This document shows positions 1-64,000 of a stretch of DNA of 64,000 bases, in pieces. Under the pieces are notes generated by a model. The model had not been told where the DNA came from. It ran no database searches and saw only the letters and a list, made by a program, of their open reading frames with translations. Source of the DNA: Siniperca chuatsi (taxonomy: Eukaryota > Chordata > Actinopteri > Centrarchiformes > Sinipercidae); the NCBI RefSeq assembly GCF_020085105.1, contig NC_058063.1, positions 12,367,651 to 12,431,650 on the forward strand, written 5' to 3'. The position numbers and the translations under genes were made by a program. The stretch's first letter is position 1. Each line of letters opens with the position of its first letter.

Positions 1-1152
1 TCAGCCTGTTCGTGTCTTGAAGCCACCTTCTTCTTTCTTCTTGAAAGCCCCTCCAGAAGGAAGTGTGGGTCTCACAGACATCGTGCCTCACCACTTTCCA
101 GCTCCTCATTCTCACCGCTGCCAATGGCAGTGGAGGTACCGCTGCCCAGTGTCCCAGAGCCTCAGCTGCCCAGTGCCACAGAGATGTCACCAGTCCTGCC
201 TAGTTCCCAGTCGGCAACAACCACAGTGTCATATTCTAGCCACTTAAACTCATGCTTTCATTTACTCCTACTCCTTTCATTTTTTCATAGTTCGCCTTTT
301 GAGTGGTTCTTTAGTTCTCCTGTAAGGACCGCGTTAGCCAGCTAGCTAGCCAGTGATGCGTACTGCTCACTGGTTACTGCTGAGGTAAAATTTTAACTCA
401 ACACAGATAGAACGTTGAACTAAAAGGCTCAAAAAAATCGGGATGTTTGTGGAACTGTAACATTATGTTGGAGAAGGCTCATAGTAAAGGGATAGAACTT
501 GGTGGCCACCTACATGGAGTATTTGGTGGCCACAGAGTAACTTTTTGGGCTACTGCCCTGCTCCTTTAGTGTACTGAATTGAACAAGGTTAGGTTTTATT
601 GCTTATGAATTAAACGTTTTATTTGTGAGATGAAGAATGTGACATTTCTTTTCAAAACGTACATAGTCTTGCTTTCTGCAGTCCAGGCAAGGTCATGAGA
701 ACAACGGCCTGGCTGGTTGTCCCCTGTCACCCTAAATTCAGTGTAAGTTACATGTTTGACCAAGGTCTGGGATGAATAATATAATTTGTTTTCAAATGCC
801 TTTAATTGGTGTTATATAGTGCAAATTGTTACAAATAATTTAAAGCACATCTAATGATACAGCTGAAGCAATTGGTTGTACGCTTAAATGATCCACAGAA
901 AATGAATCAGCAACAATTCTGATTGCCCTTGGCCTTGGTCATTTTTCACGGAAAAAGGCCAACATTTTTCTGGTTCTGGCCTCTTACATGTGAAGATGTC
1001 TTTCTTTGTCTCATATGATAGTAAACTAAACATTTTGGGCTTTAGAACTGTTGTTGGGACAAAACAAGCATTTTTAAGAAGTCCCCACGGGGTCTGGGAT
1101 CTTGTGATGGGCATTTAAGTAGCCTACTTTTTTCCATTTTAGTCCATAGACC

Positions 1153-1197
1153 AAACGATTAATCGATAATGAAAACGATCAGTAGTTGCAGTCCTAG
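1153..1197. repeat. Dispersed fish repeat fragment
   Basis: The stretch contains the words attaatcgataatgaaaa and cagtagttgcagtccta in series. This resembles a short repeat end scattered through percomorph genomes, remembered from general familiarity with fish sequence and not from a search. It is only a fragment; no terminal inverted repeats or target-site duplication can be defined. Confidence 0.4.
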
Positions 1198-1278
1198 GGA
1201 TCATGGCAGCATTTTTGAATAACAACAACTGACAAAAACTTCATTTTAATCATGTCTTTGAACACTCCCTGCAATAAA

Positions 1279-1375
1279 ATCCAGCTGGAAATCATACTGG
1301 TCTATGCTGGTTAGTGCTGCTTTAGCTGGTGGACCAGCATAGCTGTGCTGGTATTGCTTGTGAAGCTGGATTACT
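1279..1375. repeat. Palindromic ctggt-rich repeat
   Basis: Multiple copies of the words ctggt and ccagc occur within 100 bases. A 9-base arm tatgctggt (1,303-1,311) is matched in reverse by accagcata (1,333-1,341), and ccagctgg at the left edge is itself palindromic. Short, ctggt-rich palindromic repeats of this kind are common in fish DNA. Probably a small non-autonomous element or minisatellite remnant. Confidence 0.45.
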
Positions 1376-2006
1376 ATTTTAGCTCATTACTTTGTACATA
1401 TTTATGCAGCCAGTACTTACATAACCCTTGTAGGTGTAACTTCTTTATTTAAGTATAAAATACAAGAGAATTGAAAATAGAAATTAGGCTAGCAATGTCA
1501 AGGAGAAGTAAATAAATTTAGTGTAAATACCATTATCTCCATTTTCATAAAAAAATGCATTTACAAAAGATAAAGAAGTGAAACTAAAAGAAAAAAGAAA
1601 ATATCATTGAACATCAACATCTGATTGGAATAATTTTTTTTTTTATCACAATATATTTGCAACACAGTCAAAGGAATTACTTGATAGCATCTCTACCAAA
1701 GCAATATATACAGTACATTCAATATTCACATAAAATTATTATGCATCTACCTTGCTACCTAACATGTGTGATATGAATACATCCCTGCTTAAGCTTCTAT
1801 ATTTTCTGGCCTTTTTGGCAATATGGCCTGTCACAGTCAGACTTCAAACATTGCGCAACAGTATAATAAATTACATTAACAGTGTTCCTACAATCATTCT
1901 CTGACAATGTATTTTGGAGGATGTTCGATCAGAAAGTTGCATTCATTGCAGTAAGGTTCATTTTTGGAAAAGTTTGTCATTGTCTGTTATGTCAGTTGCA
2001 ACTTCT

Positions 2007-2165
2007 AAGGCCCCTTTACACCGAACGTGATGTTTAAGGTACAGTATAGCGCTGAATTTTCCTTCGCTTCCTTTACACATGCCCCTGTCAGGCTCCACAT
2101 GAACACAGGTGTCTAAGAGCAGAAGCTTACATCTTACCATCCTCTTTCTGTTCACTTGATGTCTT
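2007..2165. repeat. Possible MITE fragment
   Basis: The left edge, ggcccctttacaccgaacg, looks like the terminal sequence of small non-autonomous DNA elements in fish that begin with a 'ggccctttacac' type end. No matching inverted end was found nearby, so this is a weak call from one end only. Confidence 0.25.
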
Positions 2166-3269
2166 GGGTAATTACATTGACGTGTTGGATGAAGCTATTG
2201 ATAATGGCTCAGTGAACTTTGGTAAAAGTGTTGTCCACATATCAGTACCAGATGTCAGGTTGGGTATAAGCTGCTTGTCAAGGCAGAATATTTTGTGTAC
2301 ATAGGGATTATTTACAGCCTTAGTTTGAACCGATTATAACTAGAACATTTAAAACATTATTTTAAAATTCCATCTTAATAAAATATTCACGTGTCATGAA
2401 TGTGTATTAGTTTTAGTCAAATTTTAGTTATTAGATTTTTGTTTTTGTGAGGGAAATTTAAATCATATTGTTGTTATGCATTCTTAATTCTTTTATGTCT
2501 TATAAGTATTTTGAGGCTACAGTTGTTGCCATCTTGTATACATGGTAACTGGTAGCGTGGTAGCATTATCACAGCTACCTGTTCTCTCCACTGCAGAGCA
2601 CCTGATCATTCAGAAGCTGGTTTCACTCACTTGTTAACCACAATACTGTTGATTGTTTGGGTTTAGCTAAAAAGTCAGATAACGGTACTGACACAGACAG
2701 AACATGCAACAGGTCAGTTTGTGATTCCGCAGGTCATTGAAGAAGACTTTGCATCAGACTGCAGAGGCCTGACGTTAGTTTGGCTGAATTTAAGAAAAGC
2801 ATTTTTGCACAGAGCAGAAATGCACAGGACTGTGGATTTTGACCTTATTTCTTACAGTGTAGTCACACTAGGAAGAGATCAATTCCCCCCAATTTAGTAA
2901 CACATTTAATTTCATTAATAAATCTGTAGAAACATTTTAAGATGAATTACTTAACTGTTTATTCTATAAAATATTACACAAAGGTAAAAAAAAAATGCAA
3001 ATTCCAATTTCCAGAGCCAAATATATTACATTTACAATGATATAAATGACAAAAGCAGCAAATCCTCACATTTGAGAAGCTGGACATACCCATTAATATC
3101 GTAATTGTTTCAGCAATTGTTGTTTATCATAAATTACAATTTAAAAAAGTCTAATATTATTTGAGATTTATTTTTATGGTATTCTTTACTCTTCACACTG
3201 CTGGTGTAGACTTACTTCACAGTAACACACACACACTCAAGATTAGTCTCATGTGCATTTGGAAAGTCT

Positions 3270-5570
3270 CAAATGTATGTCTGATCACCTATTTTCAAAA
3301 CCATGCATTTCTGCTCTAACCCGTCCACTGAAATAAGACACACACACTGGAGAAAAAAGGCTTCCACTTACAAGTCTGATATGTGACACAAACCCATAAC
3401 CTTGTGATAAAGGAAAGGATACATGTGTATGAAGCTTTTTGAAGTACAGCAATTTCTGTACTCCCTCTGAAGGAAAGAATATGATATTCTGAATTTCCCC
3501 ATAAACACCATCACTCAGCTTTGCAAAACAGCCCCTTTGTCTTTTACTGTCTTTTACTGCTTTTACTGGTATAAACCAGTCCTTTATGCACCGTTCTCCT
3601 GTGCAGAGATTAAGGCACTTTTCTCGTCATCAGTTGTCTCAGTCACCCTGCAATTATTCAGTTGTGTCTTAAAAATTTGTGAAACTCTTTGCTCTTGGGT
3701 TATTTGTCAATTCCAAACAGAACTCTTTCACTTGCTCACTAACTGCATACCTTGTGGTGAAGAGTGGTATTGCTGTGTGCAACATGAATCTGTTCACAAT
3801 CTGCAGAGCTACACACTTTGTTTCCGTGAAGCTATTTCAACAGACCACCATTTGCATTTTCAAACACAAATGCTGAGTGGGCCCAGAGTGGCCCTTACAA
3901 TTTCACTGATTTTGCAAGGTGAGTTAGCAGATGTACATTGAATGTCATAGATGCTTCCCCAGACAGCAACTGAAACCTTGCAACAAACTCAAAACAGCAT
4001 GTCATCTGCTTTATTGATGTCTTGGAAGGGGGCGTCCTCTTTCAAAAGTAAAAATACTGCAGACACCAGAAGGCCTAGGTGCTTAACATAGCGTGGTTTA
4101 AGCACACCGTTTAGGGCTGGCAAGCTGTAAAACAGAAGCCATGCTCGCCACTCTGAGGCTTTCCAATACTTGAACTCTGCAAGGGGTCTGGGTAGTCGTG
4201 TTATCAGGTGTGGTGGCTTTATGTCCTTGATCCTGTTTTATAGCACCCTCATAGTGTTGGGACTACCAATGTAGTAGGGTTGATCACCACTGTTCAAAAG
4301 AAGCTCTGTGAGCTGTCTAATGACACCAAGTAAGACAGCATGCATATAGTCTGGAACAAAGCCCCACACTATATCAAAATAAGGCATGTTTATGAGTGGT
4401 GATGGACCTTTCACTCCTCTGACACTTCTGTTTTGTGCTACTGCTTGCTACATGTCTGCCAGCATTTTCTTGTCCTCTCTCTTAGGATATTCTGTAGCAG
4501 TGACAGTGTACTTCACCTGTTTCTCTACTAGAATACCAGGATGTAAATAGAAGCCACAGCTAAAGTATCCATTAAACTGTGTGGTGTTTTGCATACTTGG
4601 TCTTGCCTTTGAGTCTACACAGCAACAGAGTCCAACAATTTTGCTGTTCACTGTTTCTCCAAGACACACCTTTGGATGCCAGTGTTTTGGCCTGATCAAT
4701 AAAGGGTCTGAGAAAAATGGACATTACTGGCTCTTGAGCACCAAACCAAAGAGCTGCACTACATTCTGAATCTTGTTTTGGGAGGGAGCTCGTTTACATG
4801 TAGCTGTATGGGCCTTATTGAAAAACTGGAAGATTTGTACACAGGTGAGCCGTCAGAATTGAAATTAAATGACAAATTGCTTGGATCTTACAGAATTCCA
4901 CCTGGTTTTGACAAGTCAAGTTTGATATATTTAACCAGCATATATGTCAGAGATGATGTGTTCTTTCTGTGACCTTTGGTGTCTATAGCTCATGCTGTTT
5001 TGGATCTGAGGGTTTTCAAGCAGTGCCTGAATTTGAGGTGCAATTGGTATGTAAGCTTGCACTGTTAAAGGAAGATATTTCAATTGGAGCACTACAGATT
5101 TCACACTGTGCAATGTTTTTGTCTTTTATGTCTTCTCACGTGCCAATGTATATTTCACAGGGTTGCAGTTGAAGTGGAACTCCATTATGTCCGAGTTGTT
5201 TTTAAAGACCTCGTTGAACAAATATTTTGATCTGGGTAACACCTCTTTGCCAAAAGAGAATATTTATGAGCTTTAACAGATTAAACAGACTGACATTAGT
5301 ACTGAATCCATGTATGAAGACATGTCTGTCTGAATGGATCATCTTCTGGAAGATCTTCAATTTCTGAATCAACTCCAGAAATACTGCCTTCAGATGAGGA
5401 ATCACAATCAAAGTGTTGGGTGATGTCACTTGGGTGCAGCTCAGATGTAAGGAGAAAGTGACCAGATGAAGACATGAGCTGCAAAACAACAAAGAACACA
5501 CATTCATGAGTGCATGTGTCTACATACAATGACAGTGAACCCAGAAATGTATGACTAACCAGTGTCACAC
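3270..5570 (-). mobile_element. Decayed DNA transposase, Tnp2/CACTA-like
   Basis: Reading the minus strand across several frames gives a continuous run of transposase-like homology. N-terminal part, about 5,570-4,930: acidic Ser-rich lead (near S-D-I-T-Q-H-F-D-C-D), then a hydrophilic block ending S-D-I-Y. Middle: F-N-S-D-G-S-P-V-Y-K-S-S (near 4,860), L-W-F-G-A-Q-E-P-V-M-S (near 4,730), then V-G-L-C-C-C-V-D-S-K-A-R-P (near 4,620), G-V-K-G-P-S-P-L-I-N-M-P-Y-F-D-I-V-W-G-F-V-P-D-Y-M-H (near 4,370), Y-Y-I-G-S-P-N-T-M (near 4,260), and Y-W-K-A-S-E-W-R-A-W-L-L-F-Y-S-L-P (near 4,150). The C-terminal part runs to about 3,270. The order DG-PV-SS, DYMH and YWKASEWR is that of animal proteins related to Tnp2-type (CACTA/EnSpm) transposases; the superfamily name is from memory. 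Several stops and frame changes (for example after T-M-R-V-L near 4,243) show it is inactive. The left edge of the tandem duplication falls inside it at 4,939. Confidence 0.7.
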
Positions 5571-5576
5571 AACTGG

Positions 5577-6190
5577 CTGTGCGCTGCCCTCACCTCAACA
5601 TTTGCGCAGCTTGAACCTGGTCTGACTTCACGTCATTTTCTCTGCAGTTGTCAGTAAGAGGCAGTACCTGAAGGCACGGAGAAGCATTTAGAAAACAATT
5701 TCAACAAATGCAACAAACTGCATTAAAAAAATGAAGGCTCAGAAAAGCAGGACAAGTTGTGAATAAATTGTGAACCAGGATTAAGCTGTTTCATAAAGCT
5801 AATTTAGAACTAATACGATCAGGTTAATTCAAGCTTGATTTTAAAAAGGTACCCTGTGAATTTTTTTTACCTCTAGTAACACTATGGGACAATTTTTTTA
5901 TGAGTGGGTTTTGTTTGTACATGCAGAATGCAATACACAGCCTGTGTATGTGTAATGTCCTCTTTTCAGTCTTGCACGGGGTAATTTAACTGTTAGTAAT
6001 TTGTACTTGCATTTTGACATTCTAAAATTTAAAAAAATGGACATCATTAACAGATTCATGAATAACAGGATGGTGAATATAAACAATAATTGGGTTAAAA
6101 AGCTGAGCCTCATACAACCACTGACTGTACAAAGTTAACCAGCCATTTACCAACTTGATGACTTGGATTATAGCACTAATACAAAGTGTG
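5577..6190. other. Gene-free stretch upstream of the transposase
   Basis: AT-rich sequence lying on the 5' side of the minus-strand transposase remnant, shared almost base for base with 32,137-32,750. No gene, RNA or strong regulatory motif is recognised. Confidence 0.5.
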
Positions 6191-6192
6191 TC

Positions 6193-6425
6193 ATACACTC
6201 AGTTGCCAGTTTATTAGGTACACTAATGCAGCCTAATACAACAGTCCTGCAATAACCTCTCCCTTCATGAAGGTTATAATACCCAGTTATTGTTGAAACT
6301 GCTTTAGAGAGGTGTTGATTCAACTTTATTATCATTTTGGAGGCTGCAGTTTGTGGTGCTGTTCAACTGTATTGTGTTATACAGGAGGTTTTCTGTTATT
6401 TAGCCTAAACTGATATACAGTACTA
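6193..6425. repeat. Dispersed percomorph-type repeat
   Basis: Begins with cactcagttgccagtttat followed by taggtacac and contains tgcagtttgtggtgctgttc and tatttagcctaaactgata. I recognise this succession of words as a moderately repeated fish element. The same sequence lies at 32,753-32,980 because of the tandem duplication. Class unknown. Confidence 0.5.
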
Positions 6426-6560
6426 AGAAATAGTAAGTGAACCCCTTAGATTTCCCTGCATTTTTGCTTAATTTATTCATAAAATGTGGTCTGATATTCT
6501 TCAGTCACAATAATGGACAATGATAAATATTATTTGAATGGACAACTTCCTTATAAAAGG
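6426..6560. repeat. Dispersed repeat fragment (gtaagtgaacccc type)
   Basis: The words gtaagtgaacccc, gcatttttgcttaattt and cataaaatgtggtctgat in this order match a DNA element common in teleosts, whose end is normally followed by a longer body. Only this edge is present. The duplicate is at 32,985-33,120. Named only from general familiarity. Confidence 0.4.
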
Positions 6561-8070
6561 TTGCAGCTTGTCTGGATCTTGCTCCCAAAGAGTAACACAG
6601 GATGACCAAGTTATCGACTTTGGTCGATTAAAGCATTGTCAAATTATCATGAAAAAATGTTGCTTTATGAGGAAAAAGATATGATTGCCATCGTTTTTCA
6701 GTGCAATACATAGTTCGATAACACATTCAGAAGAATAAAAGCATTTACTTTGATAGATGAGCCATGTGTTAGCCTACTTTGCAAAACCTTGTTGATAAAA
6801 TAACAATACTAAAACGATAAATTAAACAATAATGTTATATTTTTCATTTACTCAGGCGAAATCGAAGTGTAGTATTGAAGGTCCACCTTCACCAAAGGCA
6901 TGCGCGCTCCCGCGGCCAGGGGCACACTTCCTATCGTGGGTAATTACCCTGGCGTGACACCTGTCAACGAGCGATTCTGCTCCTCTGCTCTTTTAAAATC
7001 ACACAGAGCTGCTTTTTTATAATAACCTCTTGAATTTATAACTTAAAGCTTTGTATGTGTTTCTGCGGGGAGGCCCTTCTTCTGCAACGATGAAGTTAAA
7101 AGGATCGCCTTATTCCAAATATGTGGAATAAGTAAGTCAATTAAAAAACACAATCACAAACAGCAGTGATACTGTTTCTAATAAATATAGTGGATGGGCA
7201 GATCTTGATATTTCATCGGGGAGGGGGCGGTCACTCCAGGAGAACAGGAGGGAGTGAGGCAGAGAAATCAATCAATCCGCGATCATTTATATCATATATA
7301 TATATATATATATCAATTCATATAATTTATAATAGGTTATCAGTGGGTTTTCTCGCCAGATTCGCTTGCTGCACTGGGAAAAAATAGACCAGTCCACTCC
7401 CTCACCCCACCCTCCAAGAGGAAGCCAAGACAAAGAAAATGTACATTTCCAATGTGGCTTATCAACTAACAACTTGATTAATTAATATAAACTATAAAAT
7501 AAGTGCAACCGGCTTTAATAAAAGCTTAGGGAGATTACTGAAAACTCAGACTCCCAAATAGCATTGCGGTAAGAAACATCCAATCACAGGCTAATGTTAT
7601 GTCACGTGCACCGCTGATGCCCCGAAGGTAAAGATTATAGGCTACACTATGAGAAAATACATTCAGCTGTAAATAACATTTTCCCACTCAAACAAAATTT
7701 ACACAGCAAGCAGACATAATAAATATTCAGAGGCAGGATGAAATATAGACGCCTGGGGGGATATCACAGCCAAGAAATAAGGCAAATACAACATTGTGTG
7801 TGTTTGTGTGTGTAAACATAAAAAAAGTGACCGGGAGCTATTAATTAGGCTACCTCTGCAGATATGTGATGCTTGTTTTCTGATCTACTCCTGTTTGCCC
7901 TGTTAAAATTTTATTAGGCTACTGCATGGGTCCAGTGTGTATGATTTAAGGTGATCTATTGGCATACTATGGCAGAAATGGACTAGTATTCATAAATATG
8001 TTTTCATTAGTGTATAATCACCTGAAAATAAGAATTGTGCTTTAGTTACCTTAGAATGAGTCTTTTATAT
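6561..8070. other. Gene-free stretch in duplicated block A
   Basis: Mostly AT-rich DNA with one GC-richer patch (6,890-7,080). It carries the AT microsatellite at 7,294 and two tg-rich runs (near 7,795 and 7,805). Short open frames here are not preserved in any meaningful way and show no domains. No gene or RNA recognised. Confidence 0.5.
7294..7313. repeat. (AT)10 microsatellite
   Basis: Ten uninterrupted AT dinucleotides between tatc and caattcat. The allelic position in unit 2 (33,847-33,898) carries twenty-six. Confidence 0.95.
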
Positions 8071-8074
8071 CTAC

Positions 8075-8345
8075 AGAGGGAACGAGTCCGCCATGTTGCA
8101 CCGCCATGTTTTATACAGTAGCCCAGAATGGACAAACCAAACACTGGCTTTAGAGAGGCCCTTTCGCGTTTGGCATTTTTCGCAAGTTTCGCAGCCACCA
8201 TAGACTCTCCTACACGCTTGGAAGAAAGGCTTTCAAACGTTGTGATAGAGTCTATTTTTACAGTCAGTGATTTTAACCCAAACCATGATCTTATCCTAAA
8301 CCTAACCAAGTAGGGGTTTTATTGCCTAAACCTAATCAACTGAAA
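8075..8345. repeat. Dispersed fish repeat with cctaaacctaacc tract
   Basis: Starts with gggaacgagtccgccatgtt, continues with cagtagcccagaatggac and ends in aacccaaaccatgatctt and cctaaacctaaccaagtag. I recognise this chain as a repeat found widely in percomorph DNA. The open frame on the minus strand (8,046-8,309) and the plus-strand frame at 8,128-8,313 are inside it and are not host genes. A duplicate lies at 34,649-34,919. Confidence 0.5.
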
Positions 8346-9360
8346 ATAATAATAATTAAAGGAAAAATAACTAAAAATAATAAATCAACATTGACTTTTG
8401 GTTTCACACTGGACATAAATCCCATTCTCCTAGGTGAAAGTCCTGAGTTGGACCCATTCATCCACCACAACCTACTCCCAATATGGACTTTGTTGCTCTT
8501 TATACTATATACTATATATATACATACTAAGTATATACATACTAAGTATATACATATATATACCCACCGTATATACAGTGTGTGTGTGTGAAAAATAGAA
8601 AGATTAAAGTGAAAAATAAAACAAAACACACAGAAGGCTCCAATATCGATAAAACATGTAATCTAGAAACTATTTGTGTACTGCAAAGCCTTATCACATT
8701 TCTGACCATACACATGCCCATATCAGACTCCACTCACGGTATTAATCCATCCAATAACCATACATTGCTTTCACATTGCTTTGTTTGTTTGTTTTTCTTT
8801 GTATGTGAGTTTTGTATTACACTAATCCCTAATTATGCTTTTATCAATGTTTCCAGACCAGTCAGAAAAAAGCAGCAGAAGAAGCAAAAAACAACAACCT
8901 CTTGGCCCTACTACATGAGAGAAAAATAAGGAAGACACAGTCTCCACTCTGCCCAACAGAGCAGCAGTTGAGGCTGAAAATAAGCTGAACATAAAGTTGC
9001 AGCAAAATCTGCTGCAGACACTGAACTCCATATCGTTAAGTGCAGTGGTGAGGACAGATTTTTCCCTCATTCTCCCTGACCTCTGATAATGCCATTTAAA
9101 CAAAAATGGAATTTGTCATGGTTAATTTCTGACAGACTGATAATCACAAATTTCTTAAGCACATACAATTCTGCTTCTTTCTGCCACCACTTCCTTTATT
9201 TTTGTAATTTAGTCACACATTCTCTATGTTCTAATGCTTAGTCCTTGCCCTCTAATGTTTAATTGTCCTCTAGTTTCACAGCTAATGATCAATGATCTAT
9301 TTTGTACAAACTTTACCCCATAACATGATTTCATAGGCTTGACTACTTTCCTATACCGCG
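8346..9360. other. Gene-free stretch in duplicated block A
   Basis: AT-rich with a compound tatac/tactaagta microsatellite (about 8,500-8,580). On the plus strand around 8,855-8,960 a frame reads a charged, Gln/Lys-rich peptide after a cag, which might be a fragment of an old coding exon or element, but it has no recognisable family and ends in a stop. Otherwise nothing is seen. Confidence 0.4.
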
Positions 9361-9361
9361 C

Positions 9362-9900
9362 AGTGCACTGAAATGTACAGATGGGTGAAGAATTAAAGGA
9401 AAAAGCAACACGAAGTGGCTTAGTATGGACTCAGGCTACCACGAGCCACCAGAACAGCTTCAGTGCTCCTTGCCTTGTGGAAGGAAGGAAGAGTCTGTGG
9501 AACTCTGCTGGAGGGATGATGATATTCTCTCATTTATAAACAACCTTTATTTAATCAGGTAATCTCATTGAGATCAAGAGAGACCTGAGTACAGCAGATA
9601 GAAAGAAAAACAAACATAAGGACATATAGCATCAGAGACAGTCACAGACTTTGAAGATTTGAAGATGAAAGTTTATATTATATCATCTGGTCTTGTGGAC
9701 ATGGTGGTGGAGAGCATTGTCTTACACATTGGTCCAAAATCTTCCATAGGTGTGAAACTGGGTTGAGATCTGGTGACTGTGAAGGCCGGAGCATTTTATT
9801 CATATCACTTTCATACTCACCAAACCATTCAGTGAGCCCTGGTGCACGGAAGTATCTGATTTTATTCAGGTTGTTCCTTTAAATTTGTCCCCCGTCTGTA
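9362..9900. repeat. Composite dispersed repeat, common in fish
   Basis: The words gatgggtgaagaattaaagg, accacgagccaccagaacag and, further on, gggttgagatctggtgactg and aaaccattcagtgagccc are those of a very common teleost element. It is interrupted at about 9,535-9,655 by a second repeat containing caacctttatttaatcagg and tctcattgagatcaagag. In unit 2 the corresponding element (35,952-36,206) is cut off inside this second repeat, which is where the near-identity between units ends. Superfamily not assigned. Confidence 0.55.
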
Positions 9901-10228
9901 TATGTACTCGCTCAGCTAAGTGGTACAAGCCTTTTCCTTACAATAGGAACCTGCTTTGTCTGAGGGGTACAGCAACTCCACTCAGCATCCGTTTCACATC
10001 AACACAAGATGATAAAAGTGCTCAAAGGTGATAGTGTGATACTACCCCTTCTTGTCATGGCCCCATAGTAGCAGCTAATGATCATCTGGTCTGTCACATC
10101 TGTCTCGAAGCTGTTGGCTGGCTGAAACTATATGGCATCCCTGTTAACTAGAAATAATGCTGGAAATACTTCCGGGGGTAAATGTATAATGTTCCACTTT
10201 AGAAACTTTCCTTTCTTGGTCTGCTGTG

Positions 10229-10460
10229 TCTCAGGAGATTGAGCGGGTCGCCCACTAATCTCTGGGTTGGCAGTTCAATCACCGGCTCCTTCTGTCCACA
10301 TGGCGAAGTGTCCTTGGGCAAAACACTGAACCCTAAGTTGCTCCCGATGCATGACAGCTCTGTCGCCATCGTTGTGTGAACGGGTGAATGAGAGGCCAAT
10401 TGTAAAGCACTTTGTTAAGGTAGAAAAGCGATATATAAGTGCAGTCCATTTACCATTTTG
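10229..10460 (+). mobile_element. tRNA-derived SINE
   Basis: The head has a tRNA-like region with an RNA polymerase III B-box-like sequence, agttcaatcac, at 10,272-10,282. The body words gaagtgtccttgggcaaaac and ctgaaccctaagttgctccc and the tail word agtgcagtccatttaccat are the hallmark of a SINE family abundant in percomorph fishes. It is on the plus strand and about 230 bp, close to full length. It supports the assignment of the window to a percomorph teleost. The open frames on the minus strand here (10,199-10,478) are shadows of the SINE. Confidence 0.85.
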
Positions 10461-11400
10461 TGATGAAACACTTGTCAACAGTCCAGAAATTGACGTTTGA
10501 ACCAGGAAATAAAGACAAAATATTAAAATTCAAGGAATAGCAAATCCAAATTTCAGCACATTCTGGATGGGAGATTGGGGAAGCCTATAAGTCTTGTTTG
10601 AGTGCTTCAGCTGTGATGTTAGAACAAGGTTTGCGATGCATAATCTCTGTTGTCATATTTTCCCATCATCTCTCATATTTGTGATGTGCTTGTTCTCTCT
10701 CTAACTGTCACAGATCCTGTATCCCCGAGCCCAAAGAAGACCGTACAAAGTAAGTGCAACACAAATATTACTCACATATTCTTGAAATAACTATCAAGGC
10801 CCATATTTAAGAAACTGGTATAAGTGAAAATGCAACCTCGTCTCGCCGTAAATGTAAGAGGTTTTAGGTGGGCGGAGGAGAGAGAGAGTGGGGGAGAGGG
10901 AGTCCCCCTCCCTCTGCAGCATTCTTGGCAGCAGTACCCACATGCTCTTTGTGGCATGTCAAGGGCTGGATTATTTGTTATTTGCTATAGAGAATTAAAA
11001 TTGTCTTTGTCCTGTTGTGACAGAAGTGTCACTGCATTCACATGCACTTAAGAAACAGGGTAACTGCTTTCTGCAGACACCAGGGCTCATTTATCAAATT
11101 GCTTAAAGTGGACATTTAGACTTAAGTGAAAGATAAAACTAAAAATGATTCACTTTTACAAACACATATACACATGTAACAAAACCAATGTATCATATTT
11201 CCCTTGTATGAAGCCCTGGTCATGCTCACATGGACTGATAAATCTTTTAGACCATATTTGATAATAAGGTACTGTCTATCTGTATTTCTTTTCTGTCTGC
11301 TTCAAGAAGTGGCTTGTAAACAAATACTTGGGGGAGACAGTTGCAGGCCAGAAAGGGAAAGACTGGACGGTATGTTACAAAATAATGGACATTAACAAAT

Positions 11401-12005
11401 TGTCATAGTTAGAGGTTTTGTCCTGTTTCCTGTTTTATTTTGTAGCGTGCTCCTCTCCTCGTGTGTCTTGTCGTTTTACTTCCTGTCTTTGTTTGCTTTC
11501 CCTCCAGTTTTGAGTGTTGGCCGGGCCCCACCTTGATTGTTTGCACCTGTGTCTCGTTGTCTCCTTTATCTCAGTGTATTTAGTCTGTTATTTCCTTTAT
11601 TCATTGTCGGGTTGTTGCCTTTGTAATGTGCATTTTGGTTGTGCTTTGTTTCCGTGTCACGCATCCTGGATTTTGTTCCCTGTAAGTTTTGTCGGACTGA
11701 CTCCTTGTTTTCTTGGAACATGTCTGTATTGTGGATTTTTGTATTGGGCCTGCTCCCTGTCGGATGCGTTTGCCTTTGGACTTCTCTGTTTTGACCGCTG
11801 TCTGCCATGCTACACAAGCCAGCTGCCCGTCCTGTTCTGCCTGCCACGCTACTCCAGCCAAGCCGGAACCTACACTCCTCGTCTCCGTCCCCGGGGCCTT
11901 GTCGCTCTGGAAGAGCTCAGATCCCCCACTGTTTGCTTGCAGTTTATAATAAAAACGGTTGTTACCTCATCCACATACCACTTCCTTGTGTTCTGCATTT
12001 AGGTT
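11401..12005 (+). mobile_element. LTR-like fossil, solo, possibly Gypsy-related
   Basis: A roughly 0.6 kb piece that opens with tgtcatag, is pyrimidine-rich through most of its length, and near its end has ataaaaacggttgttacctc followed by ttgtgttctgcatttagg. This layout (TG start, C/T-rich body, late polyadenylation-like word, gttctgcattt end) resembles the long terminal repeats of fish Gypsy-like elements. There is no internal region, so it would be a solo remnant. It is present only in unit 1. The class assignment is tentative and no target-site duplication could be fixed. Confidence 0.4.
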
Positions 12006-12069
12006 ATAAAATCGTGCACAAAACCCAAAAAACTCACTTAAAGAGTGAGAGGGCATTAACTGATGCCTG

Positions 12070-12071
<2 letters not shown>

Positions 12072-12107
<36 letters not shown>
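12072..12107. repeat. (CT)18 microsatellite
   Basis: Thirty-six bases of uninterrupted CT dinucleotide, in the segment unique to unit 1. Confidence 0.95.
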
Positions 12108-12109
<2 letters not shown>

Positions 12110-13952
12110 CGCTTGACGCCCCTCCTGAACTCGCCGTGTTTTCGTCGTCAAAGTCCTGGTCGGAGCTGCTGTAAATCACTTTAATGCTGTATTCCATGTC
12201 GGCCCTGAGAACCTTCTCCTCTCAGCGGCAGAGCAGCTGGAGGACATCAGAGGAAAAAACAGAAAATAACTTAATCCTAAAATATGATTTGATGTTGCAA
12301 ATGCAGCTGCTGTGATGCAAGAAACATTTCAGACTCGATCTGACAAAGTATCATCATCCAGTTTCACCAAGATCAGTGAATAAAGTTATAAAAGTTAAAT
12401 CAAACATTCAATCTCAGCATTTTCATTTTAATATGGTCAGAGAATGCCCATACAAGTATATGAAAATTGGATTATTGCATTTTCATTTTTACTCAAATAA
12501 CATAAGTGTAAAATTATGATATTGTGGAATTACATTTTCAAGTTTACATTATCATTTGAATATAGTCCCATACAGTCCAGTCCTGTATGTGAATATATTT
12601 TATGTAGACCTACTGTAAGGTCATGTTTCAAATTTGCTGCATCTCTTCTGTGGTTATATTTGAGTCAGATGATTATTGCTTTATGTCTTGATTTTGAAAA
12701 CCTGCAATACAATGACCTTCGAGTGAGGGAGGAGCAAACCCACATTATATAAAAATTTTGGCTGCATCATTGCATCTTGAGCTTTTTTTCTGTTCAGCAG
12801 AATTGATATAGTTTTAAAAGTACTAGACAAAACTAATCTGCTATGATTTAATAAGTAAGTCAAAGGATCATCAACAATGTTTGATTGACAGGTGATCTCT
12901 AGGAGGTGCAATACAAAAACAACACAGGGATAGACCATGTAGGCAAAGATGTCACTGAAACTAAAAGCTATGCATCCTGACAATAAAAACTTAAAAATAG
13001 AACAACAGGATTGTCACTGCATATTTATTATGCTGCTAGCTACAGTAGCTAGGAAGCTCAATGACTCATAATGGGTAAGTGTCAAAAAACTTAAATAAAC
13101 TTGAATAAATTCATAATTTTTCATTGCTTAATTCATTCATCCATTGTTATGCCGCTTATTCGGGTCCATGTTGTATTCATTTATTTTTTTAATTATATCA
13201 TTGAGAATTATTCATATATACTGTTGGGAAGTACTAAAAAATGTGATATAATAACAAATCATTTTAGGCTGTATCGTCCCTACTGGTTTTCCATCATACT
13301 TTCATACTTTGGCCTCTTTGATCGTGTGGGGTATTAAAAAGGTATTACATTTTTTAAATTTAACTGGATGACCTAGCAGAAACCCTGTAAAAGCAGCTGC
13401 AGTTTACTTGTATTTATTACAATATGCTACAAAAAAACCTTTGAAAATTCTGTATTTTCCAAAAAAATACAGGTAGACATTCACCATTTATTAAATATAC
13501 TGATTTCAAACTGAATCATATTGATGTCATGGATTTGCACTTACTCAAAGGGAATATGAGGACATTAAACTGATATGATTTTCTTTTCTGTATCCATATA
13601 AAGAGCATTGTAGAATATTCTTACAATATGTTTGAATATGCAATTCCATAATCACATTTTTTTTTTCATTTTCTTGCATTTCTTCCTGCTCTATTACCAC
13701 CTCACTAGAACTCTCTATTGTCCTAACCTGTCAACTTGTGGAACTTGTTTCAACTATTCCCATAGGTGGAATGCACCAGCAACATGTCTCACAGGACAAA
13801 AGAAGGGAGTATGCCATAGTACTGAGCCAAGACAATGACAGATCAGAAATCCTGTGTTTAGTGATTTGGTTTTGTTCATCACTAAGGCGTCACAACATTT
13901 CTGAAAAATGTATCACATACACGTCATGTCATTAGCCTTTGTTCTGTTCCGA

Positions 13953-13961
13953 TATATAAAG
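13953..13961 (+). promoter_or_regulatory. TATA box of gene copy 1
   Basis: The word tatataaag in the context gttctgttccgatatataaa is placed about 30 bases before a plausible transcription start (near 13,985). It is followed by a short exon with a strong donor at 14,077. The same word and context are kept in copy 2 (38,842-38,850), whereas the surrounding non-coding DNA differs more, which supports function. The start site itself is inferred. Confidence 0.7.
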
Positions 13962-13984
13962 GCCTTAATAGATGTAGACTGTCA

Positions 13985-14076
13985 CATGAGAACTGGAAAG
14001 AATTAAAAGACACTGAAATAGTTTTAAACAAACAGATAGAAAAGGGGGAATTTATAACTTCATCCTTTCATTTTGG
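13985..14076 (+). other. Predicted non-coding exon 1 of gene copy 1
   Basis: The stretch from about 30 bases after the TATA box to the donor ttttgg/gtaagt at 14,077. It has no useful ATG in frame with the signal peptide and would be 5' untranslated leader. It is joined to the acceptor tttgattttatag/attc (AG at 15,350-15,351). Copy 2 has the matching exon and donor at about 38,875-39,002. The 5' end is inferred from the TATA box and no transcript is available. Confidence 0.55.
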
Positions 14077-15351
14077 GTAAGTACATTTTTAGTCTATATG
14101 TATGCTTTTGTACATTATATGTGTGTGTATACTTGTGTATCTGTTTAATAGTTGTGTGTTTAGTTATTTGTTGTACCAATAAATTCTATTAATAACCTCT
14201 GTCCTAATTTTAGGAAATGTTCATGCATTTCTATTTCATTATGAATTGTGTCATTATCACATATTTAAAGTGATAAGTGATTGTCACATAAAGTTAGTAA
14301 CATTTAGTTAGTAACAGTTTCTTTTGCTGAAGAATTTAAAACACAGTGTAATTTTGTCCCCATCTTTTTCAACCTCTCTTTTTGCAGCATGGTGAAAATG
14401 CAATGTTTTCAATGCAAACACACCAGCATGCTATTATTAAATTCAGATAAATAAATAAAAAAGTATAACATTTTAGAAAAAATAAACATGTGATAAAGTA
14501 TTGGTTCTTATAGGACTCTCTAGAGAAAATCAGTTAACAAGCGGTTTCCTCACTCAGTACACCTGCCTGTTCAAGTACTCTGCTTGTTGAGGTAGTGCAT
14601 GTAGACATGTATATTCCATCAGCTCTGACCTGGATAAGAGCTAATGGACAAATGGAGTGTAAAGAAAATAGAAACTTAATACATGAATATGGGAAGCAAA
14701 CATATTTCTCAGTGAGATGTGAAGACACAGGTGGAATTTGTCAGGCAGGGATTTACTTTTAGCAATAAATTCTGACACCTGACATCAACTTCAGTGATTT
14801 TATTACAATTACTGTATTTTGCCAATATACCACATTCATTCAAATGTTGTAAAATATAATAATATAGATTAGTTTCAAAGGAGTGAAAGTTGCATTTTAT
14901 CACAGTCATTTCACAGAGTAAAATACACAGTATATGGTTCAGGATACAGATTATTATGGAGGGGGAAACATACTGTTTAATAATAGTTATTTGCATCAAA
15001 CCTTTTACCTCTGGATGTTTTTTGTACATTGAGTTATAAAGGCTACTAGTACTCCTGTAATGAATTCAATCTTTTGCAGATTGAATACTGTAAACTCAGA
15101 GGAATTAAGTTCTTTTTTAAAGACCTCTTTTTCATTTAAAACTCTTGTGGAAAAATAAATTCAGGTAAAGTTTTGATTGTTGTACATATTGTTTCATCTA
15201 TTAAAGATTTTCTAAATACATTGTATTCTCTCATGGACTCCAACATTAACAACATTGACAAAGTAATGATTATGGTAGCCAGTAACTGTAGTGAAAAATG
15301 GTTACACATGCTGCTTCTGTGAATAAGTCTCTGTATTGTTTGATTTTATAG
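14077..15351 (+). other. Intron 1 of gene copy 1 (no gene inside)
   Basis: Lies between donor gtaagt at 14,077 and the acceptor AG at 15,350-15,351. AT-rich; the short minus-strand frames at 14,534-14,728 and 14,709-15,029 have no domain. The first is intact in copy 2 (39,460-39,654) only because the sequences are duplicates. Confidence 0.55.
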
Positions 15352-15411
15352 ATTCAAAGGCAAACAAGATGGGTGTTGGACGAAACATATCAATTTTCCT
15401 GATTCTAATAG
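15352..15411 (+). CDS. Exon 2: start codon and signal peptide, copy 1
   Basis: The ATG at 15,369 opens M-G-V-G-R-N-I-S-I-F-L-I-L-I, and the exon ends in phase 1 at the donor g/gtaagc (15,412). The next exon completes it as V-A-M-D-V-A-T-R-R. This gives a basic residue at position 5, a hydrophobic core of about ten residues and a likely signal-peptidase site shortly after A-M-D-V-A, so the protein enters the secretory pathway. The first 17 bases of the exon are untranslated. The exon is identical in protein to copy 2. The frame found further upstream in the next exon (from 15,658) is intronic and is not the start. Confidence 0.8.
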
Positions 15412-18400
15412 GTAAGCTAAGTGATGTTAAACCGGATGAGTGACTTGAGTGACTTGATACAACCTGATATCGTACTGTGAAGCAAAAGCTTTGTATTCAT
15501 AGTTACAAAGAGTTTAATGTACCCTTTACACTACTTTAGAACAGTGATAGAAAAGTTTTTAAAATATAACATTGTGTATTGTAGCAGATGTATAACATTA
15601 CATGAGGGTATTCTTAATAGGAATAGGAATAGGAAGTGAAAAATTGGCCATTTTGGAATGAATTGTTCCACGTTTTGTTCATTGACAATAGTTGCTATGG
15701 ATGTGGCAACGAGACGAGCAGCTGCACAAGCTGCTACAAATGCTCCAACAACGACAACAGCAACAACTACACCTGCTCCAACAACAACAACTGTGGTAAC
15801 AACTACACCTGCTCCAACAACTACAACTGCCTCAACAACAACCCATGCTCAGACAACGACAACTGCGGCAACAACTACACCTGCTCCAACAACAACGACA
15901 ACTGCCACAACAACAATACCTGATCCAAAAACATCGACAGCGACAACAACAACACCTGCTCCAACAACAACGACTGCGGCAACAACTACACCTGCTCCGA
16001 CAACAACGACAACTGCCTCAACAACTACACCTGCTCCAACAACAACGACTGCTTCAACAACAACAACTGCTCCGACAACGACAACTGCGGCAACAACTAC
16101 ACCTGCTCCAACAACAACGACTGCGGCAACAACAACACCTGCTCCGACAACGACAACTGCCTCAACAACAACACCTGCTCCAACAACCACGACAGCGACA
16201 ACAACAACACCTGCTCCAACAACAACGACTGCGGCAACAACTACACCTGCTCCAACAACAACGAAAAATGCGGCAACAACTGCACCTGCTCCGACAACAA
16301 CGACAACTGCCTCAACAACTACACCTGCTCCAACAACAACGACTGCGGCAACAACAACACCTGCTCCGACAACGACAACTGCAGCAACAACAACACCTGC
16401 TCCGACAACGACAACTGCGGCAACAACTACACCTGCTCCAACAACAACAAATACAGCAACAACTACACCTCCTCCAACAACAACAAGTGTGGCAACAACA
16501 ACTACAGCAGCAACCACTACACCTGCTCCAACAACAACAAATACAGCAACAACTAAACCTCCTCCAACAACAACAAGTGTGTCAACAACAACGACAGCAG
16601 CAACAACTACTTCTGCTCTGACAACGACAATGACAGCAACAACAACTACACCTGCTCCAGCAACAACAAGTGCGGCAAAAACAACAACAGCAGCAACAAC
16701 TACTTCTGATCTGACAACGACAACTGCGGCAACAACAACACCTGCTCCAACAACAACGACTGCTACAACAACAACACCTGCTCAGACAACGACAACTACA
16801 GCAACAACAACACCTGCTCCAACAACCACGACTGCGGCAACAACAACACCTGCTCCAACAACAACGACTGCTGCAACAACTACACCTGCTCAGACAACGA
16901 CAACTACAGCAACAACAACACCTGATCCAACAACCACGACTGCGGCAACAACAACACCTCCTACAACAACAACAAGTGTGGCAACAACAACGACAGCAGC
17001 AACAACTACTTCTGCTCTAACAACAACAATGACAGCAACAACAACTACACCTGCTCCAGCAACAACAAGTGCGGCAAAAACAACAACAGCAGCAACAACT
17101 ACTTCTGATCTGACAAAGACAACTGCGGCAACAACAACACCTGCTCCAACAACAACGACTGCGGCAACAACAACACCTGCTCCAACAACGACAGCAGCAA
17201 GAACAACTACACCTGCTCCAACAACAACAAGTGCAGCAACAACTACACCTGCTCCGACAGCAGCAACAACTACTTCTGCTGTGACAACGACAGCAACAAC
17301 AACACCTGCTCCAACAACAACAGCAGCAACAACAACTACACCTGCTCCAACAACAACAAGTGCAGCAACAACTACACCTGCTCCGACAACAACGACAGCA
17401 GCAACAACTACACCTGCTCCAACAACAACAGCAGCAACAACAACTACTTCTGCTCTGACAACGACAGCAACAACAACACCTGCTCCAACAACCACGACTG
17501 CGGCAACAACAACACCTGCTCCAACAACAACAGCAGCAACAACAACTACACCTGCTCCAACAACAACAAGTGCAGCAACAACTACACCTGCTCCGACAAC
17601 AACGACAGCAGCAACAACTACAACTGCTCCAACAACAACAGCAGCAACAACAATACCTGGTCCGACAACAACAACAGCAGCAACAATTACACCTGCTCCA
17701 ACAACAACAACAGCAACAACAACTACACCTGCTACAACAACTGAAGCAACAACTACACCTTCTCCGACAACAACGACAGCAGCAACAACAACTACTTCTG
17801 CTCCAACAACAACAACTACAGCAACAACTACACCTACTCCAACAACAAGTATGTCAACAACGACAACTACAGCAACAACACCTGCTCCAACAACCACGAC
17901 CGTGGCAACAACAACACCTGCTACAACAACAACGACTGCTGCAACAACTACACCTGCTCCAACAACGAGAACTGCAGTAACAACAACACCTGCTCCAACA
18001 ACCACGACTGCGGCAACAACAACACCTGGTCCAACAACAACAGCAGCAACAACATCTACACCTGCTCCAACAACAACAACTGCAGCAACAACTACACCTT
18101 CTCCGACAACATCGACAGCAGCTACAACTACACCTGCTTCAACAACAACAACTTCATCAACAACAACACCTGCTCCGACAACAACGACAGCAGCAACAAC
18201 TACACCTGCTCCAACAACGACAACTACAGCAACAACAACACCTGCTCCAACAACAACGACTGCTGCAATAACGACAGCAGCAACAACTACTTCTGCTCTG
18301 ATAACGACAACGACAGCAACAACTACACCTGCTCCAACAACGACAACTGCTGCAACAACAACACCTGCTCCAACAACAACGACTGCTGCAACAACGACAC

Positions 18401-21400
18401 CTGCTCCAACAACGAGAACTACAGCAACAATAACACCTGCTCCAACAACAAGTGTGTCAACAACAACTACACCTGCTCCAACAACGACAACTACAGCAAC
18501 AACAACACCTGCTCCAACAACCACTAGTGCGCCGACAACAACAACACCAGCAACAACTACTTCTGCTCTGACAACGACAACGACAGCAACAACAACTACA
18601 CCTGCTCCAACAACGACAACTGCTGCAACAACAACACCTGCTCCAACAACAACGACTGCTGCAACAACGACACCTGCTCCAACAACGAGAACTACAGCAA
18701 CAACAACACCTGCTCCAACAACAACAAGTGTGGCAACAACAACTACACCTACTCCAACAACAACAACTACAGCAACAACACCTGCTCCAACAACAACTAG
18801 TGTGCCGACAACAACAAGTACAGCAACAACTACTTCTGCTCTGACAACGACAACGACAGCAACAACAACTACACCTGCTCCAACAACGACAACTGCTGCA
18901 ACAACAACACCTGCTCCAACAACAACGACTGCTGCAACAACGACACCTGCTCCAACAACGAGAACTACAGCAACAACAACACCTGCTCCAACAACCACGA
19001 CTGCGGCAACAACAACACCTGCTCCAACAACAACAGCAGCAACAACAACTACACCTGCTCCAACAACAACAACTACAGCAACAACTACACCTGCTCCAAC
19101 AACGACAGCAGCAACAACAACTACACCTGCTCCAACAACAACAACTACAGCAACAACAACACCTGCTCCAACAACCACGACTGTGGCAACAACAACACCT
19201 GCTCCAACAACAACAGCAGCAACAACAACTACACCTGCTCCAGCAACAACAACTGCAGCAACAACTACACCTTCTCCGGCTACAACGACAGCAGCTACAG
19301 CTACACCTACTTCAACAACAACAACGTCATCAACAACAACACCTGCTCCAACAACAACGACAGCAGCAACAACTACACCTGCTCCGACAACAACAACAGC
19401 AGCAACAACTACACCTGCTCCATCAACAACAACTGCTGCAACAACAACACCTGCTCCAACAACGACTGCTGCAACAACGACACCTGCTCCAACAACGACA
19501 ACTACTCCAACAACAACGACTGCTGCAACAACGACACCTGCTCCAACAACGACAACTACAGCAACAACAACACCTGCTCCAACAACAACAAGTGTGGCAA
19601 CAACAACTACACCTACTCCAACAACAACAACTACAGCAACAACAACACCTGCTCCAACAACAACTAGTGCGCCGACAACAACAACAGCAGCAACAACAAC
19701 TTCTACTCTGACAACGACAACGACAGCAACAACAACTACACCTGCTCCAACAACGACAACCGCTGCAACAACAACACCTGCTCCAACAACAACGACTGCT
19801 GCAACAACGACACCTGCTCCAACAACGACAACTACAGCAACAACAACACCTGCTCCAACAACCACGACTGTGGCAACAACAACACCTGCTCCAACAACAA
19901 CAGCAGCAACAACAACTACACCTGCTCCAGCAACAACAACTGCAGCAACAACTACACCTTCTCCGACTACAACGACAGCAGCTACAGCTACACCTACTTC
20001 AACAACAACAACGTCATCAACAACAACACCTGCTCCAACAACAACGACAGCAGCAACAACTACACCTGCTCCGACAACAACAACAGCAGCAACAACTACA
20101 CCTGCTCCATCAACGACAACTGCTGCAACAACAACACCTGCTCCAACCACGACCGTGGCAACAACAACACCTGCTACAACAACAACGACTGCTGCAACAA
20201 CTACACCTGCTCCAACAACGACAACGACAGCAACAACAACACCTGCTCCAACAACAACGACAGCAGCAACAACTACACCTACTCCAACAACAACAGCAGC
20301 AACAACAACTTCACCTGCTCCGACAACAACAACTACAGCAACAACTACACCTGCTCCAACAACGACAAATGCAGCAACGACAACTATAGCCACAATGACA
20401 CCTGCACGAACAACAACGACTACAGCAATCACTACACCTGCTCCGACAACAACAACAGCAGCAACAACTACTTCTGCTCTGACAACGACAACGACAGCAA
20501 CAACAACTACACCTGCTCCAACAACGACAACTGCTGCAGCAACAACACCTGCTCCAACAACAACGACTGCTGCAACAACGACACCTGCTCCAACAACGAC
20601 ACCTGCTCCAACAACGACAACTACAGCAACAACAACACCTGTTCCAACAACCACGACCGTGTCAAAACAACACCTGCTACAACAACAACAACGACTGCTG
20701 CTGCAACAACTACACCTGCTCCAACAACAACGAGAACTGCAGTAACAACAACACCTGCTCCAACAACAACGACTGCTGCAACAACGACACCTGCTCAGAC
20801 AACGACAACGACAGCAACCACTACACCTGCTCCAACAACCACGACTGCGGCAACAACAACACCTGGTCCAACAACAACAGCAGCAACAACATCTACACCT
20901 GCTCCAACAACAACAACTTCATCAACAACAACACCTGCTCCGACAACAACGACAGCAGCAACCACTACACCTGCTCCAACAACGACAACTACAGCAACAA
21001 CAACACTTGCTCCAACAACAACTAGTGCGCCGACAACAACAACAGCAGCAACAACTACTTCTGCTCTGACAACGACACAACGACAGCACAGCAACAACAA
21101 CTACACCTGCTCCAACAACGACAACTGCTGCAACAACAACACCTGCTCCAACAACAACGACTGCTGCAACAACGACACCTGCTCCAACAACGACAACTAC
21201 AGCAACAACAACACCTGCTCCAACAACAACAAGTGTGGCAACAACAACTACACACTACTCAACAACAACAACTACAGCAACAACAACACCTGCTCCAACA
21301 ACAACTGGTGCGCCGACAACAACAACAACAGCAGCAACAACTACTTCTACTCTGACAACGACAACGACAGCAACAACAACTACACCTGCTCCAACAACGA

Positions 21401-24400
21401 CAACCGCTGCAACAACAACACCTGCTCCAACAACGACAACTACAGCAACAACAACACCTGCTCCAACAACCACGACTGTGGCAACAACAACACCTGCTCC
21501 AACAACAACAGCAGCAACAACAACTACACCTGCTCCAGCAACAACAACTGCAGCAACAACTACACCTTCTCCGACAACAACGACAGCAGCTACAACTACA
21601 CCTACTTCAACAACAACAACGTCATCAACAACAACACCTGCTCCAACAACAACGACAGCAGCAACAACTACACCTGCTCCAACAACAACAGCAGCAACAA
21701 CAACTTCTTCTGCTCCAACAACAACAACTACAGCAACAACTACACCTGCTCCAACAACGACAAATGCAGCAACGACAACTATAGCCACAATGACACCTGC
21801 TCCAACAACAACGACTGCAGCAACCACTACACCTGCTCCGACAACAACAACTACAGCAACAACTACTTCTGCTCTGACAACGACAACGACAGCAACAACA
21901 ACTCCACACCTGCTCCAACAACAACACAACTGCTCCAACAACAACACCTGCTCTAACAACAACAACACACCTGCTCCTGCAACAAACCTGCAACAAACAA
22001 CACCTGCTCAACAACAACGACAACTACAGCAACAACAACACCTGTTCCAACAACCCGACCGTGGCAACAACAACACCTGCTACAACAACAACAACGACTG
22101 CTGCAACAACTACACCTGCTCCAACAACGAGAACTGCAGTAACAACAACACCTGCTCCAACAACAACGACGACTGCTGCAACAACGACACCTGCTCAGAC
22201 AACGACAACGACAGCAACAACAACACCTGCTCCAACAACCACGACTGCGGCAACAACAACACCTGGTCCAACAACAACGACTGCTGCAACAACTACACCT
22301 GCTCCAACAACGAGAACTGCAGTAACAACAACACCTGCTCCAACAACAACGACTGCTGCAACAACGACACCTGCTCAGACAACGACAACGACAGCAACCA
22401 CTACACCTGCTCCAACAACCACGACTGCGGCAACAACAACACCTGGTCCAACAACAACAGCAGCAACAACATCTACACCTGCTCCAACAACAACAACTTC
22501 ATCAACAACAACACCTGCTCCGACAACAACGACAGCAGCAACAACTACACCTGCTCCAACAACGACAACTACAGCAACAACAACACTTGCTCCAACAACA
22601 ACTAGTGCGCCGACAACAACAACAGCAGCAACAACTACTTCTGCTCTGACAACGACAACGACAGCAACAACAACTACACCTGCTCCAACAACGACAACTG
22701 CTGCAACAACAACACCTGCTCCAACAACAACGACTGCTGCAACAACGACACCTGCTCCAACAACGACAACTACAGCAACAACAACACCTGCTCCAACAAC
22801 AACAAGTGTGGCAACAACAACTACACCTACTCCAACAACAACAACTACAGCAACAACAACACCTGCTCCAACAACAACTGGTGCGCCGACAACAACAACA
22901 GCAGCAACAACTACTTCTACTCTGACAACGACAACGACAGCAACAACAACTACACCTGCTCCAACAACGACAACCGCTGCAACAACAACACCTGCTCCAA
23001 CAACGACAACTACAGCAACAACAACACCTGCTCCAACAACCACGACTGTGGCAACAACAACACCTGCTCCAACAACAACAGCAGCAACAACAACTACACC
23101 TGCTCCAGCAACAACAACTGCAGCAACAACTACACCTTCTCCGACTACAACGACAGCAGCTACAGCTACACCTACTTCAACAACAACAACGTCATCAACA
23201 ATAACACCTGCTCCAACAACAACGACAGCAGCAACAACTACACCTGCTCCAACAACAACAGCAGCAACAACAACTTCATCTGCTCCGACAACAACAACTA
23301 CAGCAACAACTACACCTGCTCCAACAACGACAAATGCAGCAACGACAACTATAGCCACAATGACACCTGCTCCAACAACAACGACTGCAAAAACCACTAC
23401 ACCTGCTCCGACAACAACAACAGCAGCAACAACTACTTCTGCTCTGACAACGACAACGACAGCAACAACAACTACACCTGCTCCAACAACGACAACTGCT
23501 GCAACAACAACACCTGCTCTAACAACGACGACTGCTGCAACAACGACACCTGCTCCAACAACGACAACTACAGCAACAACAACACCTGTTCCAACAACCA
23601 CGACCGTGGCAACAACAACACCTGCTACAACAACAACGACTGCTGCAACAACTACACCTGCTCCAACAACGAGAACTGCAGTAACAACAACACCTGCTCC
23701 AACAACAACGACTGCTGCAACAACGACACCTGCTCAGACAACGACAACGACAGCAACAACAACACCTGCTCCAACAACCACGACTGCGGCAACAACAACA
23801 CCTGGTCCAACAACAACAGCAGCAACAACATCTACACCTGCTCCAACAACAACAACTGCAGCAACAACTACACCTTCTCCGACAACAACGACAGCAGCTA
23901 CAACTACACCTGCTCCAACAACAACAACTTCATCAACAACAACACCTGCTCCGACAACAACGACAGCAGCAACAACTACACCTGCTCCAACAACGACAAC
24001 TACAGCAACAACAACACCTGCTCCAACAACAACTAGTGCGCCGACAACGACAGCAGCAACAACTACTTCTGCTCTGACAACGACAACGACAGCAACAACA
24101 ACTACACCTGCTCCAACAACGACAACTGCTGCAACAACAACACCTGCTCCAACAACAACGACTGCTGCAACAATGACACCTGCTCCACCAACGACAACTA
24201 CAGCAACAACAACACCTGCTCCAAGAACTACACCTGCTCCGACAACAACGACAGCAGCAACAACTACTTCTGCTCTGACAACGACAACGACAGCAACAAC
24301 AACTACACCTGCTCCAACAACGACAACTGCTGCAACAACAACACCTGCTCCAACAACAACGACTGCTGCAACAACGACACCTGCTCCAACAACGACAACT

Positions 24401-27400
24401 ACAGCAACAACAACACCTGTTCCAACAACCACAACCGTGGCAACAACAACACCTGCTACAACAACAACGACTGCTGCAACAACTACACCTGCTCCAACAA
24501 CGAGAACTGCAGTAACAACAACACCTGCTCCAACAACAACGACTGCTGCAACAACGACACCTGCTCAGACAACGACAACGACAGCAACAACAACACCTGC
24601 TCCAACAACCATGACTGCGGCAACAAACACACCTGGTCCAACAACAACAGCAGCAACAACATCTACACCTGCTCCAACAACAACAACTGCAGCAACAACT
24701 ACACCTGCTCCGACAACAACGACAGCAGCAACAACTACACCTGCTCCAACAACGACAACTACAGCAACAACAACACCTGCTCCAACAACAACTAGTGCGC
24801 CGACAACAACAACAGCAGCAACAACTACTTCTGCTCTGACAACGACAACGACAGCAACAACAACTACACCTGCTCCAACAACGACAACTGCTGCAACAAC
24901 AACACCTGCTCCAACAACAACGACTGCTGCAACAATGACACCTGCTCCAACAACGACAACTACAGCAACAACAACACCTGCTCCAAGATCTACACCTGCT
25001 CCGACAACAACGACAGCAGCAACCACTACAACTGCTCCAACAACGACAACAACAACACCTGCTCAAACAACGACAACTGCAACAACAGCGACAACTATAG
25101 CAACAACGACACCTGCTCCAACAACTACAACTACAGTAACAACAACACCTGCTCCAAGAACTACACCTGCTCCGACAACAACGACAGCAGCAACAACTAC
25201 ACCTCCTCCAACAACAACAAGTGTGGCAACAACAACGACAGCAGCAACAACTACTTCTGCTCTGACAATGACAACGACAGCAACAACTACACCTGCTCCA
25301 ACAACAACAACTGCATCAACAACAACAACTGCATCAACAACAACACCTGCTCCAACAACAACGACAGCAGCAACAACTACTTCTGCTCTGACAATGACAA
25401 CGACAGCAACAACTACACCTGCTCCAACAACAACAACTGCATCAACAACAACACCTGCTCCAACAACAACGACAGCAGCAACAACAACACCTGCTCCAGC
25501 AACAACAAGTGCGGCAACAACAACAACAGCAGCAACAACTACTTCTGATCTGACAACGACAACTGCGGCAACAACTACACCTTCTCCAACGACAACGACT
25601 GCTACAACAACTACACCTGCTCCAACAACTACAACTACAGCAACAACAACACCTGCTCCAACAACTACACCTGCTCCAACAACAACAACTGAAGCAACAA
25701 TTACACCTTCTCCGACAACAACGACAGCAGCAACAAATACACCTGCTCCAACAACAACAACAGCAGCAACAACAACTACTTCTGCTCCAACAACAACAAC
25801 TACAGCAACAACTACACCTACTCCAACAACAAGTATGTCAACAACGACAACTACAGCAACAACTACACCTGCTCCAACAACAACAAGTGCAGCAACAACT
25901 ACTTCTGCACTGACAACGACAACTGTGTCAACAACATCACCTGCTCCAACATCTACAACTACAGCAACAACAACACCTGTTCCAAAAACCACGACTGTGG
26001 CAACAACAACACCTGCTCCAACAACAACAGCAGCAACAACAACGCCTGCTCCGACAACAACGACAGCAGCAACATCAACTACACCTGCTCCAACAACTAC
26101 AACTACAGCAACAACACCTGCTCCAAGAACCACACCTGCTCCGACAACAACGACAGCAGCAACCACTACAACTGCTCCAACAACAACAACAACAACACCT
26201 GCTCAAACAACGACAACTGCAACAACAGCGACAACTATAGCAACAACGACACCTGCTCCAACAACTACAACTACAGCAACAACAACACCTGCTCCAAGAA
26301 CTACACCTGCTCCGACAACAACGACAGCAGCAACAACTACACCTGCTCCAACAACAACAACTTCATCAACAACAACACCTGCTCCGACAACAACAACAGC
26401 AGCAACAACAACTGAAGCAAAAACTACACCTTCTCCGACAACAACAACAGCAGCAACAACAACTACTTCTGCTCCAACAACAACAACTACAGCAACAACT
26501 ACACCTACTCCAACAACAAGTATGTCAACAACGACAACTACAGCAACAACTACACCTGCTCCAACAACAACAAGTGCAGCAACAACTACTTCTGCACTTA
26601 CAACGACAACTGTGGCAACAACATCACCTGCTCCAACAACTACAACTACAGCAACAACAACACCTGTTCCAATAACCACGACTGTGGCAACAACAACACC
26701 TGGTCCAACAACAACAGCAGCAACAACAACTACACCTGCTCCAACAACAACAACAACTTCAGCAACAACACCTGCTCCAACAACAACGACAGCAGCAACT
26801 ACACCTGCTCCAACAACAACAACTACAGCAACAACAACACCTGCTCCGACAACAACGACAGCAACAACAACTACACCTGCTCCAACAACTACAACTACAG
26901 CAACAACAACACCTGCTCCAAGAACTACACCTGCTCCGACAACAACGACAGCAGCAACAACTTCACCTGCTCAAACAACGACAACAACACCTGCTCAAAC
27001 AACGACAACTGCAACAACAACGACAACTATAGCAACAACGACACCTGCTCCAACAACAACTACAGCAGCAACCACTACACCTGCTCCAACAACAGCATCA
27101 ACAACTACACCTGTTCCAACAACAACAACTACAGCAACAACTACACTTGCACCGACAACAACGACAGCAGCAACAACTACACCTGCTCCGACAACGACAG
27201 CAGCAAAAACTACACCTGCTCAAACAACGACAACTGCGGCAACAACGACACCTGCTCCAACAACAACGACAGCAGCAACAACTACTTCTGCTCTGACAAC
27301 AACAACTGCAGTTGCTCCTGCACCTTTGTATGCTATCTCAATAAACTTGCAAGCAGAACCTTTTTCAGCTGACCTTCTTGACACCACCAACATTCGATTC

Positions 27401-29892
27401 AAAAATCTTAAAAACGAGTTGAAGACACGGTGAGTAATTCTTTAAACTGAACCCATATTTCATTGACCATGTCGGTTTTGTGCATGAATGATTGGACAGA
27501 AAATTTTAGCTGAAGGAGAAATCTGACAAGCTAAAAAGTAATATCAGTTAAATGTGCCTTTGTTCATTTCCTTTGGAGACAATTGTGCTTGAAATCTACT
27601 CAAGGTCTTTCAATGTTGCTTTCTTTTTGCAGTGCAATATCATATACAAACGAAAATTTGGTGATCAGTTTGACCGGTGCATTTTGAAACAGTTCAGGTA
27701 AAAATATTTTTCTAACAGTGGTTTACTGATTTTGCTTTACATCTGGTCTTAAATTGGTATTTTCTAATGTTGATAGTGTCATGTGTGGAAATCACCCATG
27801 AAAACCAGCAGAATCGTCTCATATTATTGGTTGACATTTGGTTTTATGACACAGGCCTATTCCACCTCCATCTCGAGTGGATGGAACTCAAGTAGATCTG
27901 GATCTTTTGTTTACTCGGACAACTCCCACTGCAAATCTCCCACTGAATAGCGTTGTTGCTCAAACCTTAGTAGAAGCTGTGAATAATTCTACCAATAACT
28001 TCAGTGTGAGCATAAATCCCAACACAGTCCAAATACTAGGTAAGTAAACACAACAGAATGTTTCACTCTTATCAGTATGTAAAACATCTGAAATAACATG
28101 TGCTACTCATGCTCTGTTTTGAAATAATTATGTTGCTACACAAGAAATGGAAGTATAGACAAGATTCATAAAGACAACATTAATAGTGTTCAATGTTGTA
28201 CATTTCAGTCCAAATGTTCAACAGTGTGGCAGGATGAGCCATACCTTGTATTCAGTCAGAATTCTAGTTACATAAATAATTTGTTATTAACTGTAAGATT
28301 TTTGACATTAGCAACTTCAGAACTAGACAAGATGCTAAAAAGTCTCCAAATCCAATTCTTTCTATACCTTTTATGATAGCCATTAAAAGTCAGCGAAACT
28401 GGCACCAAATTCAGTTTTTTCTTCAAACAAGGATAAAGGAATCCTTTTGGCTTGGGCACAAAAACTTATTTATTCTTTTCAAACATTTTTTTACAGCAGG
28501 TCCAGTTCCAGATGCATCTACAACTGCTGCACCTACAACTGCTGCACCTGCAACTGCTGCACCTGCAACTGCTGCACCTACAACTGCTGCACCTACAACT
28601 GCCGCACCTACAACTGTAGCATTCATAACAACAAGGGTGACTTTCAGATCTCTTCAAAGCACTTTTATAAGTGACTTGCTGAATCCATCATCTGCAGCTT
28701 TTAGAAATCGAGCTTCAGTGATAAAGACACAGGTAAGTCTCACCCTAAGAATAACATCTGCTGGTACATCTACTGAATTATTTTATCAGAGAGCTCAAGC
28801 CCCTACTTAAAGAACTGAAATGTTATGGTGACACTTACAGTATACAGCCAATACTCTATTTATTATTTACTTCTGTGTTTTTATAGGCTTCGCAAAATAT
28901 TAGTGTTAACACCATTTTTCCCAAACTTTTGTTTTCCAGTAATTAACCAGTATTCACAAAAATACTATAATATATTTTCTTTTTCTCCAAAGAGCGCAAT
29001 TGTTAATGTTGTTCCCCATAGTCTTGTTTACAGTTAGTACTTTATTGGTACTTGATTCATTCAACAAAATTACACTGTAAATTGTGTACAGGCTGTATTA
29101 TAAAGTGTTTCCAATGTTACAATTTGTTTCTGCACTATACAAAGTACAGAAAACACAAGAAAAATAAAAACAGGAAATTAGGAAACACTGATCTTCACGC
29201 TTGCTAGACAGTCTACATACTATATATAAAAAGTTCACTTATTCAGATTTACAGAAGGAATTGATGCCAGAGACATCAAGGGGAAAATATCAAGACAAAT
29301 AAAACTACACCTCCAGCTTGCTGTACAACTTATATCATATACACACAGTTCAGTGTTCTAAGGCAAACACAGAAGTAAAAAGTGTTTAAATACAATTTGT
29401 TTTCTTTTTCTGCAGCTTGAACCTATTTTCCAAAGGGCATTCCCTTCCTCATTCAAGTCCTTGGACGTGGTGTCATTCAGGTAATTTCTTAAGACTTATC
29501 GTATTACAATTTAAGAGTAGTGGCTTAAATGAGATATCTCAAACAATATCTTTTGTTTCTCCTTCTGCAGAAAAGGATCAGTCATCAACGAAATGAACCT
29601 TCGCTTTGCAAGCACAAACGTTCCTAATATCACACCTATTTTGATCAGTGCAGCTTCAAACGTCACTGGCTTCGACATTGACAGCAGCTCCATCAACGTG
29701 AATGGCTTATGTAAGCAATATTGTGTGCTACTTCATCAAAAGTTTCAAAAAGTTGAACAACTGTTTATTAAACTAATGTTTTGTTTCCTTTTCTCCTTAT
29801 TTACAGCTTCAAGTGGAGTAAGCCACAAGATCAGTCTCCTCACTGCATCCTGCCTGGTACTGTTGTCATGGCTACTGTCAAGCCAACAATAG
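15369..29892 (+). CDS. SEA-domain, GPI-type mucin-like gene, copy 1 (whole coding span)
   Basis: Eight coding exons joined by GT-AG introns: 15,369-15,411; 15,692-27,429; 27,633-27,697; 27,855-28,039; 28,500-28,732; 29,416-29,480; 29,571-29,710; 29,807-29,892. Order of the product: short signal peptide, Thr/Ala/Pro-rich array from the giant exon, SEA domain 1, a short Thr-Ala-Pro linker, SEA domain 2 with a G-S-V-I cleavage motif, and a C-terminal hydrophobic tail of GPI-signal type. Exon lengths sum to 12,555 nt, a multiple of three. By analogy with other SEA mucins the product would be an O-glycosylated surface coat. Two problems keep it from reading through here: the array changes frame near 20.66, 21.08 and 21.90-22.06 kb, and the giant exon ends one base short of the phase required by the next exon. 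No known gene name fits with confidence; the family is recognised only as SEA mucin. Confidence 0.75.
15412..15691 (+). other. Intron 2 of gene copy 1
   Basis: 280 bases between donor gtaagc and the acceptor attgacaatag at 15,690-15,691. Nothing else is seen inside. Confidence 0.75.
15692..27429 (+). CDS. Giant mucin exon of copy 1 (Thr/Ala/Pro array)
   Basis: An 11,738-nt exon coding a nearly pure repeat of the 12-residue unit T-P-A-P-T-T-T-T-A-A-T-T (36 nt), about 58% Thr, 25% Ala and 17% Pro, with occasional Ser, Val, Arg, Gln or Gly variants. Dense Thr next to Pro is the signature of mucin PTS domains, which become heavily O-glycosylated, extended rods. The first residues after the signal (T-R-R-A-A-A-Q-A-A-T-N) are non-repetitive. 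The last 110 bases leave the array and start SEA domain 1 (L-Y-A-I-S-I-N-L-Q-A-E-P-F-S-A-D-L-L). Codons start at positions 1 modulo 3 from 15,692 to about 20,660, change frame to about 21,080, return to about 21,900, and from 22,061 run open in a different frame to 27,429. The donor gtgagt is at 27,430. Confidence 0.8.
15745..27305 (+). repeat. 36-nt tandem array with higher-order structure, copy 1
   Basis: Base unit is acacctgctccaacaacaac followed by gact-gcg/gct-gca-aca-aca variants. Sub-types recur in a set order, for example S-A-L-T-T-T-T, P-A-Q-T-T-T-T, P-G-P-T-T-T, P-S-P-T-T-T-T, P-A-S-T-T-T-T-S-S and P-A-P-T-T-R-T-A-V, so blocks of about 13 to 20 units have been copied as larger segments. 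The plus strand is almost entirely A and C. The same sub-types occur in the array at 55,735-64,000. Confidence 0.95.
27633..27697 (+). CDS. SEA domain 1, middle exon, copy 1
   Basis: A 65-base exon between acceptor ctttttgcag and donor gtaaaa. Read from its first base it codes C-N-I-I-Y-K-R-K-F-G-D-Q-F-D-R-C-I-L-K-Q-F-R, the typical SEA central helix and strand (…IY+++F…F…I…FR). It has the same length and phases as the equivalent SEA 2 exon (29,416-29,480). To read this frame the previous exon must end on a codon boundary, but here it ends two bases into a codon, so the continuous translation would hit a stop within 18 codons. Confidence 0.75.
27855..28039 (+). CDS. SEA domain 1, C-terminal exon, copy 1
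   Basis: 185 bases, acceptor acacag at 27,854, donor g/gtaagt at 28,040. Codes P-I-P-P-P-S-R-V-D-G-T-Q-V-D-L-D-L-L-F followed by the second SEA helix pair and V-N-N-S-T-N-N-F-S-V-S-I-N-P. The cleavage position, which in SEA 2 is G-S-V-I, is replaced by a Pro-rich, Arg-Val-Asp-Gly loop, so this domain should not self-cleave. N-N-S, N-S-T and N-F-S are possible N-glycosylation sites. Confidence 0.75.
28500..28732 (+). CDS. Linker and SEA domain 2, first exon, copy 1
   Basis: 233 bases. Starts with P-V-P-D-A-S, then six and a partial seventh copy of the pentapeptide T/A-T-A-A-P (15-nt repeat, 28,520-28,624), then V-A-F-I-T-T-R-V-T-F-R-S-L-Q-S-T-F-I-S-D-L-L-N-P-S-S-A-A-F-R-N-R-A-S-V-I-K-T-Q, the N-terminal strand and helix of a SEA domain. 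It ends on a codon boundary at the donor gtaagt (28,733). The acceptor is a tandem cagcag; use of the upstream AG would add one residue in frame. The small array is a short stalk between the two SEA domains. Confidence 0.75.
28733..29415 (+). other. Intron between SEA 2 exons, copy 1
   Basis: 683 bases of AT-rich sequence with no gene, RNA or repeat recognised. Confidence 0.65.
29416..29480 (+). CDS. SEA domain 2, middle exon, copy 1
   Basis: 65 bases, acceptor tttctgcag and donor gtaatt. Codes L-E-P-I-F-Q-R-A-F-P-S-S-F-K-S-L-D-V-V-S-F-R with the first two bases of the last Arg. Same size and phase as the SEA 1 exon at 27,633, indicating that the two domains arose by exon-set duplication. 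Confidence 0.8.
29571..29710 (+). CDS. SEA domain 2, cleavage exon, copy 1
   Basis: 140 bases, acceptor ccttctgcag, donor t/gtaagc. Begins K-G-S-V-I-N-E-M-N-L-R-F-A-S, so with the preceding exon the protein reads F-R-K-G-S-V-I. This matches the SEA autoproteolysis site (Gly-Ser-Val-Val/Ile, as F-R-P-G-S-V-V-V in MUC1), where the chain is cut between Gly and Ser during folding and the halves stay bound. The rest is the last helix pair and strands, with N-I-T and N-V-T as possible N-glycosylation sites and ending S-S-I-N-V-N-G-L. Confidence 0.8.
29807..29892 (+). CDS. Last exon: GPI-type C-terminal signal, copy 1
   Basis: 86 bases including the stop TAG at 29,890. Codes S-S-S-G-V-S-H-K followed by I-S-L-L-T-A-S-C-L-V-L-L-S-W-L-L-S-S-Q-Q. 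Small residues (S-S-S-G), a short polar spacer and a hydrophobic run of about 15 residues at the very end with no cytoplasmic tail are the layout of a GPI-attachment signal. The alternative, a tail-less membrane segment, is less likely. The protein would therefore sit on the outer face of the plasma membrane. Confidence 0.75.
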
Positions 29893-30850
29893 CATCAAGT
29901 GCTGATTTCCATTTGAATTGCTATCAGAACATGACTGCCATCACTGGTATGAAAAAGGACTTGAACTGAACACATTTCTGTTTGGGAACGTCCAGGATCC
30001 TGGGCCGGGCAGCATGACACAGCCAACTTTAAGCACCTGGTCCATTTAATCATCACTAGAATAATAAGCCAAACAATATAACAGCACTTTGTATTAAGCC
30101 CTGGGATGTCAGAAAATAATTGCACTATTTCACTATTAATGTAAAATGTATAAATGCATCTTGCTTCTCTGAGCACTGTGCTACAGCAATATTTAACTGT
30201 GTCAATTTCTAATGCTGTCTTCTTTAGTCTTGTTCACCAAACAAGACTCTTACTATTGTCTGAATGCAGTTTATATTTAAACATGCAGATTGAGAAATCT
30301 GAATGCTAGATTTCAAACTGGACTGTTTGTAAAGTTAGTCTTCATCAAGATGGGTCAAGATAGGCATAAGCAAATATTATTTACTTTCCAAATGCATGTA
30401 AAATTTCACTTGCTATATTGCACTTGGTTTCACTTGCTAACATAGCAGCTTCACAGCTCCACAGAGAGCATATTAGAAAGGGAACAAGTGTTAAATTAAA
30501 TGAAGGAACACATGCAGCTCATAGTGGGCTGCGCACCTCAACCTTGAACCAATGCAAAATTTTATCAAAGGTCATGGTATACATTATATATATGTCAAAA
30601 CAATGCACTGTCCATTTTCTTATTTATACAAAGTGTATTTATGTAATTATGCATAGCTGTATTCTGTGAGACTTCTTGTAGTTTGTACAATGTCTGTCAG
30701 AAACTTTACAATGATCAGAATACAAAATCTTTTTATATTTAATCTTTAAAATGTCTCTCGTGTGATGTTGTGTATATTTAATGTCAGAAGCTTCTCTGAT
30801 CATCTCTGATGATGTTTACAGACAATAAAACCCTGCCTATAATTCAATTT
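29893..30850 (+). other. Predicted 3' untranslated region, copy 1
   Basis: Follows the stop codon and runs to about 20 bases past the polyadenylation signal. No further gene is seen; short frames are AT-rich chance frames. Confidence 0.6.
30824..30829 (+). terminator. Polyadenylation signal of gene copy 1
   Basis: AATAAA in the context acagacaataaaaccctg, about 0.93 kb after the stop codon, followed within 30 bases by a T/G-rich stretch (gcctttgttgtgt). It is the most convincing signal between the stop codon and the unit junction. Confidence 0.6.
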
Positions 30851-31498
30851 CGCAATAGCCTTTGTTGTGTCAGTAAATCAGGTTTGTTCAGAACGAGAGA
30901 ACTGGCAGTGGTGCATAGTTCACATTGGCTATGAGATTGGTATTTATTCAGATACTGCCAGACAGTCTGAGAGATGTGTTGTTCTTAAATCACCTCAAAC
31001 TCAGAGTAACCTCAAAACCAGCATCAACCACTGTCAGAGTTCATTTACATATGTTGTGTTTATATATTAGGACATCATCATTGTATTTATTTTAGGACAT
31101 TTTTTCATTTGTTGTCAGTAAGTTATAATTAGAGAAAGATAATAAAATAACAATAACAATTTCTGGAGTGTTATTTACCTTAAAACTTGACACAAAATGT
31201 GATAAACAATTTAATTAAACAATTTAACGTCCATCTTACGGCTTCAGGCTGCTCATCAGAAATGCTGCTGGCCACTTGAGAATGCTGATGCACAAACAGT
31301 ATGTCAGTGTTTTTTACATTTGGAAGACTGTGCCTCTAATACCTGCTTCCTTTTTTCAAATTTTTTAAACCCTCCTTTACTTTTTGACATTTTCTTGTCC
31401 ATCCTTCTTGTTGGCCATCTCACTGCTGAGCGCTACTTTTGCAGAATGTGCACCAGAGACTTCCGCCGGCCGAGCCAGCTAACTTCCATGGTCATCAT
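30850..31498. other. Gene-free end of duplicated unit 1
   Basis: Sequence between the 3' end of copy 1 and the junction with unit 2 at 31,498/31,499. Nothing recognised. The last 60 bases are GC-richer and have no relation to the transposase sequence that precedes 4,939 in unit 1. Confidence 0.6.
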
Positions 31499-32126
31499 CA
31501 TATATGTCAGAGATGATGTGTTCTTTCTGTGACCTTTGGTGTCTATAGCTCATGCTGTTTTGGATCTGAGGGTTTTCAAGCAGTGCCTGAATTTGAGGTG
31601 CAATTGGTATGTAAGCTTGCACTGTTAAAGGAAGATATTTCAATTGGAGCACTACAGATTTCACACTGTGCAATGTTTTTGTCTTTATGTCTTCTCACGT
31701 GCCAATGTATATTTCACAGGGTTGCAGTTGAAGTGGAACTCCATTATGTCCGAGTTGTTTTTAAAGACCTCGTTGAACAAATATTTTGATCTGGGTAACA
31801 CCTCTTTGCCAAAAGAGAATATTTATGAGCTTTAACAGATTAAACAGACTGACATTAGTACTGAATCCATGTATGAAGACATGTCTGTCTGAATGGATCA
31901 TCTTCTGAAGATCTTCAATTTCTGAATCAACTCCAGAAATACTGCCTTCAGATGAGGAATCACAATCAAAGTGTTGGGTGATGTCACTTGGGTGCAGCTC
32001 AGATGTAAGGAGAAAGTGACCAGATGAAGACATGAGCTGCAAAACAACAAAGAACACACATTCATGAGTGCATGTGTCTACATACAATGACAGTGAACCC
32101 AGAAATGTATGACTAACCAGTGTCAC
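31499..32126 (-). mobile_element. Truncated transposase remnant (N-terminal part only)
   Basis: Copy of the 5' part of the transposase at 4,939-5,570. The minus strand again carries the acidic Ser-rich lead and the block ending S-D-I-Y, after which homology stops exactly at the unit junction and the frame runs into unrelated residues (D-D-D-H-G-S). It cannot be active. Confidence 0.7.
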
Positions 32127-33843
32127 ACAACTGGCTGTGCGCTGCCCTCACCTCAACATTTGCGCAGCTTGAACCTGGTCTGACTTTACGTCATTTTCTC
32201 TGCAGTTGTCAGTAAGAGGCAGTACCTGAAGGCATGGAGAAGCATTTAGAAAACAATTTCAACAAATGCAACAAACTGCATTAAAAAATGAAGGCTCAGA
32301 AAAGCAGGACAAGTTGTGAATAAATTGTGAACCAGGATTAAGCTGTTTCATAAAGCTAATTTAGAACTAATACGATCAGGTTAATTCAAGCTTGATTTTA
32401 AAAAGGTACCCTGTGAATTTTTTTTACCTCTAGTAACACTATGGGACAATTTTTTTATGAGTGGGTTTTGTTTGTACATGCAGAATGCAATACACAGCCT
32501 GTGTATGTGTAATGTCCTCTTTTCAGTCTTGCACGGGTAATTTAACTGTTAGTAATTTGTACTTGCATTTTGACATTCTAAAATTTAAAAAAATGGACAT
32601 CATTAACAGATTCATGAATAACAGGATGGTGAATATAAACAATAATTGGGTTAAAAGCTGAGCCTCATACAACCACTGACTGTACAAAGTTAACCAGCCA
32701 TTTACCAACTTGATGACTTGGATTATAGCACTAATACAAAGTGTGTCATACACTCAGTTGCCAGTTTATTAGGTACACTAATGCAGCCTAATACAACAGT
32801 CCTGCAATAACCTCTCCCTTCATGAAGGTTATAATACCCAGTTATTGTTGAAACTGCTTTAGAGAGGTGTTGATTCAACTTTATTATCATTTTGAAGGCT
32901 GCAGTTTGTGGTGCTGTTCAACTGTATTGTGTTATACAGGAGGTTTTCTGTTATTTAGCCTAAACTGATATACAGTACTAAGAAATAGTAAGTGAACCCC
33001 TTAGATTTCCCTGCATTTTTGCTTAATTTATTCATAAAATGTGGTCTGATATTCTTCAGTCACAATAATGGACAATGATAAATATTATTTGAATGGACAA
33101 CTTCCTTATAAAAGGTTGCAGCTTGTCTGGATCTTGCTCCCAAAGAGTAACACAGGATGACCAAGTTATCGACTTTGGTCGATTAAAGCATTGTCAAATT
33201 ATCATGAAAAAATGTTGCTTTATGAGGAAAAAGATATGATTGCCATCGTTTTTCAGTGCAATACATAGTTCGATAACACATACAGAAGAATAAAAGCATT
33301 TACTTTGATAGATGAGCCATGTGTTAGCCTACTTTGCAAAACCTTGTTGATAAAATAACAATACTAAAACGATAAATTAAACAATAATGTTATATTTTTC
33401 ATTTACTCAGGCGAAATCGAAGTGTAGTATTGAAGGTCCACCTTCACCAAAGGCATGCGCGCTCCCGCGGCCAGGGCACACTTCCTATCGTGGGTAATTA
33501 CCTGGCGTGACACCTGTCAACGAGCGATTCTGCTCCTCTGCTCTTTTAAAATCACACAGAGCTGCTTTTTTATAATAACCTCTTGAATTTATAACTTAAA
33601 GCTTTGTATGTGTTTCTGCGGGGAGGCCCTTCTTCTGCAACGATGAAGTTAAAAGGATCGCCTTATTCCAAATATGTGGAATAAGTAAGTCAATTAAAAA
33701 ACACAATCACAAACAGCAGTGATACTGTTTCTAATAAATATAGTGGATGGGCAGATCTTGATATTTCATCGGGGAGGGGGCGGTCACTCCAGGAGAACAG
33801 GAGGGAGTGAGGCAGAGAAATCAATCAATCCATGATCATTTAT

Positions 33844-33846
<3 letters not shown>

Positions 33847-33890
<44 letters not shown>

Positions 33891-33898
33891 ATTCATAT
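33847..33898. repeat. (AT)26 microsatellite
   Basis: Fifty-two bases of uninterrupted AT at the position that has only ten AT units in unit 1 (7,294-7,313). Confidence 0.95.
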
Positions 33899-36206
33899 AA
33901 TTTATAATAGGTTATCAGTGGGTTTTCTCATAGATTCGCTTGCTGCACTGGGAAAAAATAGACCAGTCCACTCCCTCACCCCACCCTCCAAGAGGAAGCC
34001 AAGACAAAGAAAATGTACATTTCCAATGTGGCTTATCAACTAACAACTTGATTAATTAATATAAACTATAAAATAAGTGCAACCGGCTTTAATAAAAGCT
34101 TAGGGAGATTACTGAAAACTCAGACTCCCAAATAGCATTGCGGTAAGAAACATCCAATCACAGGCTAATGTTATGTCACGTGCACCGCTGATGCCCCGAA
34201 GGTAAAGATTATAGGCTACACTATGAGAAAATACATTCAGCTGTAAATAACATTTTCCCACTCAAACAAAATTTACACAGCAAGCAGACATAATACATAT
34301 TCAGAGGCAGGATGAAATATAGACGTCTGGGGGGATATCACAGCCAAGAAATAAGGCAAATACAACATTGTGTGTGTTTGTGTGTGTATACATAAAAAAA
34401 GTGACCGGGAGCTTTTAATTAGGCTACCTCTGCAGATATGTGATGCTTGTTTTCTGATCTACTCCTGTTTGCCCTGTTAAAATTTTATTAGGCTACTGCA
34501 TGGGTCCAGTGTGTATGATTTAAGGTGATCTATTGGCATACTATGGCAGAAATGGACTAGTATTCATAAATATGTTTTCATTAGTGTATAATCACCTGAA
34601 AATAAGAATTGTGCTTTAGTTACCTTAGAATGAGTCTTTTATATCTACAGAGGGAACGAGTCCGCCATGTTGCACCGCCATGTTTTATACAGTAGCCCAG
34701 AATGGACAAACCAAACACTGGCTTTAGAGAGGCCCTTTCGCGTTTGGCATTTTTCGCAAGTTTCGCAGCCACCATAGACTCTCCTACACGCTTGGAAGAA
34801 AGGCTTTCAAACGTTGTGATAGAGTCTATTTTTACAGTCAGTGATTTTAACCCAAACCATGGTCTTATTCTAAACCTAACCAAGTAGGGGTTTTATTGCC
34901 TAAACCTAATCAACTGAAAATAATAATAATTAAAGGAAAAATAACTAAAAATAATAAATCAACATTGACTTTTGGTTTCACACTGGACATAAATCCCATT
35001 CTCCTAGGTGAAAGTCCTGAGTTGGACCCATTCATCCACCACAACCTACTCCCAATATGGACTTTGTTGCTCTTTATACTATATACTATATATATACATA
35101 CTAAGTATATACATACTAAGTATATACATATATATACCCACCGTATATACAGTGTGTGTGTGTGAAAAATAGAAAGATTAAAGTGAAAAATAAAACAAAA
35201 CACACAGAAGGCTCCAATATCGATAAAACATGTAATCTAGAAACTATTTGTGTACTGCAAAGCCTTATCACATTTCTGACCATACACATGCCCATATCAG
35301 ACTCCACTCACGGTATTAATCCATCCAATAACCATACATTGCTTTCACATTGCTTTGTTTGTTTGTTTTTCTTTGTATGTGAGTTTTGTATTACACTAAT
35401 CCCTAATTATGCTTTTATCAATGTTTCCAGACCAGTCAGAAAAAAGCAGCAGAAGAAGCAAAAAACAACAACCTCTTAGCCCTACTACATGAGAGAAAAA
35501 TAAGGAAGACACAGTCTCCACTCTGCCCAACAGAGCAGCAGTTGAGGCTGAAAATAAGCTGAACATAAAGTTGCAGCAAAATCTGCTGCAGACATTGAAC
35601 TCCATATCGTTAAGTGCAGTGGTGAGGACAGATTTTTCCCTCATTCTCCCTGACCTCTGATAATGCCATTTAAACAAAAATGGAATTTGTCATGGTTAAT
35701 TTCTGACAGACTGATAATCGCAAATTTCTTAAGCACATACAATTCTGCTTCTTTCTGCCACCACTTCCTTTATTTTTGTAATTTAGTCACACATTCTCTA
35801 TGTTCTAATGCTTAGTCCTTGCCCTCTAATGTCTAATTGTCCTCTAGTTTCACAGCTAATGATCAATGATCTATTTTGTACAAACTTTACCCCATAACAT
35901 GATTTCATAGGCTTGACTACTTTCCTATACCGCGCAGTGCACTGAAATGTACAGATGGGTGAAGAATTAAAGGAAAAAGCAACACGAAGTGGCTTAGTAT
36001 GGACTCAGGCTACCACGAGCCACCAGAACAGCTTCAGTGCTCCTTGCCAAGTCTGTGGAACTCTGCTGGAGGGATGATGATATTCTCTCATTTATAAACA
36101 ACCTTTATTTAATCAGGTAATCTCATTGAGATCAAGAGAGACCTGAGTACAGCAGATAGAAAGAAAAACAAACATAAGGACATATAGCATCAGAGACAGT
36201 CACATA

Positions 36207-36254
36207 CTGAAGTAAAGCTATCCATCCATTGAGAAATTCTGTAAATCAGACTTG
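36207..36254. other. Junction filler between blocks A and B, unit 2
   Basis: About 50 bases (ctgaagtaaagctatcc and following) with no counterpart at the same place in unit 1; they replace the 2.57 kb unit-1-only segment. Confidence 0.6.
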
Positions 36255-37118
36255 AGGCAGAGCAGCCAGAGGACATCGGAGGAAAAAACAGAAAATAATT
36301 TAATCCTAAAATGATTTGATGTTGCAAATGCAGCTGCTGTGATGCAAGAAACATTTCAGACTCGATCTGATAAAGCATCATCCAGTTTCACCAAAATCAG
36401 TGAATAGTTATAACGTATTTTTGTACAGTGATCCTTCTTGCCACAAACGGACTACACACATGAGCAAAGCAGCAGATGTTCAAGCAAGTGACATCCTGAC
36501 TGAAGACCTGCCTTGATGAGAGCACTGACAGATTACATTTACATGTCACCACGCACTTTTGGGGCCAACATGAAAATGTAAAGACTGATCATTGCATATT
36601 GCCCACTATACAGCCGTTTACAACTTTGAAAATTTAAAAATCTTTTTCATTAGTTGTAGAACACCCATACAAGTATAGGAAAATTAAAATTGGATTATTG
36701 CATTTTCACTCAAACAAGTGTAAAATGATATTGTGGAATTACATTTTCAAGTTTACATCATTTGAATATAGTCCCATACAGTCCAGCCCTGTATGTGAAT
36801 ATATTTTATGTAGACCTACTGTAAGGTCATATTTCAAATTTGCTGCATCTCTTCTGTGGTTATATTTGAGTCACATGATTGCTTTATGTCTTGATTTTGA
36901 AAACCTGCAATACAATGACCTTCAAGTGAGGGAGGAGCAAACCCACATTATATAAAAATCTTTTGAGCTGCATCATTGCATCTTCAGCTTTTTTTCCCCC
37001 CGTCCAGCAGAATTGATATATAGTTTTAAAAGTACAAGACAAAACTAATCTGCTATGATTTAATTCGCAAGTCAAAAGGATCAACAATGGTTGACAGGTG
37101 ATCTCTAGGAGGTGCAAT

Positions 37119-37950
37119 GCAAGGTCGTAATGTACGACATTTCGAACCCACAGATGCAGAACACACTAGAAGTCTTTTGGCAACCAATTCACTATTTGAA
37201 TGTAAGCAGGATTAGTGGGAAGGGGTGTAGTTCTTCGGAGAAAAGCCTTTGGCATCGCACTCGTTAACTCAGGGAAAGTAGCGATGGTTCCGGAGTCGAG
37301 ACTGAAGCAGCGGTCACCCATCTGACTCGGGTTAGATGCCGAGTGGATCTGAACAGGCAGACTGGTCCGTGAGGTGAGGAGCAGGTGGTGCAGTGTAGAC
37401 CTGGGCTGGCCGCGAGGTGGAGGTGGCAGTGAGGTGTTGAGACTGACCGTCAGTGGAACCAAGAGCATGGAGCAGGTCAGATCCAAAGTGTCTGGCTTCG
37501 TGGTGGAGTTGTTGGAGACAGGCAAGGTGGAGGCTGGAGAGGCAGGTAGACAGGCTGACAGGAATCCAGACAGAGACAGAAAACTGATCACCGGCACAGG
37601 ATAATCCTGAGGCAGAGCAAAACAGGATCAACAAACGAGGTAGCAAAACACACTAGCGAATAGTACTTAACTTGTGACTTTTAGGAGCTTTGGCATAGTG
37701 GTCATGTACAAGGACAATCTGGCATTGATGTTGTGGGAGAGCCTGGTATTTGAGCTGTGGAGACTGATGGTAGATTGGAGACAGGTGTGCCGGTGATCAG
37801 CAATAGGCGGGAACCTATGGAGCCAGACCAGAAGGCATACATACACACACACACACACATCAAGAGACTAGTCGGGGACATACAAGACACACCACGGAAG
37901 GACAGTACAACACAGAACACAGGGCTGGGGAGGATAGGGTGGCTGACTAC
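37119..37950. mobile_element. 0.83 kb insertion found only in unit 2, class unknown
   Basis: Unit 1 reads straight across this position (ggtgcaatac to cacagggatag near 12,918). The insert is GC-richer than its surroundings, holds a six-base inverted repeat at its left end (gtcgtaatgtacgac, 37,124-37,138), a CA run near 37,843 and open but unrecognised frames on the minus strand (37,166-37,646). The composition and the words gacaggtgtgccggtgatc suggest a non-autonomous fish element, but no terminal repeats or target duplication are clear. Confidence 0.45.
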
Positions 37951-38841
37951 CACACACAGGGATAGACCATGTAGGCAAAGACGTAACTGAAACTAAAAGC
38001 TATGCATCCTGACAATAAAAACTTAAAAATAGAACAACAGGATTGTCACTGCATATTTATTATGCTGCTAGCTACAGTAGCTAGGAAGCTCACTGACTCA
38101 TAATGGGTAAGTGTCAAATGACTTTAATAGACTTGAATAAATTCATAATTTTTATTCAGCTTATCCAGGTCCATGTTGCAATTATTTAATAATAATAATA
38201 ATAAACTTAATAATTGATTTCATTATATCATTAAGAATTATTCTTATATACTGCTGGGAAGTACTAAAAAATGTGATAAAAAAAAAAAACCTTTAAAAAT
38301 TCTGTATTTTCCACTGACATTGAGGTTGGAAACAAAATACAGGTAGACATTCACCATTTATTAAATATACTGATTTCAAACTGAATCATATTGATGTCAT
38401 GGATTTGCACTTACTCAGAGGAATATGAGGACATTAAACTGATATGCTTTTCTTTTGCTGTACCCATATAAAGAGCATTGTAGTGTACTTTTTTCTAATG
38501 TAGAATATTCTTACAATATGTTTGAATATGCAATTCTGTAATCACATTTTGTTTTCGTTTTCTTGCATTTCTTCCTGCTCTATTACCACCTCACTAGAAC
38601 TCTCTATTGTCCTAACCTGTCAACTTGTGGAACTTGTTTCAACTATTCCGATAGGTGGAATGCACCAGCAACATGTCTCACAGGACAAAAGAAGGGAGTA
38701 TGCCATAGTACTGAGCCAAGACAATGACAGATCAGAAATCCTGTGTTTAGTGATTTGGTTTTGTTCATCACTAAGGTGTCACAGCATTTCTGAAAAATGT
38801 ATCACATACACGTCACATCATTAGCCTTTGTTCTGTTCCGA

Positions 38842-38850
38842 TATATAAAG
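38842..38850 (+). promoter_or_regulatory. TATA box of gene copy 2
   Basis: tatataaag in the same context as in copy 1 (ttctgttccgatatataaag). Precedes the predicted non-coding exon ending at the donor g/gtaagt (39,003). Confidence 0.65.
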
Positions 38851-38874
38851 GCCTTAATAGATGTAGACTGTCAC

Positions 38875-39002
38875 ATAAGTTGAAAGATTTACAATATCAC
38901 ATATGAGAACTGGACAAAATTAAAAGACATTGAAATAGTTTTAAACAAACGTCTAAAGCAGATAGAAGGGGGGAATTTATAATATACATCCTTTCATTTT
39001 GG
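38875..39002 (+). other. Predicted non-coding exon 1 of gene copy 2
   Basis: Matches the leader exon of copy 1 with about 35 extra bases (around 38,880-38,960). The donor ttttgg/gtaagt is kept. The acceptor to which it should be spliced has changed from AG to AA in this copy (40,451-40,452), so its joining partner is uncertain. Confidence 0.5.
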
Positions 39003-39710
39003 GTAAGTACATTTTTAGTCTATATGTATGCTTTTGTACATTATACGTGTGTGTATACTTGTGTATCTGTTTAATAGTTGTGTGTTTAGTTATTTATTGT
39101 ACCAATAAATTCTATTAATAACCTCTGTCCTAATTTTAGGAAACATTCATGCATTTCTATTTCATTATGAATTGTGTCATTATCACATATTTAAAGTGAT
39201 AAGTGATTGTCACATAAAGTTAGTAACATTTAGTTAGTAACAGTTTCTTTTGCTGAAGAATTTAAAACACAGTTTAATTTTGTCCCCATCTTTTTCAACC
39301 TCTCTTTTCGCAGCATGTTGAAAATGCACTGTTTTCAATGCAAACAGACTAGCATCCTATTATTAAATTCAGATAAATAAATAAAAAAAGTATAACATTT
39401 TAGAAAAAATAAGCATGTGATAAAGTATTGGTTCTTATAAGATTCTCTATGAAAATCAGTTAACAAGCGGTTTCCTCACTCAGTACACCTGCCTGTTCAA
39501 GTACTCTGCTTGTTGAGGTAGTGCATGTAGACATGTATATTCCATCAGCTCTGACCTGGATAAGAGCTAATGGACAAATGGAGTGTAAAGAAAATAGAAA
39601 CTTAATACATGAATATGGGAAGCAAACATATTTCTCAGTGAGATGTGAAGACACAGGTGGAATTTGTCAGGCAGGGATTTACTTTTAGCAATAAATTCTG
39701 ACACCTGACA

Positions 39711-39933
39711 TATTTGTTTTTTTGGTTTGCATTTGCTTTAGGAGACTGAAATTAGGTCTTAAGAGGGAAAGTGGCCTTTTCCCACAAAAAAAATACTCTT
39801 TTACTCTCCCCAAGTCATTGGGGAGAGTAAAAGAAATCTAATAATCTTCCAAAAGTTGTAAGGATTCTTTTGAAATAGAGTTGTTGCATGTAGGTTTTAT
39901 AAGTCCATAGGACATACAATTTTTCTTAATTAT
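39711..39933. repeat. 0.22 kb unit-2-only segment with a perfect hairpin
   Basis: Absent at the corresponding place in unit 1 (14,779), flanked by the word cat on both sides, so it could be an insertion with a 3-base duplication or a segment lost from unit 1 between short repeats. It contains a perfect 16-base inverted repeat, cttttactctccccaa at 39,798-39,813 and its complement at 39,818-39,833, with a 4-base loop. It lies in intron 1 of gene copy 2. Confidence 0.6.
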
Positions 39934-40469
39934 CATCAACTTCAGTGTTTTTATTACAATTACTGTATTTTGCCAGAACACCACATTAAATAAGGTGTTG
40001 TAAATTATAATAACATAGATTAGTTTCAAAGGAGTGAAAGTTGCATTTTATCACAGTCATTTCACAGAATAAAATATACAGTATATGGTTCAGGATACAG
40101 ATTATTATGGAGGGGGAAAAATACTGTTTTATAAGCGTTATTTGCATCACACCCTTTGCCTCTGGATGTTTTTTTGTACATTGAGTTATAAAGGCTACTA
40201 GTACTCCTGTAATGAATTGAATCTTTTGCAGATTGAATACTGTATACTCATAGGAATTAAGTTCAGGTAAAATTTTGATTGTTGTACATATTGTTTCATC
40301 TATTAAAGATTTTTTAATACATTATATTCTCTCAAGGATTTCAACATTAACAACATTGAGAAAGTAATGACTATAGTAGCCAGTAACTGTAGTGAGAAAT
40401 GTTTACACATGCTGCTTCTGTGAGTAAGTCTCTGTATTGTTTGATTTTATAAATTCAAAGGCAAACAAG

Positions 40470-40512
40470 ATGGGTGTTGGACGAAACATATCAATTTTCC
40501 TGATTCTGATAG
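40470..40512 (+). CDS. Signal-peptide exon of gene copy 2
   Basis: ATG at 40,470 opens the same 14 residues as copy 1 (M-G-V-G-R-N-I-S-I-F-L-I-L-I) and ends in phase 1 at donor g/gtaagc (40,513). The only nearby difference is silent. Completed by the next exon as V-A-M-D-S-A-T-R-Q. Confidence 0.75.
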
Positions 40513-40779
40513 GTAAGCTAAGTGATGTTAAACCGGATGAGTGACTTGAGTGACTTGATACAACCTGATATCGTACTGTTAAGCAAATGTAATGTACCCT
40601 TAGCACTACTGTAGAACAGTAATAAAAAGTTTTAAAACTCATTTAAAGTATAACATTGTGTATTGTAGCAGATGTATAATATTACAAAAGGGTATTCTTA
40701 CTAGGCCATCAAATAGGAAGTGAAAAATCATTTAAAAAAATTAGATTTAAATGTTCCACTTCTTGTTCGATGACAATAG
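40513..40779 (+). other. Intron 2 of gene copy 2
   Basis: 267 bases between gtaagc and the acceptor tgacaatag (AG 40,778-40,779). No other feature. Confidence 0.7.
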
Positions 40780-42040
40780 TTGCTATGGATTCGGCAACGA
40801 GACAAGCAGCTGCAAACGCAACTCCCATGTCCGGACTGATGACGACAACTACTAAGGCAACAACAACAACTGCGGCAACAACAACGAAAGCAGTAACAAC
40901 TACGCCTGCTAAAACAACGACAACTGCTCCGGCAGGGACAACAACTACACGTGCTCCAACAACAACGACTGTAGCAACAACTACACCTGCTACAACAACA
41001 ACAACTGGGGACACAACTACAACTGCGGCAACAATGACAACTGCTCCAACAACAACAACTACGGCAACAACTACTCTTGCTCAAACAACGACAACAGCAG
41101 TAACAACATCATCTGCTCCAACAACAACTACACCTGCTACAACAACAACGACTGGAGCAACAACTACCCCTTCTCCAACAACAACAACTGCTCAAACAAC
41201 AACAAATGCGGCAAGAACTACAACTGCTCCAACAACAACGACTGCCGCAACTACAACGACAGCTCCAACAACAAAGACTGCAGCAACCACTACACCTGCT
41301 ACGACAACAAAAACTACAGAAACAAGTACACCTGCTCCAACAACAACAAGTCTGGCAACAACAACGACAGCAGCAACAGCTACGTCTGCTCTGACAAAGA
41401 CAACGATAGGAACAACAATTACACCTGCTACAACAACAGCAACGGCATCAACAACTACACCTGCTCCGACAACAACGAAAGCAGCAACAACTACACCTGC
41501 TCCAACAACAACAGCAGCAACAACAACTACTTCTGCTCTGACAACGACAGCAACAAAAACACCTGCTCCAACAACCACGACTGCGGCAACAACAACACCT
41601 GCTCCAACAACAACAGCAGCAACAACAACTACACCTGCTCCAACAACAACAAGTGCAGCAACAACTACACCTGCTCCGACAACAACGACAGCAGCAACTG
41701 CAGCAACAACAACAACTGCTCAAACAACAACAACAACAGCAGCAACAACAACTACTTCTGCTCTAACAACAACAACTACAGTAGCAACAACTGCACCTAC
41801 TCCATCAACGACATCAACAACACCTGCTGGAACAACGACAACTGCAGCAACGACAACTATAGCCACAACGAAACCTGCTCCAACAACAACTACAGCAGCA
41901 ACCACTACAACTGCTCCAACAACAACAAATACAGCAACAACTACTTCTGCTCTGACAACGACAACGACATCAACAACAACTACACCTGCTCCAACAACAA
42001 TAACTGCATCAACAACGATACCTGGTCCGACAACAACAGC
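40780..42040 (+). CDS. Start of the giant mucin exon of copy 2 (clean part)
   Basis: About 1.26 kb open without a break, coding A-M-D-S-A-T-R-Q-A-A-A-N-A-T-P-M-S-G-L-M and then a Thr/Ala/Pro array. The array here is less uniform than in copy 1, with many T-T-K-A, P-A-K-T, T-A-P-A-G and T-M-T-T-A-P variants, and after the first ten residues it does not align with the start of copy 1. From about 41,450 it uses the same sub-types as copy 1. At about 42,045 the reading frame is lost. Confidence 0.75.
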
Positions 42041-44171
42041 AGCAAACAACACCCTGCTCCGCAACAACAACAACTACACCTGCTCTCAACAACAACAACA
42101 GCAACAACAACACACCTGCTCTGCTAACAACTGAAGCAACAACTACACCTTCTCCAACAACAACAACAACAACAGCAACAACAACTACACCTGCTCCAAC
42201 AACAACAACAACTGCAACAACAACACACACCTGCTCCAACAACAAGTATGTCAACAACGACAACTACAGCAACAACTACACCTCCTCCAACAACAACAAC
42301 AACTACACCTGCTCCTACAACGACAGCAGCAACAACTACACCTGCTCTGACAACAACAACTACACCTGCTCCAACAACAACAACAGCAGCAACACCTGCT
42401 CCAACAACAACAACTGCTGCAACAACGACACCTGCTCCAACAACAACAACAACTGCAGCAACAACAACACACTGCTCCAACAACAACAACTGCATCAACA
42501 ACAACAACACCTGCTCCAACAACAACTACAGCAACAACAACACACTGCTCCAACAACAACTGCACTGCGCTCAACAACAACAACAACAGCAGCAACAACT
42601 ACACCTACTCCGACAACAACAGCAGCAACAACTACACCTGCTCCGACAACAACAACAGCAACAACAACAACAACACCTGCTCCAACAACAACAACACAAC
42701 AACAACAACAACAACAGCAACAACAAACAACTACACCTGCTCCAACAACGACAGCAGCAACAACTACACCTGCTCCGACAACGACAACTGCGGCAGCAAC
42801 AACTACACCTGCTCCGACAACGACGTCAACAACAACACCTGCACCAACAACAACGAGAGCAACAACAACAACACCTGCTCCAACAACGACAACAGCAACA
42901 ACAACACACCTGCTCCAACAACAACACCTACTCAACAACAACACCTGCTCCAACAACAACACCTGCTCAACAACAACTGCTCCTGCTCCAACAACAACAG
43001 CAACTACAGCAACAACAACACCTGCTCCAACAACAACACAGCAACAACAACACCTGCTCCAACAACAACACAGCAGCAACAACAACACCTGCTCCGACAA
43101 CGACAACTGGATCAACGACAACACCTGCTCCAATAACAACAACAACCAACTGCTCAACAACGACACAACAACGCTCTGCTCACAACGACAACTGCAGCAA
43201 CAACAACACCACCTGCTCCAACAACGACAACTGCTGCAACAACAACACCTGCCTGCTCAACAACAACGACTGCTGCAGCAACAACTACACCTGCTCCAAC
43301 AACGACAACAACAGCAGCAACAACAACACCTGCTCCAACAACAACAGCAGCAACAACAACAACACCTGCTCCAACAACAACAACAGCAACAACAACTACA
43401 CCTGCTCCAACAACGACAACTGCATCAACAACAACACCTGCTCAACAACAACAACAGCAGCAACAACTACACCTGCTGCACACACAACAACAGACAACAC
43501 ACCTGCTCCGACAACAACAACAACACAACAACACCAACAACTCCAACAACAACTACACCTGCTCCAACAACAACAGCAACAACAACTACACCTGCGCCGA
43601 CAACAACAGCAGAAACAACAACTACACCTGCTCCAACATCAACGACAGCAGCAACAACTACACCTGCTCCGACAACAACAACAACAGCAGCAACAACTAC
43701 ACCTGCTCCGACAACGACAACTGCATCAACAACAACACCTGCTCCGACAACAACAGCAGCAACAACAACACCTGCTCCAAACGACAACTGCTCAACAACT
43801 ACACTGCTCCGACACCTGCTCCACAACAACACCTGCAAACAACAACAACAACACCTACTCCAACAACAACAGCTAGTGCAACTACACCTGCTCCAACAAC
43901 AACAGCAACAACAACACTACACCTGCTCCAACAACAACAACAAACAACAACTACCAACAACAACAACAACAACAACACCTGCTCCAACAACAACAACTGC
44001 AACAACAACAACACCTGCTCCAACAACACACAGCAACAACAACAACAACACCACTGCTCCAACAACAACAATTACAGCAACAACAACACCTGCTCCAACA
44101 ACAACAACAGCAAACAACAACTACACCTGCTCCAACAACAACAACACAACAACAACAACAACAACTGCTCC

Positions 44172-44215
<44 letters not shown>

Positions 44216-45146
44216 ACTCAACAACAACTACACCTGCTCCAACAACAACAGCAACAACAACTACACCTGCTCCAACAACGACAACCGCTGCAACAACAAC
44301 ACCTAATCCAACAACGACTGCGCAACAACTACACCTGCTCCAACAACTACACCTGCTGGCAACAACAACACCTGCTCCAACAACAACAACAACAGCAACA
44401 ACAACTACACCTGCTCCAACAACTAACAACTGCAACAACAACAACAACAACAACACCTGCTCCAACAACAACAACAGCAACAACAACAACTACACCTGCT
44501 CCAACAACAACAAACACGCATCAACAACAACACCTGCTCCAACAACAACACCTGCTCCAATAACAACAACTACACCTTCTCCGACATCAACAGCATCAAC
44601 AACTACACCTGCTCCGACAACAACAACAACAGCAACAACTACACCTGCTCCAACAACAACAAATGCAAAACGACAACTACCCGACAACACAACAACACCT
44701 GCACCAACTCTCGACAACAACAACAACAACAACAACACCTGCTGCAACAACAACAACACCAGCTCCAAACAACAACACCTGCTCCAACAACAACAACAAC
44801 AGCAACAACAACACCTGCTCCAACAACGACAGCAACAACAACAACACCTGCTCCAACAACAACGACAACTGCAACAACTAACACCTGCTCCTGCTCCAAC
44901 AACAACAACTGCAGCAACAACAACACCTGCTCAACAACAACGACTGCTGCAACAACAACTACACCTTCTTCGACAACAACAACAGCAGAAACAACAGCAC
45001 CTGCTCCAACATCAACGAGAGCATCAACAACTACACCTGCTCCGACAACAACAGCAGCAACAACACCACCTGCTCCAACATCAACGAGAGCAACAACAAC
45101 TACACCTGCTCCGACAACAACATCAGCAGCAACAACTACACCTACT

Positions 45147-45177
<31 letters not shown>

Positions 45178-48100
45178 ACCACCTGCTCCAACATCAACGA
45201 GAGCAACAACAACTACACCTGCTCCGTCAACGACAACTGGATCAACAACAACACCTGCTCCAATAACAACAACTACACCTACTCCGTGGCAACAACTACA
45301 CCTGCTCCAACAACAACAACGCGTCAACAACAACAACTGCACCTGCTCCAAACAACAACAGCAGCAACAACAACACCTGCTCCAACAACAACGAGAGCAA
45401 CAACAACTACACCTGCTCCAACAACGACAACAGCAGCAACAACAACTACCTGCTCCAACAACAACAACAACAGCAACAACAACTACACCTGCTCCAACAA
45501 CAACAGCAACAACAACAACACCAACAGCAATCAACAACACCTGCCTGACCAACAACAACAACAACAACACACCTGCTCAACAACGACACCTGCTCAACAA
45601 CAACACCTGCAACAACAACAGCAACAACAACAACACCTGCTCAACAACAACAGCAGCAACAAACAACAACACCTGCTCCAACAACAACAACACTGCAGCA
45701 ACAACAACACCTGCTCCAACAACAACAACAGCAACAACAACTACACCTGCTCCAAACAACAACAGCAACAACAACACCTGCTCACACAACAACAGCAACA
45801 ACAACAACACCTGCTCTCAACAACAACAACACACAACAACTCACCTGCTCAACAAATCAACAACAGCAGCAACAACAACTACACCTGCTCCAACATCAAC
45901 GAGAGCAACAACAACTACACCTGCTCCAACAACAACAGAACAGCAACAACAACACAACTACACCTGCAACAACAACAACAACAACAACTGCTCCAACAAC
46001 AACAACAACTCCAACAACTAACAACTAAACAGCAACAACAACAACACCTGCTCCAACAACAACAACAGCAACAACAACACCAACAACAACAACAACAACA
46101 ACAACAACAACTACACCTGCTCCAACAACAACAACAGCAGCAACAACTACACACCTGCTCCAACAACAACAACTGCAGCAACAACTACACCTGCTCCAAC
46201 AACAACGACAACAGCAACAACAACTACACCTGCTCCAACAACAACACAACAACAACAACAAACAACAACACCTGCTCCGAACAACAACACAACAACAACA
46301 ACAACAACTACACCTGCTCCGACAACAACAGCAGCAACAACAACTACACCTGCTCCAACAACAACAACAACAACAACTACACCTGCTCCGACAACGACAA
46401 CTGCCTCAACAACAACACCTGCTCCAACAACAACAACTACACCTGCTCCGACAAAGACAACTGCATCAACAACAACACCTGCTCCAACATCAACGAGAGC
46501 AACAACAACTACACCTGCTCCGACAACGACAACACAGCAACAACAACTACACCTGCTCCAAACAACACACAACAACAACAACAACACCTGCAACAACAAC
46601 AACACCTGCTCCAACAACAACACCAGCAACAACAACAACACCTGCTCCAACAACAACAACTGCAACAACAACTACACCTGCTCCTGCAACAACAACAACA
46701 GCAGCAACAACAACACCTGCTCCAACAACAACAACTAACACCTGCTCAACAACAACACTACACCTGCTCCAACAACAACAACAGCAACAACAACTACACT
46801 GCTGCTCCAACAACACAACAACAACAACAACAACACCTGCTCAACAACAACAACACCAGCTCAACAACTACACCTGCAACAACAACAACAACAACAGCAA
46901 CAACAAACACAACTGCACCTGCAACAACAACAACAACAACAACAACAACTGCTCCTGCACCGACAACAACAACAGCAACAACAACAACACCTGCTCCAAC
47001 AACAACAACTGCTCCAGCAACAACAACAACACAACTACACCTGCTCCAACAACAACAACAGCAACAACAACTACACCTGCTCCAACAACAACAACAACAA
47101 CACTGCCTGCTCAACAACAACAACAGCAACAACAACACCTGCTCCAACAACAACAACTGCAGCAACAACAACAACTACACCTGCTCCAACAACAACAACT
47201 GCCTAACAACTACACCTGCTCCGACAACAACAACAGCAGCAACAACTACACCTTCTTCGACAACAACAACAGCAGCAACAACACCACCTGCTCCAACAAC
47301 AACGAGAGCAGCAACAACAACAACACCTGCCTCCAACACACAACAGCAACAACAACTACACCTGCTCAACAACAACGACAGCAGCAACAACAACAACAAC
47401 ACCTGCTCCAACAACAACAACAGCAACAACAACACCTGCTCTCACAACAACAACTGCAACAAACAACAACCAACAACACAACTGCAGCAACAACAACAAC
47501 TGCTCCAACAACAACAACAACAACAACAACAACAACTACACCTGCTCCAACAACGACAACTGCAGCAACAACAACAACACCTGCTCCAAACAAAAACAAC
47601 AACAACACAGCAACAACAACACCTGCTCCGACAACAACGTCAACAACAACACCTGCACCAACAACAACGAGAGCAACAACAACAACACCTGCTCCAACAA
47701 CGACAACCGAGTCAACGACAACACTTGCTCCAACAACAACAAAATCAGCAACAACTACTCCTGCTCCGACAACGACAGCAGCAACAACAACACCTGCTCC
47801 AACAACGAGAGCAACAACAACTACACACCTGCTCCAACAACAACAACAACAACAACAACAACACCTGCTCCAACAACAACAACAACTGCAGCAACAACAA
47901 CACCTGCTCCAAACAACAACAGCAGCAACAACACCACCTGCTCCAACATCAACGAGAGCAACAACAACAGCACCTGCTCCAACAACAACAGCAGCACCAA
48001 CAACAACACCAACTGCAACAACACACCAACAACAACAACTAAACAACAACACCTGCTCCAACAACAACAGCAACAGCAACAACAACACCTGCTCCGACAA

Positions 48101-50943
48101 CAACAACAACAACCACAACAACAACACACCTGCTCAACAACAACAACAGCTGCAACAACAACTACACTGCTCCAACAACACAACAACAGCAACAACAACT
48201 ACACCTGCTCCGACAACAACAGCAGCAACAACAACTACACCTGCTCCAACATCAACGAGAGCAACAACAACTACACCTGCTCCAACAACAACAACAGCTG
48301 CAGCAACAACAACACCTGCTCCTCCGACAACAACAGACAGCAACAACAACTACACCTGCTCACACAACACAAGCAGCAACAACAACACACCTGCTCCAAC
48401 AACAACTACACCTGCTCAACAACAACTACACCTGCTCCAACAACAACAACACAACAACAACAACACCTGCTCCAACAACAACAGCACAACAACAACACCT
48501 GCTCCGACAACAACAGCAGCAACAACTACACCTGCTCCGACAACAACAACAGCAGCAACAACAACTACACCTGCTCCGACAACAACAACAACAGCAACAA
48601 CAACACAACTGCTCCAACAACAACAACACAGCAGCAACAACTACACACTGCTCCAACAACAACAACAGCAGCAACAACAACACCTGCTCCAACAACAACA
48701 ACAGCAACAACAACAACAACACACCTGCTCCAACAACAACAGCATCAACAACAACAACACCTGCTCCAACAACAACAACAACAACTAACAAACAACAACT
48801 GCAGCAACAACAACAACACCTGCTCCACAACAACAACAAACAACAACACCTGCTCCGACAACAACAACAACAACAACAACACTGCTGCTCCAACAACAAC
48901 AACAACAACAACAACTACACCTGCAACAACAACAACAGCAACAACAACAACACCTGCTCCAACACACAACAACTGCAGCAACAACAACAACAACACTGCA
49001 CCAACAACAACAACTGCAGCAACAACAACACCTGCTCCAACAACAACAACACAGCAACAACAACTACACCTGCTCCAACAACAACAACAGCAGCAACAAC
49101 TACACCTGCTCCAACAACAACAACAACACCTGCTCCAACAACAACAACAGCAACAACAACTACACCTGCTCCGACAACGACAGCAGCAACAACTACACCT
49201 GCTCCGACAACGACAACTGCATCAACAACAACACCTGCTCCAACAACAACAACTACACCTGCTCCGACAACAACAGCAGCAACAACAACACCTGCTCCGA
49301 CAACAACAGCAACAACACCTGCTCCAACAACAACAACTGACAGCAACAACAACTACACCTGCTCCAACAACAACACACAAACACAACCTGCTCCAACAAC
49401 AACTCACCTGCACCAACAACACACGACAACAACAACAACTAACACCTGCTCCAACAACAACAACAGCAACAACAACAACACCTGCTCCAACAACAACGAC
49501 AGCAGCAACAACTACCTGCTCCGACAACAACAACTGCACAACAACACACACCTGCACCTGCAACAACAACAGCACAACAACAACAACTACACCTGCTCTG
49601 ACAACGACAACTGCGTCAACAACTACACCTGCTCCAACAACATCAGCAAAAACTACACCTGCTCCGTCAACGACAACTGCGTCAACAACAACACCTGCTC
49701 CAACAACAACAACAACAACACCTCAACAACACAACGACAACTGCTCAACAACAACACCTGCAAACAACTACACCTGCTCAGACAACAACAGCAGCAACAA
49801 CTACACCTGCTCCGACAACAACAGCAGCAACAACAACACCTGCTCCAACAACAACAGCAACAACAACAACTACACCTGCTCCAACAACAACAACAGCAAC
49901 AACAACAACACCTGCTCAACAACAACAACAACAGCAACAACAACAACTACACCTGCTCCAACAACAACAACAGCAACAACAACAACACCTGCTCCAACAA
50001 CAACTACAACAACAACACACCTGCTCCAACAACAACCTGCTCCGACAACAACAACAGCAGCAACAACAACACCTGCACCTGCTCCAACAACAACGAGAGC
50101 AACAACAACTACACCTGCTCCAACAACGACAACTGCCTCAACAACAACACCTGCTCCAACAACAACAACAACAACAACACCTGCAAACAACTACACCTGC
50201 TCCAACAACTACAACTACAACTGCACACAACAACAACAACAACTGCTCCAACAACTACACCTGCTCCAACAACTACACCTGCTCACAACAACAGCAAACA
50301 ACTACACCTGCTCCAACAACAACAACAACAACACACCTGCTCAAACAACGACAACAGCAACAACAACCTGCTCCGACAACGAACACTGCAACAACTACAC
50401 CTGCTCCAACAACAACAACAACAACAACACCTGCTCGACAACACACAGCAGCAACAACAACACACCTGCTCCAACAACGACAACAGCAGCAACAACAACA
50501 CCTGCTCCAACAACAACAAACTGCAACAAACAACAACTACCTGCTCCAACAACAACGACATCAGCAACAACTACACCTGCTCCAACAACAACAGCAGCAA
50601 CAACAACTACACAACTGCTCCAACAACAACACACAGCAGCAACAACAACACCTGCTCCAACAACAACACACCTGCTCCAACAACAACAATCAAACAACAA
50701 CACCTGCTCCAACAACAACATGACCTGCAACAACAACAGCAACCAACTACACAACTGCTCAGCAACAACAACAACAACTCCAACAACAACTAGTGCTCCT
50801 GCAACAACAACAGCAGCAACAACTACACCTGCTCCGACAACAACAGCAGCAACAACAACTACACCTGCTCCAACATCAACGAGAGCAACAACAACTACAC
50901 CTGCTCCGACAACGACAACTGCGTCAACAACAACAACACCTGC

Positions 50944-50975
<32 letters not shown>

Positions 50976-52735
50976 CTACACCTGCTCCAACAACAACAAC
51001 CTGCTCAACAACAACAACACCTGCTCCAACAACACAACAACACCAACTCCAACAACACACCTGCAACAGCAACAACAACACTACACCTGACAACAACAAC
51101 AGCAGCAACAACTACACCTGCTCCAACAACAACGACAGCAGCAACAACAACACCTGCTCCAAAAACAACACAACTGCAACAACAACTGCTCCAACAACAC
51201 ACTGCTGCAACAACAACACCTGCTCTGCTCAAACAACAACTGCAACAACAACAACTACACCTGCTCAACAACAACAACAGCAGCAACAACTACACCTGCT
51301 CCGACAACAACAGCAGCAACAACAACACCTGCTCCGACAACGACAACTGCCTCAACAACAACACCTGCTCCAACAACGACAACAACAACAACTACACCTG
51401 CTCCGACAACGACAACTGCATCAACAACAACACCTGCTCCAACAACAACAACTTCAGCAACAACTACACCTGCTCCGACAACGACAACTGCATCAACAAC
51501 AACACCTGCTCCAACAACAGCAACTACACCTGCTCCAACAACAACAGCATCAACAACTACACAACAACAACAACAACGACAACAGCAACAACAACACACC
51601 TGCTCCAACAACAACAACAGCAGCAACACCTGCTCCAACAACAACAACTGCACCTCAAACAACTACACCTGCTCAGACAACAACACAACAGCACAACAAC
51701 AACACAAACAACAACACCTGCTCCAACAACAACAACTGCTGCAACAACAACAACACCTGCTCCAACAACAACAGCAAACAACAACACCTGCTGCTCCAAC
51801 AACAACAACAACTACAACAACAACAACAACAACAGCAACAACAACACCTGCACCTGCTCCAACATCAACGAGAGCAACAACAACTACACCTGCTCCGACA
51901 ACGACAACTGCGTCAACAACAACACCTGCTCCGACAACAACAACAGCAGCAACAACTACACCTGCTCCGACAACGACAACAGCAGCAACAACAACACCTG
52001 CTCCGACAACAACAACTGCAACAACAACTACACCTGCTCCGACAACGACAACTGCCTCAACAACAACACCTGCTACAACAACTACACCTGATCCGACAAC
52101 GACAGCAGCAACAACTACACCTGCTCCGACAACAACAACTGCAGCAACAACTACACCTGCTCCGACAACAACAACAGCAACAACAACTACACCTGCTCCA
52201 ACAACAACAACAGCAAACAACACACCTGCTCTGACAACACAGCAGCAACAACAACAACACCTGCTCCAATAACAACAGCTCAACAAACAACTACACCTAC
52301 TCCGACAACAACAGCAGCAACAACAACACCACCTGCTCCAACATCAACGAGAGCAACAACAACTACACCTGCTCCGACAACAACAACAGCAGCAACAACA
52401 ACACCTGCTCCAACAACAACGAGAGCAACAACAACTACACCTGCTCCAACAACAACAACAGCAACAACAACAACTCCAACAACACCTGCTCCAACAACAA
52501 CTGCAACTACACCTGACAGCAACAACAACTACACCTGCTCCAACAACAACAACATCAGCAACAACTACACCTGCTCCGACAACGACAACAGCAACAACAA
52601 CAACACCTGCTCCAACAACAACAACAGCAGCAACAACTACACCTGCTCCACAACAAACAAACAACAACACCTGCTCCAACAACAACTACACCTGCTCCGA
52701 CAACGACAACTGCCTCAACAACAACAACACCACTT
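42041..52735 (+). pseudogene. Frame-shredded mucin array of copy 2
   Basis: The same PAPTTTT-type repeat continues for 10.7 kb, but the coding frame changes every 50-200 bases because of one- and two-base gains and losses. Units are shortened to plain caacaacaac runs (for example 44,165-44,215), and codons such as act-gcg-gca are simplified. No frame is open for any meaningful distance with the mucin reading. The abrupt start after 1.26 kb of perfect frame, with the repeat itself otherwise recognisable, looks like uncorrected long-read sequence filling a gap. True decay would be expected to begin less sharply. Confidence 0.7.
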
Positions 52736-52739
52736 TCAC

Positions 52740-55735
52740 TGACAAACTACTGTGCTAAATGTTTACAGAATGTTGAAAATTTCAGAAATCATGAAAACAC
52801 TCAGCAAATGTGCTTCAATATTGGAACATATTTCTTAAATTACTAAGGTCCTATTCATTGCAAATCTTATTGAGGAACATGCTTATACATTTTTATGAAT
52901 ATGTTCTACAGTCATATGATAACACGTATTTCTAAAATCGTTCTGATTTGAATTTCATGAATGTCTGTACTTCAATTGGTAGTAATGACTTGTCAATCAT
53001 GACCAATCATACATGTTCATATACTTGTAGATTATGTGACATTCGATTCTAGACAGTTCGGTATATATTCAACAATGATTGTTTGATGCAATCTTCATAA
53101 ATACTTATGATAGTAGTGATCACCATGTACAAGTTCTTCACTAAGTTAACAGTTTTTGCTTGTGCACTATATATCTAGAATCTAACAGTAATATCTAGTC
53201 CAATCAGATCTAACAACTGAATGTTTCATCAATGTAGACTTGAAATACTTGCAATCAACTGTCTGTTATTAATAACTATGACTTGCTAAGCTAAGCAAAG
53301 AAGTTAACTTAGTATTCATCAAAAATTAAAGATGTTTGTCTGTACATTTATAATTATGTTGCACATGTGAAAGTCATACATCAGTTTCAGTGTTCAGTTC
53401 AGCATAATGTTACATGAGTAATTGTACGTCAGAACTTAACAATTGACTAAGTGACTACAATCTCACTCAATTCTAATTTTATACCAAATGTCAGCATCTC
53501 ACCAAAGCTTAGTTTTAATCACAAGTAATTTAAGAAGAACTTTGCTTGATTATTACTTTTTTTTCAAGAATCCATTTCCAATGTTACAAGCTGCCTACAA
53601 CTATGCACCTAACTATGCTGCTGCTACACTCTGCACTAACTGTCACCTACAAGTGACCACTCAAAACTGTAATAGATACTATGGTGACAATCTCAGTTCA
53701 AACAGTCATGTTAAAGTACTGCTTGAATCACTCTCTACTAGTTTTAGATCACATTCAGTGTAGAACATAACAAGTTCATAAATAACTGTGTACATCAAAT
53801 ACTTAATATTTATTTTTCAGGCTAAAGTGCCAACTTTTACAATATTTTTAATTACATGCAATACATTTCTATTATTATTTCATTCCTGTGTTTAAGCTTC
53901 GCAATGAATTGTTCAACAATTTTAACTTTGTATTTAGTAAATTCAACATCATATAAAAAATATAAATATTCTATCAAAAGTCAATTTATACTCATTGTTC
54001 AATCTTGTTAAAGGTGTTAAGACTACTTCAAATTTACTGTAAATGATAATGTATTACAAGTAATTTTCAAACACTTAAAAGTTTCATAGATATTCAATCT
54101 AAGTAAGTCACATAAAGGACAACATAGAACTGCACTCACAATGTACGAAAAGTTAACTTTAAAGCTAATAGTTCATGCACTACTACGTTCTGATAATGTG
54201 TACAACTTTAAAAATCAAAGATATGAATAAGTGTTTATCGCTTGTACGTAATTGCCTGAAACTAATCAAAAAGTCATACATTAAAAAACTGCGACTTATG
54301 TAAACTAATCAAGTAACATCTACTTAACCTATGTACCTTATTCAACTTTCTTGTAATTGTCGACACAAATGTTAATACAAAATAACAGCTAACTATCCAA
54401 ACATTCTCCTTACTGCAAACAGCTATTCATGTTCTAATACAAGTAATTACCTAAGATTCAAGTGAAATTATCTCAAATTCATGCAGGGACACTATGAATA
54501 TCAAACAATCATTCACTATTCAACTATTTGATCATGTCCGTCAGTCAACGCTAATCAAGCATTGCTTTCATTAGCTAGACTGTAGCTTACGTATTTCAAA
54601 TATCTACTTTCAAAGTCATGGCTTGAAAATTCAGTTAAATAATGTTTCTTTTCTTTCCATTAGGCTCTAAGTGGATAAGCACAAAATCAGTCCCTTTGCA
54701 TCCTCTGTATATCACCTCATAGATCAAGTGCTAGCAAGCATAAGTTGCACTATTCATGACTGATGAACGTGACTTAGTCTTGCTGCTCTTACACAACATT
54801 CAAGGCTTGAATAGCTGAATAGCAAACATTACAGCTTCATCACTATGTAAATATAAGGCATTAATCAGCCAACATATCTTACTCATTGCTACATTGCAAT
54901 TAACTGGCATTAAATCATCATCTATCGTTGAAATACTCAGCTATGATCAACAGCTGATATAAATGATTGATGCACTTACATCATGCAAGTCAAATACTAG
55001 AAGATCATCTGTCCATTGTAGTCTGTCACAGAGCCACAAATAAACTTTATTGTCTAATGTCATTATTAATGCATCATTTTCTATGAGTCTAAACTATGCA
55101 TTAGTTAATTTACATGCATATTGCAGAATGCTTAATTAATGAATTCAACTGTCTATTTGAACTAAACTCTTCTATTCAATGGTAAATATGCTTAGTAGCA
55201 TTAATATTGATGTCAACAAACGACATTTTTAAAGCATGTTAATCAATATGATTACTTCATTAATAGATCAGTAGCTAGCAAATATGATTTGATCAAATTG
55301 ATTAAATGTATGTCAAATCCTATTGTAAATACTAGTTCTTTTACTTGTAATATGAATTAATCAAGAGTCAATTTATTAGCAATAGGGATTTCAGTGTCAT
55401 AAATCAGTTGGACATGACTTCATGCTGCAATAGTACTAATGATTTATCAAATCGATATGGACATCAATGATATGTCAAACAACCTTTTTCTATCTTTACA
55501 AATTCATTATGTAAATTCATATGTATTCTGAATGTTTTTTATTTGACATGTTTGAAACTTTAATATGTACAATTTTATGTTTAGTTAATTATTAAATCTT
55601 TGTGTTGATGTTTAATGTCAGAATTAAATCTCTGATATTAATTAATAATAGACCTGTATTTAATTCAATTCAATAGCCTTTGTGGCAAATAGATGTAGAA
55701 CAGGACTTGAATGCTGTCAAATGTATTTGTACTGC
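52740..55735 (+). pseudogene. Garbled, co-linear copy of the SEA exons and 3' end
   Basis: Order and spacing follow 27.4-30.9 kb of copy 1. The linker exon matches near 53,570-53,760 (tgcctacaactatgcacc against the pentapeptide repeat). The intron word tgtgtttaagcttcgcaa at 53,890 matches 28,875. The SEA 2 middle exon matches near 54,388 (cagctaactatcc). The next acceptor matches at 54,487 (tgcaggg). The last exon matches at 54,662 (ctctaagtggataagcac) and the end of the unit at 55,650-55,680 (aattcaattcaatagccttt). Differences are mainly single-base indels and shortened runs, too many for any exon to code: the last exon would end after about 20 unrelated residues. No gene is readable here. 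The frame at 53,488-53,763 is chance. Confidence 0.65.
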
Positions 55736-58700
55736 TACAACAACAACGACTGCTGCAACAACTACACCTGCTCCAACAACGAGAACTGCAGCAACAACAA
55801 CACCTGCTCCAACAACCACGACTGCGCGCAACAACAACACCTGGTCCAACAACAACAGCAGCAGCAACAACATCTACACCTGCTCCAACAACAACAACTG
55901 CAGCAACAACTACACCTTCTCCGACAACAACGACAGCAGCTACAACTACACCTGCTTCAACAACAACAACTTCATCAACAACAACACCTGCTCCGACAAC
56001 AACGACAGCAACACAGCAACAACAACTACACCTGCTCCAACAACGACAACTACAGCAATAACAACACCTGCTCCAACAACAACGACTGCTGCAACAACAA
56101 CACCTGCTCCAACAACGACAACTACAGCAACAACACCTGCTCCAACAACCACGACCGTGGCAACAACAACACCTGCTACAACAACAACGACTGCTGCAAC
56201 AACTACACCTGCTCCAACAACGAGAACTGCAGTAACAACAACACCTGCTCCAACAACAACGACTGCTGCAACAACGACACCTGCTCAGACAACGACAACG
56301 ACAGCAACAACATCTACACCTGCTCCAACAACCACGACTGCGGCAACAACAACACCTGGTCCAACAACAACAGCAGCAACAACATCTACACCTGCTCCAA
56401 CAACAACAACAACAGCAACAACTACACCTTTCTCCGACAACTCCGACAACAACGACAGCAGCAACAACTACACCTGCTCCAACAACAACAACTTCATCAA
56501 CAACAACACCTGCTCCGACAACAACGACAGCAGCAACAACTACACCTGCTCCAACAACGACATCTGCCTCAACAACAACACCTGCTCCAACAACAGCAAC
56601 TACACCTGCTCCAACAACAACGACAACTACAGCAACAACAACACCTGTTCCAAAGACCACGACCGTGGCAACAACAACACCTGCTACAACAACAACAACT
56701 GCTGCAACAACTACACCTGCTCCAACAACGAGAACTGCAGTAACAACAACACCTGCTCCAACAACAACGACTGCTGCAACAACGACACCTGCTCAGACAA
56801 CGACAACGACAGCAACAACAACACCTGCTCCAACAACCACGACTGCGGCAACAACAACACCTGGTCCAACAACAACAGCAGCAACAACATCTACACCTGC
56901 TCCAACAACAACAACTGCAGCAACAACTACACCTTCTCCGACAACAACGACAGCAGCTACAACTACACCTGCTTCAGCAACAACAACTTCATCAACAACA
57001 ACACCTGCTCCGACAACAACGACAGCAGCAACAACTACACCTGCTCCAACAACAACGACTGCTGCATCAACGACACCTGCTCCAACAACGACAACTACAG
57101 CAACAACAACACCTGTTCCAAAGACCACGACCGTGGCAACAACAACACCTGCTACAACAACAACGACTGCTGCAACAACTACACCTGCTCCAACAACGAG
57201 AACTGCAGTAACAACAACACCTGCTCCAACAACAACGACTGCTGCAACAACGACACCTGCTCAGACAACGACAACGACAGCAACAACAACACCTGCTCCA
57301 ACAACCACGACTGCGGCAACAACAACACCTGGTCCAACAACAACAGCAGCAACAACATCTACACCTGGTCCAACAACAACAACTGCATCAACAACTACAC
57401 CTTCTCCGACAACATCGACAGCAGCTACAACTACACCTGCTTCAACAACAACAACTTCATCAACAACAACACCTGCTCCGACAACAACGACAGCAGCAAC
57501 AACTACACCTGCTCCAACAACCACAACTACAGCAACAACAACACCTGCTCCAACAACAACGACTGCTCCAACAACAACGACAGCTGCAACAACGACAGCA
57601 GCAACAACTACTTCTGCTCTGACAACGACAACGACAGCAACAACTACACCTGCTCCAACAACAACGACAACTGCTGCAACAACAACACCTGCTCCAACAA
57701 CAACGACTGCTGCAACAACGACACCTGCTCCAACATCGACAACTACAGCAACAACAACACCTGCTCCAACAACAACGACTGCTGCATCAACGACACCTGC
57801 TCCAACAACGACAACTACAGCAACAACAACACCTGTTCCAACAACCAAGACCGTGGCAACAACAACACCTGCTACAACAACAACGACTGCTGCAACAACT
57901 ACACCTGCTCCAACAACGAGAACTGCAGTAACAACAACACCTGCTCCAACAACAACGACTGCTGCAACAACGACACCTGCTCAGACAACGACAACGACAG
58001 CAACAACAACACCTGCTCCAACAACCACGACTGCGGCAACAACAACACCTGGTCCAACAACAACAGCAGCAACAACATCTACACCTGGTCCAACAACAAC
58101 AACTGCATCAACAACTACACCTTCTCCGACAACATCGACAGCAGCTACAACTACACCGGCTTCAACAACAACAACTTCATCAACAACAACACCTGCTCCG
58201 ACAACAACGACAGCAGCAACAACTACACCTGCTCCAACAACGACAACTACAGCAACAACAACACCTGCTCCAACAACAACGACTGCTCCAACAACAACGA
58301 CAGCTGCAACAACGACAGCAGCAACAACTACTTCTGCTCTGACAACGACAACGACAGCAACAACTACACCTGCTCCAACAACAACGACGCTGCTGCTGCA
58401 ACAACAACACCTGCTCCAACAACAACGACTGCTGCAACAACGACACCTGCTCCAACATCGACAACTACAGCAACAACAACACCTGCTCCAACAACAACAA
58501 GTGTGTCAACAACAACTACACCTGCTCCAACAACGACAACTACAGCAACAACAACACTTGCTCCAACAACCACTAGTGCGCCGACAACAACAACAGCAAC
58601 AACTAGCAACAACTACTTCTGCTCTGACAACGACAACGACAGCAACAACAACACTACACCTGCTCCAACAACGACAACTGCTGCAACAACAACACCTGCT

Positions 58701-61700
58701 CCAACAACAACGACTGCTGCAGCAACGACACCTGCTCCAACAACGAGAACTACAGCAACAACAACACCTGCTCCAACAACAACAAGTGTGGCAACAACAA
58801 CTACACCTACTCCAACAACAACAACTACAGCAACAACAACACCTGCTCCAACAACAACTAGTGCGCCGACAACAACAACAAGTGCAACAACAACTTCTGC
58901 TCTGACAACGACAACGACAGCAACAACAACTACACCTGCTCCAACAACGACAACTGCAGCAACAACAACACCTGCTCCAACAACAACGACTGCTGCAACA
59001 ACGACACCTGCTCCAACAACGAGAACTACAGCAACAACAACACCTGCTCCAACAACCACAACTGCGGCAACAACAACACCTGCTCCAACAACAACAGCAG
59101 CAACAACAACACCTAACTACACCTGCTCCAACAACAACAACTACAGCAACAACTACACCTGCTCCAACAACGAAAAATGCAGCAACGACAACTATAGCTA
59201 CAACAACACCTGCTCCAACAACAACGACTACAGCAACCACTACACCTGCTCCGACAACAACAACAGCAGCAACAACTACTTCTGCTCTGACAACGACAAC
59301 GACAGCAACAACAACAACTACACCTGCTCCAACAACGACAACTGCTGCAACAACAACACCTGCTCCCTGCTCCAACAACAACGACTGCTGCATCAACTGC
59401 ACCTGCTCCAACAACGACAACTACAGCAACAACAACACCTGTTCCAACAACCAAGACCGTGGCAACAACAACACCTGCTACAACAACAACGACTGCTGCA
59501 ACAACTACACCTGCTCCAACAACGAGAACTGCAGCAACAACATCTACACCTGGTCCAACAACAACAACTGCATCAACAACTACACCTTCTCCGACAACAT
59601 CGACAGCAGCTACAACTACACCGGCTTCAACAACAACAACTTCATCAACAACAACACCTGCTCCGACAACAACGACAGCAGCAACAACTACACCTGCTCC
59701 AACAACGACAACTACAGCAACAACAACACCTGCTCCAACAACAACGACTGCTCCAACAACAACGACAGCTGCAACAACGACAGCAGCAACAACTACTTCT
59801 GCTCTGACAACGACAACGACAGCAACAACTACACCTGCTCCAACAACAACGACAACTGCTGCAACAACAACACCTGCTCCAACAACAACGACTGCTGCAA
59901 CAACGACACCTGCTCCAACATCGACAACTACAGCAACAACAACACCTGCTCCAACAACAACAAGTGTGTCAACAACAACTACACCTGCTCCAACAACGAC
60001 AACTACAGCAACAACAACACTTGCTCCAACAACCACTAGTGCGCCGACAACAACAACAGCAGCAACAACTACTTCTGCTCTGACAACGACAACGACAGCA
60101 ACAACAACTACACCTGCTCCAACAACGACAACTGCTGCAACAACAACACCTGCTCCAACAACAACGACTGCTGCAACAACGACACCTGCTCCAACAACGA
60201 GAACTACAGCAACAACAACACCTGCTCCAACAACAACAAGTGTGGCAACAACAACTACACCTACTCCAACAACAACAACTACAGCAACAACAACACCTGC
60301 TCCAACAACAACTAGTGCGCCGACAACAAGTGCAGCAACAACTACTTCTGCTCTGACAACGACAACGACAGCAACAACAACTACACCTGCTCCAACAACG
60401 ACAACTGCTGCAACAACAACACCTGCTCCAACAACAACGACTGCTGCAACAACGACACCTGCTCCAACAACGAGAACTACAGCAACAACAACACCTGCTC
60501 CAACAACCACAACTGCGGCAACAACAACACCTGCTCCAACAACAACAGCAGCAACAACAACTACACCTGCTCCAACAACAACAACTACAGCAACAACTAC
60601 ACCTGCTCCAACAACGAAAAATGCAGCAACGACAACTATAGCTACAATGACACCTGCTCCAACAACAACGACTACAGCAACCACTACACCTGCTCCGACA
60701 ACAACAACAGCAGCAACAACTACTTCTGCTCTGACAACGACAACGACAGCAACAACAACTACACCTGCTCCAACAACGACAACTGCTGCAACAACAACAC
60801 CTGCTCCAACAACAACGACTGCTGCATCAACGACACCTGCTCCAACAACGACAACTACAGCAACAACAACACCTGTTCCAACAACCAAGACCGTGGCAAC
60901 AACAACACCTGCTACAACAACAACGACTGCTGCAACAACTACACCTGCTCCAACAACGAGAACTGCAGTAACAACAACACCTGCTCCAACAACAACGACT
61001 GCTGCAACAACGACACCTGCTCAGACAACGACAGCAACAACAACATCTGCTCCAACAAGCACGACTGCGGCAACAACAACACCTGGTCCAACAACAACAG
61101 CAGCAACAACATCCTCACCTGCTCCAACAACAACAACTGCAGCAACAACTACACCTTCTCCGACAACAACGACAGCAGCTACAACTACACCTGCTTCAAC
61201 AACAACAACTTCATCAACAACAACACCTGCTCCGACAACAACGACAGCAGCAACAACTACACCTGCTCCAACAACGACAACTACAGCAACAACAACACCT
61301 GCTCCAACAACAACGACTGCTGCATCAACGACACCTGCTCCAACAACGACAACTACAGCAACAACAACACCTGTTCCAACAACCAAGACCGTGGCAACAA
61401 CAACACCTGCTACAACAACAACGACTGCTGCAACAACTACACCTGCTCCAACAACGAGAACTGCAGTAACAACAACACCTGCTCCAACAACAACGACTGC
61501 TGCAACAACGACACCTGCTCCGACAACGAGAACTACAGCAACAACAACACCTGCTCCAACAACCACGACTGCGGCAACAACAACACCTGGTCCAACAACA
61601 ACAGCAGCAACAACATCTACACCTGGTCCAACAACAACAACTGCAGCAACAACTACACCTTCTCCGACAACAACGACAGCAGCTACAACTACACCTGCTT

Positions 61701-64000
61701 CAACAACAACAACTTCATCAACAACAACACCTGCTCCGACAACAACGACAGCAGCAACAACTACACCTGCTCCAACAACGACAACTACAGCAACAACACC
61801 TGCTCCAACAACAACGACTGCTGCATCAACGACACCTGCTCCAACAACGACAACTACAGCAACAAAAACACCTGTTCCAAAGACCACGACCGTGGCAACA
61901 ACAACACCTGCTACAACAACAACGACTGCTGCAACAACTACACCTGCTCCAACAACGAGAACTGCAGTAACAACAACACCTGCTCCAACAACAACGACTG
62001 CTGCAACAACGACACCTGCTCAGACAACGACAACGACAGCAACAACAACACCTGCTCCAACAACCACGACTGCGGCAACAACAACACCTGGTCCAATAAC
62101 AACAGCAGCAACAACATCTACACCTGCTCCAACAACAACAACTGCAGCAACAACTACACCTTCTCCGACAACAACGACAGCAGCTACAACTACACCTGCT
62201 TCAACAACAACAACTTCATCAACAACAACACCTGCTCCGACAACAACGACAGCAGCAACAACTACACCTGCTCCAACAACGACAACTACAGCAACAACAA
62301 CACCTGCTCCAACAACAACGACTGCTGCATCAACGACACCTGCTCCAACAACGACAACTACAGCAACAACAACACCTGTTCCAAAGACCACGACCGTGGC
62401 AACAACAACACCTGCTACAACAACAACGACTGCTGCAACAACTACACCTGCTCCAACAACGAGAACTGCAGTAACAACAACACCTGCTCCAACAACAACG
62501 ACTGCTGCAACAACGACACCTGCTCAGACAACGACAACGACAGCAACAACAACACCTGCTCCAACAACCACGACACTGCAACAACAACACACCTGGTCCA
62601 ACAACAACAGCAGCAACAACATCTACACCTGGTCCAACAACAACAACTGCAGCAACAACTACACCTTCTCCGACAACATCGACAGCAGCTACAACTACAC
62701 CTGCTTCAACAACAACAACTTCATCAACAACAACACCTGCTCCGACAACAACGACAGCAGCAACAACTACACCTGCTCCAACAACGACAACTACAGCAAC
62801 AACAACACCTGCTCCAACAACAACGACTGCTGCAACAACGACAGCAGCAACAACAACTTTTCTGCTATCTGCTCTGACAACGACAACGACAGCAACAACT
62901 ACACCTGCTCCAACAACGACAACTGCTGCAACAACAACACCTGCTCCAACAACAACGACTGCTGCAACAACGACACCTGCTCCAACAACGAACTACAGCA
63001 ACAACAACAACACCTGCTCCAACAACAACAAGTGTGTCAACAACAACTACACCTGCTCCAACAACGACAACTACAGCAACAACAACACCTGCTCCAACAA
63101 CCACTAGTGCGCAGACAACAACAAAATCAGCAACAACTACTCCTGCTCCGACAACGACAGCAGCAACAACAACACCTGCTCCTACAACGAGAGCAACAAC
63201 AACTACACCTGCTCCAACAACAACGACTGCTGCAACAACGACACCTGCTCCAACAACGAGAACTACAGCAACAACAACACCTGCTCCAACAACAACAAGT
63301 GTGGCAACAACAACTACACCTACTCCAACAACAACAACTACAGGAACAACACCTGCTCCAACAACAACTAGTGCGCCGACAACAACAAGTGCAGCAACAA
63401 CTACTTCTGCTCTGACAACGACAACGACAGCAACAACAACTACACCTGCTCCAACAACGACAACTGCTGCAACAACAACACCTGCTCCAACAACAACGAC
63501 TGCTGCAACAACGACACCTGCTCCAACAACGAGAACTACAGCAACAACAACACCTGCTCCAACAACAACAGCAGCAACAACAACTACACCTGCTCCAACA
63601 ACAACAACTACAGCAACAACTACACCTGTTCCAACAACGACAAATGCAGCAACGACAACTATAGCCACAATGACACCTGCTCCAACAACAACGACTACAG
63701 CAACCACTACACCTGCTCCGACAACAACAACAGCAGCAACAACTACTTCTGCTCTGACAAGGACAACGACAGCAACAACAACTACACCTGCTCCAACAAC
63801 GACAACTGCTGCAACAACAACACCTGCTCCAACAACAACGACTGCTGCATCAACGACACCTGCTCCAACAACGACAACTACAGCAACAACAACACCTGTT
63901 CCAACAACCAAGACCGTGGCAACAACAACACCTGCTACAACAACAACGACTGCTGCAACAACTACACCTGCTCCAACAGCGAGAACTGCAGTAACAACAA
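55735..64000 (+). CDS. Third mucin array, 5' end missing, runs off the window
   Basis: The same 36-nt repeat as copy 1 begins here directly after the end of the copy 2 flank, with no promoter, signal exon or intron in front. Long mucin-frame stretches are 56,665 to about 58,385 and 59,459 to about 62,570. Frame breaks are visible near 55,826, 56,010, 56,428, 58,388, 59,112, 59,370, 62,575, 62,855 and 62,990. The sub-type order (P-V-P, P-A-T, P-A-P-T-T-R-T-A-V, P-A-Q, P-G-P, P-S-P, P-A-S-T-T-T-T-S-S) is that of copy 1. It may belong to a third gene copy, to the missing clean part of copy 2, or to a misjoined piece of the copy 1 array. No SEA part is within the window. Confidence 0.65.
56644..63900 (+). 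repeat. Higher-order repeat blocks of about 0.47-0.50 kb
   Basis: The rare sub-type cctgttccaa plus aagaccgtgg/cgaccgtgg marks the start of each block. It occurs at 56,644; 57,112; 57,832; 60,872; 61,370; 61,871; 62,375 and 63,895, with a further one near 59,440. Successive distances 468 (13 x 36), 720 (20 x 36), 498, 501 and 504 (14 x 36) show that whole blocks of 13-20 units are copied, with 1-2 codons lost in some. Confidence 0.85.

What the first reader, a model, noticed from the sequence alone, without database searches (positions are those of the whole stretch)
13953..30829. Fish GPI-anchored SEA mucin with an 11.7 kb single-exon Thr array, duplicated in tandem
The sequence shows a complete gene plan: TATA box, leader exon, signal exon, one giant array exon, two SEA domains, GPI-type tail and polyadenylation signal, with a second promoter and signal exon 25 kb downstream. 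SEA mucins of mammals are usually transmembrane; a giant Thr-only (almost Ser-free) array with two SEA domains and a GPI tail is an uncommon combination.
Basis: partly seen in the sequence, partly recalled or inferred. Interest (0 to 1): 0.7.

Follow-up and report, generated by a model that had tools for sequence, protein, structure and literature searches.

The report
SEA mucin gene, imperfectly assembled
This stretch holds what looks like an animal gene for a very long sugar-coated surface protein (a mucin) with two SEA domains and a lipid-anchor-type tail, but the sequence as given does not read through in one frame and its neighbouring copies look badly assembled.

Summary
The gene plan is largely real. 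The window shows a duplicated TATA region, leader and signal exons, a Thr/Ala/Pro array exon (15692-27429), two SEA domains above Pfam's cut-off (30.6 and 40.6 bits against 26.4), a hydrophobic C-terminus ending at a stop with no cytoplasmic tail, and AATAAA. Three claims need correcting. (1) The array is not one open frame: it changes frame five times within about 20.65-22.05 kb. (2) The array-to-SEA1 junction is out of phase; as spliced it stops after 17 codons, and SEA1 passes Pfam's cut-off only when read across that slip. (3) The tandem copy is sound only at its 5' end. From about 42.0 to 55.7 kb the sequence looks like uncorrected long-read sequence: 95 of 249 repeat spacings are out of frame, the tail aligns end to end with gene A's tail with as many gaps as mismatches, and GG/CC are depleted. 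A third, A-like array follows with no leader. Best reading: a membrane-anchored SEA mucin organised like the human MUC3/12/17 cluster, with assembly damage. GPI anchoring is plausible but unproven; the autoproteolysis motif is only partial (GSVIN, not GSxxV).

The parts
13951..13964 (+). TATA-like element of gene A
   Evidence: exact match at 13951 and 38840 only, mean 0.00 in shuffles
13981..14076 (+). probable non-coding leader exon (start approximate), donor GTAAGT at 14077
   Evidence: read by eye; same donor in copy B
15352..15411 (+). signal exon; ATG at 15369, MGVGRNISIFLILI
   Evidence: first 24 coding bases identical in copy B; hydropathy peak 2.86 over 12 residues across the exon 2/3 join
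15692..27429 (+). array exon A (11,738 bases); Thr/Ala/Pro repeats; open in frame 1 to about 20.64 kb and in frame 2 from about 22.04 kb
20650..22055 (+). block of five frame switches inside array A; small indels relative to a sibling block about 1.57 kb downstream
27311..27429 (+). first part of SEA1 (3' end of the array exon); donor GTGAGT at 27430
27633..27697 (+). exon 4, middle of SEA1; reads as SEA only in a phase that the donor at 27430 does not give
27855..28039 (+). exon 5, end of SEA1
28497..28732 (+). exon 6: short Thr/Ala/Pro linker (tandem repeat 28513-28616) and start of SEA2
29416..29480 (+). exon 7, middle of SEA2
29571..29710 (+). exon 8, end of SEA2, with FRKGSVINEM at the place of the autoproteolysis motif
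29807..29892 (+). exon 9, coding part: ...SSSGVSHKISLLTASCLVLLSWLLSSQQ and stop; GPI-signal-like tail
30824..30829 (+). polyadenylation signal AATAAA
   Evidence: read
38840..38853 (+). TATA-like element of copy B
40470..40512 (+). signal-exon coding part of copy B
40793..42000 (+). readable start of array B (one open frame, 402 residues)
42001..55700 (+). low-quality stretch: frame-scrambled rest of array B (to about 52.7 kb) and a degraded copy of the gene tail (about 52.74-55.7 kb)
55730..64000 (+). third Thr/Ala/Pro array, A-like, without leader or signal exon in front, running off the window

Best explanation
An animal, probably vertebrate, cell-surface mucin gene. Exon 2 starts the signal peptide. 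Exon 3 encodes a giant O-glycosylation array of about 3,900 codons rich in Thr, Ala and Pro. Exons 3-8 encode two SEA domains. Exon 9 encodes a hydrophobic tail that most likely directs GPI anchoring. The product would work as a long, stiff, sugar-coated rod tethered to the outer membrane leaflet, with the SEA pair as the membrane-proximal folded base. Shown here: array, two SEA domains, exon layout, tail sequence, duplicated 5' region. Inferred: O-glycosylation, GPI transfer, barrier function. The frame breaks in array A and at the SEA1 junction, and the scrambled stretch at 42.0-55.7 kb, are most likely assembly or consensus errors rather than mutations.
For: Two SEA matches above Pfam's curated cut-off (30.6 and 40.6 bits against 26.4). 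SEA2's best solved relative is the SEA region of ADGRF1, a weak match (E 0.002). GT-AG sites join exons 4-9 in one frame to a stop at 29892. Array A holds two uninterrupted stretches of 1,649 and 1,746 residues with 58% Thr, and 213 of 219 CCTGCTC spacings are multiples of three. TATA region and signal exon recur in a second copy.

On assembly error: against tail A, 52.742-55.690 kb has 345 mismatches and 374 gap runs (ratio 0.92) and a GG/CC observed/expected of 0.44. Simulated drift at similar identity (three runs each at 35 and 40% substitution) gives ratios of 2.2-3.1 and GG/CC of 0.92-1.08; simulated noisy reads (six runs) give 0.86-1.37 and 0.67-0.83. Array B is in frame to about 42.0 kb and scrambled abruptly after. 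Coding and intron parts of tail B are about equally degraded (0.602 against 0.57).
Against: As given the gene does not read through: five frame switches in the array and one slip at the SEA1 junction. Codon-level selection is not shown. Synonymous changes exceed expectation between repeats (0.543 against 0.329), but the excess nearly disappears without CpG contexts (0.353 against 0.329). In-frame spacing can also come from whole-unit duplication. Stops are hard to reach in the Thr frame (0.41% of single substitutions, against 3.1% and 6.9% in the other frames), so open length is weak evidence. SEA2 has GSVIN, not GSxxV. On the assembly-error part: heavier drift (50% substitution) brings the mismatch/gap ratio down to 1.22-1.57, near the noisy-read range, though GG/CC stays at 0.98-0.99; and the observed GG/CC (0.44) is lower than either simulation gave. 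No transcript, relative or read data was available.
Confidence: 0.6

Rival explanations
1. The frame breaks are real: gene A is a decaying pseudogene or one allele of it, and gene B is an older dead copy.
For: Five frame switches in array A and a phase slip at the SEA1 junction as given. Coding parts of tail B are hardly better kept than introns (0.602 against 0.57).
Against: All five switches in array A fall in one block of about 1.4 kb, while about 4.9 and 5.3 kb on either side are clean. Tail B has gap/mismatch and GG/CC values untypical of drift at its identity, while four 5' blocks upstream of copy B's array are 92.7-97.4% identical to copy A by substitutions. Scrambling of array B starts abruptly.
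Confidence: 0.22
2. The C-terminus is a short-tailed transmembrane anchor, or the protein is released, rather than GPI-anchored.
For: The hydrophobic stretch ISLLTASCLVLLSWLL is followed by SSQQ and a stop. The fish and human SEA mucins in the passages that I read are transmembrane (PMC3680472; PMC9578598).
Against: Only four residues, none basic, follow the hydrophobic stretch. Small residues SSSG precede it at a GPI-like distance (rule recalled, no predictor run).
Confidence: 0.13
3. The arrays are chiefly expanding CAA-type satellite DNA that happens to lie beside SEA exons, and the coding frame is incidental.
For: Almost no excess of synonymous change outside CpG contexts. Stops are rare by codon composition. 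Exact copies of up to 257 bases recur at offsets such as 1,570 and 831 bases, as block duplication would give.
Against: Signal exon and array join in phase in both copies. The array passes straight into the start of SEA1 in the same frame. A smaller Thr/Ala/Pro linker also precedes SEA2. 213 of 219 spacings in array A are in frame.
Confidence: 0.05

Closest known systems
Human MUC3A/MUC3B/MUC12/MUC17 cluster (PMC9578598, passages seen)
   Same: Neighbouring SEA-type membrane mucins; one very long PTS-encoding exon 2 (39,267 bp in MUC3B), then a SEA domain; MUC3A and MUC3B highly alike, MUC3B recognised in a newer assembly
   Different: [quoted passage not shown] here two SEA domains and no cytoplasmic tail
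Gilthead sea bream I-Muc (PMC3680472, passages seen)
   Same: Fish membrane mucin with a SEA domain and no clear mammalian orthologue
Fugu Muc13 and MUC1-like (PMC1552070, passages seen)
   Same: Fish SEA mucins
   Different: Muc13 (chicken, man, mouse) carries EGF domains, and its PTS domain is split over several exons in chicken and zebrafish; no EGF match was found in the SEA pieces here
IMPG1/IMPG2 (PMC9478142, passages seen)
   Same: Two SEA domains, only the second resembling the autoproteolytic sequence
   Different: Proteoglycans; their SEA-2 has full GSxxV; IMPG2 is transmembrane; no giant Thr array is mentioned in the passages seen
ADGRF1 SEA region (8hc0, 7wxu)
   Same: Best solved sequence match to SEA2, weak (E 0.002 and 0.0045)
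   Different: Adhesion GPCR; only the SEA part aligns

Membership tests
SEA-type membrane mucin | SEA domain | tested here: met
   PF01390: SEA1 30.6 bits (entered with X at the frame slip), SEA2 40.6 bits (profile positions 4-76 of 106), cut-off 26.4. SEA1's two pieces given apart do not reach the cut-off (first piece no SEA match, second 16.8 bits). All
SEA-type membrane mucin | long Pro/Thr/Ser-rich array, usually one large exon | tested here: inconclusive
   Array rich in Thr (58%), Ala (19-20%) and Pro (14%) but poor in Ser (3.3%), and not one open frame as assembled
SEA-type membrane mucin | signal peptide | tested here: inconclusive
   MGVGRNISIFLILI+VAM..., hydropathy 2.86 over 12 residues; no signal-peptide predictor run
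SEA-type membrane mucin | transmembrane domain with cytoplasmic tail | tested here: not met
   Four residues (SSQQ) then stop after the hydrophobic stretch
SEA-type membrane mucin | autoproteolysis motif GSxxV (found in some SEA mucins, not all) | tested here: not met
   SEA2 has GSVIN; SEA1 has no GS at that place; motif as stated in PMC9478142 (passages)
SEA-type membrane mucin | dense O-glycosylation of the array | not testable with these tools
   needs protein
GPI-anchored protein | C-terminal signal: small residues, spacer, hydrophobic end, no cytoplasmic tail (recalled) | tested here: inconclusive
   GLSSSGVSHK-ISLLTASCLVLLSWLL-SSQQ* fits a recalled rule of thumb; no predictor run
GPI-anchored protein | lipid attachment | not testable with these tools
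   needs PI-PLC assay or mass spectrometry

The most novel reading that the evidence does not exclude
A lineage of GPI-anchored mucins with a SEA pair, arranged as a tandem cluster of two or three genes whose Thr/Ala/Pro arrays exchange and expand by blocks of about 0.8-1.6 kb. SEA-domain mucin rods of about 4,000 residues would then exist in a lipid-anchored, tail-less, probably uncleaved form, alongside the transmembrane, often self-cleaving kind known from mammals.
Probability: 0.35. Interest if true: 0.45.

Novelty: new member of a known kind. Interest (0 to 1): 0.27.

Why it matters
If confirmed, it would show that SEA mucins can lack the transmembrane segment and cytoplasmic tail, which would separate the barrier role of the rod from the signalling role given to the tail of MUC1-type mucins (recalled). 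It is also an example of how mucin arrays defeat assembly: copy number, length and reading frame at such loci should not be taken from one assembly.

Tried and rejected
Reading the array as one 11.7 kb open frame: rejected, five frame switches. Explaining the switches by introns: rejected, since comparison with one sibling block shows only small insertions and deletions of 1-12 bases in the interior. An alternative in-phase donor near 27.43 kb: none seen by eye. Codon-level purifying selection on the array: not supported once CpG contexts are removed. Copy B as a second complete gene: not supported; tblastn of the SEA pieces against the whole window found, outside gene A, only three chance-level hits (E 0.57, 3.7, 9.8), none of them in 52.7-55.7 kb. 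Array C as a colinear copy of A: not supported, best matches jump about, although its 27 tiles have a median best identity of 96.6% to A (the reverse, 38 A tiles against C, gives 88.3%).

Other genes in the flanks: no Pfam family above its cut-off for 13 flank ORFs tried (3, 10), out of 69 stop-to-stop ORFs of at least 70 aa listed (45 and 24, two of which reach into an array); the other ORFs were not tried. Rfam at gathering thresholds and the tRNA scan (bacterial settings) gave 0 matches. The PDB search with SEA1 found nothing. The viral, phage, plasmid and bacterial collections were not searched, being unsuited to an animal gene.

Papers: searches bear on SEA mucins or GPI anchoring (37 was on mucin evolution, 44 on gap filling). 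No title or abstract start in their listings describes a GPI-anchored mucin with SEA domains. The listings of 30 (30 of 98 papers) and 49 (15 of 77) were cut. Two listed reviews that hold both terms (PMC4046138, PMC9035539) were not opened, and the library lacks most subscription papers, so this absence is weak. PMC5326570 (SEA domain survey) is not held. Of four papers I saw passages only.

Full report
What was checked. The finding claims a complete mucin gene at 13,953-30,829 with one 11.7 kb Thr array exon, two SEA domains and a GPI tail, and a second copy about 25 kb downstream.

Gene layout. GATATATAAAGGCC occurs at 13951 and 38840 and nowhere else in the window. The first 24 coding bases of the signal exon occur at 15369 and 40470 only. 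Exon 2 encodes MGVGRNISIFLILI and joins in phase to the array exon at 15692. The array exon ends at a GTGAGT donor at 27430, which makes it 11,738 bases long. Exons 4-9 (27633-27697, 27855-28039, 28497-28732, 29416-29480, 29571-29710, from 29807) have GT-AG borders and read in one frame to a stop ending at 29892. AATAAA follows at 30824.

SEA domains. Pfam gives SEA for both domains above the curated cut-off of 26.4: 30.6 bits for SEA1, entered with X at the frame slip, and 40.6 bits for SEA2. SEA1's two pieces given apart do not reach the cut-off. In the PDB, SEA2 finds ADGRF1 weakly (E 0.002) and SEA1 finds nothing.

Frame of the array. The Thr frame runs as frame 1 to about 20.64 kb and as frame 2 from about 22.04 kb, with frames 0, 1, 2 and 0 between, five switches in all. 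The two long stretches are 1,649 and 1,746 residues without a stop, with 57.8 and 58.5% Thr, 20.4 and 19.2% Ala, 14.1% Pro and 3.3% Ser. Six of 219 CCTGCTC spacings are not multiples of three, and all six begin between 20602 and 22003. Against one sibling block about 1.57 kb downstream, this part differs by small insertions and deletions (1-12 bases in the interior).

Junction to SEA1. The donor leaves two bases over, while exon 4 reads as SEA only if joined at a codon border. As spliced, the frame stops after 17 codons. The equivalent junction in SEA2 is in phase. So the gene as given is broken in six places.

Is it coding? Open length is weak evidence: only 0.41% of single substitutions in the Thr frame make a stop, against 3.1% and 6.9% in the other two forward frames (first stretch). 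Between eight paired blocks of the array, 253 of 466 singly changed codons are synonymous (0.543; expected 0.329 with transitions weighted twofold). Without CpG contexts it is 112 of 317 (0.353 against 0.329), so constraint is not shown. The coding case rests on the in-phase joins of signal exon to array, on the array running straight into SEA1, and on the SEA domains.

The second copy. Four 5' blocks match copy A by substitutions at 92.7-97.4% (97.4% for 13431-14785, 93.2% for 14783-15690). Its array is open in one frame for about 1.2 kb (40.79-42.0 kb) and then changes frame constantly: 95 of 249 spacings in the whole array are out of frame. The 3 kb after it align from end to end with the tail of gene A: local score 1014 against 258-310 for eight single-base shuffles, 59% identity over columns. 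A global alignment of 52.742-55.690 kb gives 345 mismatches and 374 gap runs. GG/CC observed/expected is 0.28-0.54 in four sub-blocks there, against 0.76-1.26 in 20 other blocks outside the main arrays (the lowest of these, 0.76, reaches about 0.8 kb into array A).

Controls on that stretch. Drift simulations at similar identity give 2.2-3.1 mismatches per gap and GG/CC of 0.92-1.08; heavier drift gives 1.22-1.57 and 0.98-0.99. Noisy-read simulations give 0.86-1.37 and 0.67-0.83. The observed values are 0.92 and 0.44, so the ratio fits noise best, while the GG/CC value is lower than either model gave. Coding and intron parts are degraded alike (0.602 and 0.57), and the piece matching the start of SEA1 is mostly missing (36 of 119 bases matched). 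I read this as uncorrected long-read sequence, for instance a gap fill; that cause is inference.

The third array. From 55.73 kb to the window's end a Thr/Ala/Pro array follows with no leader. Its 27 tiles of 300 bases have a median best identity of 96.6% to array A and 77.6% to the clean part of B; 38 tiles of A against C give 88.3%. Best matches are not colinear. Eight of 148 spacings are out of frame. Whether it is a third gene, part of another haplotype or a misjoin cannot be told.

Mechanism. The signal peptide takes the protein into the secretory pathway. The array, if O-glycosylated, would form a stiff rod. The SEA pair forms the folded base. The tail GLSSSGVSHK-ISLLTASCLVLLSWLL-SSQQ fits a GPI signal by a recalled rule. 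Autoproteolytic SEA domains carry GSxxV (PMC9478142, passages); SEA2 has GSVIN and SEA1 has no GS there, so cleavage is doubtful. All of these steps beyond the sequence are inferred.

Comparison. [quoted passage not shown] So an 11.7 kb array exon and neighbouring duplicates are ordinary for this kind. Fish SEA mucins are known (PMC3680472, passages; PMC1552070, passages). The tail without a cytoplasmic part is the one unusual feature. Nothing on a GPI-anchored mucin with SEA domains appeared in the titles and abstract starts listed by my paper searches (named in Tried and rejected), but that library is partial and two listings were cut.

Verdict. A probable member of a known kind with one interesting variant feature and serious sequence-quality problems. 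Interest 0.27.

Noticed in passing
window 42001-55700: Stretch with statistics of uncorrected long-read sequence: scrambled frames, GG/CC depletion, as many gap runs as mismatches against the equivalent sequence of gene A.
   Followed up: yes
window 4936-9650 and 31496-36208: 4.7 kb direct duplicate, 99.55% identical by substitutions, closer than the 92.7-97.4% of four neighbouring duplicated blocks; could be a mobile element or a converted block. No Pfam match at E 0.1 in the four ORFs tried there.
   Followed up: partly
window 9651-12226 and 37123-37953: About 2.5 kb present only in copy 1 and about 0.8 kb present only in copy 2 of the duplicated 5' flank; possible insertions, unidentified.
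   Followed up: no
window 15692-27310: Array A contains exact repeats of up to 257 bases, at offsets such as 1,570, 1,580, 3,178 and 831 bases, as higher-order block duplication would give.
   Followed up: partly
window 55730-64000: Third array, A-like, with no leader in front and running off the window.
   Followed up: partly
window 16890-20918, minus strand: 1,342-codon stop-to-stop frame antisense to the array; probably a by-product of the repeat composition.
   Followed up: no
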